A DNA stretch of 64,000 nt from Acidobacteriota bacterium (GCA_016208495.1 JACQXX010000037.1:1-64000); one strand, 5' to 3'. Counted from the first letter of the stretch, positions 1-64,000 are shown. Translations and numbers: made by a program. The notes: generated from the letters alone by a model not told the origin.

Positions 1-394
1 AGAGTTGGTGCCGAGCATACCAAACGAAGAGTAAATGACCCTGAAATCCGGACGTGGACGCCGCGCTGGAGGGTCAAGGAACTTCTTTTGGCACGTCATC
101 TGGCGTGGAAAAAGGCCCGCTTGGAACCGCCTGAACGCCCGATGGTGGAGTCACCACCGGATGACGGGAAGGTAGACTGTTGCGGGGCCGACTCAAGAAG
201 CTGGTCAACCGGAAGCTGGGGCAACCGGGAGGACACGACCTGTCCGCAGGGGAGAGCGCCAGAGGCTCGTCACGACCTGCCAGCCACTCTGAGCGCGAAA
301 CTTCCGAAGGCAATCCGCTCACGCGGCAAAACCGTCGGAGCAAAGCATATAGCAACTTAATATGTTTTGTGGAACAGTCCGCAACACAGGCGCT
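1..394. mobile_element. Foreign GC-rich sequence interrupting the ATP-grasp gene; possible structured-RNA/IS element end
   Basis: This stretch shares no character with the gene it abuts. It is rich in short palindromes, for example GGTGG-TGACT-CCACC on the minus strand (around 146-160) and CCGC-GTGA-GCGG (around 316-327). Several frames on both strands are open through it without protein-like composition, as expected of a structured RNA. The plus frame 1-360 is open with no recognisable domain. One hypothesis is the omega-RNA (HEARO-type) upstream of an IscB/IsrB-like gene lying left of the window on the minus strand, or another IS200/605-type end. No element terminus or transposase is visible, so the class is unproven. 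Confidence 0.3.
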
Positions 395-844
395 CCAGCC
401 ATCGGATTTGCTGGACCGGGCTGAACCCCGGACAAAGAGCGGGAAGCCAAGTGCTTCGCCAACGGAAGCGGTTTCTTCGAGGCTGGTCAGTGTCCGGCTT
501 TCGGGTGTGAGTCCTGAGAGCAGCGGGTAAGCGCGGTCAAATTCCTGGGCGGTCAGATGTTCATCAATCGAATTGATGAGCCGGATGCCTTTTTTGAGCG
601 CTTTGGTGTAAATCGCCGCGTAGCGTTCCGCCGATGGAATGAACCCAATCCACACGCCCACAGTTTCGGTTGTCTGTTCCGGGATATGCCAGAGTGCATT
701 TTCAGCCGTTTCACACACTGAAAAATCACTCGGGATGAAATACACCTTGCATCCAGCCATCTGTGCGGCATCGGTCAAGTCGAGGTTATTTTGCTCGCTC
801 GGCGTGGTTGGATTTTGGAGCGTGGCTTCACTGAGGATGATCAT
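395..844 (-). pseudogene. ATP-grasp family protein, N-terminal part only (3' end lost)
   Basis: The reading frame starts at the ATG at 844 (MIILSEATLQ) and keeps good protein character for about 150 codons. It has an N-terminal Rossmann-like part and then the start of an ATP-grasp fold, where the segment PLFVRG followed by SRKSDGW-like and CVAD residues matches the first nucleotide-binding strand of ATP-grasp ligases of the DUF4343 type. Past about position 395 the frame stays open but the residues become Ser/Arg/Pro-rich, like translated structured RNA, so the catalytic half is missing. The start codon follows directly on a CCCTAAACCCTAATCCT heptamer-like leader with no Shine-Dalgarno. The ligase assignment is a motif-level reading; substrate unknown. 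Whether the rest of the gene lies beyond the window, on the far side of an insertion, cannot be seen. Confidence 0.5.
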
Positions 845-858
845 AGGATTAGGGTTTA

Positions 859-1045
859 GGGGCATAAGCGCCAGGATAAGAAAGCCAGTGCCCTTTCCGT
901 TGGTATTGAATGATGCTCTTGTAGGATCTGGATTCGATCCTGGCCGTGACCGTGGGCTTCGCACCACGGCTATTAAACGACGACCCTCCGGGCCTAAAAC
1001 CCTTATCCTGGCACTTATGGGTTCAGGGGGCAGGAGGTTCGAACC
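859..1045. repeat. REP-like dispersed repeat, copy 1
   Basis: The centre is the palindrome CCGTGGGCTTCGCACCACGG at 950-969. It is flanked by CCTCCGGGCCT on one side and by GGGCATAAGCGCCAGGA at about 859-877, and the latter returns in inverted form at 1003-1020. The same palindrome, GGGCCT-type flank and GCGCTTATGCC end recur at 18190-18330, and in degenerate form at 26560-26670. The 50080-50305 block carries the outer parts. The rest of the 845-1099 gap holds a pyrimidine-rich segment of the CGTTCTTCTTGTCCTTC type. Confidence 0.6.
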
Positions 1046-1099
1046 CTTTTTCGTTCTTCTTGTCCTTCTTTGTCTTTTGATTTTCTGGAACTCGAATTC

Positions 1100-4000
1100 C
1101 TAAACTGCTTCATATCCTGGCGGGTTACCATATTTGACCCGATTCCAGGCTTGTTCGAACAGCAGATGATGCGGTTGGAGCGGCAACACGAGGTTGAATG
1201 GCATTTCGTAGGTGCTGCCTGTTTGCCACACAATACCGTAGAGCGGCAGTTTCCAGGTTTCGAGCGGTAAATTCGGCGTTTTCAAAACCGTCCAACCACC
1301 TGGGAGAAAGAATGTACGTCCGGCACGGGCGCGTTTGGCTTCCATCAGAAGCGACCGACTGACGAGTTCTGCCACCGCTTTTTTGGTACGTTTGGCTTCC
1401 CAGCCGTTCCATTTCTTGAGGTTGCTGGTGGTTGGTTCAGCCAGTGCCAGAACCTGAAGGTATAAAATCGTAGCATCTTCGCTGAGTGCAAGCGTGGTTT
1501 TGACTTCGGCCACGAGTTCCGGAGCGGAATAGAACGGGTTGGTTTCCCATTGTCCAGCCGGCACGGGTGTTGACCGGATGCGCTCGGCGATTGCGGCCAT
1601 TCCTTCCGATTTGAGCTGAGCAATGTGATTTGGCCGGGCCTGAAAATTGGCGCTCTTCGCAATTTTGTTCAGCGCTTCGAAGTCTATCACCTTCGCTGGA
1701 CGAAAACAGACGCCAAAGGAGCCGGTTGTCATAGTTGGGTGCATTTTCAGAAAAGCAACCATATCTCCGGTGTCCCGGCCTGTTATTGATGCTCCTGCTT
1801 GTTGTTCAAACACCTGGTAGGGTTCATCCCCAAAGGCTCGAAGTGCGATATCTCCTTCATTTTGTGAACTTACCCAGCGAAAGCCAAGATCCACCAACAA
1901 TTCAGGGTTTTTGAGTCGTTCACGGCTCAACTGAAAAACCTCAGCGCAATTGGTACGGAGTGCATGGCCCACAGGTAAGTTTTCAAATAAGAACGGCACC
2001 CAGTAGGCAATCGTCGTGGCTACGTCGTGGCTAAAATGTCGAGTTCGCCAGTGAGGATTGACCAGATGTTCATCCGGCGACAGCGGTCTCACTGGCTTAC
2101 AGGTCTTGGAGTAATAAGACCAGTCACTTTGAATTTCCCAAACTACGTCTGTTGTGAGGTACCCCAAATTCTCAGGTCTTGAAATCAACTGCAGGAGAAG
2201 ACTGGTTTTGAGCGGCAGCCTTTTGAGTTTCTTTTGAACCAGAGTTCGAATGGCGTCTGAGACGGAGATTCGCTTACCAAACCGAGTATTCCAGACGTGA
2301 GCCAGACGTGACACCAGGCTGGTTTCATCATCTGGCCCCGTGCCCAGCGGATTCCACAATGTCTCAACTGCCTCCGGCATAATCTCGGCATAGAGTTCCA
2401 GACTGTCTTCAGTCGAACACTCAGCGCTCAACTCTTCTTCGCGAGCGGTGTAGGCCATTCCTTTTTTCAACCCAAACTGGGTGAGAAACGCTTGAGGAAG
2501 AAAATTGGGTTCATACAACGACACATCAAAATGCAAACACCCAAACCACAACAAAATCGCAGCAGTTCGACTCAGACCGGTTTTTTGTGAGAGCGTTTCA
2601 GCAATTGTTTCACTCCAGGGAATCCCTCCGCGTTGACGGACCAGTTCGACGAATGTACGAATGCGTTCTGTACCGTTCCAGCTTCTGATTGGAATACTGG
2701 TATGGATAATTGTATGACCCAGTGGCTTAAAGTCTCCGATTGGTGCCAGCTCCAGAGCTGAAAAGGTGATTTTATATTCAGCCGCCTGCCATTCCTTGGC
2801 GACGCGGGTGAAATAAATATTGCCATTCTCCACGAATGCCGAGAAACTCCCTGGTCTCTTCCATTTGGCATCTTCCTCGCTAGAACTGGTACATGTGCCT
2901 TTGAAAAACCGAAACTGGAGTGTGTCGTCCGCAAAAATGGTGTTGGCCCAGCTTTCAAGGAAGTCCAGGATTTCAGAGCTATGCACCAGTGGACCATCCA
3001 GCGCTGACTGATAGTTCACCGCTGCGATAAATGCTGGCCCACCAATTTTTCCCATCAATCGAATGAAATGAAAATCTGATGAGCTTAATGGGCAAGCCTT
3101 CAGTTTATTCAGTTCTTCTTGATTCCCAAGGTATGCTGCCCGAAACCAGTTGCTGATTTCTCCGATATGTTTGCCGATGGATTTGCCCTGGTTTGAGTTG
3201 GAATAGATTCCAAAGGGTTTCAAGGCCAGGTTGATCTTTTCATCGAGTGGAAATGGAATCAGATCAAGATTTTCAGCTTCAACAACAGGAGCTGGTTTGG
3301 GAGGTGACACCAGTTTGTGTAATTTTTTGTTCAAAGTGGCTGTCTCCAGGATGATTCCAGCGACCCCGCGTTTTAAATTTGAATGCGTTAATTCTGGAAG
3401 TAGATGCGACAGTTTCTCGACAAGCGAATCAAGGCTTTGCTTGAGATCAGCTTCAAGGTTGAATACTTCTTCGATCCCAAAATCGAATAACAGGTGTGCG
3501 GTTTCGTCCGACAGCTTGCGCAGGGCAAGTGACCCGGCTTCATCGCGAACTTTGAGAAAATGCCACCAGACAGGAGGTAAAAACTTATAGGTCCCTCGGG
3601 CATACTCTGAGTTAACGTTTGGTGAATAGATATAGGTGCCGATGCGCCCTGATTCAGCCAGGTTCCAAACAGTAACACTATCACGATGTGGGGCAACGGC
3701 ATGAAAGTCTTCGCATCCAGGAAATTTGAGCATGGCCTGAATGGTTGAATCCCCAAAATCTTTTCTCAAACTCCGTCCATCAATCCCCTCATATTCACGG
3801 GGTTGAAAGGCTGTTCCTGGTAGTTGATCCCATTTTCGAGAGCGCCACCCGGCCATCCCATCACGACTGCCGAGCAATGTTCCTTCCAGCTCCTTGGGTA
3901 ATGGAAACAACTGGACCCGCTCAAAATCAATAGTCGTGCCATCAATTTTATATTCTTCGATAAATGCCGGCACCGAAGCCCGACCTTCTTCATCAGTTTG

Positions 4001-7000
4001 TGGATTGAATTCCTGGTAGGCATAGGCCCCCAGCTTCTGGACATACTGGTAACGCCAAAATGTCGAACCATCAAACAAGAGTTTAGTTTGAACCTTGATG
4101 TTTGGCTCTGTGTCACCAGCTCGTACCACACGACCACCAAAGGTAAATCCACCACCTGGGACTGGAAAGCTCAATCCTTCCAATGATGAGGTGTCATATA
4201 AGGCTGGGATTGTAAACAGAGTGGCCGGGTCATGAGACCAGTATGCTTTCGATTTGTCGTTTTTATAGTTCATAACCAGAAGCTGACCATCCACAAATCG
4301 TGCTACCCGAATTGGAAACTGTAGTTCGAAGACCCCCACTCTTCCTGGCGGTCCGATGACTATGGCCTGCCTTTGATTTGAAACCACCAGATAGGGAAAT
4401 GCGCCTTGAAAGATCAGTCCTTCGTGTCGGCGAATGCTTAAGTCATCAATGGCGGCTTCCAGCTCAGGCCATCCAAATTCATCCATCACACCACCGCGCA
4501 ATGTGCGGCCTAACCCTGGTGAAAGATTGACTTTTTTCAGCCGTTCAAAAATTTCAGGAAATTCATTCCATACCTGTGGAGAGGCAACTTTAGACAACTG
4601 GCGCAGGGCATCACCAATATCAAGAAGGAGCCCTGTTTCAATAGTGGTAATTTGCTGGTCAAACCACGCCTGTCGGACAGGTCCAAGACTTTTTTTCCTG
4701 ACCGAAAGCAAGCGAAATGGTTCAGAATGAATAATCAAAGAGGCAAAGCTTTGATGGACCAGTGGGAGAAATCGCGGATCCTGGGCGACAAAAATCGGAT
4801 CACGTTGAAATTCAGATGCCTGGGGTGGTTTGAGCCAGTTGTCCCATTTCAACTTTGTTCCTTCGGTTGGATCGGCAATTGGAATTTCCAGTTCAAGAGC
4901 CTGATCCAGCAGATCAACATCAAGACCATGATTTGGAATCGCCAGTGATAAAAGAGTCTTTTCAGCTTTGAGTCGATAGGTCATTTGCCTCAGTAATTGA
5001 AACAAGCGTACTGGCGGGTAATGGGTCCACCAGCTAGTCGTATGGACTACTTCTTGTTCAAACCATCGGGCGGCACCTTCTTCCGGTTTTGTTTCCGGAG
5101 TGGATGAGTCGGCTGGCATCCACAGTGATTCCAATGCCTTACAGTCATCCAGAAAATCAAGCCACCAGATGTGGAACTCCATCGGAGAGTATATTGAGCC
5201 GGGGAACAGATTTAATAAAATGCCTCGAATCCGGGGCGATTTCCTGGCCATTGTCACCAGCGGTGCCCGATACGCCCGCCAGAATTGCGGCTGGGCACGG
5301 CCAATCACGGATGACTCGATGATTTTTTCAAGTAGTGTCTGATCTTCCTGGTCAATATCCAGTCCAGCCTCAGCGGCAAGTGCGCGCAGGTGTTTGGCCA
5401 TACCTCCCCAGGGCGGCAAGCCACCACTTGTTCGCCGAATACACAGTTCCTTAAAATATTCATAAGCCTTTGCCGCGCCATATTTTCGGCGCAATTGATC
5501 CGCATACTGGGTTAATGCGGAGGTTCGAAGCGCTCCGGCCAGGGCAAATTCCAGAAATGTTTCGCGCCGCTGGGCTTCATCTACTGGCAGGGCGTAGGTT
5601 TCTTCCGCCAGACGGGCTTTTTGAAAGTACTGGGCCGCCAGGGTTGGACTTCCCAGGTCAATGAACACACGCCCAACTTCTTCAAAATAGGATGGAAGAA
5701 AATGCGGGACAGCCCGTTCTAATCTGACAGCCAGATTGTCAAAACCCTCTATCGCCGCACTCTTTTTCCGCCGGGCCGTTTGGGTGTGCTGGCGCATTTC
5801 TTTGACTACGTTGAGCGCAAACGAAGCGTGATCTGGATGGTGAACCAGTGCCCAGCCGGGAAATCCAATTGCCCGCCGCCGTTGTTGGGCCAGGCTGGCT
5901 GTGATGTCAGGTGCATCAAATCCCAAGATTTCCATTTCCCGATCAATGCCGGGTGCCAGCACGTCGGCTACCAGCCGCGTCACGATTTGACCCGGAAACG
6001 CCCGGTGGCGATAGGTTCGGGCACTAACCTGATCAACCCGAACCTGTTCCGGCACCGGCACATCATGGAGAGCAAGCCCACCAGAATGAAGAATTTCGAG
6101 CGGTGAAATCGAAATACCGGGTGTTCTCTGGGCAGGATGCGTTTCAACTGTCTGGGAAATCAGTGGCTGGGGTGACTCCTGGCTGCTGAGTTTTCGAGCT
6201 GCGAAAATAAGTGCTGCCATTCGGTTGCCTTCCGAAAACGCAACCGGCCCCACATCAGCCACTTTAAGAATTTTTCCGGAGTCATCCACCCATTCGAGGT
6301 TGCCAGTAACCATTGACCCGCTTGAGGAGTCGGTGATGGCATAGCGGGCTTCAATCAGATGCCCACCTTCCCACACCGGACAACGAGCGTGCCCGGCCTG
6401 CAATCGGAAGCCCAGTTTCTGACACCGTCCCCAGACATAGCCAAATTTCGAGAATTTCCCATTCGCATACGTGTCCAATCTCTTTAAAGAAGAGAGACTG
6501 GCTGGTCGTGGCCAAATTTCCCGAAAAATCTGGTCAATGCCTTGTTTGATGTTTAATTCCACGAGCAATTCTCGAAAATCATTCAGGTCTGGCAACAAAA
6601 TCGGATGGGGAATTAACATCAAGGGCAGGGAAGTCCACCACGTTTCGCCATCCAGGTTGACCAGCCCGAGTCCTTTCTGAGAGTCAGCACCGCGCAACAA
6701 ACCTGCCGATTCAAACTGAATCGGGACTGTATGATCAACAGGACTCACGACTGTGTTTTCAAGTGCTTTGCGCCAGGTCAGGTCTTCCCAGAGGGCCTCA
6801 ATGATCCGCCTCGGCACCGGGAGCGACCGCAACATCCAGCTTTCAACGGTCTGCTGGCACGCCTGTTTGTGAAGTTCGAGAAACTCAAGGGTTGATCGAA
6901 GTTGTTCTGCGACCTGGCTTTCTCTGACTGCTTTGGGAATCGAAGTCAGGCTTTCGCCCGCTGCATTGCGACAGATGAGTTTCTGACTTTTGATCGCCAG

Positions 7001-7066
7001 CGCGTAACCATTTTCAAGTTCAATCCATGGATATTCTTGGGGTTGCGTATTTTTTGATTTGGCCAT
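1100..7066 (-). CDS. Very large DUF4132-type protein (1988 aa)
   Basis: Start chosen at the ATG at 7066 (MAKSKNTQPQEYPW), which has GGAAGG about 7 nt upstream. The frame is open to 7231, but the extra 55 codons have no protein character. No signal peptide or membrane segment is visible, so the protein is probably cytoplasmic. Around residues 180-310 the pattern IDQIFREIW followed by an SNRFAG-like segment (YANGKFSKFGYVWGR) and LGFRLQAGHARC resembles the N-terminal part of the DUF4132 family. That family gives very long proteins, some with WGR domains (MolR-like), of unknown biochemical function. The remainder has alpha-helical stretches and a region rich in beta strands around residues 930-1250. 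The gene diverges from the M16 peptidase pair across a 168-bp gap. The family call is from pattern memory and is moderate. Confidence 0.6.
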   Translation of the reverse strand: MAKSKNTQPQEYPWIELENGYALAIKSQKLICRNAAGESLTSIPKAVRESQVAEQLRSTLEFLELHKQACQQTVESWMLRSLPVPRRIIEALWEDLTWRKALENTVVSPVDHTVPIQFESAGLLRGADSQKGLGLVNLDGETWWTSLPLMLIPHPILLPDLNDFRELLVELNIKQGIDQIFREIWPRPASLSSLKRLDTYANGKFSKFGYVWGRCQKLGFRLQAGHARCPVWEGGHLIEARYAITDSSSGSMVTGNLEWVDDSGKILKVADVGPVAFSEGNRMAALIFAARKLSSQESPQPLISQTVETHPAQRTPGISISPLEILHSGGLALHDVPVPEQVRVDQVSARTYRHRAFPGQIVTRLVADVLAPGIDREMEILGFDAPDITASLAQQRRRAIGFPGWALVHHPDHASFALNVVKEMRQHTQTARRKKSAAIEGFDNLAVRLERAVPHFLPSYFEEVGRVFIDLGSPTLAAQYFQKARLAEETYALPVDEAQRRETFLEFALAGALRTSALTQYADQLRRKYGAAKAYEYFKELCIRRTSGGLPPWGGMAKHLRALAAEAGLDIDQEDQTLLEKIIESSVIGRAQPQFWRAYRAPLVTMARKSPRIRGILLNLFPGSIYSPMEFHIWWLDFLDDCKALESLWMPADSSTPETKPEEGAARWFEQEVVHTTSWWTHYPPVRLFQLLRQMTYRLKAEKTLLSLAIPNHGLDVDLLDQALELEIPIADPTEGTKLKWDNWLKPPQASEFQRDPIFVAQDPRFLPLVHQSFASLIIHSEPFRLLSVRKKSLGPVRQAWFDQQITTIETGLLLDIGDALRQLSKVASPQVWNEFPEIFERLKKVNLSPGLGRTLRGGVMDEFGWPELEAAIDDLSIRRHEGLIFQGAFPYLVVSNQRQAIVIGPPGRVGVFELQFPIRVARFVDGQLLVMNYKNDKSKAYWSHDPATLFTIPALYDTSSLEGLSFPVPGGGFTFGGRVVRAGDTEPNIKVQTKLLFDGSTFWRYQYVQKLGAYAYQEFNPQTDEEGRASVPAFIEEYKIDGTTIDFERVQLFPLPKELEGTLLGSRDGMAGWRSRKWDQLPGTAFQPREYEGIDGRSLRKDFGDSTIQAMLKFPGCEDFHAVAPHRDSVTVWNLAESGRIGTYIYSPNVNSEYARGTYKFLPPVWWHFLKVRDEAGSLALRKLSDETAHLLFDFGIEEVFNLEADLKQSLDSLVEKLSHLLPELTHSNLKRGVAGIILETATLNKKLHKLVSPPKPAPVVEAENLDLIPFPLDEKINLALKPFGIYSNSNQGKSIGKHIGEISNWFRAAYLGNQEELNKLKACPLSSSDFHFIRLMGKIGGPAFIAAVNYQSALDGPLVHSSEILDFLESWANTIFADDTLQFRFFKGTCTSSSEEDAKWKRPGSFSAFVENGNIYFTRVAKEWQAAEYKITFSALELAPIGDFKPLGHTIIHTSIPIRSWNGTERIRTFVELVRQRGGIPWSETIAETLSQKTGLSRTAAILLWFGCLHFDVSLYEPNFLPQAFLTQFGLKKGMAYTAREEELSAECSTEDSLELYAEIMPEAVETLWNPLGTGPDDETSLVSRLAHVWNTRFGKRISVSDAIRTLVQKKLKRLPLKTSLLLQLISRPENLGYLTTDVVWEIQSDWSYYSKTCKPVRPLSPDEHLVNPHWRTRHFSHDVATTIAYWVPFLFENLPVGHALRTNCAEVFQLSRERLKNPELLVDLGFRWVSSQNEGDIALRAFGDEPYQVFEQQAGASITGRDTGDMVAFLKMHPTMTTGSFGVCFRPAKVIDFEALNKIAKSANFQARPNHIAQLKSEGMAAIAERIRSTPVPAGQWETNPFYSAPELVAEVKTTLALSEDATILYLQVLALAEPTTSNLKKWNGWEAKRTKKAVAELVSRSLLMEAKRARAGRTFFLPGGWTVLKTPNLPLETWKLPLYGIVWQTGSTYEMPFNLVLPLQPHHLLFEQAWNRVKYGNPPGYEAV

Positions 7067-7099
7067 GTTGAAAACCTTCCGGTTGGGGGGACTGGTAAA

Positions 7100-7140
7100 A
7101 ACTCCACCCGCTGACGCAGGTGGTGCTGACTGGTTCAGTA
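7100..7140. repeat. Dispersed CCACCCGCTGACGCAGGTGG-type repeat
   Basis: The imperfect palindrome CCACCCGCTGACGCAGGTGG, followed by TGCTGACTGGTT, sits in the divergent intergenic region between the DUF4132 gene and the M16 operon. Related sequence recurs at 40406-40485 (ACCACCTGCGTGAGCGGGTGG and GATGCGGGTGGTACTGACT). Confidence 0.5.
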
Positions 7141-7234
7141 TGAAACGGCTAGACCCGTTGCCACTTGTCCGCCATAATCTCTGGCAATCCAAACATTCAC
7201 CTTCATTCCCACAAGGAGAGTAAACGCACACTTG

Positions 7235-8572
7235 ATGAAACGCCTTGCCGTTACGGTTTTGCTCCTACTCGTGCTGAGTTCAATGGCTCTTGGACAAAAG
7301 CAAAAAATTTTCCCGTATCCAATTCATAAAAAACAACTTCCCAACGGTCTTAAACTGGTAGTCGTGCCCTTTGACAGCCCCGGTATTATGGCCTATTACA
7401 CCGTGGTTCGGGTTGGTTCACGCAACGAAGTCGAGCCCGGCGTCACCGGATTTGCCCACTTCTTTGAACACATGATGTTTCGGGGCACGCCGAAATATTC
7501 AAATGAGAAGTATCAGGCCATCTTGAAAGACCTGGGGGTTGATTCCAACGCCTTCACGTCAGACGACTGGACCTGCTATCACAGTACCGCTCCGGCCAGC
7601 GCGCTTGAAACCATTATGGATATGGAATCAGACCGCTTCCAGAATCTGAAATATTCACTCGAAGATTTTCAGAAAGAAGCCAAGGCCGTGCTTGGTGAAT
7701 ACAACAAAAGTGCCGCGTCTCCATTTCTGGCGATCAATGAAGCCGAACGCGACACCATGTATAGCAAACACACCTACAAACACTCAACGATTGGGTTTTT
7801 AAAAGACATTGTGGATATGCCCAATCAATATGACTACAGCCTCAAATTCTTTGACCGGTTTTATCGTCCGGAATACTGCACGGTGATGGTGGTTGGCGAT
7901 GTGAAGCCGGAACAGTTCTTTAAACTGGCTGAAAAATACTACGGTCCGTGGAAACACGGCAACCACGTAGCTGATATTCCGGTCGAACCAGCCCAATCCG
8001 GAGAAAAAGTCGCTGACATCCCGTGGAAAGGTCGCACGTTACCTTATCTGGTGGTGGCATTTCACGCGCCAGCATTCTCAACTGAAACCAAAGACAAAGT
8101 GGCGCTCAATCTGCTGGCGAAACTGGCCTTTGGCAACACGTCGGCGCTCTATCAAAAGCTGGTGCTTTCTGAACAACGCGCCGATTTGCTCGCCGCAAGT
8201 GCCGACGACAGCCGGGACCCAGGTTCATTTGAAATCTACGTTCGGGTCAAAAATGAAGCCGAACTGGCCAAAGTCCGCGATGAAGTCTATGCCAAATTGG
8301 AAGAATTAAAAATCAAGCCGGTGGATGACGATAAACTGGCCGAAGTGAAATCAAACTTCCGCTACAACTTTGCCATGCAACTGCGAACCCCAGATGAAGT
8401 CGCCTATACACTTGGCAACTACATCAAGCTGACGGGTGAACCCGAAGCCGTCAACAAAGCCTTCGAACTCTATGACCAGGTCACTCCGGCTGACATTCAG
8501 CGCGTGGCCCAACAGATTTTCACGAAAGAAAACCGCACCGTTTTGACATTGAAAGGAGGGAGCGCGAAATGA
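7235..8572 (+). CDS. M16 family zinc metallopeptidase, catalytic subunit
   Basis: The 445-aa secreted or periplasmic protein has a signal peptide in the first about 20 residues (MKRLAVTVLLLLVLSS, cleavage near ALGQ). The inverted zinc motif HFFEH lies about 75 residues in, and the third ligand is the Glu of AVLGEYNKS 76 residues after the motif's second His, the usual M16 spacing. The C-terminal half is the inactive M16-like domain that closes over substrate. ATG 7235 is preferred; a TTG at 7232 would add one Met, and AAGGAG lies at 7213-7218. The stop overlaps the next start by 4 bp (ATGA), so this subunit and the following one are probably made in equal amounts and pair, as in two-subunit M16 peptidases. 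It likely degrades peptides in the cell envelope; substrate unknown. Confidence 0.9.
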   Translation: MKRLAVTVLLLLVLSSMALGQKQKIFPYPIHKKQLPNGLKLVVVPFDSPGIMAYYTVVRVGSRNEVEPGVTGFAHFFEHMMFRGTPKYSNEKYQAILKDLGVDSNAFTSDDWTCYHSTAPASALETIMDMESDRFQNLKYSLEDFQKEAKAVLGEYNKSAASPFLAINEAERDTMYSKHTYKHSTIGFLKDIVDMPNQYDYSLKFFDRFYRPEYCTVMVVGDVKPEQFFKLAEKYYGPWKHGNHVADIPVEPAQSGEKVADIPWKGRTLPYLVVAFHAPAFSTETKDKVALNLLAKLAFGNTSALYQKLVLSEQRADLLAASADDSRDPGSFEIYVRVKNEAELAKVRDEVYAKLEELKIKPVDDDKLAEVKSNFRYNFAMQLRTPDEVAYTLGNYIKLTGEPEAVNKAFELYDQVTPADIQRVAQQIFTKENRTVLTLKGGSAK

Positions 8573-10107
8573 AGTTCACCACTCTTTTCAATCGTTTGAT
8601 GCTGGGGCTGGTGGTCACGGGAATGATGGCGCCAGGACTGGTGCAGGCAATCGGGCCGAAAACTGGTCAATCAAAAGCCAAAAGCGGCATCAGTAAAGTG
8701 GTGCTGCCCAGTCAGTCGCCATTGATTACCATCCGGGTGATGTTCCGGGCTGGTTCCGCCTATGATCCGCCAGGAAAAGAAGGCATCGCCAAACTGACCG
8801 CCGGGTTAATCGAAGAAGGTGGCAGCCAGTCAATGACCTTTAAAGACATTCTCAAGAAGCTCTACCCCATGGCCGCCGATGTCTCGGTCAAAGTCGAAAA
8901 AGAAACCGTGACGATGGTCGGGGAAGTCCACAAAGACCACCTCGACAAGTTTTATGCGATTTTTTCTGACGTGTTGCTCCATCCCCGGTTTGAGCAGGCT
9001 GAATTTGATCGGGTCCGCGAAGATGCGGTCAATTACTTGAAGACCTCGCTTCGCAGCACCAACGACGAAGAATTTGGCAAACAGACGCTTGAAACCGAAA
9101 TTTTCCGGGGCCACGCCTATGATCACGTGATCGGTGGTTCGGTGCGGTCGCTCAACGCGTTGAAACTGGAGGATGTGAAAGCGTTTTACCAGGAGTATTA
9201 CACCCAGGCCAACCTGATGATCGGCGTGGCCGGCGATGTGCCCAAGACCTTTGTTGCCCAGATGGAGAAAGATTTTTCAGCGCTTCCCGTTGGAAAACCG
9301 GCAGACCTCCGGGCTGGAACCATCACGCCGCCTTCGGGGCTGGAAGTCACGTTGATTGAAAAAGATACCGATGCCACGGCGGTTTCACTCGGCTTCCCGG
9401 TCAATGTGACGCGCAAAGATTCAGAGTTTTACGCCTTGCTGGTGGCCAATTCCTATCTTGGCGAACACCGGACCTTTAACGGTGTGCTGATGCAGAATAT
9501 GCGTGGCAAGCGCGGGTTAAACTATGGAGATTATTCCTACGTCGAGCACTTTGTTCAGGAAGGCGGCTCGACCTTTGCACTGCCCAACGTGCCCCGCCAG
9601 AAGCAATATTTCAGCATCTGGATCCGACCCGTACCAAATGCCGTCCGGTTATTTGCACTCCGGGAAGCAATGTGGGAAACCGACCGGCTGGTGAAAAACG
9701 GGATGACTCAGGAACAATTTGAATCAACCCGCAAGTTCCTGCTCAATTACAGCCGGTTGTGGGTTCAGACATTGAGCCGTCGTTTGGGATACCGAATGGA
9801 TTCAAAGTTTTACGGAATTGAAGATTACATCCAGGAAATCCAGACGCGGTTACCGAAACTCACCCTGGCCGAAGTCAACGCCGCAATCAAAAAACACCTC
9901 AATTCACAGTCATTCAAAGTGGTGATGATTACGCGTGATGCCGAGTCGCTCAAACAGCACATGCTCGCCAACACAGTATCACCCATGAAATATGACAGCA
10001 CCACTCCGGATGATATTCTCAAGGAAGACAAGGAGATTGAAAAATTCCCGCTGGCTGCCACTGAGAAGAAAATTCGGATTGTGAAGGCTGAAGAGATGTT
10101 TGAGTGA
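8569..10107 (+). CDS. M16 family peptidase-like protein, non-catalytic partner
   Basis: This 512-aa protein has a signal peptide (MKFTTLFNRLMLGLVVTG, cleavage near VQA) and the M16 fold twice, but the zinc motif is replaced by sequence around GIAKLTAGLIEEGG, so it should not bind zinc. A strong AAGGAGGG at 8553-8560 and a 4-bp overlap with the upstream catalytic gene indicate translational coupling. Pairs of an HXXEH subunit and a degenerate subunit are the standard arrangement of bacterial two-subunit M16 peptidases, related to mitochondrial processing peptidase, in which the second protein provides the substrate clamp with a conserved Arg-Tyr pair near the C-terminal side. The segment around VQTLSRRLGYRMDSKFYG is a reasonable location for that. 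The gene ends 11 bp before a heptamer array. Confidence 0.88.
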   Translation: MKFTTLFNRLMLGLVVTGMMAPGLVQAIGPKTGQSKAKSGISKVVLPSQSPLITIRVMFRAGSAYDPPGKEGIAKLTAGLIEEGGSQSMTFKDILKKLYPMAADVSVKVEKETVTMVGEVHKDHLDKFYAIFSDVLLHPRFEQAEFDRVREDAVNYLKTSLRSTNDEEFGKQTLETEIFRGHAYDHVIGGSVRSLNALKLEDVKAFYQEYYTQANLMIGVAGDVPKTFVAQMEKDFSALPVGKPADLRAGTITPPSGLEVTLIEKDTDATAVSLGFPVNVTRKDSEFYALLVANSYLGEHRTFNGVLMQNMRGKRGLNYGDYSYVEHFVQEGGSTFALPNVPRQKQYFSIWIRPVPNAVRLFALREAMWETDRLVKNGMTQEQFESTRKFLLNYSRLWVQTLSRRLGYRMDSKFYGIEDYIQEIQTRLPKLTLAEVNAAIKKHLNSQSFKVVMITRDAESLKQHMLANTVSPMKYDSTTPDDILKEDKEIEKFPLAATEKKIRIVKAEEMFE

Positions 10108-10118
10108 TTGAGGGGTCA

Positions 10119-10244
10119 GGGTTCCGGGTTCCGGGTTCCGGGTTCCGGGTTCCGGGTTCCGGGTTCCGGGTTCCGGGTTTTCAAATTTGGGTCCTTTTCG
10201 TCCTTTTTGTCTTTTTCTGTTTCTGAACCCGGAACCCGGAACCC
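10119..10244. repeat. Facing heptamer arrays GGGTTCC/GGAACCC around a pyrimidine-rich spacer
   Basis: Eight tandem GGGTTCC units run from 10119 to about 10175. They are followed by a pyrimidine-rich spacer with TCCTTTTCGTCCTTTTTG (about 10190-10220), then by inverted units GAACCC-GGAACCC-GGAACCC at 10225-10244. The arms can pair into a long stem. The block fills the gap between the M16 operon and the alcohol dehydrogenase and may act as a terminator-like structure. The same design recurs at 31179-31390. Confidence 0.75.
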
Positions 10245-10258
10245 TCATCGGTGCAATT

Positions 10259-11245
10259 ATGAAAGCCATGATTTTTGAGCAAGTCGGTCAACCGCTTCGA
10301 ATGGTTGAACTTCCAGACCCGGTGCCTGGCCCGAAGCAAGTACGGTTGCGGGTTTTAGCCTGTGCCGTATGTCGGACAGATTTGCACGTGGTGGATGGTG
10401 AACTCCCCAATCCAAAGCTGCCACTGATTCCTGGTCATCAAATCGTTGGCATCATTGAAGCGGTGGGTGAACAGGTGACGCATCTCAAACCTGGTCAACG
10501 GGTTGGTGTGCCGTGGCTTGGTTCGACCTGTGGCATCTGCCCGTTTTGCCAGCGGGGAAAAGAAAACCTCTGCGATGACGCCAGATTCACCGGCTATCAT
10601 CTGGATGGTGGCTATGCCGAACAAACTGTTGCGGATGAACGATATTGCTTCCCGATTCCAGAAGGCTACCCGGATTTGCAAGCCGCACCGCTGTTGTGTG
10701 GCGGACTGATTGGCTATCGGGCCTTGCGAATGACTGAATCGGCTCAAATCCTGGGGTTTTACGGCTTTGGTTCAGCGGCACATATGTTGATTCAGGTGGC
10801 GCGATACCAGGGCCGGCGGGTGTATGCTTTCACCAGAAAAGGCGATAGCGAAGGACAGGAATTTGCGCGAAAATTGGGGGCCGTTTGGGCTGGCGACCCA
10901 GGTCAGGAAGCTCCAGAAAAACTGGATGCGGCGATTCTTTTTGCCCCGGCGGGAGAGTTGGTGCCGGCAGCACTGCGGGCAGTGACCAAAGGTGGGATTG
11001 TGGTCTGTGCTGGAATTCACATGAGCGACATTCCGTCGTTTCCATATCGGATTTTATGGGAAGAGCGGGTGATTCGGTCAGTTGCCAATCTGACCCGTCA
11101 GGATGGCGAGGAATTTCTGGAAATTGCTCCGAAAGTGCCAGTTCACACTGAGGTTACGGTGTATCCGCTGGAACATGCCAATGATGCCCTCAATGATTTG
11201 CGTGCGGGGCGTATTTGCGGAACGGCTGTGCTGGCAATTCAGTAG
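10259..11245 (+). CDS. Zinc-dependent alcohol dehydrogenase (CAD2/AdhA-like MDR family)
   Basis: Start set at the ATG at 10259 (MKAMIFEQVG), giving 328 aa, the normal length for the family; an upstream in-frame extension would run into the repeat block. Catalytic zinc ligands Cys38, His60 (PGHQ) and Cys147 are present. The structural zinc cysteines are in CGICPFCQRGKENLC (residues 91, 94, 97, 105). The nucleotide-binding glycine motif is GFYGFGSAAH. Such enzymes oxidise primary alcohols or reduce aldehydes with NAD(P)(H) in the cytoplasm. The real substrate cannot be told from sequence. No clear Shine-Dalgarno is seen because the heptamer repeat ends only 15 bp upstream. Confidence 0.9.
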   Translation: MKAMIFEQVGQPLRMVELPDPVPGPKQVRLRVLACAVCRTDLHVVDGELPNPKLPLIPGHQIVGIIEAVGEQVTHLKPGQRVGVPWLGSTCGICPFCQRGKENLCDDARFTGYHLDGGYAEQTVADERYCFPIPEGYPDLQAAPLLCGGLIGYRALRMTESAQILGFYGFGSAAHMLIQVARYQGRRVYAFTRKGDSEGQEFARKLGAVWAGDPGQEAPEKLDAAILFAPAGELVPAALRAVTKGGIVVCAGIHMSDIPSFPYRILWEERVIRSVANLTRQDGEEFLEIAPKVPVHTEVTVYPLEHANDALNDLRAGRICGTAVLAIQ

Positions 11246-11301
11246 AGGGAAAATCAAAAGGAAGGCAAGAACGTAAGGACGCTGTTGCTTTGAACCGCGT
11301 C

Positions 11302-11874
11302 CTACTCAAACACCCGATCATAAATTTCCGTCATCTCAAGTCGGCACCCAACCGAAGTCAGTTCCACAACTCCCTGTTCATCAGTTGTTTCCAATCTACT
11401 CCATTCACCTGATTCCTGTTTGATAAACTGGATGACCTGCCGTTTGGTCGAATAAATCACCAGATACTCTTTGACCGAAGGAATCGCCTGATAGATCTCC
11501 AGTTTTCTTTCCAGGTCGCGCTTTTCCGAAGTCGGAGAGATAATCTCGACCAGCAACACCGGGTTTACCAGAACATCAATCCCCTGAATGTTTTCAAAGA
11601 TGGCTTTGCCACAAACGGCTGAAGCGTCTGGGTAACGATACGGAGGAAAGATGGGGGTTTTGACGGCTGAATCTGCGGTATGAACACGACACGATGAGCC
11701 TCTAAGCTGGCTAAACAGATTACCCGCAACATTCATCGAGATTTCACCATGCTCTCGGCTACCACCGCTCATGCAAATGATTTCTCCATCCCAGTATTCA
11801 TACCGGGCGTCATCTGCGTGTTCGAGAGCGAAATATTCTTCAAGCGTGTAGAGATGAACTGGATTGGCAGACAT
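11302..11874 (-). CDS. Uma2 family PD-(D/E)XK endonuclease-like protein, copy A
   Basis: Start at ATG 11874 (MSANPVHLYTLEEYF), giving 190 aa, a typical Uma2 length; AGAGG lies just upstream. Uma2 features are visible: ARYEYWDGEIICMSGG near residues 23-38, the PDAS metal-site segment, and LVEIISPTSEKRD followed by KLEIYQ, which carries the acidic and lysine residues of the restriction-endonuclease fold. The family is common in cyanobacteria, Chloroflexi and acidobacteria; its cellular role is not established, although nuclease or transposon-linked roles have been proposed. The gene directly follows a nearly identical copy. The C-terminal 100 codons of the two are almost the same, while residues about 45-70 differ. 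A 33-bp GAAATCGGGCTGAA tandem repeat precedes the start. Confidence 0.85.
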   Translation of the reverse strand: MSANPVHLYTLEEYFALEHADDARYEYWDGEIICMSGGSREHGEISMNVAGNLFSQLRGSSCRVHTADSAVKTPIFPPYRYPDASAVCGKAIFENIQGIDVLVNPVLLVEIISPTSEKRDLERKLEIYQAIPSVKEYLVIYSTKRQVIQFIKQESGEWSRLETTDEQGVVELTSVGCRLEMTEIYDRVFE

Positions 11875-11890
11875 AAAAAACCTCTGTGGG

Positions 11891-11926
11891 TTGAAGAAAT
11901 CGGGCTGAAGAAATCGGGCTGAAAAC
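11891..11926. repeat. GAAATCGGGCTGAA short tandem repeat between the uma2 genes
   Basis: Two to three units of GAAATCGGGCTGAA lie just upstream of uma2 copy A. The same unit, as TTCAGCCCRAATTC, makes up the array at 26951-27023 after the CHAT gene. Single units occur near 12570 and 50417-50446. Confidence 0.6.
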
Positions 11927-11951
11927 AGATGGAGAGAACTTGGGTTCAATG

Positions 11952-12518
11952 CTAGACCCGATCATAAATATCCGTCATCTCAAGTCGGCACCCAACCGAA
12001 GTCAGTTCCACAACTCCCTGTTCATCAGTTGTTTCCAATCTACTCCATTCACCTGATTCCTGCTTGATAAACTGGATGACCTGCCGTTTGGTCGAATAAA
12101 TCACCAGATATTCTTTGACCGAAGGAATCGCCTGATAGATCTCCAGTTTTCTTTCCATGTCGCGCTTTTCCGAGGTTGGAGAAATAATCTCGACTAGCAA
12201 CACCGGATTCACCAGAACATCAATCCCCTGAATATTTTCAAAGATCGCCTTCCCACAGACAACTGAAGCATCAGGATACCGGTACGGCGGAAGTTCAGGT
12301 GTTTTGACGGCTGAGTCACTGTTGAATGCTTCGCAGGAAGACCCTGTTGTCTTTGAAAACAAGTGGCCATTCACATTGCGGGCAATGCGACTATGTTCCT
12401 TGCTGCCGCCGCTCATACAGACGACTTCGCCTTGCCAGTATTCATAGCGGGCATCGCCAGCGTGTTCGAGGGCGAAATATTCTTCAAGTGTGTAGAGATG
12501 GATAGGATTGGCAGACAT
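11952..12518 (-). CDS. Uma2 family PD-(D/E)XK endonuclease-like protein, copy B
   Basis: 188 aa from ATG 12518 (MSANPIHLYTLEEYF). The fold and motifs are those of copy A (ARYEYWQGEVVCMSGG, PDAS, LVEIISPTSEKRD, KLEIYQ). The two copies are a tandem duplication: the N-terminal 40 and C-terminal 100 residues are almost identical, but the middle block after SKEHSRIARN differs clearly. That pattern fits gene conversion of the ends or diversification of the centre. The start codon lies 7 bp from an AGGGTTC heptamer array and is preceded on the coding strand by CCCTAAATCCT, with no Shine-Dalgarno. The gene stops 78 bp before copy A starts, so the pair is probably one transcript. Confidence 0.85.
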   Translation of the reverse strand: MSANPIHLYTLEEYFALEHAGDARYEYWQGEVVCMSGGSKEHSRIARNVNGHLFSKTTGSSCEAFNSDSAVKTPELPPYRYPDASVVCGKAIFENIQGIDVLVNPVLLVEIISPTSEKRDMERKLEIYQAIPSVKEYLVIYSTKRQVIQFIKQESGEWSRLETTDEQGVVELTSVGCRLEMTDIYDRV

Positions 12519-12524
12519 AGGATT

Positions 12525-12842
12525 TAGGGTTCAGGGTTCAGGGTTCAGGGTTCAGGGTTCAGGGTTCAGGGCTGAAGATTTTTAACCTGAAGTTTTTAGG
12601 TTAGATCTGTCTTCAACCCCGGTCTTTTCAGCCGTATACCATTTTGGATTGACTCCCTTGTATTATGGCAAGGCTAAAACCATTTTGGAATGAAATCCCC
12701 GCATTAGAAAATAGTCAGTAATTCAATCAAATAAAGTTAGTGGACTACTGACTACGATCTACTAACTACAAACTGGTATAAATTATTGAAAAGATTGTAT
12801 TTCCCTGAACCCTGAACCCTGAACCCTGAACCCTAAATGGTA
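12525..12842. repeat. Facing heptamer arrays flanking a MITE-like element
   Basis: Six AGGGTTC units occupy 12525-12571 and about five inverted CCCTGAA units occupy 12803-12834. Between them lies copy 1 of the 104-bp MITE-like element (12677-12779) and an extra solo end ATACCATTTTGG at 12636. The array abuts the stop codon of the 12843 gene through the motif TAATACCATTTAGGG, read on the minus strand. No gene is seen in this 324-bp gap. Confidence 0.7.
12677..12779. mobile_element. MITE-like 104-bp element, copy 1
   Basis: Starts with ACCATTTTGGAATG and ends with CAAACTGGTAT, giving terminal inverted repeats of the ATACCAKTTTG type (the first two bases are changed in this copy). The interior has GCATTAGAAAATAGTCA, TAATTCAAT, GTTAGT and ACTACTGACTAC. 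Full copies of the same length are at 34805-34908 and 50307-50410. It encodes nothing, as expected of a non-autonomous element. Confidence 0.65.
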
Positions 12843-13844
12843 TTAGTCCTCATCCCCATTTTCATCTGGCGCATTGATCTCCGGATCATTTGGGGTGGCG
12901 CGCAATCCTTGCCGATCTGCCCCGTGGAGCGTTCCGCTTTCTTCGATTACAAATGAGCGGCGTCCAGATTTGTTGTATTCGTTCGGGGTGGCATAGAGCG
13001 CAAAGACCGGCGGGCGCTGGTTGTTATTGACGACCAGTTCCAGGCGATAGCCCTTCACTTTGCCGCTCGCAATGTCAGTCCCGACCAGTCCTTCACGGCG
13101 CAGATCATCCAGCGACATAGCATAGCGCACCTGTTTTCCATTACCGATAAAGTATTGAGCCTGGGAGTTTTGAACGTTGCGCAAAATCTGCATGATTGCT
13201 TCTTCATTGGATTGGATCCGGAGCGCAACCAGTCGCTCAGGGCTGAAGAACTCATCGAGTTTTCCGCCTTCGGCAATACTGTAAAAAGAAGCAATCTGCC
13301 AGGGCTTATCTTTTTTCTTTTTGTTTTTGAGCAAAATCACCTGATAGGCAAGGGCGGCTGGTTCGCCTTCAAACTGCGTCAGCCGAACCTCGATGATGGA
13401 AAGGTCTTCAGAAACAGCCGGACCGGCAATTTCTGAAAACTGAACTTCTCCGGAAATTTTCCCACCGGAACGGAGCTGAACACGTCGCTGACCACCTGCG
13501 CCAGTAATGACTTCGGTGCGGATTCCGGTTTCGGCCAGTTTGGTCAACGGGTGATTGCTCAAAATAGCGCGTTTGATTTCCGCGTACCCGCTGGCATCGG
13601 TCGTGGCCATATTGGCAAGCACGGTCTGGGCGCTATCAGTCATAAAGCCACGGATTTTGGTGTCATCATTATTAAAAAATGCCTCTACGCATTGAATGAC
13701 CACCTCCATCGGTTGCGGGCCTTTGTCTGCCGCAAGTACACTGGAATTCGGCAATCGAACCGCCAGTGGCGCAACCATCAAAAAACACATCGCGACCATC
13801 AGGGTCACTTTCCATCCACGCACAAACACATTTTGAAACGGCAT
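12843..13844 (-). CDS. Secreted protein with pilin-like C-terminal domain
   Basis: 333 aa with an N-terminal signal or anchor segment (residues about 12-30, VTLMVAMCFLMVAPLAV). The middle third resembles a secreted NTF2-like or DUF4878-type domain (MEVVIQCVEAFFNNDD followed by long beta strands). The C-terminal third (EEAIMQILRNVQNSQAQYF, then SLDDLRREGLVG, KVKGYRLEL and SFVIEESGTLHG) has the order seen in the globular part of type II secretion/type IV pseudopilins and DUF2950-like proteins, but there is no N-terminal prepilin methylation site. Function unknown. The stop codon TAA is followed directly by TACCATTTAGGG and a heptamer array. It diverges from uvrC across a 129-bp gap. Confidence 0.65.
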   Translation of the reverse strand: MPFQNVFVRGWKVTLMVAMCFLMVAPLAVRLPNSSVLAADKGPQPMEVVIQCVEAFFNNDDTKIRGFMTDSAQTVLANMATTDASGYAEIKRAILSNHPLTKLAETGIRTEVITGAGGQRRVQLRSGGKISGEVQFSEIAGPAVSEDLSIIEVRLTQFEGEPAALAYQVILLKNKKKKDKPWQIASFYSIAEGGKLDEFFSPERLVALRIQSNEEAIMQILRNVQNSQAQYFIGNGKQVRYAMSLDDLRREGLVGTDIASGKVKGYRLELVVNNNQRPPVFALYATPNEYNKSGRRSFVIEESGTLHGADRQGLRATPNDPEINAPDENGDED

Positions 13845-13877
13845 ATTCGAAACAGTCTCTTTCGGAAGTTATTGTTT

Positions 13878-13966
13878 TTTTAGTGGTTAGTGATGAGTGG
13901 TTAGTGGTTGGTATTTCCTCAAAATGAATGACTAACCACTCATCACTCACCACTAACCACTAACTC
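13878..13966. repeat. Inverted TTAGTGGTTAGTG repeats upstream of uvrC
   Basis: A left arm of TTAGTGGTTAGTGATGAGTGG type (13880-13910) and a right arm of ACTAACCACTCATCACTCACC type (13930-13963) are near-perfect inverted copies with a short spacer. They form a long hairpin between the divergent pilin-like gene and uvrC, ending about 8 bp before the uvrC start. They may affect initiation of uvrC. Confidence 0.6.
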
Positions 13967-13973
13967 ACAGCTT

Positions 13974-15848
13974 ATGCACCTTGAAGAAAAAGTCTCCAGT
14001 TTACCAACCAGTCCGGGATGTTATCTGCACAAGGATAAATCCGGAAGGATTATCTATGTTGGAAAAGCGAAAAACCTGCGCAATCGGGTTCGCAGTTATT
14101 TCCAGGAATCGCGGGCATATGATGCCAAAACCCGTGAACTGGTGTCACGGATTGTTGATTTTGAGTTTATTGTCACTGATACGGAAATCGAAGCGTTGAT
14201 CCTGGAAAGCAATCTGATCAAGGAATACAAGCCTCGCTACAATGTGATGCTCAAGGACGATAAACAGTATCCCCACTTGAAGCTAACGTTAAATGAGCGA
14301 TTTCCCCGTGTGATTAAAACCCGGCGTGTGCTCAACGACAAGGCGCTATACCACGGGCCCTATTTGCCGGCGTCGCTGGCGCAGCAGACATTAAAGCTCA
14401 TCAATCAATTATTTCAACTTCGAACCTGCGAGATTGAAATTGATGGCAGACGCGAACGGCCCTGTCTGGAATACCACATCAAGCGCTGTCTTGGTCCATG
14501 TGTCAAAGATCTCTGCTCGAAAACCCAGTATAATGAAGCAGTTAAGGACGTGAAGCTGTTTTTCGAAGGCAAGAAACAGGATCTGATTGTCAGTCTGCGC
14601 GAACGAATGGAGAAAGCCGCGGAAGATCTTCGGTTTGAACAAGCCGCGCGCTATCGAGACCAGATCAAGTTGATTGAACGGCTTGGGGAAGAGCAGAAAA
14701 TGATGCTCAAAACAGCGGCGGACATTGATATTTTTGGGTACTTTCGCGAGGGTGCCCGGGCCGCACTCCAGTTGTTTACCATGCGCGACGGAAAAATCAT
14801 CGGGCGACGCGAATTTTTCTGGGAAGATTTGCCGCTCGAAGGCTTTGACCCGCGTGACTTTATTGGTGACGCGCTCAAACAGTACTACAGCCTGGGCAAC
14901 TATGTCCCAAGTGAAGCCCACGTTCCAGTTGACTTCGAAGACCGCCCGTTGCTTGAGGAATTCCTCACCCAGCGGCGTGGCACGCGGGTGAAAATTCTCG
15001 ATCCGCAGCGTGGTCCGAAACGCGATTTGATTGATCTGGTGGAACGCAACGCCAGGATTTCATTTGACCAGCGGTTTCGGGTGCTCAAACCCGATATGCA
15101 GAAAGTGCTCGAAGACTTTGCCGACACGCTCGAATTGCCTTGTTTTCCTGGCCGAATCGAGTGCTTTGACATCTCGCACATTCAAGGCGCTGAAACCGTG
15201 GCCTCAATGGTGGTATGCGACAACGGCGTGATGAACAAGGCCGAATACCGCAAGTTTATGATTAAGACGGTGGAGGGCATTGATGACTTTAAATCAATGA
15301 AAGAAGTCGTCGGGCGCCGGTACAAGCGGCTCTTGCGGGAAGAAAAACCACTTCCGGATGTCGTGCTGATTGACGGAGGGAAGGGTCAGTTGTCAGCCGC
15401 CGCTGCGGCGATGCGTCAGCTTGGGCTCGAAGCCGTGCCGATGGTGGCAATTGCCAAGCGCGAGGAACTGCTCTTCGTCAAAGGCCGCGAACGCGACCCG
15501 GTGCGGATTGATCACCATTCGCCGCTGATTCACCTGGTCCAGATGGTTCGTGACGAAGCCCACCGCTTTGCCGTGACCTATCACCGCAAACGCCGTGAAA
15601 TGCGGGATTTCGATTCGGAACTGCTGGCGATTCCTGGCGTCGGCCCCAAGCTCAAAACCCGGCTGCTGCGCAATCTTGGCAGTCTGGAGAATGTCCGGCG
15701 GGCATCCGAAGTTGAATTGACGCCGTTTGTCGGTCCGATCAAAGCCAAACAGATTGTCGAATATTTTGCCACCCGGCGAGCTGAAGAGGCTGAAGTCGCT
15801 GTGTCACCAACCGATGATGTGTTTGATGAGGAATTTTGGTTGGAGTGA
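13974..15848 (+). CDS. uvrC: UvrABC system protein C
   Basis: 624 aa, normal length for UvrC. In order: GIY-YIG nuclease domain for the 3' incision (residues about 10-90, GCYLHKDKSGRIIYVGKAKN), a cysteine-bearing linker (TCEIEIDGRRERPCLEYHIKRC-like, four Cys around residues 150-180), the UVR motif that contacts UvrB (about 200-240), the RNase H-like 5' nuclease domain (CFDISHIQGAETVASMVVC near residue 400, LIDGGKGQL near 465) and two helix-hairpin-helix motifs (LAIPGVGPKLKTRLLRNLG and LTPFVGPIKAKQI) at the C-terminus. It cuts damaged DNA on both sides of the lesion in nucleotide excision repair. No uvrA or uvrB neighbours are in the window. Confidence 0.97.
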   Translation: MHLEEKVSSLPTSPGCYLHKDKSGRIIYVGKAKNLRNRVRSYFQESRAYDAKTRELVSRIVDFEFIVTDTEIEALILESNLIKEYKPRYNVMLKDDKQYPHLKLTLNERFPRVIKTRRVLNDKALYHGPYLPASLAQQTLKLINQLFQLRTCEIEIDGRRERPCLEYHIKRCLGPCVKDLCSKTQYNEAVKDVKLFFEGKKQDLIVSLRERMEKAAEDLRFEQAARYRDQIKLIERLGEEQKMMLKTAADIDIFGYFREGARAALQLFTMRDGKIIGRREFFWEDLPLEGFDPRDFIGDALKQYYSLGNYVPSEAHVPVDFEDRPLLEEFLTQRRGTRVKILDPQRGPKRDLIDLVERNARISFDQRFRVLKPDMQKVLEDFADTLELPCFPGRIECFDISHIQGAETVASMVVCDNGVMNKAEYRKFMIKTVEGIDDFKSMKEVVGRRYKRLLREEKPLPDVVLIDGGKGQLSAAAAAMRQLGLEAVPMVAIAKREELLFVKGRERDPVRIDHHSPLIHLVQMVRDEAHRFAVTYHRKRREMRDFDSELLAIPGVGPKLKTRLLRNLGSLENVRRASEVELTPFVGPIKAKQIVEYFATRRAEEAEVAVSPTDDVFDEEFWLE

Positions 15849-15911
15849 GTAGCCAGGGTTCAGGGCCGAAACCAAGGGATGAGGGATGAGGGATGAGGGA
15901 TGAAAAAAATC

Positions 15912-16063
15912 CCTTGTCACCTTGTCATCTTGTCATCTTGTCCCCTTGTCCCCCTGTCACCTTGTCATTTTGTCACCTTGTCATTTTGTCACCTTGTCAC
16001 TCTGTCACCTTGTCACCCTGTCACTTTGTCACCCTGTCACCTTGTCATTTTGTCACTTTGTTA
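15912..16063. repeat. Octamer array CCTTGTCA, 19 units
   Basis: Nineteen head-to-tail 8-bp units of the form YYTTGTCA or CCCTGTCA fill the convergent gap between uvrC and the 16053 gene. Read on the minus strand the unit is TGACAAGG. The last unit supplies codons and the stop TGA of the minus-strand gene ending at 16053. Related arrays lie at 18322, 34304, 44974 and 49881. Confidence 0.85.
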
Positions 16064-16454
16064 TCTGGTCGGTGATGTCACGCCAGTGGACTATTTCTGG
16101 AAAAGGTTGTTGATGGCGAAAAGCCAGGAAGACCTCAATCACCTGCTCAATTGTGAACCACTCGTTTTGGGATAATCGAAGTTGACTTCCCGCAAAGCTG
16201 AGTACCGCGCCATCAAATTCCAGTGGAATAACAGGTTGTTCTTGGAAAGCTCGGAAAATACGCCCAGTTTCAGCATTTTTGTACTCAACAACACAGGTCG
16301 CTCGACCACCTCCGACCTGAACCCAGTTTCCCTGAGCATCTGTCAGCGACGCATAGGCTGACCGACCATAGCTTTTGAGAAACCGGAGTTGACGGGCGAT
16401 CTGGTTGTCAGACGGATGAATCAGATCTTTGGCATTTTGTCGCTGAAAAAGCAT
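16053..16454 (-). CDS. Small hypothetical protein, immunity-protein-like layout
   Basis: 133 aa from ATG 16454. The pattern is W-Q-V-GGGRATCVVEYKN, then RIFRAF, then EVFLAFRHQQPFPEIVHW. This resembles small Imm1-like or related actinobacterial proteins with a central G-VEY strand and a C-terminal helix ending in W. That comparison is only a layout similarity, and no toxin gene is next to it. No signal peptide or membrane segment. The last codons (ITK, stop) lie within the 8-bp repeat array, so the array marks or has replaced the original 3' end. The next gene upstream on the same strand is the MT-A70 methyltransferase, 54 bp away. Confidence 0.55.
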   Translation of the reverse strand: MLFQRQNAKDLIHPSDNQIARQLRFLKSYGRSAYASLTDAQGNWVQVGGGRATCVVEYKNAETGRIFRAFQEQPVIPLEFDGAVLSFAGSQLRLSQNEWFTIEQVIEVFLAFRHQQPFPEIVHWRDITDQITK

Positions 16455-16508
16455 TCTTCTTTTAGAAAATAAACGAGGCGGATGACTGAAGGATTTTCTT
16501 TTGTTGAA

Positions 16509-17186
16509 TTACCGTTCAGCAACTTGAGCAAATAAATCACCCTGAATCACATTCTTCCGCCGATGATTATGAATTGAGACCACTTTGAAATCATCTGCCG
16601 AGGCTTCAGGATTTTCCACAACTTCATTACCCCACTGTGTCCACCCTGGTCGTGGATTACGGGCAAAAAGCTCAAGGTAGGGACCCAAGCTGCAAGCTTC
16701 AATCAGAGGATAAAGTTCATCTGGTTTGCGTGAATGTTCGCGTTTTTGGGTTGCGACAAGGTTCACCTGGCGGCGTCCGGGTTTCAGCGTTCGCATACTT
16801 CCACGAACACCAAACAACACCAGTTCGGTGACATTGCGAAAGTAGAAACCAACGCCTCGACCATCCGGGCCACCATCTTTGCGGATCTTGTACCACACCA
16901 GGTTGGTTTTATAGGTAAACCCCCAACGCTTCATGGTTTCCAGTCCTTCAGCGAGCAAAGCATTTGGAACCCAGAGGTAAAGATGGCTTGTTGCTGCAGC
17001 AAGTTGAGACACCGGAAGCTCATAAATTTCTTCAAATTCGAGGGTTGGGTACCGCAATAAGCGTTTGTGCTCAGGTGCCATTTTTCCGGTTCGATTATCA
17101 AATCGCCAGGGGGGATCTGCAAGAATGGTCTGATAGGTTCCAGAGACTCGTTGGAGCAAGTCTTGTGCCGCAGTTGGCTGGATCAT
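16509..17186 (-). CDS. MT-A70 family DNA/RNA N6-adenine methyltransferase
   Basis: 225 aa from ATG 17186 (MIQPTAAQDLL), with GAAAGGA about 9 nt upstream; the open frame extends further but without support. The catalytic DPPW motif is at residues 24-27 (ILADPPWRFD). The S-adenosylmethionine region (LFARNPRPGWTQWGNE) and the usual THLYLW-like strand (TSHLYLWVPN) follow in the permuted MT-A70 order. Bacterial members methylate adenine in DNA and are often phage- or mobile-element-borne. No specificity subunit or restriction enzyme is adjacent, so it may be an orphan methyltransferase. It shares orientation with the small gene at 16053 and the 17343 gene. Confidence 0.85.
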   Translation of the reverse strand: MIQPTAAQDLLQRVSGTYQTILADPPWRFDNRTGKMAPEHKRLLRYPTLEFEEIYELPVSQLAAATSHLYLWVPNALLAEGLETMKRWGFTYKTNLVWYKIRKDGGPDGRGVGFYFRNVTELVLFGVRGSMRTLKPGRRQVNLVATQKREHSRKPDELYPLIEACSLGPYLELFARNPRPGWTQWGNEVVENPEASADDFKVVSIHNHRRKNVIQGDLFAQVAER

Positions 17187-17342
17187 GCGCGTGGTCCTTT
17201 CAGCGTTTAGGATTTTGAAAACCGGGTTCCGGACAGGCATTTTTAACTTGTAGCCAGCAATTGCCTGAAGACCAGCTTGTGGAAAGCAAAGCAACATTGA
17301 TCGGCGGAACCCGGAACCTGATATCCTGGACCCTAAATGGTA

Positions 17343-17870
17343 TTACCACCGGAAATCATTGTTGATCGTCAACACCTGCCGGGCGAGTTCGGCGGAACGC
17401 GGTAGACCTTTTTGGGCGACATCCCAGACCAGTTCGGAATAGGGTGCCAATCCGAAGTTATCCAATCCGGCCAGGATCTGATACACCGTGTTGTCCGGGT
17501 GGTTTGACCATTGTTCCAGGGCTTGAGCCAGTGCTTCGCGGGCGCCGTCTTCGCTGGTGCGACCAAGTGCCCAGGCGGCCATTCCAGCGTGGGGTGGGTC
17601 AGTTTTCAGGAGTTCACTGAGGGCAGCAATTAAGGCAATGGATTCTTCTTCAGTCAGTGAATGGTGCAGCAAGTCAGGCGTCAGCATGGCTTGATAGAAG
17701 CCTTCGTTTTCAATCGCAAACGTGTAGCGCTCCAGCAGAAGTCCAGCCTGGGTAATGGCTCGCAGAATGGGCGAATCACCTGGAGTGGTACTTCCTTCTG
17801 GCGGTACCTGGCGACCGGCTGGTTTTCCCTGGATTTGATCGAGGAGATCAGAAATGAGAACGCTGATCAT
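17343..17870 (-). CDS. Hypothetical alpha-helical protein
   Basis: 175 aa from ATG 17870, with AAGGA about 11 nt upstream. The sequence is mostly helical: LLERYTFAIENEGFY, then EEESIALIAALSELL, MAAWALGRTSEDGAREALAQAL and RQVLTINNDFRW. The middle resembles one or two HEAT-like repeats. No catalytic motif, signal peptide or membrane segment is seen, so I do not assign a function. The stop TAA is followed by TACCATTTAGGGTCC, the same post-stop sequence as the 12843 gene, and then by short CCGGGTTCC units on the minus strand. Confidence 0.6.
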   Translation of the reverse strand: MISVLISDLLDQIQGKPAGRQVPPEGSTTPGDSPILRAITQAGLLLERYTFAIENEGFYQAMLTPDLLHHSLTEEESIALIAALSELLKTDPPHAGMAAWALGRTSEDGAREALAQALEQWSNHPDNTVYQILAGLDNFGLAPYSELVWDVAQKGLPRSAELARQVLTINNDFRW

Positions 17871-18334
17871 TTCGAATGAATCCTTTCAATGGACAAAGTT
17901 GACCGGCATTTACCGAAGAGCCTGGTCTGATCGGTTACAATCAGTCCTGAATCTCCGTCTGTGATCTGAATTCGACTTCCTTCCTGGTCACTTTGAAGCA
18001 TACCTTGAATGTGCTTGTGATGGGGAATATTTCACCGCATTCCAGGCTACCTTGTCCACAAGATTTCGGTTGGGGAACAGTGGCATCCCGCTGGTATTGA
18101 ATTCAGGGTTGATCAAGGATTACCTCATTCGTCAGCAGACAATGCGACAGGTCTATTTTATGATGCCCAGGTGCATCAAGCGAAAGATTTGAGGCCCGCA
18201 GGGGCGTCATCGGACCGTGGTGCGAAGCCCACGGCCCCGGCCAGGACGGGATTCAGGCCCGACACAAACGTTGTTCAATACCAGCGGAAAGGACATGGTT
18301 TTCCTTCTCCTGGCGCTTATGCCTTGTCACCCTG
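17871..18334. other. Intergenic region with REP-like copy 2
   Basis: No coding sequence is supported. Positions 18190-18320 hold the second REP-like repeat: the palindrome CCGTGGTGCGAAGCCCACGG at 18215-18234, flanked by GAGGCCCGCAGGGGCG, AATACCAGCGGAAAGGACA and CTCCTGGCGCTTATGCC. It is inverted relative to copy 1. The left part, 17880-18170, shows nothing I recognise. Confidence 0.6.
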
Positions 18335-18349
18335 TCATTTTGTCATCTT
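18322..18349. repeat. Octamer array CCTTGTCA at a gene 3' end
   Basis: About three and a half 8-bp units (CCTTGTCA, CCCTGTCA, TTTTGTCA, TCTT). The stop codon of the minus-strand gene ending at 18335 is the TGA inside the second unit, and the codons for MTK come from the array. Confidence 0.75.
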
Positions 18350-19690
18350 AGGCGTGATGGTGATTTTTTGCTCGCGGGTACATTTCCCCGTGGAGTCAAT
18401 GCCACGCACCAGATATGTTCCTCTGGGTAAAACCAGTGCTGGCTGGTTGCTGGGGGTGGTGATCAGGAGTTGATCAACGGGCACTGCCTGAACGCCTTCT
18501 TTGGCATGAAATGCCTGAATCAGAACGGGTAATGATGCCTTGAACCACTCCTCTGGAATTGTCCACAGGTGTTTGGATGTGTCTCGCAGCAACCAGTCTG
18601 GACGGCTTTGCCGATAGCCGGTTCGAGGATGGAACACCTGCATATCGAAATCGGCTTTGGAACTGGCGCTCACAAAAAACTGTGCCTCTGGGTTTTGAAA
18701 AACGGTCGGTGTTTTGACGAGTCCGGCTTCAGTCGCATACCGATAGACGGCTCCTTCAAAGTCTGGGCTGCTGTGCTCCATCATCTTGATCTGGTCAATT
18801 GTAAAAGGCGTGATGCCGGTGAGTTCCTGAAATTTCTGGGCCATGCTCGGCGCCGTGGCTGAGAACCCACCCTTTTGAATATGGGCATACCCTGCATAAA
18901 CCACAATTTTGGCCTTTGGGTTTTTGACCAGAATCCGATCCTTTAAGTTTTTCGCCTGCCCGGTTTCCCGCTCCCGGATGCATTTTTCAGGATCTGCAGC
19001 ATCAAATTCACAGGGAGACAATTCCTCATAGCCAATCGGAATGTAGCCCAATTGAACCGCCGTTCGAATTAAATTTCCAAAAACTGGTTCATCCGAGTAG
19101 AATCCAGTTTTGGTATAGAGCGGGAAGCCCCGTTTCGATAAACCGGTCATTTCAAGATGATCGAATGTCTCAGCCGCGAAGTGGGTAAATCCTTTTCGCC
19201 GCAGCACTTTTAACACATCAATCATAAACTGCCGGTGCCGGGCTACGTGGTGGGCTTCGTTGACCATAATCACCTGGTGCTGGTCGGCAATTGTTTCAAT
19301 CGCTTTGATCGCATCCACCGGTTTGAAGTTCTCCAGAACCGCCGCTTGTTTGGCAATATCGTCACGCGATTTTGGTTTCGGAGGCTGGCCCATTGAGTCC
19401 ATCCAGGCCATTGCTTTTTGATGGTCACCAGTCAGGCTGCAGTACCAGGCTTCATTTTGGATATATGACGAGGCCAGGTTTGAGTTCAAATAGGCGTTTT
19501 CTTGATGGTGGAGTTCAGTCATCGCCACCAGCAACTTGCCATGATCGAGTGTCTGACGGGCATCAAATGCAATTTTATACGGGCTGGGAAGTTGCTGGGC
19601 TGGTGGCTCACTGGTTTGGGCAATTGCAGTCAGAACATTGAAAGAAATCGTGAACAGAATCCAGCCAATCACGAACCGATTGTTTTTCAT
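18335..19690 (-). CDS. Secreted protein of the TIKI/EreA-like (ChaN/TraB) superfamily
   Basis: 451 aa with a signal peptide (MKNNRFVIGWILFTISFNVL, cleavage near AIAQ). After a helical N-terminal region, residues about 125-300 show VIMVNEAHHVARHRQF, then GFTHFAAETFD, then KIVVYAGYAHIQKGG. This is the spacing of the EreA/ChaN/TIKI group, with a first-strand E-x-H-H motif, an A-x-E strand and a late G-x-x-H motif. Members include erythromycin esterases and heme-binding or protease-like proteins, so the reaction cannot be assigned. A C-terminal beta-rich domain (KITITPK) follows. The last residues and stop come from an 8-bp repeat array, which suggests the 3' end was remade by repeat insertion. 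Confidence 0.55.
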   Translation of the reverse strand: MKNNRFVIGWILFTISFNVLTAIAQTSEPPAQQLPSPYKIAFDARQTLDHGKLLVAMTELHHQENAYLNSNLASSYIQNEAWYCSLTGDHQKAMAWMDSMGQPPKPKSRDDIAKQAAVLENFKPVDAIKAIETIADQHQVIMVNEAHHVARHRQFMIDVLKVLRRKGFTHFAAETFDHLEMTGLSKRGFPLYTKTGFYSDEPVFGNLIRTAVQLGYIPIGYEELSPCEFDAADPEKCIRERETGQAKNLKDRILVKNPKAKIVVYAGYAHIQKGGFSATAPSMAQKFQELTGITPFTIDQIKMMEHSSPDFEGAVYRYATEAGLVKTPTVFQNPEAQFFVSASSKADFDMQVFHPRTGYRQSRPDWLLRDTSKHLWTIPEEWFKASLPVLIQAFHAKEGVQAVPVDQLLITTPSNQPALVLPRGTYLVRGIDSTGKCTREQKITITPKMTK

Positions 19691-19769
19691 ATGAACACAA
19701 CACCTTATATTTCAGCAATTTATCAGTTGTGGATACCAGAAAGTAGCACTCGCCTGATTGGACACCGCG

Positions 19770-19842
19770 ATACCCACCTCTTCAGCAGGTTTATACATGG
19801 CAGTCAGTGTGATTTCAGTCAAGATAAAGTTGGTTTCCTTCG
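19770..19842 (-). pseudogene. hicB 5'-end relic
   Basis: On the minus strand about 70 bp match the 5' end and leader of the hicB-like gene at 21865-22102. The matching part encodes TEITLTAMYKPAEE, then the homology stops. The would-be start is TTG instead of ATG. It is a scrap left by duplication or deletion of a toxin-antitoxin locus. The rest of the 19691-20121 gap holds a small AATTCTTT...AAAGAATT hairpin (about 19849-19876) and nothing coding. Confidence 0.65.
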
Positions 19843-20121
19843 TTGGCAGCAATTCTTTATTTCCAAACAAAGAATTCCTGCTACTGGCGACTGGCTACAA
19901 ACTGGTGCGAGTTGATTGCCTCTGAAATGAATGTAATTTCGTGCAACTCAACCCAATAACCACTTGTCCTGGTCGTTTTTTGTGCCTAAGATACGTGTAT
20001 CCAGCAAAAAACTGAAAAGATCCTTAATCCGCATGTGGGGCGACTCTGAGTCGGAAAGTTGCCCAATTAGCCCACTGAAAACACCATGCGCCTGGAACCT
20101 GATCAAACAGGAGGAGTGATA

Positions 20122-20472
20122 ATGTCTGAGAATCGCGTTTTCAGGATGAAATTTGCAAAGGTTTATCCGCTGTATGTTCAAAAGGCGGAACGCAAGAGTC
20201 GGACAAAAGAAGAAGTTGATCAAGTCATTTGCTGGTTGACGGGTTATGACCAGGCAGGATTACAACGGCAAATCGAACAGGAAACTGATCTTGAAACCTT
20301 TTTTGCTCAGGCACCGGGTATTCATCCAAAAAGCGAGCTGATCAAGGGTGCGGTGTGCGGTGTGCGTGTGGAAGAAATCGAAGATCCGCTGATGCAAAAA
20401 ATTCGCTTTTTAGACAAGCTGATTGATGAACTGGCAAAAGGAAAAACGATGGAGAAGATTCTGCGGCAATGA
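20122..20472 (+). CDS. DUF2200 family protein
   Basis: 116 aa from ATG 20122 ([16 protein letters not shown]), with GGAGGAG about 8 nt upstream. The sequence follows the DUF2200 pattern closely through its full length: [23 protein letters not shown]-like start, a middle [15 protein letters not shown], then [14 protein letters not shown] and [15 protein letters not shown]. Family members are about 115 residues and small, soluble and of unknown function. The gene stands alone, and the following gene starts about 95 bp later with its own ribosome-binding site. Confidence 0.88.
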
Positions 20473-20566
20473 CTTGTTTCACCACACAGACCGGATCTGA
20501 TTTTAGCCAGTGCGTGCATCGGATGCGTTTGGCGCTACTGATGTCAACCTTAGAGGATTGAAATCA

Positions 20567-21670
20567 ATGTCGATAAAACTCTTAATTGCTATCTTCTCTT
20601 TATTACTCATGTCAATTGCAGCTAACGGGCAGGAGGTTGCTAAAGTCCGTTGGGAGAATGGCTTTCACCTGGTGAAGTCAGATAAACCCTTTCCTCTGAC
20701 CAGGTATCCAGGAGTTGACTATTTTGATTTGCGTAGCGACCAACCCGCGCATTGCACTCAAGCAGGTAAAAACTTACGCATATGCAAAGTTCTATCTGAT
20801 ACAGGAATAGATTTCGTCTTTAAACAAAAAGGGAAGCGGATTGGAAAATGGCCGACTTCTGTCCTCGCTGGTAGCGGCAACTCAATCTTTGAGGTCTTGA
20901 AGGGAGACCTTGATGGAGATCAAATAGACGAGATCATCGTTGCCAACCTGGATTACATCAGTAATGGCATGGGAATTCAAACCTGGACAATCTCCATATT
21001 TCCAAACCCAGACATTTTTGGCTTTCAGCCGCCGCTCGAGTTTTCAGTCGAGGAGTTTGGCGCCAGAGGAACATTTGTAAAGCATTCGACCGACAAACGC
21101 TGTCAAATTCTCGTTACGGAATGGCATTCCCTGGAGCATCCGAAGCGCGGAGACGGAATGTATATCATCGGGCGGTGGTATCACTACTGGAAAGGTTCCT
21201 TAATTCCGGTCAAAGATCGGCCACCAGTTGCGAGGCGGTACCTTAACAAATTTGCGGAACTCGTGAGCCGAACGCAAGAGAATCCAAAAGTGCCTCTCTG
21301 GTGGTTCCAAGATGACCAGACAGAAACCCTCAATGTTGATCCAGCGATTTTGGAGAAGGAAATAAGGAGCATCAATGGAGTCATTTCGAAAGTTATACCT
21401 GCTGGGGGCGAAGAGGGGGATGGGATTTTAAAGATACAAGTCAGGTTAGACTCCGGTCAGACCCGAGTCTATCAAGAATCGGCAAAGGCATTTGAGGATA
21501 CGGACGATTACTTCTTCCGTCTCGGGTCTGGCAAATTTGAGAGACCCTATCCAATGGATTACACCCCTGCTGACATAAATAAGTGGCTACTCGGAAAAAA
21601 AGTTAAAATCACAACCTATGGATCTGGTGATCTGTATACGCGTCAGATCATTTGGCTTGAGAATCAGTAG
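20567..21670 (+). CDS. Secreted hypothetical protein
   Basis: 367 aa from ATG 20567 (MSIKLLIAIFSLLLMS, signal peptide with cleavage near ANGQ); AGAGGA lies 10-15 nt upstream. The in-frame extension to 20510 has no support. The mature part contains DLDGDQIDEIIVANLDY, a calcium-binding-like D-x-D-G-D loop of FG-GAP/VCBS repeats, and two cysteines near residue 70. The rest is beta-rich with many aromatic residues. I recognise no family and assign no function. AT content looks higher than in neighbouring genes, so it may be a recent arrival. Confidence 0.6.
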   Translation: MSIKLLIAIFSLLLMSIAANGQEVAKVRWENGFHLVKSDKPFPLTRYPGVDYFDLRSDQPAHCTQAGKNLRICKVLSDTGIDFVFKQKGKRIGKWPTSVLAGSGNSIFEVLKGDLDGDQIDEIIVANLDYISNGMGIQTWTISIFPNPDIFGFQPPLEFSVEEFGARGTFVKHSTDKRCQILVTEWHSLEHPKRGDGMYIIGRWYHYWKGSLIPVKDRPPVARRYLNKFAELVSRTQENPKVPLWWFQDDQTETLNVDPAILEKEIRSINGVISKVIPAGGEEGDGILKIQVRLDSGQTRVYQESAKAFEDTDDYFFRLGSGKFERPYPMDYTPADINKWLLGKKVKITTYGSGDLYTRQIIWLENQ

Positions 21671-21789
21671 AACTCCTTGGGGTGCTTCATACCGAAGACT
21701 TATGTGAAAGGCTGTGGCTCGCTTTGATTTAATTGCTGCCCGACAGAAAACTGCTGGTGCAAGTGTTTCACTCACGGAAGATCCGATTG

Positions 21790-21861
21790 TCAGAACGCTC
21801 TATCGCCAGGATAGAAACACCCATTGGATTCGGGATGCCGGATCAAATCGGTTCGACTCAT
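21790..21861 (-). pseudogene. hicA-like toxin remnant
   Basis: ATG 21861 lies 3 nt after the stop of the hicB-like frame, the usual hicB-hicA junction. The 23 codons read MSRTDLIRHPESNGC and continue to a stop at 21790; the pattern RDLIRHLE-x-x-GC is the start of HicA (a small dsRBD-fold mRNA interferase). The catalytic His and the rest of the toxin are absent, and other frames downstream do not restore them. Confidence 0.6.
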
Positions 21862-21864
21862 AAC

Positions 21865-22102
21865 TCAGGCCACCCGTAAAACAAGCCGCTCGCGAGTCAC
21901 ATTGAAGTGGTGAGCAAGTTTCTGTTCGGCAGTTTCGCGGTTGGCTTCCAGAATCATTTCGACCGCATCAGCCAGGTTATCCCGGCATTCTTCAAGTGTT
22001 TCGCCCTGGGTGTTCGCGCCAGGGAGTTCAGCAATATATCCGATATACCCCACCCTCTTCGGCAGGTTCATACATGGCAGTCAGTGTGATTTCAGTCATC
22101 AT
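21865..22102 (-). pseudogene. hicB-like antitoxin with a +1 frameshift
   Basis: From ATG 22102 or 22099 (GGAAG about 8 nt upstream) the minus strand reads MTEITLTAMYEPAEEGG. After a run of four Gs (22048-22051) the frame is lost; removing one G gives YIGYIAELPGANTQGET, the conserved HicB N-terminal domain, and continues as EECRDNLADAVEMILEANRE to VLRVA at 21865. The length, 238 bp, is 79 codons plus one base, so the gene is complete apart from one extra G. This is either real inactivation or a sequencing error in a homopolymer; the truncated hicA next to it favours decay. HicB normally binds HicA and represses the operon. Confidence 0.8.
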
Positions 22103-22166
22103 AAAGGTGGCTTCCTTAATGAGATATCAAATCGTCAAAAAATTGATTCAAAAAGGGATAGGGATA

Positions 22167-25100
22167 TTATGCTTGGCCATTCGCCCATTCTACTTTGATG
22201 TCAAATCTTCCGGCTAAAGCTTCAAATTGAGTTTGAAATTCAGAGAGAGGCATTTGCAAAGTTTCTGAGGCTTTTTTGGCTTTTCCCTCATCAATTTGTA
22301 TAACTTCCAGCAAAAAGAATTCATGCCAGAGACGAGGGTGGGTACAGACTACCATTATTTGCTCAGGACCATCCAGACAAGCAAACAAGGCGCGTGCAGC
22401 AGCGGTTCGAATACTTGCTTGCTCGTCTTTCAGCCGCTTTCGGATTGGTTCGATAACCTGTTTCTTTCCTATGAGTCCTAATGCCTCAATTACCCTATGT
22501 CGTACTTCTAAATCATCATCATCCAAGCAAGCAAGGAGTGGCTCAATAGCACGCTCACTTTCAATTCTCCCAAGAAGGTTTGCCACTATTGGACGGATGC
22601 TTGACGGGGCATCGTTCAACCGAGCTAAAAGGTAGTCAACTGCCGGTTCGCCAATTTGAACAATAGAATGTGCGACATCATTTCTGTCTCCATCGGAACT
22701 TACCAGTAAATCAAACAGGGGTTCTGTAGCGCGAGGATCTGCAATTTGACCAAGTGCCTCAACAATAACACGATTTACATCAATATCTATTTCTTGCAAT
22801 CCTGCCAAAAGTTTATCTATAGCTCGGGGATCTTTCAGCTTTCCCAGTGCAGCCAAAACTACAAGGCGCGTCTCTTTATCACTATTTTCCAAACAATCCA
22901 GCAAAGGCTCAGTTGCCAGTTTATCACCTATTTCACCAAGTGCGGAGATCGCCGCCTGGCGAACTTCGGTACTTTCATCATTTAAGAGTAATATAAGTGG
23001 TTCAACTGCTTGGGGATCTTTGAGATATGCAAGCGCGCCAATCACCCCTTTTTTGAGTTCACTATATGGATAATTAATCCAGAAAAGGAGTGGTTCAACA
23101 GCAGCAAAAACCTCAGATTTACCCAAAATCCAGGCGAGAAACCGTACTGTTCCAGGATCGGCTTCTGCATTACTTATATAGTCGAGAATTTGATTGAGTT
23201 GCGCAGAAGTCGGTTCCCAAAATCCCTTGATGAGCGACCACTGTAATGCCCAGGCGGCTGCATAAGCTACCGGGTGATTTTCTGATAGCTTTGCTAGAAG
23301 TTTTACTTCTAACTCAGCAATAGCTACAGGTTCATTCTCAAAGGCATATTCCATAATGCCAAGGGCCGCTTCGATAACCTCATTTTCATTTGGTGAATCA
23401 AGGCGGCGTACCTGGTTAAATAGCCAGGCAACTGGATCACCAAAATCACTTATTTCAGATAACTTGGCCACTCCACATAACCCGCCTAAATTTGGGCGTA
23501 TGGAAATTTCACATGCTTTGAATCTTACAATGAGTTCTGTAAATAACGTGGCCTTCCATCGTGTTTTGGTTAACTCTATTGCGGCTAAATCAATACCTGT
23601 TCTTAGTCGTCCGGTTCCATCCCCTCTTTTAACCTGAGCAACAAACTCTTTTATTACCCGAACCGCTAGTTCCTCACTTACATTTGGCTCATCAGCCAAA
23701 CACGATGCAGCTAACATCGCACGGGCGCGAATCGTACCAACTGGCTCTCCTTCGAGCGGAGTTAAAATTGCAAGTAGAACTTGATCTACCTGGTCTACTG
23801 GGTTGTCAGAGTATATTGAGACACACAGTCGCAAAGACTCTTGCCAGGCTTCAACAACAACCGTATCCAACACCTTTGCCTCTTGAGCTGCCTCAGTAAG
23901 AGCGGTTTCAAATATCCGACCAGCGAGCGGGGCTACATTTTCAGCCAGTGACAAAGCAGAGTTTCGTCCTGGAAATCGACCATATACCAGTGCCCGTGCG
24001 GCCAAATATTCCTGAAAAGTCAGGTGGCGGAATTTATAAACTGACTCCTTTAGCCCTTCGTGAAATTCGGTACCGATTTCAACCAAAAGCCCGGTGCGGG
24101 CTTCAACGCGTTTTAAAAAATCATTTGGCAAAGCATTGTGAATGTCGTCGAGATTTGGAAACTCCCGGCGCATTTGTCTAAGTAAACTCAGGATTTCATC
24201 TCTTCGCAGTTGCTGGACACCACGGTCACACATTGCATAGGCCACAAATTCCAGTTGTGGAATTGCCTCATGCGGGTTGAGAGATAGACCTACTTCACTG
24301 CGCCAGTTGAGCAAAACTTGAACCGCTTCACGATATAAATCTACCCGGCTACTGGGGAGTTTCCCCACTTTGCGTTTTACCAGAGCCATGGTTGTCAGCA
24401 GCATTGGGTTTCCAGTAAGGCGCTCAATCCGGTTGGAGCTATGAATGTCATCAATGAAGCCTGTGATTGCGATTTCTCTGTGTTCTGGTCGTTCGGTTAA
24501 TGTAAACCAGCGTCTCGCAAAATCGTCTTTTTCTTCAGGTAAAAGGTCTGCCAGGGTAACGCGTTGAAAATCCCCCCCTAACACGTGCCTCATTTCGCGG
24601 TATCCCACAATGCGTGAAGTTACGATGATTGGTGACTGAGGGTAAGCCTCACTAATTTGCTTTAATTGCCCACAAACGCGGCTGAGCAACCTGGTATCAG
24701 TAATTTCGTCCAACCCATCCAGTATCAAGAGAGCTTGCCCCTCTTTGAGGCGTGTGCGCAAAAGCTCAACAAGCACTTGAGATTTCTGGGTACTCAATTC
24801 AGCTTTTCGAAGGGTAAACTGCAAGATATCTTCCAGAGAGTCAACGACAGCGGATGGATTCAAATCACCACACCTCACAATAATTGGAAGCCAGGATTCA
24901 TCAGGCAGTGTCTGGGCATTGGGGAATGTCTGCCAATCTGGATCGTTCTTTAACCGGAGCAAGTAGGCTGTCGCCATCCAGTGGACAAACGTGGTTTTTC
25001 CAGCACCTGGGTCGCCAAGCACAACCAATCGCCTATGTTTGGTGAGGCATTCACCGATTGACAGGCGCAAGTGTTCAGCCTTTTCAAAGTGCTGTTCTGG

Positions 25101-26381
25101 TGAACTCTGTTCCGAACCTGGTTCGATACCTCGCTCCCTATTGATTTTTGGTTCAACCCACACACGCAATGGGACATATAACCGACGAAGCTCCAACTCT
25201 TTCTGTGCCAGGTGGCGATCCGGCTCTGGCAGATTGGCCAGGTTGATGATGTCACAGGTCTTCAAAAGAAGCTCGCAGTACAGGCGTTCATCTGGCTGGA
25301 TTGATGGAACTTCGGTAACCCCGGATTCAGTGGCAAACGCCGCCTGTTCTTCTGGGCGTTCATCTGGCTGGATTGATAGAACTTCGGTAACCTTTTCTTC
25401 AGGTAGATAATTCTGATGTGGCATTTCAGAACCTACTGTGAGCAAAGGCTTAGCAGGATCTTCAGTGAAAACTTCTTCTTTGGGAGGGGCAATAGGAACT
25501 TTGAGTTTTATTGGAACAATGATTGGTACTGTTTGATTGTCTACGGTTTGAGATCGTGAAAGCACAGGAAGACCGCTAGATATATAACTGATTGTAAATG
25601 CAGCGGCAGTATCAGCGGCGTATAGTTTCCACTTATCTCTCTCAATTGTTCCACGCTCTGAGTTTTCCTGACCTTCAGCATGATTGTGGGCAGACGGTTG
25701 GCGAGGTTGGTCGGAGATCCCCCGAATCATCATAAACCCCACGCCTTTTCCTAATGCCTGACTCTCTTCAATAGCAAGTGCAGCACCTGCGCCTTCCATT
25801 TCGACGGCTTTGACCTTTGGGAATTTCTTGAGTACTGCATCAAAGAATTCGTTTGAGGGGTTATCAACAACTTTGTCCCCTGATGCGATATTTTCTATAA
25901 AAACCTCATTGATGCATTTTTGAGGTGGTTTAATTTGTATCAATCGCTCCCAGTCTGAAAATATATGAGTTGCGGTACCGCTTAACAATCCTTGATTTGT
26001 TCTATATGTCTGATCAGAGCGTGGATCATACTCTTCGTTAATTTTGCCGTATTCATAACCATGTATAACATTTGCAATCACAACCTGCCCTTTTTCTAAA
26101 TTTGGGAAGCCACCTGCAACCCCAACAAAGAAAACATAATGTGGTTCCCAACGCTGGATAGCATCAAGTGTTGCTGCAACAGCCTTATTTGTGCCAGACC
26201 GAACCGTTATACCTACAGCAACTGTGTATTCTTCAACTCTACCAATGCTCCACGAATATAAGTTCGGATTATCTTGGGGTGATATGACTTTCCCCAATTC
26301 AGATACTTTATTGCAAACAGCATAAAATTCTTCAGGTAACACTGTCAGAATAACCACATCAATGGGTGGGAGGTTAACCAT
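22167..26381 (-). CDS. PNP-NACHT-HEAT protein, NLR-like defence candidate
   Basis: 1404 aa from ATG 26381 (GGAG upstream). Residues 1-270 form a nucleoside phosphorylase/MTA-SAH nucleosidase-like domain: ILTVLPEEF at the start, GVAGG at 87-91, AVEMEGAG at 192-199 and GISD at 221-224, so the purine-site residues look intact. A low-complexity linker (about 280-390) includes a repeated SIQPDER segment. The NACHT NTPase follows, with Walker A GDPGAGKTT at 456-464, Walker B LLILDGLDE at 551-559 and a sensor-like VTSR at 587-590. The C-terminal part (about 850-1370) is helical, ending in seven or so HEAT repeats of the AVEPLLxxLxD type. Bacterial NACHT proteins of this architecture act against phage: HEAT repeats as sensor, NACHT for oligomerisation, the N-terminal enzyme as effector. 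Cleavage of a nucleoside or nucleotide pool is a plausible effect, but is inference. Confidence 0.9.
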   Translation of the reverse strand: MVNLPPIDVVILTVLPEEFYAVCNKVSELGKVISPQDNPNLYSWSIGRVEEYTVAVGITVRSGTNKAVAATLDAIQRWEPHYVFFVGVAGGFPNLEKGQVVIANVIHGYEYGKINEEYDPRSDQTYRTNQGLLSGTATHIFSDWERLIQIKPPQKCINEVFIENIASGDKVVDNPSNEFFDAVLKKFPKVKAVEMEGAGAALAIEESQALGKGVGFMMIRGISDQPRQPSAHNHAEGQENSERGTIERDKWKLYAADTAAAFTISYISSGLPVLSRSQTVDNQTVPIIVPIKLKVPIAPPKEEVFTEDPAKPLLTVGSEMPHQNYLPEEKVTEVLSIQPDERPEEQAAFATESGVTEVPSIQPDERLYCELLLKTCDIINLANLPEPDRHLAQKELELRRLYVPLRVWVEPKINRERGIEPGSEQSSPEQHFEKAEHLRLSIGECLTKHRRLVVLGDPGAGKTTFVHWMATAYLLRLKNDPDWQTFPNAQTLPDESWLPIIVRCGDLNPSAVVDSLEDILQFTLRKAELSTQKSQVLVELLRTRLKEGQALLILDGLDEITDTRLLSRVCGQLKQISEAYPQSPIIVTSRIVGYREMRHVLGGDFQRVTLADLLPEEKDDFARRWFTLTERPEHREIAITGFIDDIHSSNRIERLTGNPMLLTTMALVKRKVGKLPSSRVDLYREAVQVLLNWRSEVGLSLNPHEAIPQLEFVAYAMCDRGVQQLRRDEILSLLRQMRREFPNLDDIHNALPNDFLKRVEARTGLLVEIGTEFHEGLKESVYKFRHLTFQEYLAARALVYGRFPGRNSALSLAENVAPLAGRIFETALTEAAQEAKVLDTVVVEAWQESLRLCVSIYSDNPVDQVDQVLLAILTPLEGEPVGTIRARAMLAASCLADEPNVSEELAVRVIKEFVAQVKRGDGTGRLRTGIDLAAIELTKTRWKATLFTELIVRFKACEISIRPNLGGLCGVAKLSEISDFGDPVAWLFNQVRRLDSPNENEVIEAALGIMEYAFENEPVAIAELEVKLLAKLSENHPVAYAAAWALQWSLIKGFWEPTSAQLNQILDYISNAEADPGTVRFLAWILGKSEVFAAVEPLLFWINYPYSELKKGVIGALAYLKDPQAVEPLILLLNDESTEVRQAAISALGEIGDKLATEPLLDCLENSDKETRLVVLAALGKLKDPRAIDKLLAGLQEIDIDVNRVIVEALGQIADPRATEPLFDLLVSSDGDRNDVAHSIVQIGEPAVDYLLARLNDAPSSIRPIVANLLGRIESERAIEPLLACLDDDDLEVRHRVIEALGLIGKKQVIEPIRKRLKDEQASIRTAAARALFACLDGPEQIMVVCTHPRLWHEFFLLEVIQIDEGKAKKASETLQMPLSEFQTQFEALAGRFDIKVEWANGQA
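25286..25393. repeat. 35-bp direct repeat in the PNP-NACHT linker
   Basis: Two copies of a 35-bp segment, one base different (25286-25320 and 25359-25393), encode the duplicated VTEV(L/P)SIQPDER linker peptide. The copies are 73 bp apart, a multiple of three plus one counting only the gap, yet the frame stays open through both. This hints at slippage-type change in linker length. Confidence 0.7.
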
Positions 26382-27028
26382 ACTTCTCCAAAAATTAAAA
26401 AGAAAACAAACGGAAGTTTAAGTACCCAAACACAAGGAAAAATCTGAGGTATTCATTATCCTCAATTCTCTCCGTTTCTAAAACCTAAATTTCAGGTTAT
26501 GGCATTTTTATTCCCTCATCTCCATAGTCACCTGGAGGAGACCCCCTGTGTTTCTTCCGTTGATGCAGAGCGACGCCCCTTCAGGGCTTGAATTTTGATT
26601 TGACTGTGATCGCGGGCTTCGCGCCACGGCTATTACACAGCGACCCTGCGGGCCTGAAATCAATGAGAAGGCTGAAATCAAGGGAGAAGGGATGACGAAA
26701 ACAGCAATCACAAACCTGTTCACGTTCAGGTTTTTGGTTTTGCACCTCGAAGAGTTGCCGTTCAGATAGCCGGTGTGTTGGCCGCTTTGGGCCTACCACC
26801 GGTCTCCAAAGCCACCTCATCTTTTCTCCACGCGCTGCGGGCCCGCAGCGTGGGAGGGGGAGGGAAACGGCTTGTTCCGGTGGTAGCTCGCAAAGCCTCG
26901 CAACCGACCGGCTAAACTTGCTCCATCCTTTCAGGATGAGAACCAATGTCTTCAGCCCAAGTTCTTCAGCCCAAATTCTTCAGCCCGAATTCTTCAGCCC
27001 TCAGCCCCCAGCCCTCAGCCCCAGTTTT
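26382..27028. other. Repeat-rich intergenic region
   Basis: No gene is supported. It contains a degenerate REP-like copy 3 (26560-26670, centre CGCGGGCTTCGCGCCACGG at 26611-26629), a GC-rich block at 26757-26890 with GATAGCCGGTGTGTTGGCCG (related to 45120-45170) and the palindrome CGCTGCGGGCCCGCAGCG, and a 15-bp tandem array TTCAGCCCRAATTC (26951-27023) that ends 6 bp from the stop codon of the CHAT gene. Confidence 0.65.
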
Positions 27029-30000
27029 TCAACGCCATTCGCCTTGCAGTTGAAACGCGGCCCAGAAGTATGGCGCCCGCCAGCGTTTGTCGCCGAGCAT
27101 CTGGATTTGGGCGGCGCGTAAGGCCGCTGCCGGACGATTCCCATCACGGAGCATTCCCTGGTAAAACTTCGTCATCAGTTGCGCCGTGGCCTGGTCGCTT
27201 ACGTTCCACGAACTCACCACCACGCGGCGCGCTCCGGCATACATCAGGCCACGCGTCAGCCCCACGATGCCTTCACCCTTGATGTCGGCGCCAAGGCCCG
27301 TCTGGCACGCGCTCAAGGTCACCACTTCGGCTGGCCAGTTGAGGTTATAGAGGTCTTCGAGCCGAAGAAACCCATCCACCGTTTCACCCTGTTCATTCAC
27401 CAGCGACAGCAACACGGCTGACAATTCCGGGCGGCTGGCATTCAAATACCCATGTGTGGCCAGATGGATATAGCGGTATTTGCTCAGTTCTGGGTTCAGC
27501 GCCGCTTCGCGATTGGCCTGGAAATCGAGCCGGATCAAACTGGTGTCACCCGTGATTTTCCGAATCGCTTCGGCTTCGACGCGGGTGCCGGGCAGGCGGG
27601 GAATCCGCAATTGCAGCACTTTATTGCCGGATTCATCGGTGGTTGGTGGGGAACTAAATTGATCCAGATGCCGGGTGATGGTGTCTGGAAGCTGGGCAAC
27701 CGATAGGTTTTGTCCTTTGGCCCGTTCGTCCCGAGCGGTAAACACCGGGTCGGCCAGCACGGCTACGCTATTGATCGTCGCTCCCTGGCTGCGTCGGATC
27801 CGACGTAACGCCACCAGCGTCGAAGCCGATGGCACAACCACGATTTCGTGACGTTCGATCAGGTACGGCGTTGATTTTGATTCAGGTTTGGGATTGGGAA
27901 CGGGAAGGGCTGCAAATGGAACAATTTGCAGCGCCCCATCCGCCACGATCACCAGCCGCTGGCCGCGAATTTCCTTTTGAACCGGCCCCAGCAGCATCCG
28001 ACTCAGTTCCGCCGCAGCTTGCGGATAGGCCCGATCAGCGGCAGCTACTCGTGCCTGATAGTCCTCGGGCGAAATATCGGTGCGGCTGCGTTCCTGGGCC
28101 AGTTCTTTGAGCGCCGTGCTGCGTTTGGTCAAGAGTTCGTACACCTGACGGGCGGCTTTGGTGAGTTCGTCCCGGCCCGGCAGTGGATACACGGCAAAAT
28201 TGCCCTGGGAAACCGCAAACAGGTGGCTTTGTTCGGCGCCTAAAACATATTCGAGCAGGATGGTGTCGGGGTCGAGCACCTGGGTTTGGAGTTCTTCGAC
28301 CGTGATGGTTCTGGCCTGGGTGAGTGAGGCATACTGCGGGCTTTTCTGACGAATTTCAGCCTGGACCTGCCGGTATTCATCGGTCAGGGTTCCGATTTCT
28401 TTTTCCGCTTCGTTCTTTTGCGCTTGGGTATGTTTCCCAGTGAGCAGACGCGAGAGTCGTTCAAGTTTATTCGTGATCCGTTTTTTGAGAGCTTGCTCGT
28501 GTTCGAGGAGTTGCGGTTCGGCGCCCTGTCGAATGTTCATCCGGGCTTCAGCCAGCAAATCCAGCAACGACCGGGCGCGGGCTTGCTCGCTGATTTGAAA
28601 CGCCTGGCGGTCATATCCATCCAGCGGGTTTTCGCGGTGCAATTGCAGCAACAGGTTGATATAGAGCCGGTAATAGTTCTGAATCCGGGCAAAAAACGAA
28701 GTTCGCAAATCCTGGCTTCCGGCACGGGCGCGAATAAACTCGACCTGTTCGAGCGCCTGTTCAAAGTGAGTTTTGGCGTCCTGTAATTGACCCACCGCCT
28801 GCTCGGTTTCCGCCAGGGAACTGAGCGCCCGGGCAAGCCCTGACCGGTTGCCGGTATTTTGCCAGAGTCGAACCGATTCGGTGAGGAGCGGCAGGCTCTC
28901 CTGAGGCTTGTTGATTCGCAGGGAAGCCCCGCCGATGTTTTGCAAGGCAAGGGCAATGCTTTCCTTATCGCCACTTTCCTGAGCGATGGTCAGACTTTGC
29001 TGAAAGTACTCCAGCGCTTTGGTGTACTCCGTGTCGTTCACCATGACCGTGCCCAGATTATTGAGGGTCACTGCCTGTCCAGACCGGTCACCAAGGCTTT
29101 TTCTGAGTTCCAAGGATTGCTGATAGTACTGTATCCCAAGCGTCGTTTCCGAAATTCGGGAGTACCCCAGACCCAAATTATTGAGAGCCGTTGCTTCTGA
29201 CTGGCGGTCTCCGGTGGCCTGCCAGATGTGTTGGGCTTGTTTGAAAAGATCAATGCTTTTGCGTGGTTCACCTAAGTCCAGGTAGACCATGCCGGTATTT
29301 AAGAGAACCAGGGCTTCGGCATTGCGATTGCCGGTTTTTCGATTGTAGGCCAGGGCCTGAGTGTAATAGTCCAGGGCTCTTTGTGGTTCACCAAGTCGGT
29401 TACAGGTGAGCGCGATGTTATTAAGGAGAATTCCTTCGGGAAACGGCTTGCCAGTCTCCCGGCAGAGCGCCAGCGCTTGAAAGTAATACTCTTGCGCCAG
29501 TTTGGCTTCGCCCAAATCAATATAGGTTGTTCCAATATTACTAATGGTCTCAGCCAGACTCGACTTGGTGCCATGGATTTGTTTGATTGGAATGGCTCGC
29601 CGGAAATAGTCCAGTGCTTTTTGCGCGTCACCCAAATTATTATAGACCCGGCCTATGTTGGAGAGAATAATTCCTTGCGATTCGTTATCATCAAACTCCA
29701 TCGAGATTTTGAGGGCTTCTTCATTGACGGTCAGGGCTTCCTGAAACTCTCCGAGTCGGTTGTGAATAATCGCCAGATTATTGAGCGTGGTGGCTTCATT
29801 GAGCCGGAAATCAACCGTTCTTTTCAGCGCCAGTGCTTGCAAATTCAACTCTTTCGCTTCTTTGGTGCGACCAAACTCCTCAATAATTTTTGCCATCCAG
29901 TCCAGGGCATTGGCTTCACCCAGTGGATCCTTGACCCGGTGAAAAACCCCACGGATCAATTCAAGTTCCTGGAGGGCGGCTTCTTTCGCTTCTTTGGTGT

Positions 30001-30511
30001 GTTTGAAATGAGTTCGGAGTGCTTGCTGGAATCTCTGCTGGGCCTGCATTCGGTCACGGTCATCCTGGGTTGCCGGGCGAAGTTCCAGAATTTGAACCGT
30101 ATAGCGTCCAGGTTCGGCCTGATTGTCAAATGGTTTCAATTCCAGATGATAGATGCCGGCCACATCCGCGACGAAGGTCAAAAAATCCGGCCCGGTGAAC
30201 TCCTGTGTGTAATCAGCCATGGTCATCTCTTTGTCGTCAGATCCGACCACGCGCAGCATGACATTGAGTTTGTTTTGGTCAACTTTGACATTGAGACAAT
30301 ACCCGGCAGGCACGTTCACGGCATAGCGATGGGTCTCACCGCCTTTCATTTCGCGTTCAACCGGTTGTGACAGCGTGAGTGTTGGTTCTTCGGTTTGTAG
30401 ACGTGGCGCTGGTATTGGATCGGCATCGGCCTGTATCTGTATGATGGGGAAGCTGACCAGGAGACACAGCAACCCGCACAAGATGAAAGCGAACTGGTTG
30501 AGCTTCGTCAT
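27029..30511 (-). CDS. Secreted CHAT-domain protease-like protein with TPR array
   Basis: 1160 aa from ATG 30511 (MTKLNQFAFILCG); the start overlaps the stop of the upstream sigma factor by 4 bp, so an earlier start is unlikely. A signal peptide covers residues 1-28. Residues about 40-150 look like a pre-peptidase C-terminal-type beta domain (ETHRYAVNVPAGYCLNV). Then come about ten TPR-like repeats (190-640; motifs such as ALDYYTQALAYNRKTGN, LNNLGTVM) and a helical linker. The C-terminal 330 residues are the CHAT domain, with the catalytic pair His1020 (HLATHGYLN) and Cys1069 (TLSACQTGLG). CHAT domains are caspase-like peptidases. Here the TPR array probably selects partners and the protein acts outside the cytoplasm. 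It is translationally coupled to an ECF sigma factor. Confidence 0.9.
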   Translation of the reverse strand: MTKLNQFAFILCGLLCLLVSFPIIQIQADADPIPAPRLQTEEPTLTLSQPVEREMKGGETHRYAVNVPAGYCLNVKVDQNKLNVMLRVVGSDDKEMTMADYTQEFTGPDFLTFVADVAGIYHLELKPFDNQAEPGRYTVQILELRPATQDDRDRMQAQQRFQQALRTHFKHTKEAKEAALQELELIRGVFHRVKDPLGEANALDWMAKIIEEFGRTKEAKELNLQALALKRTVDFRLNEATTLNNLAIIHNRLGEFQEALTVNEEALKISMEFDDNESQGIILSNIGRVYNNLGDAQKALDYFRRAIPIKQIHGTKSSLAETISNIGTTYIDLGEAKLAQEYYFQALALCRETGKPFPEGILLNNIALTCNRLGEPQRALDYYTQALAYNRKTGNRNAEALVLLNTGMVYLDLGEPRKSIDLFKQAQHIWQATGDRQSEATALNNLGLGYSRISETTLGIQYYQQSLELRKSLGDRSGQAVTLNNLGTVMVNDTEYTKALEYFQQSLTIAQESGDKESIALALQNIGGASLRINKPQESLPLLTESVRLWQNTGNRSGLARALSSLAETEQAVGQLQDAKTHFEQALEQVEFIRARAGSQDLRTSFFARIQNYYRLYINLLLQLHRENPLDGYDRQAFQISEQARARSLLDLLAEARMNIRQGAEPQLLEHEQALKKRITNKLERLSRLLTGKHTQAQKNEAEKEIGTLTDEYRQVQAEIRQKSPQYASLTQARTITVEELQTQVLDPDTILLEYVLGAEQSHLFAVSQGNFAVYPLPGRDELTKAARQVYELLTKRSTALKELAQERSRTDISPEDYQARVAAADRAYPQAAAELSRMLLGPVQKEIRGQRLVIVADGALQIVPFAALPVPNPKPESKSTPYLIERHEIVVVPSASTLVALRRIRRSQGATINSVAVLADPVFTARDERAKGQNLSVAQLPDTITRHLDQFSSPPTTDESGNKVLQLRIPRLPGTRVEAEAIRKITGDTSLIRLDFQANREAALNPELSKYRYIHLATHGYLNASRPELSAVLLSLVNEQGETVDGFLRLEDLYNLNWPAEVVTLSACQTGLGADIKGEGIVGLTRGLMYAGARRVVVSSWNVSDQATAQLMTKFYQGMLRDGNRPAAALRAAQIQMLGDKRWRAPYFWAAFQLQGEWR

Positions 30512-31077
30512 GATCGGGTTAGCTCCCTTCGTAGCCAGAGACGGGCTGAAGTCCATTCCCGTCCAATCGTTGCCGGTGAAATCCCAAGTGCCTCGGCGGT
30601 TTCCTCAATCGTCAAGCCGGCAAAAAACCGCAATTCCACAATCTGAGCCTGGGTTGGATCAAGTCCGGCTAATTCGTTGAGGGCATCATCGAGTCGAACC
30701 AGATCAATGGCCCGTTGTTGAAACACACCGAAGGTTTCATCCAGGGAAAGCGGGGCTTCGCCGCTGCCGCGTTTCTGTGCCTGTCGCTTGCGGGCGTGGT
30801 CAACCAGGATCTGGCGCATGGCGTTGGCGGCAATTCCGAAAAAATGGGCCCGGTTTTGCCAGGTAACCTGTGGACCATCAATGAGCCGCATGAAGGCTTC
30901 GTTCACCAGTGCCGTCGGTTGCAGGGTATGGTTTGGCCGTTCGCGATGGAGATACCCCGCCGCTAATCGTCGAAGTTCGTCATAAATGACTGTGATCAAT
31001 TCGGCCTGTGCCTGCTGGTCACCAGCATTCCAGGCAAGCAGAAGCTCAGTCACATTTGGTGAAGAAGGGCCATCCAT
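30508..31077 (-). CDS. ECF-type RNA polymerase sigma factor
   Basis: 189 aa from ATG 31077 (MDGPSSPNVTELLLAW). The region 2 segment, ELRRLAAGYLHRERPNHTLQ followed by VNEAFMRLID, and the region 4 helix-turn-helix, RFFAGLTIEETAEALGISPA, place it in the group of ECF factors found in acidobacteria and planctomycetes next to kinases (the TIGR02999-like type). No anti-sigma factor gene adjoins it. Instead it overlaps the CHAT-TPR gene by 4 bp and is divergent from a Ser/Thr kinase. Control by that kinase is therefore a reasonable inference, since members of this type are often kinase-linked. It should direct transcription of a small regulon, probably including its own operon. Confidence 0.9.
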   Translation of the reverse strand: MDGPSSPNVTELLLAWNAGDQQAQAELITVIYDELRRLAAGYLHRERPNHTLQPTALVNEAFMRLIDGPQVTWQNRAHFFGIAANAMRQILVDHARKRQAQKRGSGEAPLSLDETFGVFQQRAIDLVRLDDALNELAGLDPTQAQIVELRFFAGLTIEETAEALGISPATIGREWTSARLWLRRELTRS

Positions 31078-31178
31078 AAAAAATAATTTTCTGTTTGAGT
31101 AAAATCGGATTAAGTTTGCGCATGAGGCAAATATCAGCCTCGTCACTCTACCGCAAATAAAAAATGATGAAAACCGAA

Positions 31179-31390
31179 TTCAGGGTTCAGGGTTCAGGGT
31201 TCAGGGTTTGAAAAACCAGGGTTCAGGGTTCAGAAATAGAAAGAGACAAAAAGGACATAAGAGACGAAAAGGACGAAAACGTAAAAACATGGGGACTCAG
31301 ACCCTGAGCCCTGAACCCTGAACCCTGGTTTTCGAACCCTGAACCCTGAACCCTGAACCCTGGCTTTCAAACCCTGAACCCTGAACCCGA
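31179..31390. repeat. Facing heptamer arrays between the sigma factor and kinase genes
   Basis: AGGGTTC units at 31179-31232 face inverted CCCTGAA units at 31301-31390. The centre is purine-rich (AGAGACAAAAAGGACATAAG and similar, about 31235-31275). The arrays are broken by GTTTGAAAAACC and its inverse. The last unit ends 5 bp before the kinase ATG at 31396, so this block holds or replaces the promoter and leader of the kinase. Confidence 0.75.
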
Positions 31391-31395
31391 ATGTC

Positions 31396-33207
31396 ATGAC
31401 TCCACACCGCTGGCAACAGGTCAAAACCGTGCTCAACGAAGTCCTGGAACAACCGCTGGACCAGCAACTGGTCTATCTGGAGCGGGTTTGTGGAGATGAC
31501 CTGGAATTGCGCCGTGAGGTTGAATCGTTGCTTGAATGTTCCGAAGACATCGAGCCGGAGTTTTTAGCTCCAATTTCAAGTTCTTCGGAAAGTGGCTTGA
31601 CCTGTCCAGAGGAGAGGTGTCTGACCAGCCCGTTTCTTGAATCAGGAACGGTCATTGACGGGCGGTATGAAATTGAACGCGAACTTGGGCGCGGCGGGTT
31701 TAGCGTGGTGTATCTGGCGCGGGAACGGCTGTATCAGGCCGCTGGAGGCCCTCCGATTTTGCGGCCCGTGGTGATCAAATGTTTGCTTTCCGAACATGTG
31801 AGATCAGAGTGGCTTCACCGCAAGTTTCAGCACGAAATCGAAGCGCTTTCTCAGATTGATCATCCACACGTGGTTGGGTTACTCAAAGCTGGTGAATTGC
31901 CCGACGGCCAGCCCTATCTGGTCATGCCATATATTAAAGGAGAGACGCTCCGGTCAGTGATTGCCTCCCCAGGAATGCCGGTCTCCAGCGCCCTGGGTAT
32001 TTTTCAGCAACTGTGTGAGGCACTGACGGCGGTTCACACGCATGGCATTATCCATCGGGACCTGAAGCCGGAAAACATCATGCTCCAACCCCAGGCGAAT
32101 GATGAGTTTCAGGTGAAGCTGATTGATTTCGGAATTGCCCGGCTCAGCGTTTCGCAGGTTGGGGACACGACGCATCGGTCCACCGCTGTGGGAACGCTTC
32201 GCTATATGTCGCCGGAACAACTCCTCGAAGGCAAAACCAGCGTGCAGAGCGATATTTACTCACTCGGGATCATTTTGGTTGAGCTTTTAACCGGACGGCG
32301 GCCTTTTGATTCGAAAGCGCCCACGCCGTATTCGGTCGTGATGGAGTTGATTGCCCAGCAACGAAATGGAATGCCGGCACTCGATGTTGACCTCCCGGAT
32401 GCCGTCAGACGGGTGCTGGCCAGGGCGCTGGCGTTTGAACCCGAACAGCGCTGGCGTTCCGTTGCGGAATTCCAATCCCGGCTTCTCGAAAGCTTTGACC
32501 AGCCGTCAGTAAAATCACCGGTTACGCTCAAGCCATCTAGCAGGCCCTTTCGGTGGTCGCGTGCCATTCTGGCAACAATGGTGTGTGGTGGTCTTGGGGC
32601 CGGTGTGTGGTGGTACGAGACGGCTGATTCAAAGTCTCCGGCATCCATAAAGTCAGTTCCACCAGTTGTTTCTGGCGAAGTTCAGCTTGGCTGGTCGCTG
32701 ACGGTCCAAAAGTTGAAAAACGGTCAGCCGGACGGTCCCGCCTTTGAACTCTTGAAAGAAGCCGTATTTGATCACGCCACCGCCTACCGGGTGCGAATCA
32801 ACCTGACACCAACCCAAACTGGCCATGTGTATGTCATCAATGAAGGTCCTGGGAAAGTCGCCTCCGTCGAATATGTGAAGGTCTTCCCAACGCCGACTGC
32901 CAATGAGAATCAATCGGCGGTGACTGCACACCGCACGGTTCACATTCCAGAACGTGACTGGCTGGAATTTACTGGCGGTGCCGGAACCGAGACCTTCTGG
33001 CTCATCTGGTCAGCCAAACCACAACCAACGCTGGAAACGCTGCCCGTGGGGAGGCTTGCTTCGCCAGAACTTGCTGATTCGGTTCGAATGTTTCTTGGGA
33101 AAACAACTGGAACACGGAGCGAGGTTGTTTCCTCGACCCTGGATCGCACGCTGATTCGATCCACCAGAGATTTGGTTGTGTATCCGCTCCGATTTGAACG
33201 GCGATGA
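31396..33207 (+). CDS. Membrane Ser/Thr protein kinase with extracytoplasmic DUF4384-like domain
   Basis: 603 aa. Residues 1-60 are the small helical leader typical of acidobacterial and planctomycete kinases (WQQVKTVLNEVLEQP, LELRREVESLLEC). The Hanks-type kinase domain spans about 85-365: glycine loop GRGGFSVVY, Lys128 (VVIKCLL), HRDLKPEN at 220-227, DFG at 244-246, and the activation segment ending GTLRYMSPEQ. All catalytic residues are present. A single membrane helix is at about 387-406. The C-terminal 190 residues outside resemble DUF4384 (GHVYVINEGP, then FPTPTANENQS). No Shine-Dalgarno is seen; the ATG lies 5 bp after a heptamer array. It is divergent from the sigma-CHAT operon and followed by a secreted protein with the same type of domain. 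Confidence 0.92.
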   Translation: MTPHRWQQVKTVLNEVLEQPLDQQLVYLERVCGDDLELRREVESLLECSEDIEPEFLAPISSSSESGLTCPEERCLTSPFLESGTVIDGRYEIERELGRGGFSVVYLARERLYQAAGGPPILRPVVIKCLLSEHVRSEWLHRKFQHEIEALSQIDHPHVVGLLKAGELPDGQPYLVMPYIKGETLRSVIASPGMPVSSALGIFQQLCEALTAVHTHGIIHRDLKPENIMLQPQANDEFQVKLIDFGIARLSVSQVGDTTHRSTAVGTLRYMSPEQLLEGKTSVQSDIYSLGIILVELLTGRRPFDSKAPTPYSVVMELIAQQRNGMPALDVDLPDAVRRVLARALAFEPEQRWRSVAEFQSRLLESFDQPSVKSPVTLKPSSRPFRWSRAILATMVCGGLGAGVWWYETADSKSPASIKSVPPVVSGEVQLGWSLTVQKLKNGQPDGPAFELLKEAVFDHATAYRVRINLTPTQTGHVYVINEGPGKVASVEYVKVFPTPTANENQSAVTAHRTVHIPERDWLEFTGGAGTETFWLIWSAKPQPTLETLPVGRLASPELADSVRMFLGKTTGTRSEVVSSTLDRTLIRSTRDLVVYPLRFERR

Positions 33208-33235
33208 GTAAGCTGGCGAAAATTTCCGGGCAGTT

Positions 33236-33272
33236 TTAACCACGAAAAACACGAAAAACACGAAAAAAACCA
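33236..33272. repeat. CACGAAAAA short tandem repeat
   Basis: About three units of the CACGAAAAACACGAAAAAC type follow the kinase stop codon by about 30 bp. An inverted relative (TTTTTCGTGTTTTTCGTG) is at 45257-45285. Both lie in intergenic DNA. Confidence 0.6.
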
Positions 33273-33359
33273 AAGACTTACAAAATTTCAATCTCTCATT
33301 CAAGTTATGAAAAGGTACTGAATTTGAAAAACAAAGCCCCAGTCCCCAAATGGTATTTT

Positions 33360-34301
33360 ATGAAAAACACGGTTCAGATTTTCTTTTCCATCGTGCTGAT
33401 TGCAATGTGTTTATTGGATAGCAATGCCGTCCTTGCCCAATCGCCAGATGTGCGAATTGTCGAAGACACCGGTCTGAAATTAATGACCAGCCGACCAAAA
33501 CCCAAAAAGGCGCGTCGGATGAACCGCCGATACCGGGTTGTCTCACCTCCTCTGGCTGGAAAGCCCGCGACAACGGCACTTGAACTGGGTGTCACGCTCT
33601 GGCGATTGCGCCCAATGATGGCGACTGATGACCCGACGGTTCGGTTTCTGGATCAATCAGATGGCGTCGGTAGCCTGGACACCCCACCGCAGAGCCTGAC
33701 CGGAGAACGAGTTTCGACCGACACCCAGCTCAAGGAAGGCGACCGCTTGCGGCTCAGTATCGAAGCCGGCCAGCGCGGGTATCTCTACATTATTGATCGC
33801 GAACAATACACCGATGGCAGTTTGGGTGACCCCTATCTGATTTTTCCAACTACCCAAACTCGCCAGGGCAACAACCGGGTCGAGCCTGGCAGTGTGATTG
33901 AGATTCCAGCGCAGACTGACCGGAATTCGTTTTACACCATCCGCCTCAAGGAAACCGGCACGGGAAAAGTACTTGCCGGGGACGTGCTGATTTTGCTTGT
34001 CACGCCGCAACCACTGACGGAAATTGAAATCCCGCGTCGGACACTCAAATTGACACCTGAACAACTGGCTGGCTGGGAAAAATGGAAGGTCTCGACGGAA
34101 AAGCTGGATCTGGAAAATGGTGCCGGGCAAACCTATTCAAAAATTGAAAAACAGGTGGGGGCGGATTCGTCCCGGCATCTGGATCAGGGAGACCCGCTGC
34201 CTCAGACCGTCTATCGAATTGCGGCAAAACCAGGGACTCCGTTTTGGGTCACGCTGCCGCTGGTGGTGAAAAGCGCTGATTCCCGGTTATCGCAACGGTA
34301 A
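33360..34301 (+). CDS. Secreted DUF4384-like protein
   Basis: 313 aa from ATG 33360 (MKNTVQIFFSIVLIAMCLL, a good signal peptide with cleavage near VLAQ). A TTG at 33324 has a better Shine-Dalgarno (AAAGG at 33311-33315) and would add 12 residues, so the start is open. The mature protein begins with a Lys/Arg-rich stretch (RPKPKKARRMNRRYR). The central domain, LKEGDRLRLSIEAGQRGYLYIIDREQ followed by YLIFPTT and GSVIEIP, matches DUF4384, the domain type also at the C-terminus of the kinase upstream. The context suggests a partner or decoy of the kinase's outer domain. A C-terminal PxWVTLPLVVK strand follows. Confidence 0.75.
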   Translation: MKNTVQIFFSIVLIAMCLLDSNAVLAQSPDVRIVEDTGLKLMTSRPKPKKARRMNRRYRVVSPPLAGKPATTALELGVTLWRLRPMMATDDPTVRFLDQSDGVGSLDTPPQSLTGERVSTDTQLKEGDRLRLSIEAGQRGYLYIIDREQYTDGSLGDPYLIFPTTQTRQGNNRVEPGSVIEIPAQTDRNSFYTIRLKETGTGKVLAGDVLILLVTPQPLTEIEIPRRTLKLTPEQLAGWEKWKVSTEKLDLENGAGQTYSKIEKQVGADSSRHLDQGDPLPQTVYRIAAKPGTPFWVTLPLVVKSADSRLSQR

Positions 34302-34303
34302 AG

Positions 34304-34363
34304 AGGACAGGGTGACAGGGTGACAGGGTGACAAGGTGACAAGGTGACAAGGTGACAAAGTGA
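34304..34363. repeat. Octamer array TGACAGGG/TGACAAGG
   Basis: About seven 8-bp units on the plus strand begin just after the TAA stop of the DUF4384-like gene, in the same coding-strand orientation as the arrays at 16063, 18349 and 44974. It ends in GTGATAGGGGATTTTTTTC, which could aid termination. Confidence 0.8.
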
Positions 34364-34412
34364 TAGGGGATTTTTTTCATCCCTCATCCCTTGGTTCGGC
34401 TCGGAACCCCAA

Positions 34413-34480
34413 AATAGGTAGAACTACCTAGTCAAATTAGGTAGCTCTACCGATGTACTTGCCCAATTAACTCCTTATTA
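34413..34480 (+). other. Covarying hairpin element, copy A
   Basis: A 14-bp stem pairs GGTAGAACTACCTA (34417-34430) with TAGGTAGCTCTACC (34438-34451) around a 7-nt loop, followed by CGATGTAC and TTATTATTCGG. The same layout, with different but still complementary stem bases, is found at 50470-50545 and 59982-60055. The stem has an A opposite a C at position 7, as in copy B. No gene follows directly on the plus strand. Confidence 0.65.
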
Positions 34481-34804
34481 TTCGGCACGTTATGAGCCCC
34501 ATGCACTATTCTGATTTAAATTTTTCTAAAAAATTCTTTTTTTGTGAGTGAAATCGCTTCGGCTTTGCGCATGTGGTGAGCTGAAGGGAGTTTACTCCCC
34601 AGAGTGTCTGAGGGCTGTTTGGAAATACAGTGAATCCCGCGCAAGCTGATTCCTTGTGCCTTCACGTGTGTCGAGAGAGAAGTCATTTTGGTCCTAATTT
34701 CCAAACAGCTTCTCAGCCGGTATAGCTGAGATCACTGTACCCCAGTATTGCCTCCAAAGAATCCCTGCTTTCAATCTCTCAAACCACTTTCCTCAATCAA
34801 TTCA
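34481..34804. other. Intergenic region with no supported gene
   Basis: About 320 bp of AT-rich DNA with no convincing reading frame. A T-run (TTCTTTTTTTGTGAG) at about 34540 and a small hairpin CAGCCGGTATAGCTG (about 34712-34727) are the only visible items. Confidence 0.5.
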
Positions 34805-34908
34805 ATACCATTTTGGAATGGGATCCTCGCATTAGAAAATAGTCAAGTAATTCAATAAAATAGACTTAGTGAACTACTGACTACTGACTACTGACTACTG
34901 ACTGGTAT
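34805..34908. mobile_element. MITE-like 104-bp element, copy 2
   Basis: From ATACCATTTTGG to ACTGGTAT, exactly 104 bp, with the interior seen in the other copies (GCATTAGAAAATAGTCAAGT, then TAATTCAATAAA and TTAGTGAACTACTGACTAC). Near its right end GACTACT is repeated four times. The right end overlaps the 3' end of the minus-strand regulator gene: the codons for IPVSSQ and the TAG stop come from the element. Confidence 0.7.
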
Positions 34909-36843
34909 CAGTTTCATTCGTTGCAGCAAGGCCGTAAACTCGGGTTTTGTTCGGAGCAGGTCCAGCCGGGGATCAATCTTGAGGTACATCGCCTGCTGGT
35001 TGTGGTTTTGAACGGCACGTTCCAGCCACGTCAGGGCTACCTGATGCTGGCCAAGCCCCGTGTGCATGACACCGATTTCATAACAGACTTCGGGTTGTTG
35101 CGGTGCGGCGTTTTCGTACATAGCCAGCACTTCCATGGCTTTTTCTTTTTTCCCCCAGGCCAGCGACATATGGGCGCCGCGGCTGCGCCGGGTTTCCCCG
35201 GTTTTTTCAAATGCTTCAGCCGCCTGCGGATACAGACCTTTCTGTTCATAGGCCATTCCCAACCCCAAATAGGCCCCTGAAAATTGGGGAGAGAGTTCAA
35301 GTGATTTATTGAACTGGGCAATTGCCTGATCAAATTTCCGATTGTAAAAGTATCCCCAACCCAGTCCATTGCTGATCGCAATTGAAAGCGGATCAAGTTC
35401 CTGGGCCCGGCGCAATTCGGTTTCGGCTTCGTCCATCCGGCCCATAAACATCAGGAATTCGCCATACCAGTGATGGCCGGTTGGATAATTTGGGTTGAGT
35501 TCGAGGGCGTATTTGAATTCTTTTTCGGCGCCTTCCCAGTCCCATTCATACCGGGTTTTGGCAAAGGCGAGGGCGGTGTGGGCTTCGGCCAGGGTTTGAT
35601 CGAGTTCAATCGCCTTGCGGGCAGCCAGGATTGCCTGTGGGAAGGTGATTTTGGGCGAAGTTGAACTGTAGAGACTGAGCACGTTATAGGCATCCGCCAG
35701 TCCCGCATAGGCCATGGCGTAGGTCGGATCCATGGTCACCGCATCATGGAAATTGGTGATGGCCTGTTCCAAACCCGGTCCCGTACGAAGGTTCCAAAAG
35801 TACCGGCCTTTGAGGTAGGCATGAAAGGCGAGCGGATTTTGAGTATCACGGTGTGTAAGCTGGCGGCGATCCTGGGCGCTCAGTTGAATGGCAAACGCAT
35901 TGAGTACTCGCTCGGAGATTGCATCCTGAACCGTAAAAACGTCGGTCAGTTCGGCATCAAAACTGTCAGCCCAGAGCGGCATGCCATCGCTGACTTTGAT
36001 CATTTGCACTGTTACGCGCAGTTTGTTTCCCGATTGCTGAATTTTTCCTTCAAGGAGCGCGTCAACGTGTAAATCTTGTCCAACTTGAGTCAGGTCATAG
36101 GCTCCTTGCTCATATTTCAAAATGGCACTGGTTGGACTGACGGCAATTTGTTTGAGCCGGCTAAATTTGGTAATCAGCGCGTCGGCCAATCCAATGCGCA
36201 AATAATCGTTTTCATTTGAATTCAATACTTTAAATGGCAGGACCGCCAGAGATTTGATGGCTCCCGAACTTTGCGAAGCTGATCGCAGTGTCCACATCCA
36301 CCCCAGCACCGCCACCACCGCCACCACCATCATTCCCCCCGTGACCATTTTCCAGCTCAACCAGTGTGTCCAGGTCGCCATGAAAGCCCTCGGCGCCATC
36401 GGTACTGGTTCGCTGGACGGTGGTTGGGCGTCCTGGTCTGTCAATGGCCCCTCATCCGTTCCCGGAACAGGTTCACCGACCTCTTCGACTGGAGACGCCA
36501 CTGGTTCATCGGTTATCACCGAGGTCACCGGCGCCACAAAACAGTACCCGCGCCGGGGAACGGTCACAATGAAGCGATGTTCGTCAGATTGTTCGCCCAG
36601 GGCTTTGCGCAACGAGGAAATATTGACCGTTAAATTGGTGTCCTCCACAAAGGTGTCAGGCCACAGGGTCTGCATCAAGGTTTCCCGTTCGACCACTTGC
36701 CCGCTGTTTTGAAGCAGGCACACCAGGGTATCAAACGCTTTGGGTGCCAACTGGACTGGCTCATTGTCTCGCCAGAGCAGGCGCTTGCTGGTGTCCAGCC
36801 GAAACAAATCAAACTGGTAGATGAGAGGGGCTGGTTGATTCAT
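34888..36843 (-). CDS. CadC-like winged-helix regulator with membrane segment, TolB-like and TPR domains
   Basis: 651 aa from ATG 36843 (AAGGA about 10 nt upstream). Residues about 10-110 are an OmpR/PhoB-type winged helix (LFRLDTSKRLLWRDNEPVQL, then DTLVCLLQNSGQVVERETLM, VNISSLRKALGEQ and the wing PRRGYCFV). A membrane helix is at about 167-187. Outside, residues 200-330 form a TolB N-like/adenylate-cyclase-associated domain (SLAVLPFKVL, LRIGLADALITKFSRL, LEGKIQQSGNKLRVTVQMI), followed by about six TPR repeats. This is the membrane one-component regulator architecture common in acidobacteria: sensing outside through TPRs, DNA binding inside. Target genes unknown; the divergent neighbour at 37247 is a natural candidate. 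Confidence 0.9.
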   Translation of the reverse strand: MNQPAPLIYQFDLFRLDTSKRLLWRDNEPVQLAPKAFDTLVCLLQNSGQVVERETLMQTLWPDTFVEDTNLTVNISSLRKALGEQSDEHRFIVTVPRRGYCFVAPVTSVITDEPVASPVEEVGEPVPGTDEGPLTDQDAQPPSSEPVPMAPRAFMATWTHWLSWKMVTGGMMVVAVVAVLGWMWTLRSASQSSGAIKSLAVLPFKVLNSNENDYLRIGLADALITKFSRLKQIAVSPTSAILKYEQGAYDLTQVGQDLHVDALLEGKIQQSGNKLRVTVQMIKVSDGMPLWADSFDAELTDVFTVQDAISERVLNAFAIQLSAQDRRQLTHRDTQNPLAFHAYLKGRYFWNLRTGPGLEQAITNFHDAVTMDPTYAMAYAGLADAYNVLSLYSSTSPKITFPQAILAARKAIELDQTLAEAHTALAFAKTRYEWDWEGAEKEFKYALELNPNYPTGHHWYGEFLMFMGRMDEAETELRRAQELDPLSIAISNGLGWGYFYNRKFDQAIAQFNKSLELSPQFSGAYLGLGMAYEQKGLYPQAAEAFEKTGETRRSRGAHMSLAWGKKEKAMEVLAMYENAAPQQPEVCYEIGVMHTGLGQHQVALTWLERAVQNHNQQAMYLKIDPRLDLLRTKPEFTALLQRMKLIPVSSQ

Positions 36844-37246
36844 GGGCAGGGTGTCCTTGTGAAAAGGATTGCCTTCGGGGTGACTTTTCGGCCTGGAACA
36901 AAACGAAAAATCGAAAAATGTGAGATTTTGAAGGCCCTTCGATTATTGGTTGGGCATTCTGTGAATGCAAGTGCCACAGCCAGTCAGCTTCATAATAAGA
37001 TTGAAAATATATAGATTTTTTAGATGAATATTGTTTAATTTAAAGAAATAATAGATAAAAAGAGCTTTGACTTGAATGTAAAGAAGGAAAAGAACCAGGG
37101 AAACGTCAAATTTAGGTTTCTTAATAAAAATTAACCTGTTTCAAACCAGGGCTAAAGGATTTTTGAAGGCTGATTCGTCAACTCTTCGACCAAACCAGGC
37201 GATTGATTTGATGTATTTCCATTCAGGATTTGGAAGGAGCGTTTTC
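36844..37246. other. Divergent intergenic region (regulator / secreted protein)
   Basis: About 400 bp, strongly AT-rich around 37000-37130 (for example TTGAAAATATATAG, AAAGAAATAATAGATAAAA). It probably carries the promoters of both divergent genes, and possibly the binding site of the winged-helix regulator encoded to the left. No gene or clear repeat is seen. Confidence 0.5.
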
Positions 37247-38560
37247 ATGCCACGCAAGATTTGGTTTTTGGTGCTTTTGGTGGTCGTTGTGTGCTCAGTC
37301 AACGGCACTGGTTTTCAACAATGGGGAGTGCCAGTACAGGCGCAAGTCGAGGAAAGTACACGTACCAGCCTGGCGCCTGAAGTTCGGCAATTTGATTTTT
37401 TCATTGGAAAATGGAAAGTGACAACTGGTTCAGCCACTGTGGTCAGTAGTGTATCAACCTTCGGAGTCGGGGGGATTGCGATGTTGGAAACATACAACCC
37501 AGGCGGTGAATACCAGGCGACCAGTGTCACGGTTTATAACTCCAAAACCCGAAAATGGACGCAAAACTGGCTTGATTCAGACGGATTACTGCTTGAATTA
37601 AGCGGGGAACTGCAAAACGGGATGATGGTGCTGACCGGAGATTATATTGGTTCGCAAGGTCAACCGACCCAGGCACGACTCACCTATTTCAATATTTCCA
37701 GAACTGAATTTGACCAAACCTTTGAAATCTCAACCGATACTGGTGCCACCTGGAGCCGGACTTATTCGGCGCATTACGTCAAAGACTTGAGTCCATTGCC
37801 GGCCAGTAGCTCGCCTGAAATCAAACGCCTTGAAAAACAGCAGTTTACAGCGGCATCCCTCCCATCAAAGGCGCGGGATTTTGATTTCTGGGTTGGGAAA
37901 TGGACGGTGGATATCGCGGGGTCAAATGTGCCAGGGCTGAGCAACATTCGGTCATTTGGGTTAGGCGGCGGGCTGGCGATTTTGGAAGACTACAACCAGG
38001 GCAGCTATCGCGGGACGAGCGTCAGTGTCTTCAGCTTGAAAAACAATCAGTGGCACCAATTTTGGTATGATAATGGTGAGCAGGCGCTGCTGCTGGAAAT
38101 TGATGGGAATTTGGAAAACGGGATGATGGACCTGGAAGGCGAGTATGATGACAACAATAGTTCACGTCGGTTATATAGTCGTCTTCGCTACTTCAATATC
38201 AAGGGAGATACTTTTTCACAACATTTTGATGTTTCTCCCGATGGTGGAAAGACCTTCCAAACCACCTATAACGCGTTCTATACCAAACAAATTCTGGCGG
38301 TACCGCAAAACTTCGCGGCGAATCAGGTCAAATCCACCAAAGTGGTGCTTTCGTGGAAAGACACCTCAACCATCGAAGACCGATTTGAAATTCAGCAACT
38401 TCAAGATGGAAAATGGGTTACTATTGCCACGACTCGTTCTGATGCAACCAGGTCGAAAATCAAAAAGCTCCAGACGCAAACCACCTACCGGTTTGCGGTC
38501 CGGGCTTGTGCCGGGGCTGAGTGCTCTGAATCAGCGGAATTGACTGTCACAACCCCATAA
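37247..38560 (+). CDS. Secreted protein with two DUF1579-like domains and a fibronectin type III domain
   Basis: 437 aa from ATG 37247 (MPRKIWFLVLLVVVVCSV, signal peptide), with AAGGAG at 37234-37239, 7 nt upstream. Two homologous halves start with VRQFDFFIGKWKVTTG (about residue 50) and ARDFDFWVGKWTVDI (about residue 210), each with MTGDYIG/MDLEGEYDD-like and AHYVKD/AFYTKQ-like ends: the DUF1579 or lipocalin-like barrel. The last 90 residues are an Fn3 domain (VPQNFAANQVKSTKVVLSW to ELTVTTP). The duplication within one chain is clear. Related proteins are envelope or secreted small-molecule-binding candidates, but the ligand is unknown. It is divergent from the winged-helix regulator and followed 59 bp later by a secreted subtilase. 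Confidence 0.75.
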   Translation: MPRKIWFLVLLVVVVCSVNGTGFQQWGVPVQAQVEESTRTSLAPEVRQFDFFIGKWKVTTGSATVVSSVSTFGVGGIAMLETYNPGGEYQATSVTVYNSKTRKWTQNWLDSDGLLLELSGELQNGMMVLTGDYIGSQGQPTQARLTYFNISRTEFDQTFEISTDTGATWSRTYSAHYVKDLSPLPASSSPEIKRLEKQQFTAASLPSKARDFDFWVGKWTVDIAGSNVPGLSNIRSFGLGGGLAILEDYNQGSYRGTSVSVFSLKNNQWHQFWYDNGEQALLLEIDGNLENGMMDLEGEYDDNNSSRRLYSRLRYFNIKGDTFSQHFDVSPDGGKTFQTTYNAFYTKQILAVPQNFAANQVKSTKVVLSWKDTSTIEDRFEIQQLQDGKWVTIATTRSDATRSKIKKLQTQTTYRFAVRACAGAECSESAELTVTTP

Positions 38561-38619
38561 ACCTTTTCGGAGTGCGGCGGCTTGACGCCGCTTTGATCTT
38601 TGGTCTGAATTGAGGTCGT

Positions 38620-40146
38620 ATGAACCTGGTGCGTCGTTGCCTGTTTATTTGTATCGGGATCTGGCTCGTCTGTGCTTTTCAATTGACAACTTCCTTTGGG
38701 AGTGCCGCCAGTGATGAAAAAATTGACGGTCCAGTGCTGGCAGCCATGGCCGAAAATACATCTGTTCCAGTGCTTTTGCTTGGGAAACCCCAATTGATTG
38801 ATGGACCAGCCGCTTTACAAACATTCATTACAAATCACACGGGGCAACCTCGGAGCGCAATCCAAACCGAAGTGATTTCCCAGTTGAAAAAGATTGCGGC
38901 TGATGAGCAGGCCCGCATCTTGCAGAAACTCGGCTCTCCGCCTGGGGCGCGGTCGTTGTGGTTGATCAATGCGGTTGTGGTGACGCTTTCGCCAGAAAAT
39001 ATCCGCAAAGCAGCAGCGCTTGAGGAAGTAAAATATGTCTACCACGGCCAGCAAGCCCCACCAGAATTGGGGGATGCCGGGAAAGTGGCCACGGTGCTTT
39101 CCCCATCCCAACGTCCGGCATTTTCCACCCGTGGGAAACGCATCAACTGGGATCTGAACAAAATCGGGGCAACCCGAGTCTGGAAGAAGTTGAAAATCAC
39201 CGGTGATGGCGTGGTGATTGCCATGCTGGATGGAGGCGTGGATTACACTCATCAGGACCTGCGCTCAAACATCTGGATCAACCCCAAAGAGGTGCCCAAC
39301 AACGGCGTTGACGACGATACCAACGGCTATGTTGATGATGTGTATGGGTTTGACTTTGGTCGGTTGAAGGCCGAAGTCAAAACACCGGGCACGGCGGCCA
39401 ATCACGGGACGTGGACTTCGGGGATTGCCGCAGGTGACGGCACCGGCGGTACGCTGACCGGCGTCGCTCCACGAGCCAGACTGATGCCGCTGGTATTTGG
39501 CCCGAGCGTGTACACGGCTGTACTGGCTCACCAGTATGCGCTTGAACAAGGCGCCGACGTGATCAATATGAGCTTTAGCATTCCAGACCTGAGGAACTTG
39601 CGCGGGCTCTGGCGAATGATGGCCGACCACGCCATGTGTGCCGGACTGGTACTGGTGTCAGGGGCCGGGAACTTTCAGCAAAACCAGCCGATTCCGGTTC
39701 AGCAGCGCATCCCGGAAGATATTCCGACGGTGTTATCCATTGGCGGTGTGGATCAGAAATTGAACCTTGCGTCATTTAGCAGCCTGGGGCCAGTGGAATG
39801 GGGTTCGGTCAAGTGGTACGGAGACTTCCCCATGCCTCCGGGATTGACCAAACCCGATGTCGTGGCGTTTCCCGGGCCGGGTTATGTGCTCATTCATCCT
39901 TCCGGAAGCGGTTATGTGGATCCAAACACCAATTTAATGGGCAATTCCTTCAGCAGCCCGCACGGTTCGGGGGTGGTCGCCTTGATGATGTCAGCCGCCC
40001 CGGAACTGCCCGCCTGGCGAATCCAGGAAATTTTAAAAGCCACGGCCAGAGATTTGGATGCACCGGGCAAAGACAATCGAACCGGGCACGGGCTGATTCA
40101 GGCGTTTGAGGCGGTTCAGACGGTTAGAAGAGAGGCTAGGAAATGA
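38620..40146 (+). CDS. Secreted S8 (subtilisin) family serine protease
   Basis: 508 aa from ATG 38620 (GAGGT 5 nt upstream), with a signal peptide to about residue 30 and a propeptide to about 170. The catalytic triad is Asp204 (IAMLDGGVDYTHQDL), His262 (NHGTWTSGIAAG) and Ser443 (GNSFSSPHGSG); the oxyanion-hole Asn351 is in SGAGN. The usual GTSMA motif reads GNSFS, a Thr to Asn change next to the nucleophile, while Ser and the following Pro-His are kept. The protein should be exported and processed, with broad peptide substrates. It has no C-terminal sorting domain. A 10-bp stem hairpin lies about 41 bp after the stop. Confidence 0.93.
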   Translation: MNLVRRCLFICIGIWLVCAFQLTTSFGSAASDEKIDGPVLAAMAENTSVPVLLLGKPQLIDGPAALQTFITNHTGQPRSAIQTEVISQLKKIAADEQARILQKLGSPPGARSLWLINAVVVTLSPENIRKAAALEEVKYVYHGQQAPPELGDAGKVATVLSPSQRPAFSTRGKRINWDLNKIGATRVWKKLKITGDGVVIAMLDGGVDYTHQDLRSNIWINPKEVPNNGVDDDTNGYVDDVYGFDFGRLKAEVKTPGTAANHGTWTSGIAAGDGTGGTLTGVAPRARLMPLVFGPSVYTAVLAHQYALEQGADVINMSFSIPDLRNLRGLWRMMADHAMCAGLVLVSGAGNFQQNQPIPVQQRIPEDIPTVLSIGGVDQKLNLASFSSLGPVEWGSVKWYGDFPMPPGLTKPDVVAFPGPGYVLIHPSGSGYVDPNTNLMGNSFSSPHGSGVVALMMSAAPELPAWRIQEILKATARDLDAPGKDNRTGHGLIQAFEAVQTVRREARK

Positions 40147-40186
40147 TGACTGCGTGCAAACCTGGTTGAACGCAAACGCAAAACTG

Positions 40187-40217
40187 CCGCTCCGGTTTGG
40201 GATGCTTACCGGAGCGG
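40187..40217 (+). terminator. Hairpin after the subtilase gene
   Basis: CCGCTCCGGT (40187-40196) pairs perfectly with ACCGGAGCGG (40208-40217) around an 11-nt loop, 41 bp after the subtilase stop. There is no T-run, so it is a terminator-like or mRNA-stabilising hairpin at best. Confidence 0.45.
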
Positions 40218-41109
40218 AGACGCTTTGCCTGAAATTGAGCGGTTGTTTGAAAAACCTCACGGCCTGGAGGTACCGCTTTTTCTCAGGCAAAGCTATTTTT
40301 TTGCCACAATGAAGCGACAATTCATCTGGAGAGCCCAAAGCCATAACGAGTAACCACGCTCCAAGGTGACGCAGGCTGGCCTATCATTCAGGTTTTGAAG
40401 GATGTGTCAGTACCACCTGCGTGAGCGGGTGGGATAAGAAGCAAACCAGCTTACCACTGATGCGGGTGGTACTGACTCATTGGTTCGTCTGGTTTGTTTC
40501 CAACACAAAATCTCGTAGAAGTAGAAAAATCATTCTAAGAATAATATAAATTATATCGGTTTCTTGAACGAAGAAAACTCTTGAATATAGGGAATAAATG
40601 ATGAGTTTGACATTTATGGGGCATTGATGAATGAAGGTATGTAACTAGCTGATTATAAACATGTAGTCCAGAAAGGTGAGTGCGATTTATACTCATTTCC
40701 ATGTGAGATGGATGCAGGATTTTTCTGGTCGAAACCTTGATTTACTCCATCTTTCGTGAAATAAAGAACCCTCTCTTCTTCCATCAGTCTCCTGGTTTTC
40801 ATTTTATTGTCCTTCACCAATTTCAAACCAAATTCCACCCTGGTTTTGATTGGTGTCAAAAACGTGCCAGGATCAACTCAATGACCGGCTTGCCTTCCAC
40901 CTTCCATTGGTGGTTCCTGCTCGTTTTGATTCTGAGTCTTTCATTGCGAAGAGATGGATTTTTTTCTTCAAGCCCAGAAGATTCGTCATTTTTAGAATCA
41001 AGCTTTCGACACCATTAAACAATTTCTGGAAAGGTACTCCACCCAAATCTTTCCCCGCGACTGTGTAAAGATCACAAGGTCTTTTTCCAAAGTTAGGAGA
41101 ATGGTTCGT
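40218..41109. other. Long intergenic region before the NHL-repeat gene
   Basis: About 890 bp without a supported gene. It holds two pieces of the CCACCTGCGTGAGCGGGTGG-type dispersed repeat (40406-40430 and 40455-40485), an AT-rich stretch at 40500-40640 that could carry a promoter, and the Shine-Dalgarno AGGAGA at 41095-41100 for the next gene. The short frames at 40653-41068 lack protein character. Confidence 0.5.
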
Positions 41110-44100
41110 ATGAAATCACATCGTTTCACTGCTGCATCAGGCGCAACCCTGACCGTTCGCGCCGGTATCCTGGCCCTGGCGCTGCTGATCACGGGCATCG
41201 TTGCCATAAGTTTCACCCCTTCACAAACTGAAGCCCGGCGGCAGGGCGAGGGAATCAGTACCTTGTCCAATCGGGTGGCGCCTGGTGGTGCTTCAACGGC
41301 GGAGGATTTGGTCTTTGAGCCCAGGCACGCACTGGCTGACGTGCTCAATGCCGATGGTACGATCAATATTACCAAAGGGAAAAACGGCAATTTTGATGCG
41401 AGCGGGTATCGTCTGGTGTCTGGACCGCAGGATGAACCGCGATTTGTTCCCAATGCGAGTGGGAACTTCGCAAACCAGCGGCCAACCGGCGGTAGCTTCG
41501 CCGCTCAGGCTGGAAACGTGATTTATGACACCACCCATGCCTCAAACCAGGGAGCTGAAATTACGGCTGCTGCCAATGGACCGGCAACCAGCATGGGCGA
41601 CGTGATTGTGTTGGGCGGCACGGACCGGGCTATTTGCCAAATTCAGATTGAACTCTTTACCCTGGCAAGTACCGCGCCATTTGATCTGACCATGAGTCTG
41701 TATACTGACTGTTCAACCAATGGTGCGGGCAACTCACCCTGTGGAAATGGTGTCGGGACACTCATCCCTGGTTCAGTCGTCACGGTGAACAACGTCACCC
41801 CGCCCGCCCTCGGGACCATTTTCCCGGTAACGTTTCCCTATCCGAATGTGGACGTCTCCAGCGAAGTTGACAATACGATTTCGGTGGTGGTCAACGCCAG
41901 CCGCTCAGATGTTTTCTGGCGGATTGGTGAAACCCCGGTGGTTGGAAGCCAGCCGGACGCTGCACCAAGTTTTGTCACGCGGTGTGGCAGCACCGCCGCC
42001 AACAACGGGTGCCAGCGCAATTTTGGGTTAACCAACAATTTCTCGATCCAAATCCAGGCGACGGCGGTTGGTGGCACCGGCACCTGTGCCAACGGCACGA
42101 TCAATGGTATTGCAGTGGACAGCGTCGGCAATATTTATGTCGGTGGCACCTTTACCGAACTGGATACACTTCCCTTGAGCCGGGTGGCCATGTGGAATGG
42201 CACCGCCTGGGAAGCACTGGGAGATATTTCAGCCCTGACCAGCAACGGTGTGGATAACAATGTCAATGCCGTGGTGGTGGACAGCAACGACAACGTCTAT
42301 GTCGGTGGCACGTTCCAGCAAGCGCGTAACAATGCAGGGTCAACCGTGCCCACCAGTCGGGTGGCGATGTGGAACGGCACCACCTGGTCAGCCCTGGGTG
42401 ATGCAGGCAGTGTCAATGACAACGGCGTCAACAATGCTGTCCAGTCACTGGCGCTTGAGAGCAACGACAACTTGCTGGTCGGAGGAAATTTCACCGAAGC
42501 CCGAACCAATGCCGGTACCAAACCCTTGACCAGTCGCTTTGCCCGATGGAACGGCACCATGTGGTCCGCATTCGGCGATGGCACGGTCCTGACCAACAAC
42601 GGTGTTGGAAACCCGGTCTCGGCGATTGCGGTCGGGACCAACGGCGATATCTTCATCGGAGGCAATTTCACCCAGGCTCGAAATGGTCCCGGCTCAACCG
42701 TTCCCACGGCCCGGGTGGCCAGGTGGAATGGGTCGGTTTGGTCCGCATTGGGTGATGGATCAAGTGTGAACAACAATGGCCTTGCCGGTGGCGGTGTCAA
42801 CTCGATTGTGGTCGGCACCAACGGCGATGTCTTTATCGGGTTTGCTTCCAGCAATCTGTCAGTGCGCACCAATGGTTCGACCAGTGTGCCAGCCAGCCGG
42901 GTGGCCAGGTGGGATGGTTCGGCCTGGTTTGCACTTGGCGATCCAACCAGTGCCACGACCAACGGGGTGGATTTTGATGTGGCGAAGATGGCCAGGATCG
43001 GGAACAACCTCTTTGTCGGAGGCCGGTTTACCCAGGCGCGCAACAGTGCCGGTTCCACCGTTCCCACGGCTGGAATTGCGATGTGGGATGGCACCACCTG
43101 GACGGCGCTGGGCGATGGATCAGCGCTCGGCAACAACGGGATTGGTCCAAACAATCCAACGCCACCGCTTGGTTCCGCCATTACGGGGCTCGGGGTGGAT
43201 GGCACCACCTTGCTGGTCGGTGGGGATTTTGACGAAGCCCGAACCGACAGCACGAATATTCTGGAAACTGAAAATCTGGCGGCCTGGACTGGAACGGCCT
43301 GGATTGGCGTCAGTAGCTGTCCGGATCTTGTTCCCGCCGTTCCGCCGACACTGGCCAAGAATTTTAGCCCCAACCAGATTCCGGTTGGGACGACCTCAAC
43401 CCTGACGTTTACACTGTCTAACTCAAATACCATTCCGTTGACCGGGGTTGGGTTTACCGACACACTCCCGACTGGATTGGTTGTGGCCACACCCAATGGG
43501 CTCACCAGTACCTGTTCCGGAGGAACGGTGACCGCCGTGGAGGGAACGCAGGTTATTACCTTTAGCGGCGGCACCTTGCCCGCCATGGGCACCTGCACCT
43601 TCAGTGTGGATGTGTTGGGAACAACCGCCGGGGTGTACACCAACACCACCGAGGCGATTACCTCAATCGAAGGCGGAACGGGCAGCACCGCTTCAGCCAT
43701 GATTACGGTGGTGGGGCCGCCAACGCTGACCAAGGCGTTTGAACCGGACACGATTTTGCTGACGCAAACTTCGGTGCTGACTTTCACGATGAGCAATGGG
43801 AACCCCACAGTCCCATTGACGGGAATCAGCTTTACCGACACGCTCCCGGATGGTGTCATTGTTGCCACACCTGCCTCAGTGATGAATACCTGTAGCAGCG
43901 GCACGGTAACAGCGGTTGAAGGAAGCTCGATGATTACGTTCTCGGGCGGCACGCTGGCCCCCAACACCAGTTGTAGCTTTAGTGTGACCGTCCAGGGCAT
44001 AACCTATGGTGAAAAGGTCAACACCACGAGCACCATTTCCTCGGTTGAAGGGGGAACTGGGGCGGCGGCCATGGCCACGCTCATTGTCCAACCCACGGTT

Positions 44101-44976
44101 GAACTGGCAACTCTCTATGTGCCCGATACAGTCAACAATCGGGTACAGAAATTTGATGGCAATGTCTGGTCACAAGTCGGACCGGTCGGGCTCTTCAAAA
44201 CTCCGGAAGCCGTCACGGCGGATCCGTTTGGACAGCGGATTTATGTGGCCGATACGGGAAATAACCGCCTTGAATGGTCAACTGATGGTGGTGTGACCTG
44301 GGCGCTGTTTGCTTCGATTGGCTCTGGTCTCAATCAGGTACGGGCGCCGCAAGGTCTGGCGCTTGACCCGGATGGAAACCTGTATGTGGCCGACACCGGA
44401 AATAACCGGGTCACGCGGTTTGACGGAGGTGTTCCAGGTTTCGCAACCGTGCTCTTAACCAATGGCAGTACGCTTACCCAGGTGAGGACGCCACACGGCC
44501 TGGCGGTGGACACGGCGTTCAATCTGTTTGTGGCTGATTATGGGAATAACCGGATCCTCAGAGTGGCCGGCGCTGATCAACCCGGGCCGGTTGTAACGCT
44601 AGTGGCCAGTCTCGGTTCTGCTTCGAATCAGGTTCGGCAACCACAGGGAGTTGGTGTTGATAATGCCGGAAATCTCTATGTCGCCGACACTGGCAACAAT
44701 CGGGTATTGCAGTTTGCCGGTGGCAACCCAGGACCGGCAACGGTGCTGGCAACAATCGGGTCAACATTAGGGAAAGTTCGGTTGCCGGAAGGTGTCACGG
44801 TTAATTTGTTTACCGTTGGACCGCTGGCTGGAATTTCATTCCTCTCAGTGGGTGATACGGCCAATAACCGGATTGTCGGAAGACCGGTTGATACCGCAAC
44901 CTGGCAACTGGTTGGTGCGCCAAATAATGTTGGCTCCGCCATTGGCCAGTTCCGGTCGCCGTCCAAGATTCGGTGA
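41110..44976 (+). CDS. Large secreted repeat protein with NHL beta-propeller
   Basis: 1288 aa; ATG 41110 is preferred over 41101 because AGGAGA ends directly before 41101. A membrane or signal segment is at about residues 12-35. Residues about 130-330 form a beta-sandwich with paired Cys. Residues 330-740 hold about seven repeats of the form RVAMWNGTTWSALGDG with GDIFIGGNFTQARN, a propeller of the delta-60/kelch-like type. Two DUF11-like domains follow (LTFTLSNSNTIPLTGVGFTD at about 760 and its copy at about 880). The last 290 residues are NHL repeats (LYVADTGNNRVTRFDGG). The final segment, PNNVGSAIGQFRSPSKI, is nearly the same as the end of the 51076 protein. The stop TGA is the first triplet of an 8-bp repeat array. 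Probably a cell-surface or secreted protein; role unknown. Confidence 0.8.
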   Translation: MKSHRFTAASGATLTVRAGILALALLITGIVAISFTPSQTEARRQGEGISTLSNRVAPGGASTAEDLVFEPRHALADVLNADGTINITKGKNGNFDASGYRLVSGPQDEPRFVPNASGNFANQRPTGGSFAAQAGNVIYDTTHASNQGAEITAAANGPATSMGDVIVLGGTDRAICQIQIELFTLASTAPFDLTMSLYTDCSTNGAGNSPCGNGVGTLIPGSVVTVNNVTPPALGTIFPVTFPYPNVDVSSEVDNTISVVVNASRSDVFWRIGETPVVGSQPDAAPSFVTRCGSTAANNGCQRNFGLTNNFSIQIQATAVGGTGTCANGTINGIAVDSVGNIYVGGTFTELDTLPLSRVAMWNGTAWEALGDISALTSNGVDNNVNAVVVDSNDNVYVGGTFQQARNNAGSTVPTSRVAMWNGTTWSALGDAGSVNDNGVNNAVQSLALESNDNLLVGGNFTEARTNAGTKPLTSRFARWNGTMWSAFGDGTVLTNNGVGNPVSAIAVGTNGDIFIGGNFTQARNGPGSTVPTARVARWNGSVWSALGDGSSVNNNGLAGGGVNSIVVGTNGDVFIGFASSNLSVRTNGSTSVPASRVARWDGSAWFALGDPTSATTNGVDFDVAKMARIGNNLFVGGRFTQARNSAGSTVPTAGIAMWDGTTWTALGDGSALGNNGIGPNNPTPPLGSAITGLGVDGTTLLVGGDFDEARTDSTNILETENLAAWTGTAWIGVSSCPDLVPAVPPTLAKNFSPNQIPVGTTSTLTFTLSNSNTIPLTGVGFTDTLPTGLVVATPNGLTSTCSGGTVTAVEGTQVITFSGGTLPAMGTCTFSVDVLGTTAGVYTNTTEAITSIEGGTGSTASAMITVVGPPTLTKAFEPDTILLTQTSVLTFTMSNGNPTVPLTGISFTDTLPDGVIVATPASVMNTCSSGTVTAVEGSSMITFSGGTLAPNTSCSFSVTVQGITYGEKVNTTSTISSVEGGTGAAAMATLIVQPTVELATLYVPDTVNNRVQKFDGNVWSQVGPVGLFKTPEAVTADPFGQRIYVADTGNNRLEWSTDGGVTWALFASIGSGLNQVRAPQGLALDPDGNLYVADTGNNRVTRFDGGVPGFATVLLTNGSTLTQVRTPHGLAVDTAFNLFVADYGNNRILRVAGADQPGPVVTLVASLGSASNQVRQPQGVGVDNAGNLYVADTGNNRVLQFAGGNPGPATVLATIGSTLGKVRLPEGVTVNLFTVGPLAGISFLSVGDTANNRIVGRPVDTATWQLVGAPNNVGSAIGQFRSPSKIR

Positions 44977-45085
44977 CAAGGAGACAAGGAGACAAGGAGA
45001 CAAGGAGACAAGGAGACAAGGAGACAAGGTGACAAGGTGACAGTCTAACCATTTGTCATTTTGTCACCCGTCATCTTGTCAAGCT
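44974..45085. repeat. Octamer arrays (TGACAAGG/AGACAAGG) with inverted partner
   Basis: TGACAAGGAGACAAGG and further 8-bp units run from the stop codon (44974-44976) to about 45042. An inverted CATTTTGTCACC...TCATCTTGTCA stretch at 45053-45083 can pair with it. The array thus provides the stop codon and a terminator-like stem. Confidence 0.8.
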
Positions 45086-45407
45086 CCGTTGCGGAAAGGT
45101 CGGTTTTCGCCCGGATGGGCGCCGGACAATAGCCGGTGGTTGGCCGCTTTGGGCACACCACCGGATCGTCGGTGCGCAGTGGTTTGCGCCCGGATTGGCG
45201 CTGGAACACTGGTGAGCGGGGAGCTAAAAAGCTCAGACCCCATTGAAGTCTTTGGATTTCTTTTTCGTGTTTTTCGTGTATTTCGTGGTTTCCTGTTCTG
45301 AAATTGGATCTCTCCGGGTGACTTTCGATAAAAACGGGAAGTTGTATTTTTACAGTCCCTTAGCTTGATGCATATGGGGAAACCCCAAACGTTTGCGAGC
45401 GAGGTTG
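45086..45407. other. Intergenic region with dispersed repeats
   Basis: No gene is supported. At 45104-45200 there is a GC-rich palindromic block (TTCGCCCGGATGGGCGCC, AATAGCCGGTGGTTGGCCGC, GCGCCCGGATTGGCGC) related to 26757-26805, then the TTTTTCGTG short repeat at 45257-45295. Confidence 0.55.
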
Positions 45408-45926
45408 CTATATCAGAGTGATCCAGTAGTAGCATTTCAACGGTCTGTTCGCATCGAGGACCCTGGTTTCCCGCAACAAGCCTCCGTTCCTTTCAATCAC
45501 GCGGATGGAGGCCGCGTTTGTGGCGTTACACGTGAGAAGGACTTCAGTCAATCCGAGTGCGTGTGCCACCGGCAAAGCCTGACGCAGCATCTCCGTGGCA
45601 ACGCCGCGACCTCGGAAGGATGGCACGGTATCATAGCCGATATGGCCGCCTTCGACGCGAAGTGCATCATTGAGTTCGTGATGAATGGAAATACGCCCCA
45701 CGAACTGTTCCCCAGCCACGGCCCAGAGATGCGTCTTGGGAACGAACGCTTCGGTTCTTCGATTCGAGTCCGCCAGCTTCTTTGCCACAAACGCGGCAAA
45801 GTCCTGTTCGGCAATCTCAAGATCGCCTCCGACCCACCAGGGAAGACCTTCTTGTTGGAATTCTCGAAGCCCACGCAAGAAGCTTTCTCGATATCTCTCT
45901 GTCGGCGGAACCAACTGGATCTTCAT
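45408..45926 (-). CDS. GNAT family N-acetyltransferase
   Basis: 172 aa from ATG 45926 (MKIQLVPPTERYRESF), with GAAGG 6 nt upstream; an ATG at 45944 has its AAGGA directly adjacent and is less likely. The fold is visible as THLWAVAGEQFVGRISIHHEL, then GGHIGYDTVPSFRGRGVATEM, where RGRGVAT is the acetyl-CoA pyrophosphate loop (Q/R-x-x-G-x-G/A), then LTCNATNAASIRVIERNGG, the usual N-x-x-S-x-x-x-x-E-x-x-G segment. The substrate cannot be assigned. The sequence resembles GNATs that act on small amines or antibiotics, but this is a family resemblance only. The gene is convergent with the NHL gene and divergent from the histidine kinase. Confidence 0.9.
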   Translation of the reverse strand: MKIQLVPPTERYRESFLRGLREFQQEGLPWWVGGDLEIAEQDFAAFVAKKLADSNRRTEAFVPKTHLWAVAGEQFVGRISIHHELNDALRVEGGHIGYDTVPSFRGRGVATEMLRQALPVAHALGLTEVLLTCNATNAASIRVIERNGGLLRETRVLDANRPLKCYYWITLI

Positions 45927-46075
45927 TTGAACCTTCACCCTCATTCCTTACCCAATATCTCAGAAAACTTATGACAAGGTACTTATCCAGTCATCTTGTC
46001 GTTCTACCCCAATCCGTCACTATAATCCAGGTTGCTGCCTCTGGCACGGGTGGATTATGATGCGCATTGGCTTTT

Positions 46076-46110
46076 GGGGGGCATTCCCAAACCGGGGAAC
46101 GCCCCCCAAA
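46076..46110 (+). promoter_or_regulatory. Strong hairpin in the leader of the histidine kinase gene
   Basis: GGGGGGCATTCCC (46076-46088) pairs with GGGGAACGCCCCCC (about 46095-46108) around a short loop. If the kinase starts at 46144, this GC-rich hairpin lies in its 5' leader and could limit expression. If translation starts at 46057, it is coding. Confidence 0.5.
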
Positions 46111-46143
46111 TTTCTCTTGCGACCCCAACTCCCTCCCGTGGCC

Positions 46144-49100
46144 ATGCGAGTACCTGATTCCTCCTTCCTCCACCCATCCTTCCACTTTCTGGCTCGACTC
46201 TGCCTGGCTGCTTTCTGCGTGCTGGTGTGGATGATGACCTCGCCGTCGGTGGCATTTGCCCAATACCGGTTTGACACCTGGACCACCGACGATGGGCTGC
46301 CGCAGAACGCAGTCTTTGCAGTGACGCAAACACGTGACGGATACCTCTGGTTGACAACACTTGATGGACTGGTGCGGTTTGATGGGGTGACGTTTACGGT
46401 GTTCAATAAGGGCAATTCCAGGGGATTGACAAGTCATCGGTTTTCGGCGCTTTTTGAAGATTCTGACGGGACGCTCTGGATTGGCACCATTGACGGTGGT
46501 TTAACACGATATCGCGATGGTGTCTTCACGACCTTCACCAAGGTTGATGGGTTGCCGCATGATGGAGTGCGGGCGATCCAGGGCGATTTGAACGGGGATT
46601 TGATCATCACGACGGATGGAGGCTTTGCCTACTGGCGCGGGGGGCGTCTCGTGGCTGATCCAGAGCAACTCGATTCTGATCGGGCGGTATTGTATGTGAG
46701 TCCGACGGGTACACGCTGGCGGTGGGATGAACAGGGAGTTCATCGGATGACGGGGCGGACCGCGACCTTTCCGATCCAGTTCCCGCATCGAAAAAACATC
46801 AACCTCACTTTAATTGAAGACCGGCAGGGGAACCTCTGGGTTGGGGCCTACAATGATGGGATCTATTGCATTTCAGGGGACAGGCTCACTCATTTCACGA
46901 CGAGCGACGGGTTACCTGCCGGGCGACTCATTCTTCCACGGTGCCAGGATCGGACCGAGGGCATCTGGTTTAGCGCGGAAGACTGGCTTGGCAATCTTCC
47001 ATCCCGGTTGCTGTTGTTTAAAAATGGACGATTTTCAACTTACCCCACGTCGTTGCTCGTCAAGACCATTTTTGAAGACCGTGAGGGAACACTCTGGATC
47101 GGCACCAATGGGCAAGGCTTGAATCGCCTGACGCATCAATTCATCACGACCTATTCAACCGCCAATGGATTGGTCAGCAATAACGTCTATCCTATCTACC
47201 AGGACCGCGCCGGCAATATCTGGATTGGTGCCTTTGGTGGCGTGAGTCGGTTCAACGACGGCGTTTTTACCAACTACACGGTGAAGGACGGGTTGCTCTC
47301 GCCCAATGTGCAGGCATTCTGTGAAGACGATGCCGGGCGGTTGTGGATGGGCGGAAGGCCAAGCTATTTTCAGAATAGCCAGTTTCATCTTCCACTCGGT
47401 GACATCCCTTTCAACGATTACGTCTGTTATTCGATTTATCAAGATCGTTCCGGAGTACTCTGGTTTGGAACACACCGTGGGCTGGTCAAATACGATCATG
47501 GGAAGACGCTCTTTCTGACGGTTGAAGATGGATTACCAGGGAGCAATGTCTCAGCCATTCATCAGGACCGTCAGGGCGTGTTGTGGTTTGCTACCAGCGG
47601 AGGCATCGCACGGCTGGAAAATGGCAAATTTACCGCACTCACGGTCAAGGACGGATTGACCAGTAATTTTGTGCGCTGTATTTATGAAGATGCCGACGGT
47701 GTGCTCTGGTTTGGCACCTATGATGGGGGACTCAGCCGGTACCAAGCCGGACGGTTTACCAGCTACACGACCAGAGAGGGGCTTCATAACAACGGGGTTT
47801 TTCAAATCCTCGAAGATGATCGCGGTAATTTTTGGATCAGTTGTAACCAGGGAATTTACCGGGTGAGCCGGGCGCGACTCAACGATTTGGCCGCCGGGAA
47901 GGTTCAGACTGTTACATCCATTGCCTATAACAAACAAGATGGCCTGCTCAACATCGAATGTAATGGTGGACGGCAACCAGCCGGAATCAAAGCCCGCGAC
48001 GGGAAACTCTGGTTTCCGACTCAGCAGGGCGTTGCCGTTATCAACCCGGAAGCCGTGCCGACAAACCCGCTCGCGCCACCAGTGCGGATCGAAACCTGTA
48101 CCCTTGACCGGAAACTCGTTCCTTTTCGTGATAACCTCCAGGTCAATCCAGGCCAATCCAACCTGGAGATCAAGTACACGGGGTTGAGTTTTATCAAGCC
48201 CGAACAGGTGCGTTTTAAGTATCAATTGATCGGACAGGATCCGGATTGGGTTGATGTCGGCACGCGACGCACCGCGAATTATTCCTACTTGCCGCCTGGG
48301 GGCTATACGTTCAAAGTCACCGCCGCCAACAGCGACGGCGTGTGGAATCCTGTCGGCGCCGAACTGCACATTGTCGTGCTGCCAAGGTTTTATCAAACCT
48401 GGTGGTTTCGAGTGCTCGCGGTGCTGACGCTGGTGGGGATTGTTGGGGTGGCGTTCAAAATCCGGCTTGATCAAGTTGAGCGCGCCCGTCGGGTGCAGGA
48501 AGCCTTCTCTCGCCGCTTGATTGATTCACAGGAACAGGAGCGCCAGCGCATCGCCGCCGAATTGCACGACAGTCTGGGGCAAAATCTGCTGGTCATTAAA
48601 AACTATGCATTGATGGGGCTCAATGCTGCCCAGAATGATAATCCAATGCGCGAGCATCTGGCCGAAATCTCCGACGCGGCCACGCTGTCTATTGATGAAG
48701 TTCGCCAAATTGCACATAACCTGCGGCCCTATCAATTGGAACGGCTGGGGCTGACCAATACATTGCAGGCGATGCTGAGGCAAATTGCCAATGCTTCGGA
48801 TATCGGCTTTGACTGCGAAATTGATCAAATTGACGGATTGCTCTCAAAAGAAGGGGAGATTGGTCTCTATCGTATCGTGCAGGAAGCCCTCAACAATATT
48901 CTGAAACATTCTCAAGCCACTGAAGCTGTCGTCCGAGTCAAACTGGCCGGCAACGAAATCCGAATCACGATTGCAGATAATGGGTGCGGGTTTACGGTCG
49001 AGCCAGAGGGCAGGGCTGAATTGCAAAAACGCGGGTTTGGCTTGACGGGGAGCGTCGAGCGCGTGAGGATGCTGGGCGGAACGCAAACCATCCATTCGGC

Positions 49101-49164
49101 GCCCGGTCAGGGTACGACCATTTCCATCACCATCTCCACAAACCAACATGTCAACCGAAAGTGA
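46144..49164 (+). CDS. Two-component sensor histidine kinase with extracytoplasmic propeller
   Basis: 1006 aa if started at ATG 46144, giving a signal segment HFLARLCLAAFCVLVWM; the frame also allows ATG 46057. Outside are about twelve propeller repeats (DRAGNIWIGAFGGVSRF, EDREGTLWIGTNGQGLNRL), the two-component regulator propeller, then a Y_Y_Y domain (EIKYTGLSFIKPEQVRFKYQ, PGGYTFKVTAANSDG). A membrane helix at about residues 755-775 leads to a HisKA_3 domain, with the phospho-acceptor His808 in RIAAELHDSLGQ, and a HATPase domain (EALNNILKHSQAT, ADNGCGF, GFGLTGSVERV). Such kinases resemble the BACON/HTCS sensors of polysaccharide or surface signals. The stop overlaps the response regulator start by 17 bp, so the two are partners. 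Confidence 0.92.
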   Translation: MRVPDSSFLHPSFHFLARLCLAAFCVLVWMMTSPSVAFAQYRFDTWTTDDGLPQNAVFAVTQTRDGYLWLTTLDGLVRFDGVTFTVFNKGNSRGLTSHRFSALFEDSDGTLWIGTIDGGLTRYRDGVFTTFTKVDGLPHDGVRAIQGDLNGDLIITTDGGFAYWRGGRLVADPEQLDSDRAVLYVSPTGTRWRWDEQGVHRMTGRTATFPIQFPHRKNINLTLIEDRQGNLWVGAYNDGIYCISGDRLTHFTTSDGLPAGRLILPRCQDRTEGIWFSAEDWLGNLPSRLLLFKNGRFSTYPTSLLVKTIFEDREGTLWIGTNGQGLNRLTHQFITTYSTANGLVSNNVYPIYQDRAGNIWIGAFGGVSRFNDGVFTNYTVKDGLLSPNVQAFCEDDAGRLWMGGRPSYFQNSQFHLPLGDIPFNDYVCYSIYQDRSGVLWFGTHRGLVKYDHGKTLFLTVEDGLPGSNVSAIHQDRQGVLWFATSGGIARLENGKFTALTVKDGLTSNFVRCIYEDADGVLWFGTYDGGLSRYQAGRFTSYTTREGLHNNGVFQILEDDRGNFWISCNQGIYRVSRARLNDLAAGKVQTVTSIAYNKQDGLLNIECNGGRQPAGIKARDGKLWFPTQQGVAVINPEAVPTNPLAPPVRIETCTLDRKLVPFRDNLQVNPGQSNLEIKYTGLSFIKPEQVRFKYQLIGQDPDWVDVGTRRTANYSYLPPGGYTFKVTAANSDGVWNPVGAELHIVVLPRFYQTWWFRVLAVLTLVGIVGVAFKIRLDQVERARRVQEAFSRRLIDSQEQERQRIAAELHDSLGQNLLVIKNYALMGLNAAQNDNPMREHLAEISDAATLSIDEVRQIAHNLRPYQLERLGLTNTLQAMLRQIANASDIGFDCEIDQIDGLLSKEGEIGLYRIVQEALNNILKHSQATEAVVRVKLAGNEIRITIADNGCGFTVEPEGRAELQKRGFGLTGSVERVRMLGGTQTIHSAPGQGTTISITISTNQHVNRK

Positions 49165-49801
49165 ACTGCACATTATCATTGCCGATGATCACCCAATCTT
49201 TCGGCGCGGGCTGCATATGATTATCGAAGCCGATCCAGGGCTAAAAGTCGTGGCTGAAGCCGATGACGGGGCGGTGGCGCTGGCCGAAGTCAAACGGCTT
49301 CAACCACACGTGATTGTGCTTGATATGGATATGCCCGTGCTCGACGGGATGGCTGTCGCGCGCGAGATCCTTCAGCAGCGCTGGCCAGTCGAGGTGGCCT
49401 TTCTGACTATGCACAAGGAAGAAGCCATCTTCAATGCGGCACTTGACCTGGGTGTGAAAGGCTATGTGGTCAAAGACAGTGCGGCCACCGAAATCATTGG
49501 CTGCATCAAAGCGGTTGCGGCTGGACAACGTTTTATCAGCCCGGTGCTTTCCGGCTTTTTGCTCAACCGGGTTTCTCCGGGGACACCGCACACACCTTCT
49601 GGTCTCAGCGCCCTGACGCCAGCCGAGCGACGCGTTTTGCGCTTGATTGCCGACGGCAAACTGAACAATGAGATTGCCACTGAACTTTTCGTCAGCGTCC
49701 GCACCGTCGAGCATCACCGTTCGAACATCTGCTCGAAATTGGGGCTCAACGGCAAACACGGGCTACTCAGGTTTGCCCTGACGCACAAATCGGAAATTTA
49801 G
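49148..49801 (+). CDS. NarL/FixJ family response regulator
   Basis: 217 aa. The receiver domain (1-125) has the acidic pair Asp13-Asp14 (IIIADDHP), phospho-acceptor Asp59 (VIVLDMDMP), Thr in FLTMHK and Lys in YVVKDS, so it should be phosphorylatable. The LuxR-type helix-turn-helix is at about 150-212 (LTPAERRVLRLIADGKLNNE, then VSVRTVEHHRSNICSKLGL). Overlap with the upstream histidine kinase marks a cognate pair. The direct targets are unknown; the surface-protein genes downstream are candidates. Confidence 0.95.
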   Translation: MSTESELHIIIADDHPIFRRGLHMIIEADPGLKVVAEADDGAVALAEVKRLQPHVIVLDMDMPVLDGMAVAREILQQRWPVEVAFLTMHKEEAIFNAALDLGVKGYVVKDSAATEIIGCIKAVAAGQRFISPVLSGFLLNRVSPGTPHTPSGLSALTPAERRVLRLIADGKLNNEIATELFVSVRTVEHHRSNICSKLGLNGKHGLLRFALTHKSEI

Positions 49802-50306
49802 CAAAGTTGAGCGAGTCGCCAGGCGTCAATCCGGAACAGTGAAGAGCGAAGGAGCGAAGAGCAAAAAACTTCTCCGTATCATTTTGTCACTCTGTTTCCC
49901 CTGTCACCCCAGAAGGGCATAAGCGCCAGGAGAAGGAAACAAAGCCCGATCTGGACAAGGGGACAAGCGGAAAGGGGACACGGAGAGAAAAACATTCTCC
50001 CGCTCCCAACGTCGGTAGCAGGATCTCCTTGTCCCCTTGTCTCCCCAGCTCCTTGTCTCAAACAGGTCCAAATTTCCTTCTCCTGGCGCTTATGCCCCAG
50101 AAGGGCCTGCCCCAAAACTCACGAACCAAATTGGATTAAAGCCTCGGGCCGTAGCGACGTCAGCGAGCAAGGTCCGTGGAACACAAATCACACATTCCGC
50201 CCGCCGCTTCCCACCTTCCACGGATTCCGCCATAAACGCCAGGATCAGGATTTCAGGCCCCACCAGAGCGTCGTTCAATGCCAACGGAAAGGACACGGGT
50301 TTTCTT
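49802..50306. repeat. Intergenic repeat cluster (octamers and REP-like parts)
   Basis: 8-bp units in both orientations (CATTTTGTCACTCTG near 49884, GGACAAGGGGACAAG near 49956, CTCCTTGTCCCCTTGTC near 50022) and the outer parts of the REP-like repeat: GGGCATAAGCGCCAGGAGAA at about 49917 and its inverse CTCCTGGCGCTTATGCCC near 50082, and GGATTTCAGGCCCC with AATGCCAACGGAAAGGACA near 50247-50295. No gene is seen. Confidence 0.6.
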
Positions 50307-50410
50307 ATACCATTTTGGAATGAAGTGATCGTATTAAAAAACAGTCAAGTAATTCAATCAATTGAAGTTAGTAAACTACTGACTACGATCTACTGACTAC
50401 AAACTGGTAT
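50307..50410. mobile_element. MITE-like 104-bp element, copy 3
   Basis: ATACCATTTTGGAATG at the left end and ACAAACTGGTAT at the right, 104 bp. The interior, GTATTAAAAAACAGTCAAGT, then TAATTCAATCAA and ACTACTGACTACGATCTAC, matches copy 1 and copy 2. It lies directly beside REP-like sequence. Confidence 0.7.
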
Positions 50411-50469
50411 TATCCTGGCCCTCAGCCCAAATTCTTCAGCCCCGAGTTTGCGAATCTTCAGCTCCCAAA

Positions 50470-50545
50470 TAGGTGCCACCACCTATATGAAATTAGGTGG
50501 CGGCACCGATGTGCAAGGGGTTCTTCTCGTCTAATAATTCCGCCT
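50470..50545 (+). promoter_or_regulatory. Covarying hairpin element, copy B, in the leader of the receiver gene
   Basis: Stem GGTGCCACCACCTA (50472-50485) with TAGGTGGCGGCACC (50494-50507), an 8-nt loop, an A-C mismatch at position 7, then CGATGTGCAAGG and TAATAATTCCGCC. It lies about 95 bp before the receiver start. Copy C holds the same place before the receiver relic at 60106. A structured RNA leader or a DNA-binding palindrome would both fit. Confidence 0.7.
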
Positions 50546-50600
50546 GGAGTCTTCCACCTTTTCGACCAAACCTCGCAAACAAGGAATGTTAGGAGAAATG

Positions 50601-50963
50601 ATGTTGTTGATCGTTGATGACCATGCCCCAATGCGCCGGCTCATTCGGCGAGTGACTGGTGATTTGGCCGACCGGATTGAAGAATGTGCCGCAGGGGAGG
50701 CAGTGTTGGCAGCGTATGAACAGCATCATTTCGGTGAGGCCGATTGGGTACTGATGGATGTCGAGATGGGAGGGATGGACGGGTTGACCGCGACACGGGA
50801 GTTGCGAGCGGCGCATCCGGAAGCCCGCATCATCATCGTCACCAAATATAACGATGAGCAGTTGCGAGCGGCAGCCTTCCAAAATGGGGCGTGCGGCTTT
50901 GTCCCCAAAGAAAATCTGCTGGAGTTACGTGCGCTGCTGAGCGGCGCCAGTCAAAACCCCTGA
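50601..50963 (+). CDS. Stand-alone receiver domain response regulator
   Basis: 120 aa from ATG 50601 (MLLIVDDHAPMRRL), with AGGAG at 50591-50595; ATGs at 50586 and 50598 are too close to that site. Only a receiver domain is present: Asp6-Asp7 (IVDDH), phospho-acceptor Asp53 (VLMDVEMGGMDG), Thr in IIVTKYN and Lys in FVPKENL. There is no output domain, so it acts as a phosphate shuttle or by protein contact. It lies 112 bp upstream of the 2898-residue secreted protein gene. The same pairing, with the receiver reduced to a relic, is seen at 60106-60281, so the two genes moved or duplicated together. Confidence 0.92.
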   Translation: MLLIVDDHAPMRRLIRRVTGDLADRIEECAAGEAVLAAYEQHHFGEADWVLMDVEMGGMDGLTATRELRAAHPEARIIIVTKYNDEQLRAAAFQNGACGFVPKENLLELRALLSGASQNP

Positions 50964-51075
50964 AATCATCCAGACCAATACTGAAATAATTGCCTTCTAA
51001 GAAGCTATCTTGTTGAAAAACAAGTGGTTAATATTTTCATAATTCATGATTTGTATTGAGAGGAAGTGGTTGGGT

Positions 51076-54000
51076 ATGTTACGCAAAATCCTGGGAATGA
51101 GCTTGTTTGCCGTTGTGATCGTCAGTTCAAGTCTTGGACTTACCTCAACTTCAGCCCGCAAGTCGGTTGATACCAATCTCAAATCAGTGACCCGTCTCCA
51201 GCAAGACCAGCGAGGGAAACTTCTTCACCCTCTGGCGCCAGATGGATTTTTGATCGGGCGCAATGCTCCCGCCATGGATGTGCGGTCATTGGTGAAGCCC
51301 GTTTCCAGAACTCAGGTTCAAACGGTGACAGCGCAACCATTTCGGGAACTGCAATCGCAACTCCTTGTTTCAAACGGCCTGTTGCCCCAGCAGATCGCCC
51401 CAGGGCTTGATCGCCGGGTGACGGGTGTTCCCGAAAATATGGAAATTGAATGGACAGTTGCCCCCTGGACAGATCCGACTCAGCTTCAACTTGAGTTTCC
51501 TGAGGTTGAGTGGGTTGAGTATGACGGCGACCAGAATTTGATTCTGCACACAGCGGCTGAAGATATCCTGATTCGGGATGCCAAAGCCTGGCAGGAAGTG
51601 TCATACCAGACGATTGAAGTTCCACTCACGGTTGATTTTTTGGGTGAAGGCCGGGTGAGTATCACACCTGGGGTGTATTCGACCGCCGATGTGCTTCAGA
51701 TTGGGTTGAGAGTGGTGTCGGCGTCGCGGGCAGCGACCGGGGGTGGTTTTACGACCAATGCCACGTTGACGGTGACCAATGGCAATGACAGTGGTTCGGG
51801 GTCATTGCGCGACCGGATTACGGCGGCGGCCTCGGGCGACACGATCCAGTTTTCCGGCGTGACGACCGTGACATTGACGTCGGACGAACTCTTGATCGAC
51901 AAAAATTTGACCATCAACGGCGGCACCAATGGGGTGACGATTACGCGTTCCGGAGCGACGCAATTCCGCATTTTCAATATCAGCAGCGGGACGGTTTCGC
52001 TGACCAAACTGACAATCAGCAACGGCAATAATCCAGGACAGGCCGGCGGGATCCAAAACTCCGGGACCTTGACCATGACCGAGTGTGTGGTGACTGGAAA
52101 CACCTCGCCACAGGCCGGCGGCGTGCAAAACGACAGCGTGATCACGCTCAACCGATGCACGATTGCCAATAATACTGCGACCGGTGCGGGTGGCGGGTTG
52201 GTCAGTTTTGGAACATCAAATACCCTGACCAACTGTACGATCAGCAACAATCAGGCCGCCAGTGGTGGTGGTGGCTTGAGCATCTCAGCCGGGACATTGA
52301 CCATGACCAACTGCACGGTGGCATACAATCAGTCTACGAGTGGTTCCGGTGGTGGGATAAGTTTTGCAAATGGGCTGACGGTTGTCTTAAAAAACACCAT
52401 TGTTGTCAGCAATACGGGTTCATCCAATCAAAACATTAATGGAACGCTTGATGCGTCCAGTTCTTACAATCTTGTCGGTACCTCCGGGTCAGGTGGACTC
52501 GTCAACGGTACCAATGGAAACCAAACCGGTGTGACCAGCCCTGGATTGGATGTACTGGCCAGCAACGGTGGGTATACACAAACCATTGCGCTGCTTGCTG
52601 GCAGTCCGGCACTGGATAAAGGCGCCGCCGCCGCTGGGGTCACAACCGATCAGCGCGGTCAGACACGACCCACGAACATTACCACGATCCCGGCGGCATC
52701 TGGGGGGGACGACAGCGACATTGGCGCTTTTGAGATAATTCCGAGTTGTTCAACCCTGTCATTTAGCCCGTCATCGTTGCCAGGTGGCACAGTTGGATTA
52801 AGTTACTTGCAAACGATTTCAGCCAGCGGTGGAACGGCACCCTACACCTATGCGGTGACCAGCGGAAGTCTTCCGCCTGGGTTAACGTTGCTCAGTGATG
52901 GAACGTTAAGCGGCGTGCCGACGACCAATGGCTCGTTTAGCTTTACCGTAACCGCAACCTATGGGTTTGGATGTACCGGAAATAAAGCATACACACTCGT
53001 CATTGCCGCCTGTACTCCAGGAACATCATTTACGGTCAATGACCTGGGGGATGCCCCAGATGCCAATCCAGGGGATGGCGTCTGTCAAACGGCAGGTGGG
53101 GTTTGTACGTTACGTGCCGCGATTCAGGAAAACAACGCCGTGCCGAGCTGTGGCAGGACCATTAGTTTTAGCGTGATGGGCACCATCAATCTGACAAGCG
53201 CCTTACCTGACCTTTCAGCCAGTGTCACGCTCAACAATTCGCTGGGAGAAATAACCGTCAATCGGAGTTCCGGCGGAAATTATCCGATTTTCAATGTCGC
53301 CAGTGGTATCGCGGTGACGATCAATACCCTGGTGATCAGTAATGGCCTTGGGGTTGAAGGTGGCGGTATCCGCAACGCCGGGTCCTTGACCTTGACCAAT
53401 TCCATGTTGATAGGCAATGGGACGGTGGGTGCCAGACCGGTGACAGGTGGCGGCGGCGGTATTTTTAATACTTCCACTGGCGTACTGACCCTGAATCGGT
53501 GTGCGCTGGTCAATAACACCGCCACGGGTCAAGTTGGGAATGGTGGTGCTGGCAGCGGCGGCGGCGGCGGCGGCCTTGGCGGAGCGGTTTATAACAATGG
53601 CGGCACGGTCAGCATTACCAACACCACATTTTCCGGCAATCAGGCCGTTGGCGGCGCTGGCGGGAATAGTGGCGGTGGGTGTTGTGTCGGCGGCGGTGGT
53701 GCCGGCGGTGGCAATGGTGGTGCTGGTGGAATTGTCATACCTACCTCAACTGCACCGCAATCAGGTGGTTTTGGTGGTGGCGGCGGCGGCGGCGGGAACG
53801 GTCGAGATGGTGCTGCTGGTGGACGCTACGGCGGCGGCGGCGGCGGTGGGTATGGCGCCGGTTTTGGAACAAGCGGTGCTGGTGGTGGTTTCTTAGGCGG
53901 TGCGGGAGCAAATTCAAGCTCTTCATTCTCACGAAACGGTGCCGGCGGCGGCGGTGGTGGCGTGGGTGGTGCCATTTACCAGAACAGCGGCAGTATGACG

Positions 54001-57000
54001 CTGGTTAATGTGACGATTGCCAGCAATACCGCCATGGGTGGCGCCGGTGGAACAAATTCATCAAATGTGGCCCAAAACGGTGCGGCTGGCAGCAGCCGAG
54101 GCGGTGGTATTTACAATGAAGCCGGAACGCTGACACTCCAGAATTCCATTGTTGCTGGCAACACCGCGCAACAGGCAAGTTTTGCCGACTGCGACAGCAA
54201 CAGTACCGCGATTGTGACCAATGGCTACAATCTGTTTGGCAGTGGAACTGGCTGCCCAACCGGCGGAACACAAGACCAAACCGTGACACCGGCGAATGTG
54301 TTCACGACAGCACTTAGTCCATTGGGATATTTTGGCGGCGGACTCACCCAGACTCATCGGTTGTTGACTGGAAGCCCGGCGATTGACAAGGGAAGTGCTT
54401 TCACCGGTGTGAGTGTTGACCAGCGGAGCCGACCACGCCCGGTTGACGTTCCTGGCGTTTCTTCAGCTTCAGGTGGCAACGCCAGTGACATCGGGGCTTA
54501 TGAAGTCCAAAACTGTGTCGGTGGGGTAACGATTTCCCCAACTTCATTGCCTCTGATTGGATCCAACGTGCCATATAGTCAGACATTTACGGGGAGTGGA
54601 GGGACGTCACCATACTTTTTCAGTGTCAGTTCTGGGGCGTTACCGACTGGGTTAGCTTTATCTTCGGATGGGATCTTGTCAGGAACTCCAACCACTGATG
54701 GAACTTATAATTTTACAATTCTGGTTTCAGACAACAACGGGTGTTTCTCAACTCAGGCATACACGCTGGAAGTATCGTGTCCGACAATCACCACACATCC
54801 GGTCAGTCAGGTTATTTGTGACGGCGGTTCAGCCACGGTGTCGGTGACAACGACTGGAACTGGGGTGACGTATCAGTGGCGCAAGGGCGGTGTTGATATT
54901 AACGGGGCGACGAACAGCAGCTATACCATACCAGTCTTTACCGCAGCCGATGCCGGTAGTTACGACGTGGTCGTGGATACGGCGGCCTGCGCGCCAATTA
55001 CCTCAAACCCAGCGACGTTGAGCTTGCTTGGGCCAACCGTGATGACCAGCACCATGCCGTTATGGGGCGGACGGTTGAACGGCGCCCAGTTTGAAGTTGG
55101 GACCAATGGCGCCTCGGCTTCCGAATCGCCCGACAAAGCCTTTGACGGAACGTTTTCCAAATCGTTGATTCGATACACCGCCAATGTCGGATATATCGTT
55201 TCGCCAATCAATTGCAGTCCATCGGGGCGAGTCATCAACCGGTTTCGAGTTTATACCGCGAATGATTTTCCAGACCGTGATCCGGCCAGTTATGAGTTGT
55301 ATGGAACGAACAGTCCGATTTCCGGCAACGGGCCCTTTGCCGCCAATCTCTTTACCTTAATCAGCTCTGGCAGCCTGGCGTTACCATCCGGGCGCAATAC
55401 CAGTACGCTTGACGATGCCAATTCCCAGGAAATCAGCTTTTCCAATACCACGCCGTATCAGACATTTATGCTGATTTTCCCAACCGTGAAGAATGCTGGG
55501 GCTGTTCTCAGCACACAGGTGGCTGAAATCAAATTTTATCCGGAAAACTCTCAACCCACGCTTTCGACCACACCGGTTTCGCTGTTGCAAGGGGCAACAA
55601 TCGCTGGGAGTGCGATTGGAACCGCCGGTCCTGGGACATCCCAGGCAGCAAATACGCTGACCATCGCTGTGAGCAGTGATGGAACGAATTTCGGTTCATC
55701 AGCGACACTCAACGGAGTCACGATCAACGATCTGGTGGTGGCTGCCAATGGGACAGTGACGGCCACGATTGCCGCGACTTGTTCAGCTTCCAATGCCAGT
55801 TTTACTGTCAGAGTGACAAATAACCAGAATCAGAGCGCAACTGCAACGCTGAATGTAACGGTGACGGCCAATACTGCTCCGACCTTGAGCTATAACAACG
55901 ATTCGGTCGCCAACGGCAGTGCACTTGTGATTAACCCGGCGACCGGGCCCAGTGATGATGGAACGATTTCGAGCATTGTCGTTCAGGATCAGGGGACGTA
56001 CACCGGAACAATCTCGGTTAACAATACAAATGGTGTGGTTTCAATTTCCAATGCTGGTCCAGTTGGAACCCACACCATCACGATCCGGGCCACTGATGAT
56101 TGTACTCTGACAAGTGACGCGACGTTTACTCTCACGGTGACCTCGGTTGGAACGGCTGTTTCTTCAATCATTCGTGCTTCCAGCAATCCGGCCTGTGCCA
56201 GTACCTCAGTGAGCTGGACGGTGACGTTTGTGGGATCAGTCACGGGAGTAACCGCGTCGAATTTTGCGCTTGCTGGTGGCACCGGAGCCAGTATTACCAA
56301 CGTCACCGGGTCTGGAACAACCTGGACCGTCACTGCCAATACTGGAACCGCAGCCGCAGTTTCACTTGGGCTGAATATGGTCAATGACACCGGGGTAAAT
56401 CCGGTTTTGACCAACCTTCCGTTCACAAGTGGCCAGACCTATACGGTGAATGGTGTTCCAACCACGGCGAGCGCGGGGTCAGATCAAACCCTCTGTCTGG
56501 CAAGTCCGACAGCCACGCTGGCCGCCAATGCACCATCAACCGGAACAGGATTGTGGTCAGTTGTCACTGCGCCGGCTGGTGGCTCAACGTTGTCAAATCA
56601 GTTTAGTGTCGTAACTTCGCCCACGGCGACATTTACCCCTAACCCTGGGGCCGTCGGTAGCTATACCTTGCGGTGGACGATTTCAAATGCGCCCTGTACG
56701 GCGTCAACTGATGATGTGGTGATTACCTATCAGGCGTCCCCCACTCCTTCAAATGCCGGGCCGGACCAGACGTTGTGTGTTGGAACAAACGCCACGCTGG
56801 CCGCCAACAACCCGAGCGTGGGAACTGGACAATGGTCAGTTGTCAGCGGGCCGAGTACATCCAGTGCCCAATTTAGCAACACCGCAAGCCAGTCGGCTAC
56901 GTTCACACCAGCCGGAGGCGCCGGGACGTACACCTTGCGGTGGACGATTTCAAATTCACCTTGCGCTCCGTCAACCGATGATGTGGTCTTGACCTACCAG

Positions 57001-59772
57001 GCGGCACCGACCACGTCGAATGCCGGACCGGATCAGACTCTGTGTGTGACCAATCCGGCGGCGACTCTGGCTGCCAATGCCGCATCAACCGGAACGGGGC
57101 AGTGGAGTGTTGTTACGGCACCACCTGGAGGTTCAACTGCTTCTGGTCAGTTTAGCAATGTCAATCTGGCAACTGCGACGTTTACTCCAGCTCCAACCGT
57201 AACTGGCACCTACACCTTGCGGTGGACGATTTCAAATTCACCTTGTACTGCTTCGACTGACGATGTGGTTTTGACCTATCAGGCAACACCAACCACGTCA
57301 AATGCCGGGCCGGATCAGGCCATCTGTGCTGGTTCAAGTGCCACGTTGGCCGCCAACAATCCGACCGTCGGAACCGGGCAATGGTCGGTCGTCAGCGGAC
57401 CAAGTACGTCAAGTGCGCAATTTAGCAACACAGCAAGCCGGACAGCGACCTTTACGCCTGGTGGTGGAGCTGGGGTCTATACTCTGCGGTGGACGATTTC
57501 AAATTCACCTTGCACTCCGTCAACCGATGATGTGGTGGTGACAGTCAATTCAGCTCCTTCCGTCAATCCAGTGTCGCCAACCGCGATTTGCAGTGGCGGA
57601 ACGACGAGCATCGCGCTGACCAGCACGCCCGGCGGAGCCAGCTTTAGCTGGACGATTGGAACGGTGACGGGAAGCGTGACCGGACAGTCAGCCGGTTCGG
57701 GCAGCAGCATCGCCCAGACCTTAACCGGAAACGGAACAGTTACTTACGTGGTGACCGGAACCCTGAGCGGTTGCCCGAGCGCACCCGTCAACATCGTCCA
57801 AACCGTGAATCCAAACCCGGTGGTGAATCCAGTTTCGCCAACCGCGATTTGCAGTGGTGGAATAACGAACATCGCGTTGACCAGCACACCATCAGGTGCC
57901 AGCTTTAGCTGGACGATTGGAACAGTGACGGGAAGCGTGACGGGACAAACGGCAGGTTCGGGCAGCAGCATCGCCCAGACCTTAACCGGAAGCGGATCAG
58001 TGACGTATGTGGTAACAGGCACGCTGAGTGGCTGTCCGAGCGCGCCGGTCAACATCGTGCAGTCCGTGACTGGACCGCCATCGGTCAATCCAGTGTCGCC
58101 AACGGCAATTTGTAGTGGCGGAACAACCAACATCGCCCTGACCAGTACGCCAGGTGGAGCGACGTTTAGCTGGACGATTGGAACAGTGACTGGATCAGTC
58201 ACGGGACAAACGGCAGGTTCGGGCAGCACAATTGCCCAGACCTTAACCGGAAGTGGGACAGTGACTTATGTTGTAACGCCATCCTTGAGTGGTTGTACTG
58301 GAACGCCGGTCAACATCGTGCAAACCGTCAATCCAACACCATCAGTCAACCCGGTATCGCCAACCGCGATTTGTAGTGGCGGAACGACCAGCATCGCCCT
58401 GACCAGTACTCCAGGTGGAGCGAGCTTTAGCTGGACGATTGGAACAGTGACCGGAACCGTGACCGGACAGTCAGCCGGTTCGGGCAGCAGCATCGCCCAG
58501 ACCTTAACCGGAAACGGGACAGTGACCTACGTGGTAACTGGGACGCTGAGCGGTTGCCCGAGCGCACCAGTCAACATCGTTCAATCTGTCAATCCAGCGG
58601 CAACGACCAATGCCGGACCAGACCAGACGGTGTGTGCCGACAACCCGGCGGTTACCCTGGCGGGTGTGATTGGCGGTGGTGCCGCGACCGGAACGTGGAG
58701 TGGTGGAGCGGGAAGCTTCAGCCCGGATGCAAACACCCTCAACGCGGTCTACACGCCATCAACTGGTGAAATCACGGCTGGAACGGTGACGTTGACGCTG
58801 ACAACCGACGATCCATCTGGACCGTGCGGTGCGGTGAGCGATACGGTGACCATTACAATCGTGAATTGTACGGTGGTGCAGTATTCGCTGATGGTGGCGG
58901 ATACAACCAATAACCGGATTCAGGGTTTTGACGGAACGAACTGGGCTGTGATCGGAGTCGGCACGGTGGGTTCTGGACCGGGTCAGTTCCGGTTGCCGGA
59001 AGCCGTGGCCTTTGACCTGACGGGACGAATCTACGTGGCGGACACCGGAAACAATCGAATCCAATGGTCAACCGATGGTGGAACGACCTGGGCGGACTTT
59101 GCGACTAATGGAACTGGAACCAATCAGGTGAAAGCCCCGCAAGGACTGACGCTTGATTCAGAAGGCAACCTGTATGTTTCCGACACTGGAAACGGACGGG
59201 TCATGCGCTTTGACGACGGTAATCCTGGAACCGGAGTGGTGATTGCCAGCAATGGTACCGGAGGCGGTCAGGTCGGAAGCCCACGTGGGCTGGCGATTGA
59301 TGCCACGTTCCGCTTATTTATTACTGACGAAACCAACAGCCGAATTTTGCGCATTACAAATGCCCACACAACGGTGGCGACAGCCAGCGGAACGATCCTG
59401 GCAACCTCTGGAACAGGGATGAACAAGGTCCAGAATCCACAGGGCATTACGATTGATTCCAATGGGACACTCTTTATTGCTGATACTGGTAACTCACGCA
59501 TCCTGCGCTGGGTGAATGCCAACCCGAACAATGCCAGTACCATGGCCTTGATCGGAAGCCAGCTTGGGCAGGTCAATCGTCCTGAAGGAGTTACCGTGGT
59601 GACTTTCACCAGTGGACCATTTGCCGGCGGTCCAATGTTGATTGTCGGAGACACCTCAAACAATCGAATTCAAGGCCGGTATATCCCAACCGGACAGTGG
59701 AATCTGGTCGGTTCGCCAAACAACATCGGCAGTGGAACAGGGCAATTCCGCTCACCGAGTAAAATCCAGTAA
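51076..59772 (+). CDS. Giant secreted multidomain protein (beta-helix, PKD-like repeats, NHL propeller)
   Basis: 2898 aa; ATG 51076 (MLRKILGMSLFAVVIVSSS, GAGGAAG 10 nt upstream) agrees with the start of the paralogue at 60281. After the signal peptide comes a 170-residue domain shared with the paralogue. Then a right-handed beta-helix of the choice-of-anchor Q type (GSGSLRDRITAA at 240 to DIGAFE near 550), a He_PIG-type Ig domain, a second helix with a long glycine-rich part (about 820-1010) ending DIGAYE, another He_PIG domain, an Ig domain with QWRKGG near 1260, four PKD-like units beginning NAGPDQ/AGSDQ (1800-2155), four 87-residue repeats beginning NPVSPTAICSGG (2157-2508), and a C-terminal NHL propeller (2600-2898). 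A surface adhesin or matrix-like role is likely. No sorting signal is seen. Confidence 0.85.
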   Translation: MLRKILGMSLFAVVIVSSSLGLTSTSARKSVDTNLKSVTRLQQDQRGKLLHPLAPDGFLIGRNAPAMDVRSLVKPVSRTQVQTVTAQPFRELQSQLLVSNGLLPQQIAPGLDRRVTGVPENMEIEWTVAPWTDPTQLQLEFPEVEWVEYDGDQNLILHTAAEDILIRDAKAWQEVSYQTIEVPLTVDFLGEGRVSITPGVYSTADVLQIGLRVVSASRAATGGGFTTNATLTVTNGNDSGSGSLRDRITAAASGDTIQFSGVTTVTLTSDELLIDKNLTINGGTNGVTITRSGATQFRIFNISSGTVSLTKLTISNGNNPGQAGGIQNSGTLTMTECVVTGNTSPQAGGVQNDSVITLNRCTIANNTATGAGGGLVSFGTSNTLTNCTISNNQAASGGGGLSISAGTLTMTNCTVAYNQSTSGSGGGISFANGLTVVLKNTIVVSNTGSSNQNINGTLDASSSYNLVGTSGSGGLVNGTNGNQTGVTSPGLDVLASNGGYTQTIALLAGSPALDKGAAAAGVTTDQRGQTRPTNITTIPAASGGDDSDIGAFEIIPSCSTLSFSPSSLPGGTVGLSYLQTISASGGTAPYTYAVTSGSLPPGLTLLSDGTLSGVPTTNGSFSFTVTATYGFGCTGNKAYTLVIAACTPGTSFTVNDLGDAPDANPGDGVCQTAGGVCTLRAAIQENNAVPSCGRTISFSVMGTINLTSALPDLSASVTLNNSLGEITVNRSSGGNYPIFNVASGIAVTINTLVISNGLGVEGGGIRNAGSLTLTNSMLIGNGTVGARPVTGGGGGIFNTSTGVLTLNRCALVNNTATGQVGNGGAGSGGGGGGLGGAVYNNGGTVSITNTTFSGNQAVGGAGGNSGGGCCVGGGGAGGGNGGAGGIVIPTSTAPQSGGFGGGGGGGGNGRDGAAGGRYGGGGGGGYGAGFGTSGAGGGFLGGAGANSSSSFSRNGAGGGGGGVGGAIYQNSGSMTLVNVTIASNTAMGGAGGTNSSNVAQNGAAGSSRGGGIYNEAGTLTLQNSIVAGNTAQQASFADCDSNSTAIVTNGYNLFGSGTGCPTGGTQDQTVTPANVFTTALSPLGYFGGGLTQTHRLLTGSPAIDKGSAFTGVSVDQRSRPRPVDVPGVSSASGGNASDIGAYEVQNCVGGVTISPTSLPLIGSNVPYSQTFTGSGGTSPYFFSVSSGALPTGLALSSDGILSGTPTTDGTYNFTILVSDNNGCFSTQAYTLEVSCPTITTHPVSQVICDGGSATVSVTTTGTGVTYQWRKGGVDINGATNSSYTIPVFTAADAGSYDVVVDTAACAPITSNPATLSLLGPTVMTSTMPLWGGRLNGAQFEVGTNGASASESPDKAFDGTFSKSLIRYTANVGYIVSPINCSPSGRVINRFRVYTANDFPDRDPASYELYGTNSPISGNGPFAANLFTLISSGSLALPSGRNTSTLDDANSQEISFSNTTPYQTFMLIFPTVKNAGAVLSTQVAEIKFYPENSQPTLSTTPVSLLQGATIAGSAIGTAGPGTSQAANTLTIAVSSDGTNFGSSATLNGVTINDLVVAANGTVTATIAATCSASNASFTVRVTNNQNQSATATLNVTVTANTAPTLSYNNDSVANGSALVINPATGPSDDGTISSIVVQDQGTYTGTISVNNTNGVVSISNAGPVGTHTITIRATDDCTLTSDATFTLTVTSVGTAVSSIIRASSNPACASTSVSWTVTFVGSVTGVTASNFALAGGTGASITNVTGSGTTWTVTANTGTAAAVSLGLNMVNDTGVNPVLTNLPFTSGQTYTVNGVPTTASAGSDQTLCLASPTATLAANAPSTGTGLWSVVTAPAGGSTLSNQFSVVTSPTATFTPNPGAVGSYTLRWTISNAPCTASTDDVVITYQASPTPSNAGPDQTLCVGTNATLAANNPSVGTGQWSVVSGPSTSSAQFSNTASQSATFTPAGGAGTYTLRWTISNSPCAPSTDDVVLTYQAAPTTSNAGPDQTLCVTNPAATLAANAASTGTGQWSVVTAPPGGSTASGQFSNVNLATATFTPAPTVTGTYTLRWTISNSPCTASTDDVVLTYQATPTTSNAGPDQAICAGSSATLAANNPTVGTGQWSVVSGPSTSSAQFSNTASRTATFTPGGGAGVYTLRWTISNSPCTPSTDDVVVTVNSAPSVNPVSPTAICSGGTTSIALTSTPGGASFSWTIGTVTGSVTGQSAGSGSSIAQTLTGNGTVTYVVTGTLSGCPSAPVNIVQTVNPNPVVNPVSPTAICSGGITNIALTSTPSGASFSWTIGTVTGSVTGQTAGSGSSIAQTLTGSGSVTYVVTGTLSGCPSAPVNIVQSVTGPPSVNPVSPTAICSGGTTNIALTSTPGGATFSWTIGTVTGSVTGQTAGSGSTIAQTLTGSGTVTYVVTPSLSGCTGTPVNIVQTVNPTPSVNPVSPTAICSGGTTSIALTSTPGGASFSWTIGTVTGTVTGQSAGSGSSIAQTLTGNGTVTYVVTGTLSGCPSAPVNIVQSVNPAATTNAGPDQTVCADNPAVTLAGVIGGGAATGTWSGGAGSFSPDANTLNAVYTPSTGEITAGTVTLTLTTDDPSGPCGAVSDTVTITIVNCTVVQYSLMVADTTNNRIQGFDGTNWAVIGVGTVGSGPGQFRLPEAVAFDLTGRIYVADTGNNRIQWSTDGGTTWADFATNGTGTNQVKAPQGLTLDSEGNLYVSDTGNGRVMRFDDGNPGTGVVIASNGTGGGQVGSPRGLAIDATFRLFITDETNSRILRITNAHTTVATASGTILATSGTGMNKVQNPQGITIDSNGTLFIADTGNSRILRWVNANPNNASTMALIGSQLGQVNRPEGVTVVTFTSGPFAGGPMLIVGDTSNNRIQGRYIPTGQWNLVGSPNNIGSGTGQFRSPSKIQ
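57545..58600 (+). repeat. Four 261-bp tandem repeats inside the giant secreted protein
   Basis: Unit starts at about 57562, 57823, 58084 and 58345, each 261 bp (87 residues) apart, with long identical blocks such as TTTAGCTGGACGATTGGAAC. The high nucleotide identity points to recent expansion or ongoing homogenisation. Confidence 0.85.
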
Positions 59773-59981
59773 CCAGACGGAAGGCATCAAGCGGAAGACA
59801 TTGGGCTTTGAGGTTGAAGGTTCAGTGTCTGAAGGGATGAAGATGAGGGGTGAAGAATCTCTTTTGCTTCATCCCTTTTTTCTTGTCTCGGGACCAACGC
59901 GTAGTGGGCTCAACCTATTGAATTGATTTCATTCCTCATCCTTTGAATTTAGACCGGTTCCTCCGGTCCCTGGCCCAAAAA

Positions 59982-60055
59982 TAGGTGCCACCACCTATAT
60001 GAAGTAGGTGGTGGCGCCGATGTGCATCTGGTCCTCTTGCCTGATAATCCAGTCT
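59982..60055 (+). promoter_or_regulatory. Covarying hairpin element, copy C
   Basis: Stem GGTGCCACCACCTA (59984-59997) with TAGGTGGTGGCGCC (60005-60018): 13 Watson-Crick pairs and one G-T pair, 7-nt loop, then GATGTGCATC and TGATAATCC. It precedes the receiver relic exactly as copy B precedes the intact receiver. The rest of 59773-60280 holds no other gene. Confidence 0.7.
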
Positions 60056-60105
60056 GATGTCGCTACTCGCTTTCCGAACTCTACAAAACAAGGACTATAA
60101 AAAGA

Positions 60106-60153
60106 AATGGTGATGTTTGTGATTGATGGCCCTGACCTGAGGCGTTTCATCTG
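60106..60153 (+). pseudogene. Receiver-domain relic (15 codons)
   Basis: ATG 60106 starts MVMFVIDGPDLRRFI and then a stop. Compared with the intact receiver at 50601 (MLLIVDDHAPMRRLI), it keeps the first strand and helix start but has lost one of the two acidic residues and everything after residue 15. It follows the hairpin element and an AAGGACT leader, as the intact gene does. Confidence 0.75.
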
Positions 60154-60280
60154 AAAGAAAAACAGATTGATTTAGCCGCCAAAGGATTGATGAATCAACA
60201 GAAATCCTATTCACCCAACCCTTTTCGCAAAAAGGCGAGACACCACGATTCAATTGAATATTTAGAGGGAGTTACAGGCC

Positions 60281-63200
60281 ATGCTACGCCAGATACTGGG
60301 GATTTGTCTGTTCGCGATTACCATATTGAGTTTCAGTATTGGACTCACATCAATTTCAGCCTACAAAGCGGTGGATACCAGTTTGAATCCGGTAGTTCAT
60401 CTGCAGAAGGATCAGCCACGTGGTTTAGCGTTGGGATCGGTTTCCAACCTGCTTCAGCCAAAAGCGCAGGATATCCGCGCCATGATAAAACCGGTTTCGC
60501 GCCTTCAAACTCAGGGAGTTACCTCACACCTCTTTCCTGAGGTGCAATCTGAACTGCTCCGTGCGGGAGGCACCCTGGAACAGCAAATCGCACCAGGACT
60601 TGAACGGCGCATCAGTGGGATTCCGGAAAGCGCCGCCGTGGAGTGGACCGTTGCTCCCTGGGCGGATCCCGGCCAGATTGAACTGGAGTTTCCAGGTGTT
60701 GAGTGGGCTGAGACGCTGGCTGACCAGACGCTGGTTTTGCACATGGGAGGGAGCAAGGAAATTCGGCTTTCAGAGGCCGTAGCCCGGCAGGAAGGACCGA
60801 ACCAAACCCTGGAGGTGCCAGTCTCGGCGGTCTATTACGGTGGTGGTCGAGTTGGAATCTCGGTTGGCATCTATTCAAGGAGCGAACCACTCGTGGTCTC
60901 AACGCGGGTGTTTGTCTCAAATGCCACGTTTAACGTGACCAATCTCAATGATTCAGGATCAGGTTCACTCAGGCAGGCGATTACCGATGCTAATAACAAC
61001 GGATCCGCTGCTGATACCATTACCTTTCAGTCTGGACTGACCGGAACAATCTCGCTGTCGAGTAGCCTGCCGCTCATCAGTGGAACATTAACGATTACCG
61101 GGCCTGGCGCCTCAACGCTGACGGTCAACGGCGGGAGCTTCACAATTTTCAGTGTGGCTAACGGTATTACCTTGCAGATGAGCGGTTTACGGGTGACAGG
61201 CGGAGGTGTCTCCAGCGGGCTCAATGCGGCTCACCTGGATGTTGGCGGAGGCACCGCAACCCTTTCCAACTGTGAATTCTCTGGCGCCAATGGTACGGCG
61301 GTGGCCTCTTTTATTTCAATCACCATGACAAACTGCGCCATCATCAATGCCAGCCAATTTGGCTTGAGGAATGGACGCACGGCGGCGCTTACCAATGTGA
61401 CGATCAGTAACTGTGGAACAATTGGACTCGAATCATCATCAGGGGTGACGGTCTCAACCACGTTGGTGAATTGCACGATTGCCAATAATGCGTCAGTCGG
61501 TTATAGCGCGAATTTGCGAGCTGGGGAAACCCATTCCCTCACCTTAAAAAACACCATTATTGCAAATAATTTGAATCCTCAAATTCGGTTTATTTCAAAT
61601 GGCGGGACGTCCAACCTGACCTCGCAAGGATTCAATCTGCTGAGCGACAATAGTCTGTCGCCATCGGTTGCCAGTGACCTCCTCAATACCAATCCCATCC
61701 TGGCGGCATTGGCGAGCAACGGCGGAACGACCCAAACCCGCGCCTTACTCCCAGGCAGTCCCGCCATCAATGCCGGGACGGCAACCGGTGCTCCAACCAC
61801 CGACCAGCGTGGCATCAGCCGGGTTGGAACGACCGACATCGGTGCGTTTGAATCGCGTGGGTTTACGATGGCCCTGTCAAACGGGAACAACCAGAGCACG
61901 GCGGTGAATACAAGCTTTGCCACTCCATTGTCGGTGACGGTGAGCAGCGCCAATAGCGAGCCGGTCAACGGTGGGCAAGTCACCTTTACCCCGCCCGTAA
62001 GCGGTGCCAGTTGTACCATTGCCGGAAATCCGGCCACAATTTCGAGCGGTACCGCCACGACTGGCACCGTTACCGCCAATGGAACAACCGGTGGGCCATA
62101 CACGGTGGCGGCCAGCGCCCAAGGGGTTACAACCGGAGTCAATTTCAGCCTGACGAACAATGTGGCTGGGACGACGGTGAGTTCAATGAGCCGGGCTTCG
62201 ACCAATCCAGCCTGTATCAATACTTCGGTAAGCTGGACGGTGACCTTTGCCGCATCGGTGACGGGTGTAACGACGTCAAACTTCTCACTGGTGGGAGGAA
62301 CTGGCGCCAGTATCACGGGGGTAAGCGGTTCGGGAACAACCCGAACGGTAACGGCCAATACCGGAACGGCAGCGGCAACCCTGGGATTGAATATGGTCAA
62401 TGCGACGGGAGTGAGCCCCGGTCCGACGAATCTACCATTCACCGGCCAGACCTATACCGTCAACGGCAACCCGACGACGGCCAATGCCGGCTCTGATCAG
62501 GCGATTTGTAGTGGTTCGGCCACGCTGGCAGCCAACAATCCGTCAGTGGGAACAGGACAGTGGTCAGTTGTGAGCGGACCGAGTACGTCATCCGCCCAAT
62601 TTAGCAGCACATCAAGTCCAACGGCGACGTTTACGCCAGCCGGTGGGGCCGGAACGTACACCTTGCGGTGGACGATTTCAAATTCACCCTGCACGGCTTC
62701 GACCGATGATGTGGTCATCACCCTGGTATCAACCGTGGTCACCAACGGGAATGACAGCGGTGCCGGGAGCTTACGGCAGATCATTACCGATGCCTGCGCC
62801 GGGAGCACGATTACGTTCTCTGGTGTGACAACCGTGACCTTGACGACGGCGGAACTGGCGATCAACAAAAATCTGACCATCAATGGTGGTTCAGGTGTGA
62901 CAGTGACCCGGAGCACGGCTGGGGGAACACCGAATTTCCGGATTTTCAACATCACCAGCGGCAGCGTGGCGATGAACAATCTGACCATCAGCAATGGAAA
63001 TCAGACGCTTGGCGGCGGCGTGAGAGTTGACGCCGGCTGCAGTTTGAACCTGCAAACGTGTCTTGTTTCAGGAAATACCGCAACCGGGAATACGTCGGGT
63101 GATGGCGGTGGTGGGCTCTGGATTGCCGCCAATGCTGGAAATATTACAATCAACCAGTCAACGATTTCAGGGAATAGCTGTACCAATGCCAATGGATTTG

Positions 63201-64000
63201 GAGGAGGACTGCGGACCCAAGGTGCATTGAGCGGTGGTTCAACTTTAACCGTTACGAACTCAACCATTAACAATAATACGATTCAGACATCAGGTGCCGG
63301 TCTCTATATTGACGGTGCCGCCACCACGATGACGAACTGTACCATCAGTAATAACAGTGGTAACAGTTTGGGAGGTGGAATTCTGTTTAGTGCTTCGACG
63401 GCGACACTTACAAATGTGACTATTGCCAATAATAGTGCGAACAATGGTGGTGGAATTAGCAGCGGAGGTTCAACCATTACCCTCACCAATTGCCTGATTG
63501 CCCAGAACCAGGGCGCCGGTGGCGATATTGACGTGCAGGCAGCCATTACATCTTCAAGCTCGTTTAACCTGATTGGTGTAGATTTTCAGTTGACTGGTAT
63601 TACCAACGGCACCAATGGGAACCAGATTGGGACTCAGGCAAATCCAGTGATTCCACGCCTGGGCGGATTGGCTTCCAATGGCGGACCAACCCAAACCAGA
63701 GCCTTATTGCCTGGAAGCCCGGCGGTCAATGCCGGGACCAACGCCGGAGCGCCCACAACCGATCAGCGCGGGATTTCGCGGCCACAACAAAGCACAGTGG
63801 ATATTGGCGCCTTTGAATCGCGTGGCTTTACGATGGCGATTTCGAGTGGAAACAACCAGAGCACCCTGGCGAGTACAAACTTTACCAATCCTCTGGCAGT
63901 CACCGTGAGCAGTGCCAATAGTGAGCCGGTCAACGGTGGGCGGGTGACGTTTACCCCGCCCGGAAGCGGTGCCAGTTGTACGCTGGCTGGCAATCCAGCC
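60281..64000 (+). CDS. Giant secreted beta-helix protein, paralogue of the 51076 protein (3' end beyond window)
   Basis: From ATG 60281 (MLRQILGICLFAITILS, signal peptide) the frame is open to the last base of the window: 1240 codons, no stop. Residues 1-200 align with the start of the 51076 protein (for example LERRISGIPESAAVEWTVAP against LDRRVTGVPENMEIEWTVAP). A beta-helix of the choice-of-anchor Q type runs from GSGSLRQAITDANNNG (about 225) to DIGAFE (about 520). An Ig-like domain SRGFTMALSNGNNQS follows, then a GSAP-like segment shared with the paralogue (SMSRASTNPACINTSVSW, about 635), one NAGSDQ PKD-like unit, a second beta-helix (about 819-1178) and a second SRGFTMA Ig-like domain. 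The end is unknown. A shorter frame at 60187-60540 is out of phase with the homology and is not a gene. Confidence 0.88.
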   Translation, partial: MLRQILGICLFAITILSFSIGLTSISAYKAVDTSLNPVVHLQKDQPRGLALGSVSNLLQPKAQDIRAMIKPVSRLQTQGVTSHLFPEVQSELLRAGGTLEQQIAPGLERRISGIPESAAVEWTVAPWADPGQIELEFPGVEWAETLADQTLVLHMGGSKEIRLSEAVARQEGPNQTLEVPVSAVYYGGGRVGISVGIYSRSEPLVVSTRVFVSNATFNVTNLNDSGSGSLRQAITDANNNGSAADTITFQSGLTGTISLSSSLPLISGTLTITGPGASTLTVNGGSFTIFSVANGITLQMSGLRVTGGGVSSGLNAAHLDVGGGTATLSNCEFSGANGTAVASFISITMTNCAIINASQFGLRNGRTAALTNVTISNCGTIGLESSSGVTVSTTLVNCTIANNASVGYSANLRAGETHSLTLKNTIIANNLNPQIRFISNGGTSNLTSQGFNLLSDNSLSPSVASDLLNTNPILAALASNGGTTQTRALLPGSPAINAGTATGAPTTDQRGISRVGTTDIGAFESRGFTMALSNGNNQSTAVNTSFATPLSVTVSSANSEPVNGGQVTFTPPVSGASCTIAGNPATISSGTATTGTVTANGTTGGPYTVAASAQGVTTGVNFSLTNNVAGTTVSSMSRASTNPACINTSVSWTVTFAASVTGVTTSNFSLVGGTGASITGVSGSGTTRTVTANTGTAAATLGLNMVNATGVSPGPTNLPFTGQTYTVNGNPTTANAGSDQAICSGSATLAANNPSVGTGQWSVVSGPSTSSAQFSSTSSPTATFTPAGGAGTYTLRWTISNSPCTASTDDVVITLVSTVVTNGNDSGAGSLRQIITDACAGSTITFSGVTTVTLTTAELAINKNLTINGGSGVTVTRSTAGGTPNFRIFNITSGSVAMNNLTISNGNQTLGGGVRVDAGCSLNLQTCLVSGNTATGNTSGDGGGGLWIAANAGNITINQSTISGNSCTNANGFGGGLRTQGALSGGSTLTVTNSTINNNTIQTSGAGLYIDGAATTMTNCTISNNSGNSLGGGILFSASTATLTNVTIANNSANNGGGISSGGSTITLTNCLIAQNQGAGGDIDVQAAITSSSSFNLIGVDFQLTGITNGTNGNQIGTQANPVIPRLGGLASNGGPTQTRALLPGSPAVNAGTNAGAPTTDQRGISRPQQSTVDIGAFESRGFTMAISSGNNQSTLASTNFTNPLAVTVSSANSEPVNGGRVTFTPPGSGASCTLAGNPA

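What the first reader, a model, noticed from the sequence alone, without database searches (positions are those of the whole stretch)
50470..64000. Duplicated module: hairpin + receiver gene + giant secreted protein
The block 50470-51700 (hairpin copy B, stand-alone receiver, signal peptide and N-domain of the giant protein) is repeated in diverged form at 59982-60900, but there the receiver is a 15-codon relic. This links a receiver protein without output domain to a surface protein class.
Basis: seen in the sequence. Interest (0 to 1): 0.6.

Follow-up and report, generated by a model that had tools for sequence, protein, structure and literature searches.

The report
Sensor circuit driving giant secreted proteins
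The "hairpin" is really a double docking site for the DNA-binding regulator encoded next door; with it that regulator probably switches on a small signalling protein together with a giant secreted protein, and the same wiring recurs in dozens of related bacteria with different secreted proteins plugged in.

Summary
The duplication is real. Hairpin, receiver start and giant-protein N-domain at 50466-51783 recur at 59978-60945, with the receiver cut to 15 codons. But the "trio" is part of a larger conserved circuit, and the hairpin is not an RNA element.

In 162 genomes of the class (Blastocatellia by named relatives) the receiver forms a sharply separated subfamily of about 91 members. Of 70 loci with enough upstream sequence, 58 have the order propeller histidine kinase, NarL-type regulator, receiver. 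Of 85 downstream genes, 72 have a heuristic signal peptide; they are often very long, and their N-termini fall into about 40 groups.

The "hairpin" is two (sometimes three) tandem 16-bp dyads, GTR-N4-YAC, 22-24 bp apart. Half the loci match at 11/12 or better, against 1-2 expected. A -10-like hexamer sits at a fixed distance. The base flanking the dyad covaries best with residue 189, in the regulator's recognition helix, among 200 columns tested. So the dyads are very probably operators of the adjacent regulator. In the 8.4-Mb genome this operator type occurs three times, all in this window.

Best model: the kinase activates the regulator, which switches on receiver plus secreted protein; the receiver then feeds back on the kinase. 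The feedback step is inferred only.

The parts
46057..49164 (+). Propeller-type sensor histidine kinase (signal peptide, Reg_prop repeats, Y_Y_Y, HisKA_3, HATPase_c)
   Evidence: Pfam; conserved upstream of the regulator and receiver in 58 of 70 loci
49148..49801 (+). NarL/FixJ-type response regulator (Response_reg + GerE HTH); recognition-helix residue His189 (codon 49712-49714) in RTVEHHR
   Evidence: Pfam; residue 189 is the top column covarying with the operator base; codon checked
50470..50509 (+). Tandem operator array ('hairpin copy B'): dyads TAGGTGCCACCACCTA (50470-50485) and TAGGTGGCGGCACCGA (50494-50509), cores 50473-50482 and 50497-50506, 24 bp apart
50532..50538 (+). -10-like element TAATAAT, 35 nt from the start of the second dyad core (best hexamer AATAAT at 36)
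   Evidence: sequence; positional peak over 45 loci
50586..50963 (+). Stand-alone receiver (single-domain response regulator, 125 aa as called; likelier start 50598 or 50601)
   Evidence: Pfam Response_reg E 1.9e-22; phosphoacceptor residues invariant in 89 members
51046..59772 (+). Giant secreted protein 1 (2908 aa; likely start 51076): DUF7948-like N-domain, choice-of-anchor Q domain, Ig-like repeats, C-terminal NHL repeats
59982..60020 (+). Second operator array (copy of the promoter): dyads at 59982-59997 and 60005-60020, 23 bp apart
60042..60048 (+). -10-like element TGATAAT of the second promoter, 34 nt from the start of the second dyad core
60107..60154 (+). Relic of the receiver gene: MVMFVIDGPDLRRFI*
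60281..64000 (+). Giant secreted protein 2 (start; continues past the window): N-domain 53% identical to that of giant 1, beta-helix, choice-of-anchor Q
34415..34451 (+). Third operator array of the same type (TAGGTAGAACTACCTA ... TAGGTAGCTCTACC) with a -10-like TATTAT at 34476-34481; no evident gene behind it

Best explanation
It is a self-contained two-component output circuit. A membrane-bound propeller histidine kinase and its NarL-type regulator are encoded first. The phosphorylated regulator binds tandem 16-bp dyads, about two DNA turns apart, that end directly upstream of the -10 box, and activates a promoter in front of the receiver and the giant secreted protein. A duplicate of promoter, receiver and N-domain drives a second giant protein in the window; its receiver has decayed, so one receiver copy evidently suffices or the second is dispensable. 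The receiver keeps every phosphorylation residue, and being made only when the circuit is on, it most likely feeds back on the same kinase (phosphate sink or direct kinase inhibitor), giving a threshold or shut-off for a very costly secreted product. Shown by sequence statistics: gene order, operator arrays, fixed -10 position, and the match between recognition helix and operator. Inferred: binding, activation and co-transcription. Inferred with least support: the feedback role (I put it near 0.5 by itself; the operator reading near 0.93).
For: Gene order: kinase plus NarL-type regulator upstream of the receiver in 58 of 70 loci with enough sequence; also in Verrucomicrobiales, an Ignavibacteria MAG and other families of the phylum. 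Operator: pairs of GTR-N4-YAC with at least 11/12 matches 22-24 bp apart in 44 of 88 upstream regions, against 1.5 expected from shuffles and about 1 of 88 in 249 control regions; spacing peaks sharply at 22-24; none in 52 regions upstream of the kinase. Features not used in the fit: AAAAT between dyads and TATAAT-like hexamers at +36 (19 of 45 loci) or +59/+60 (14 of 45), against 0-3 at other offsets. Reader of the operator: of 200 regulator columns, residue 189 in the recognition helix has the highest association with the base flanking the core (His to G, Asn to A, Thr/Lys/Gln to C; 27 non-redundant loci), and loci outside that set follow the rule. The operator follows the regulator even where the receiver is absent or further downstream. 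Regulon: the window's operator type occurs three times in 8.4 Mb, all in this window. Receiver under constraint: Asp12, Asp58, Lys108 in 89/89, Thr/Ser86 in 89/89. Receiver to secreted-protein gap at most 130 nt in 56 of 72. Precedents for the feedback: PMC9430884, PMC4214558.
Against: No experiment: binding, transcription and phosphotransfer are all untested. Half of the receiver loci lack an array at the 11/12 threshold; some have degenerate ones, some have the array after the regulator because the receiver is not the first gene, some have no kinase pair nearby. The GTR-N4-YAC consensus was derived on the same loci. Kinase-receiver covariation was inconclusive (4 of top 50 pairs in the docking surfaces versus 1.9 expected; regulator control 4 versus 0.6). 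The receiver is optional: related kinase/regulator pairs in the same genome lack it. Residual phylogenetic signal in the covariation test cannot be excluded.
Confidence: 0.7

Rival explanations
1. The hairpin acts as RNA: an attenuator, terminator or riboswitch-like leader of the receiver/giant operon.
For: Both copies fold with z below -4.6.
Against: No Rfam match; no U-tract behind it (sequence); arms are individually dyadic and come in 2 or 3 copies; the four central bases of the two dyads repeat directly (2.24 of 4 versus 1.54 +/- 0.14 between loci) more than they pair (1.80 versus 1.53 +/- 0.14); the element lies upstream of the -10 box and so would not be transcribed; its sequence follows the regulator's recognition helix.
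Confidence: 0.05
2. Same operator circuit, but the receiver is an output protein: once phosphorylated it acts on export, assembly or turnover of the secreted protein, or on another partner, rather than on the kinase.
For: The receiver is usually the gene directly before a secreted protein (56 of 72 gaps at most 130 nt). Single-domain regulators acting on effectors are known (PMC12802240 and PMC4671073, abstracts).
Against: The secreted proteins have no common domain or N-terminus, so a shared direct target among them is unlikely; secreted proteins leave the cytosol where the receiver is.
Confidence: 0.3
3. The receiver is a hitch-hiking remnant of a NarL-type regulator without function; the association is inherited linkage only.
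For: It is missing or decayed in some copies (relic at 60107-60154; own-genome pairs C80 and C19 lack it).
Against: 89 of 89 members keep the phosphoacceptor and catalytic residues; the subfamily is sharply separated from ordinary regulators (about 91 hits below E 1e-33, next ones above 1e-27); 77% identity to a homologue in another family, higher than for its regulator (67%) or kinase (46%).
Confidence: 0.08
4. The dyads are a dispersed repeat or mobile element (REP-like) that happens to lie near these genes.
For: Three copies in one 26-kb stretch.
Against: Only three copies in 8.4 Mb; sequence differs between loci while position relative to the receiver and the -10 box is fixed.
Confidence: 0.02

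Closest known systems
Osp of Rhodobacter sphaeroides (single-domain regulator inhibiting the kinase CckA, induced by CtrA; PMC9430884)
   Same: A stand-alone receiver whose gene carries a site for the circuit's own regulator, forming a feedback loop
   Different: Osp acts on a hybrid-kinase phosphorelay ending in CtrA; here a propeller kinase with a NarL-type regulator, the receiver sits next to a secreted protein gene, and inhibition is not shown
One kinase, two receivers 'phosphate sink' motif (Sinorhizobium meliloti chemotaxis; PMC4214558)
   Same: One kinase next to an output regulator and a second receiver with intact phosphoacceptor
   Different: The chemotaxis output is not transcriptional (own knowledge); phosphotransfer here is untested
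Bacteroides hybrid two-component systems (HTCS; PMC11253607 abstract)
   Same: Membrane sensor kinase coupled to a transcription factor for extracytoplasmic functions; HTCS sensors also use Reg_prop/Y_Y_Y domains (own knowledge)
   Different: HTCS hold kinase and DNA-binding regulator in one chain; here kinase, NarL-type regulator and receiver are three proteins
NarL/FixJ (LuxR-HTH) response regulators of E. coli and relatives (NarL, RcsB, VraR)
   Same: Receiver plus GerE HTH; dyadic sites, often several per promoter (own knowledge)
   Different: Dyad core GTR-N4-YAC in tandem at 22-24 bp with a fixed -10 distance; a readable flank code per locus

Membership tests
Single-domain response regulator (CheY-like receiver) | Receiver domain only, no output domain | tested here: met
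   Only PF00072 (E 1.9e-22) in 125 aa; no NCBIfam model listed reaches its cut-off
Single-domain response regulator (CheY-like receiver) | Phosphoacceptor Asp, acidic pair, Thr/Ser, Lys | tested here: met
   D12 89/89, D58 89/89, T/S86 89/89, K108 89/89; aromatic switch residue F/Y105 in 86/89
NarL/FixJ response regulator (49148-49801) | Response_reg plus GerE HTH | tested here: met
   PF00072 E 4e-25 and PF00196 E 2e-16
NarL/FixJ response regulator (49148-49801) | Binds dyadic DNA sites upstream of its targets | tested here: inconclusive
   Predicted strongly by covariation and position; no binding experiment
Osp-type feedback regulator | Gene preceded by a site for the circuit's own response regulator | tested here: met
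   (predicted site)
Osp-type feedback regulator | Inhibits the cognate kinase | not testable with these tools
   Needs biochemistry; covariation attempt inconclusive
Phosphate sink receiver | Phosphorylated by the same kinase as the output regulator | not testable with these tools
   Gene neighbourhood only
Hybrid two-component system (HTCS) | Kinase and DNA-binding regulator in one chain | tested here: not met
   Separate kinase and GerE-type regulator
Intrinsic terminator / structured RNA leader | Stem followed by U-tract, or match to a known RNA family | tested here: not met
   No U-tract; no Rfam hit; element upstream of the -10 box

The most novel reading that the evidence does not exclude
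A widespread, unreported modular system in Blastocatellia (with members in other phyla): one sensor, one regulator with its own readable operator code, one receiver brake, and one exchangeable secreted effector. Effectors are swapped while the control cassette stays insulated through changes at regulator residue 189 and the operator flank, and the receiver is a dedicated limiter for giant secreted proteins.
Probability: 0.4. Interest if true: 0.75.

Novelty: new variant of a known kind. Interest (0 to 1): 0.62.

Why it matters
Regulons of response regulators in uncultivated phyla are almost never known. Here the operator, its promoter geometry and a one-residue recognition code can be read from sequence, so the targets of many kinase/regulator pairs can be predicted and tested. 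It also gives a conserved natural case of a receiver encoded beside the costly product its circuit controls, a clean place to test feedback by single-domain regulators, and it ties hard-to-annotate giant secreted proteins to specific sensors.

Tried and rejected
RNA hairpin reading: rejected (see rivals). Hairpin as dispersed repeat: rejected. A first generic dyad scan was significant in only 26 of 88 loci and was replaced by the GTR-N4-YAC scan. A scan upstream of the kinase seemed to find eight arrays, but these came from truncated kinase hits; with complete kinases there were none in 52. The search of named genomes with the receiver alignment failed for lack of conserved words and was done with the single protein. 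Mirror-tree within genomes and kinase-receiver covariation gave no clear answer. The DUF7948-type N-domain paralogues elsewhere in the genome (C93, C175) have no receiver and no array in front, so the N-domain is not itself the conserved partner. Paper searches found no description of the module; subscription journals are mostly not held, so absence there is weak evidence. One call used a made-up accession and returned nothing.

Full report
What was checked. blastn finds 72% identity over 163 nt (about 50466-50627 against 59978-60136), covering the hairpin, the leader and the first codons of the receiver, and two further blocks in the N-domain of the giant proteins. The N-domains are 53% identical as proteins, and a search of the whole genome with one finds the other at E 5e-61. 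The receiver relic at 60107-60154 is exactly 15 codons.

What surrounds it. Directly upstream lie a propeller-type histidine kinase (46057-49164: Reg_prop, Y_Y_Y, HisKA_3, HATPase_c) and a NarL/FixJ-type regulator (49148-49801). A search with the receiver found paralogues in the same genome at C96 and C139. C96 is followed by a 1636-aa secreted protein; C139 follows a kinase and a NarL-type regulator and precedes secreted proteins.

The receiver is a family. In 39 relatives it gave 29 matches at E below 1e-15. A profile of 28 of them searched against 162 genomes of the class gave about 91 members below E 1e-33 and then a gap to 1e-27, where ordinary NarL-type regulators begin. In a phylum sample of 297 genomes, 13 had members, four of them outside the class. 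Named genomes with members are Pyrinomonadaceae and other Acidobacteria MAGs, Verrucomicrobiales and an Ignavibacteria MAG; the Verrucomicrobiales and Ignavibacteria loci also have kinase, regulator, receiver and a large downstream ORF. That the class is Blastocatellia is inferred from these names. That the window's family is that of Chloracidobacterium is a guess from genome sizes and contig counts.

Gene order. I fetched 89 oriented loci (with the window and two own-genome loci). Of 70 with at least 4.2 kb upstream, 58 have kinase and regulator upstream on the same strand, one has the regulator only, and 11 have neither. The next gene downstream carries a heuristic signal peptide in 72 of 85. 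With equal settings and genes of at least 200 aa it is 89% of 56 against 46% of 406 other genes in the same loci (p 3e-10), and these genes are longer (median 650 versus 358 aa, p 1e-10). The heuristic is lenient, so only the contrast counts. Their N-termini fall into 40 groups among 65 proteins and their domains are diverse. So what is conserved is the control cassette, not the secreted product.

The hairpin is an operator. In most loci I read, the sequence in front of the receiver holds two or three copies of a 14-16 bp dyad. They share a core GTR-N4-YAC, with locus-specific flanks. Pairs matching at least 11 of 12 positions at 22-24 bp spacing occur in 44 of 88 upstream regions; shuffles predict 1.5 and control regions about 1. 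Over all spacings from 11 to 59, only 21-24 stand out. Where the receiver is not the first gene after the regulator, the array often lies right behind the regulator instead, and it is also found behind related regulators that have no receiver. None lies in front of 52 complete kinase genes, so the kinase/regulator pair is probably not under its own control.

Independent support. Positions that played no part in the fit are conserved too: AAAAT between dyads, and a TATAAT-like hexamer starting 36 nt after the second core in 19 of 45 loci and, where a third degenerate dyad intervenes, at 59-60 nt in 14 of 45, with 0-3 at the other offsets. This is the geometry of an activator touching polymerase next to the -10 box. 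In the window the -10-like elements are TAATAAT (50532) and TGATAAT (60042), at 35 and 34 nt.

Who reads it. I asked which of 200 variable regulator columns best predicts the base flanking the core, in 27 regulators less than 80% identical. Residue 189, in the recognition helix (RTVE-x-HR), came first (z 4.9; next 3.9). The rule of thumb is His to G, Asn to A, Thr, Lys or Gln to C, and Asn with an upstream His (IHxR) to T, with exceptions. It holds in loci not used to find it: own-genome C80 (His, TAGGTG) and C19 (Asn, TAAGTA), Verrucomicrobiales L207 (Asn, TGAGTA) and L204 (Thr, CCGTGG), and L191 (IHYR plus Asn, CGTGTG). This is strong but computational evidence that each regulator reads the array next to it.

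Regulon. The window's regulator has His189 and its sites are TAGGTR. In the 8.4-Mb genome the tandem TAGGTR-type array occurs three times, all in this window: 34415, 50470 and 59982. The first stands between two convergent genes with no evident product; it may be the relic of a lost module or the promoter of an unrecognised RNA. It could also serve the His189 regulator at C80, whose own array is of a slightly different form.

How it probably works. The periplasmic propeller sensor phosphorylates the regulator; the regulator binds the dyads and switches on receiver plus giant protein 1, and giant protein 2 from the copied promoter. The receiver keeps its whole active site in 89 of 89 members, so it most likely takes part in phosphotransfer. 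Because it is made only when the circuit is on, feedback on the same kinase is the simplest role. Osp, whose expression is activated by CtrA and which inhibits CckA, is a precedent (PMC9430884), as is the one-kinase-two-receivers sink that creates thresholds (PMC4214558). My attempt to see kinase-receiver docking by covariation was inconclusive, so a role on another partner remains open.

Limits. Everything rests on sequence; most genomes are MAGs; about half of the loci do not reach the array threshold; the tree structure of the data is only crudely removed in the covariation test; and the literature library lacks most subscription journals.

Noticed in passing
34415-34451: A third array of the same operator type with a -10-like TATTAT at 34476, between convergent genes and without an evident gene behind it; possibly a lost module or the promoter of a small RNA.
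   Followed up: partly
L026:3500-5300 (contig C37, about 67.5-69.3 kb, beyond the window): The open frame of giant protein 2 breaks into overlapping frames inside nearly identical Ig-like repeats; either an assembly error in the repeats or real frameshifts.
   Followed up: no
34806-34900 and 50310-50400: A diverged intergenic repeat of about 90 bp (CCATTTTGGAATG...AGTCAAGTAATTCAAT...ACTACTGACTAC) occurs twice.
   Followed up: no
44972-45051 and 34310-34360: Runs of the 8-bp unit GGWGACAA between genes, partly complementary to 50024-50059.
   Followed up: no
49915-49939 and 50073-50097: Perfect 25-nt inverted repeat (GGGCATAAGCGCCAGGAGAAGGAAA), 133 nt apart, in the gap between regulator and receiver.
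   Followed up: no
L070:5219-19501: The closest relative of the receiver (77% identity) lies in a different family, with regulator 67% and kinase 46% identical, but the giant protein behind it has an unrelated N-terminus: effector exchange under a kept control cassette, possibly horizontal transfer.
   Followed up: partly
L187, L188, L196: In some loci outside the class the receiver faces the kinase/regulator pair or precedes the regulator, so gene order is not fixed there; arrays are still present.
   Followed up: partly
41101-44976: Another large secreted protein (DUF7933 and NHL repeats) upstream of the kinase shares part of its C-terminal NHL region with giant protein 1 (71% over 230 nt); no TAGGTR-type array lies in front of it.
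   Followed up: no
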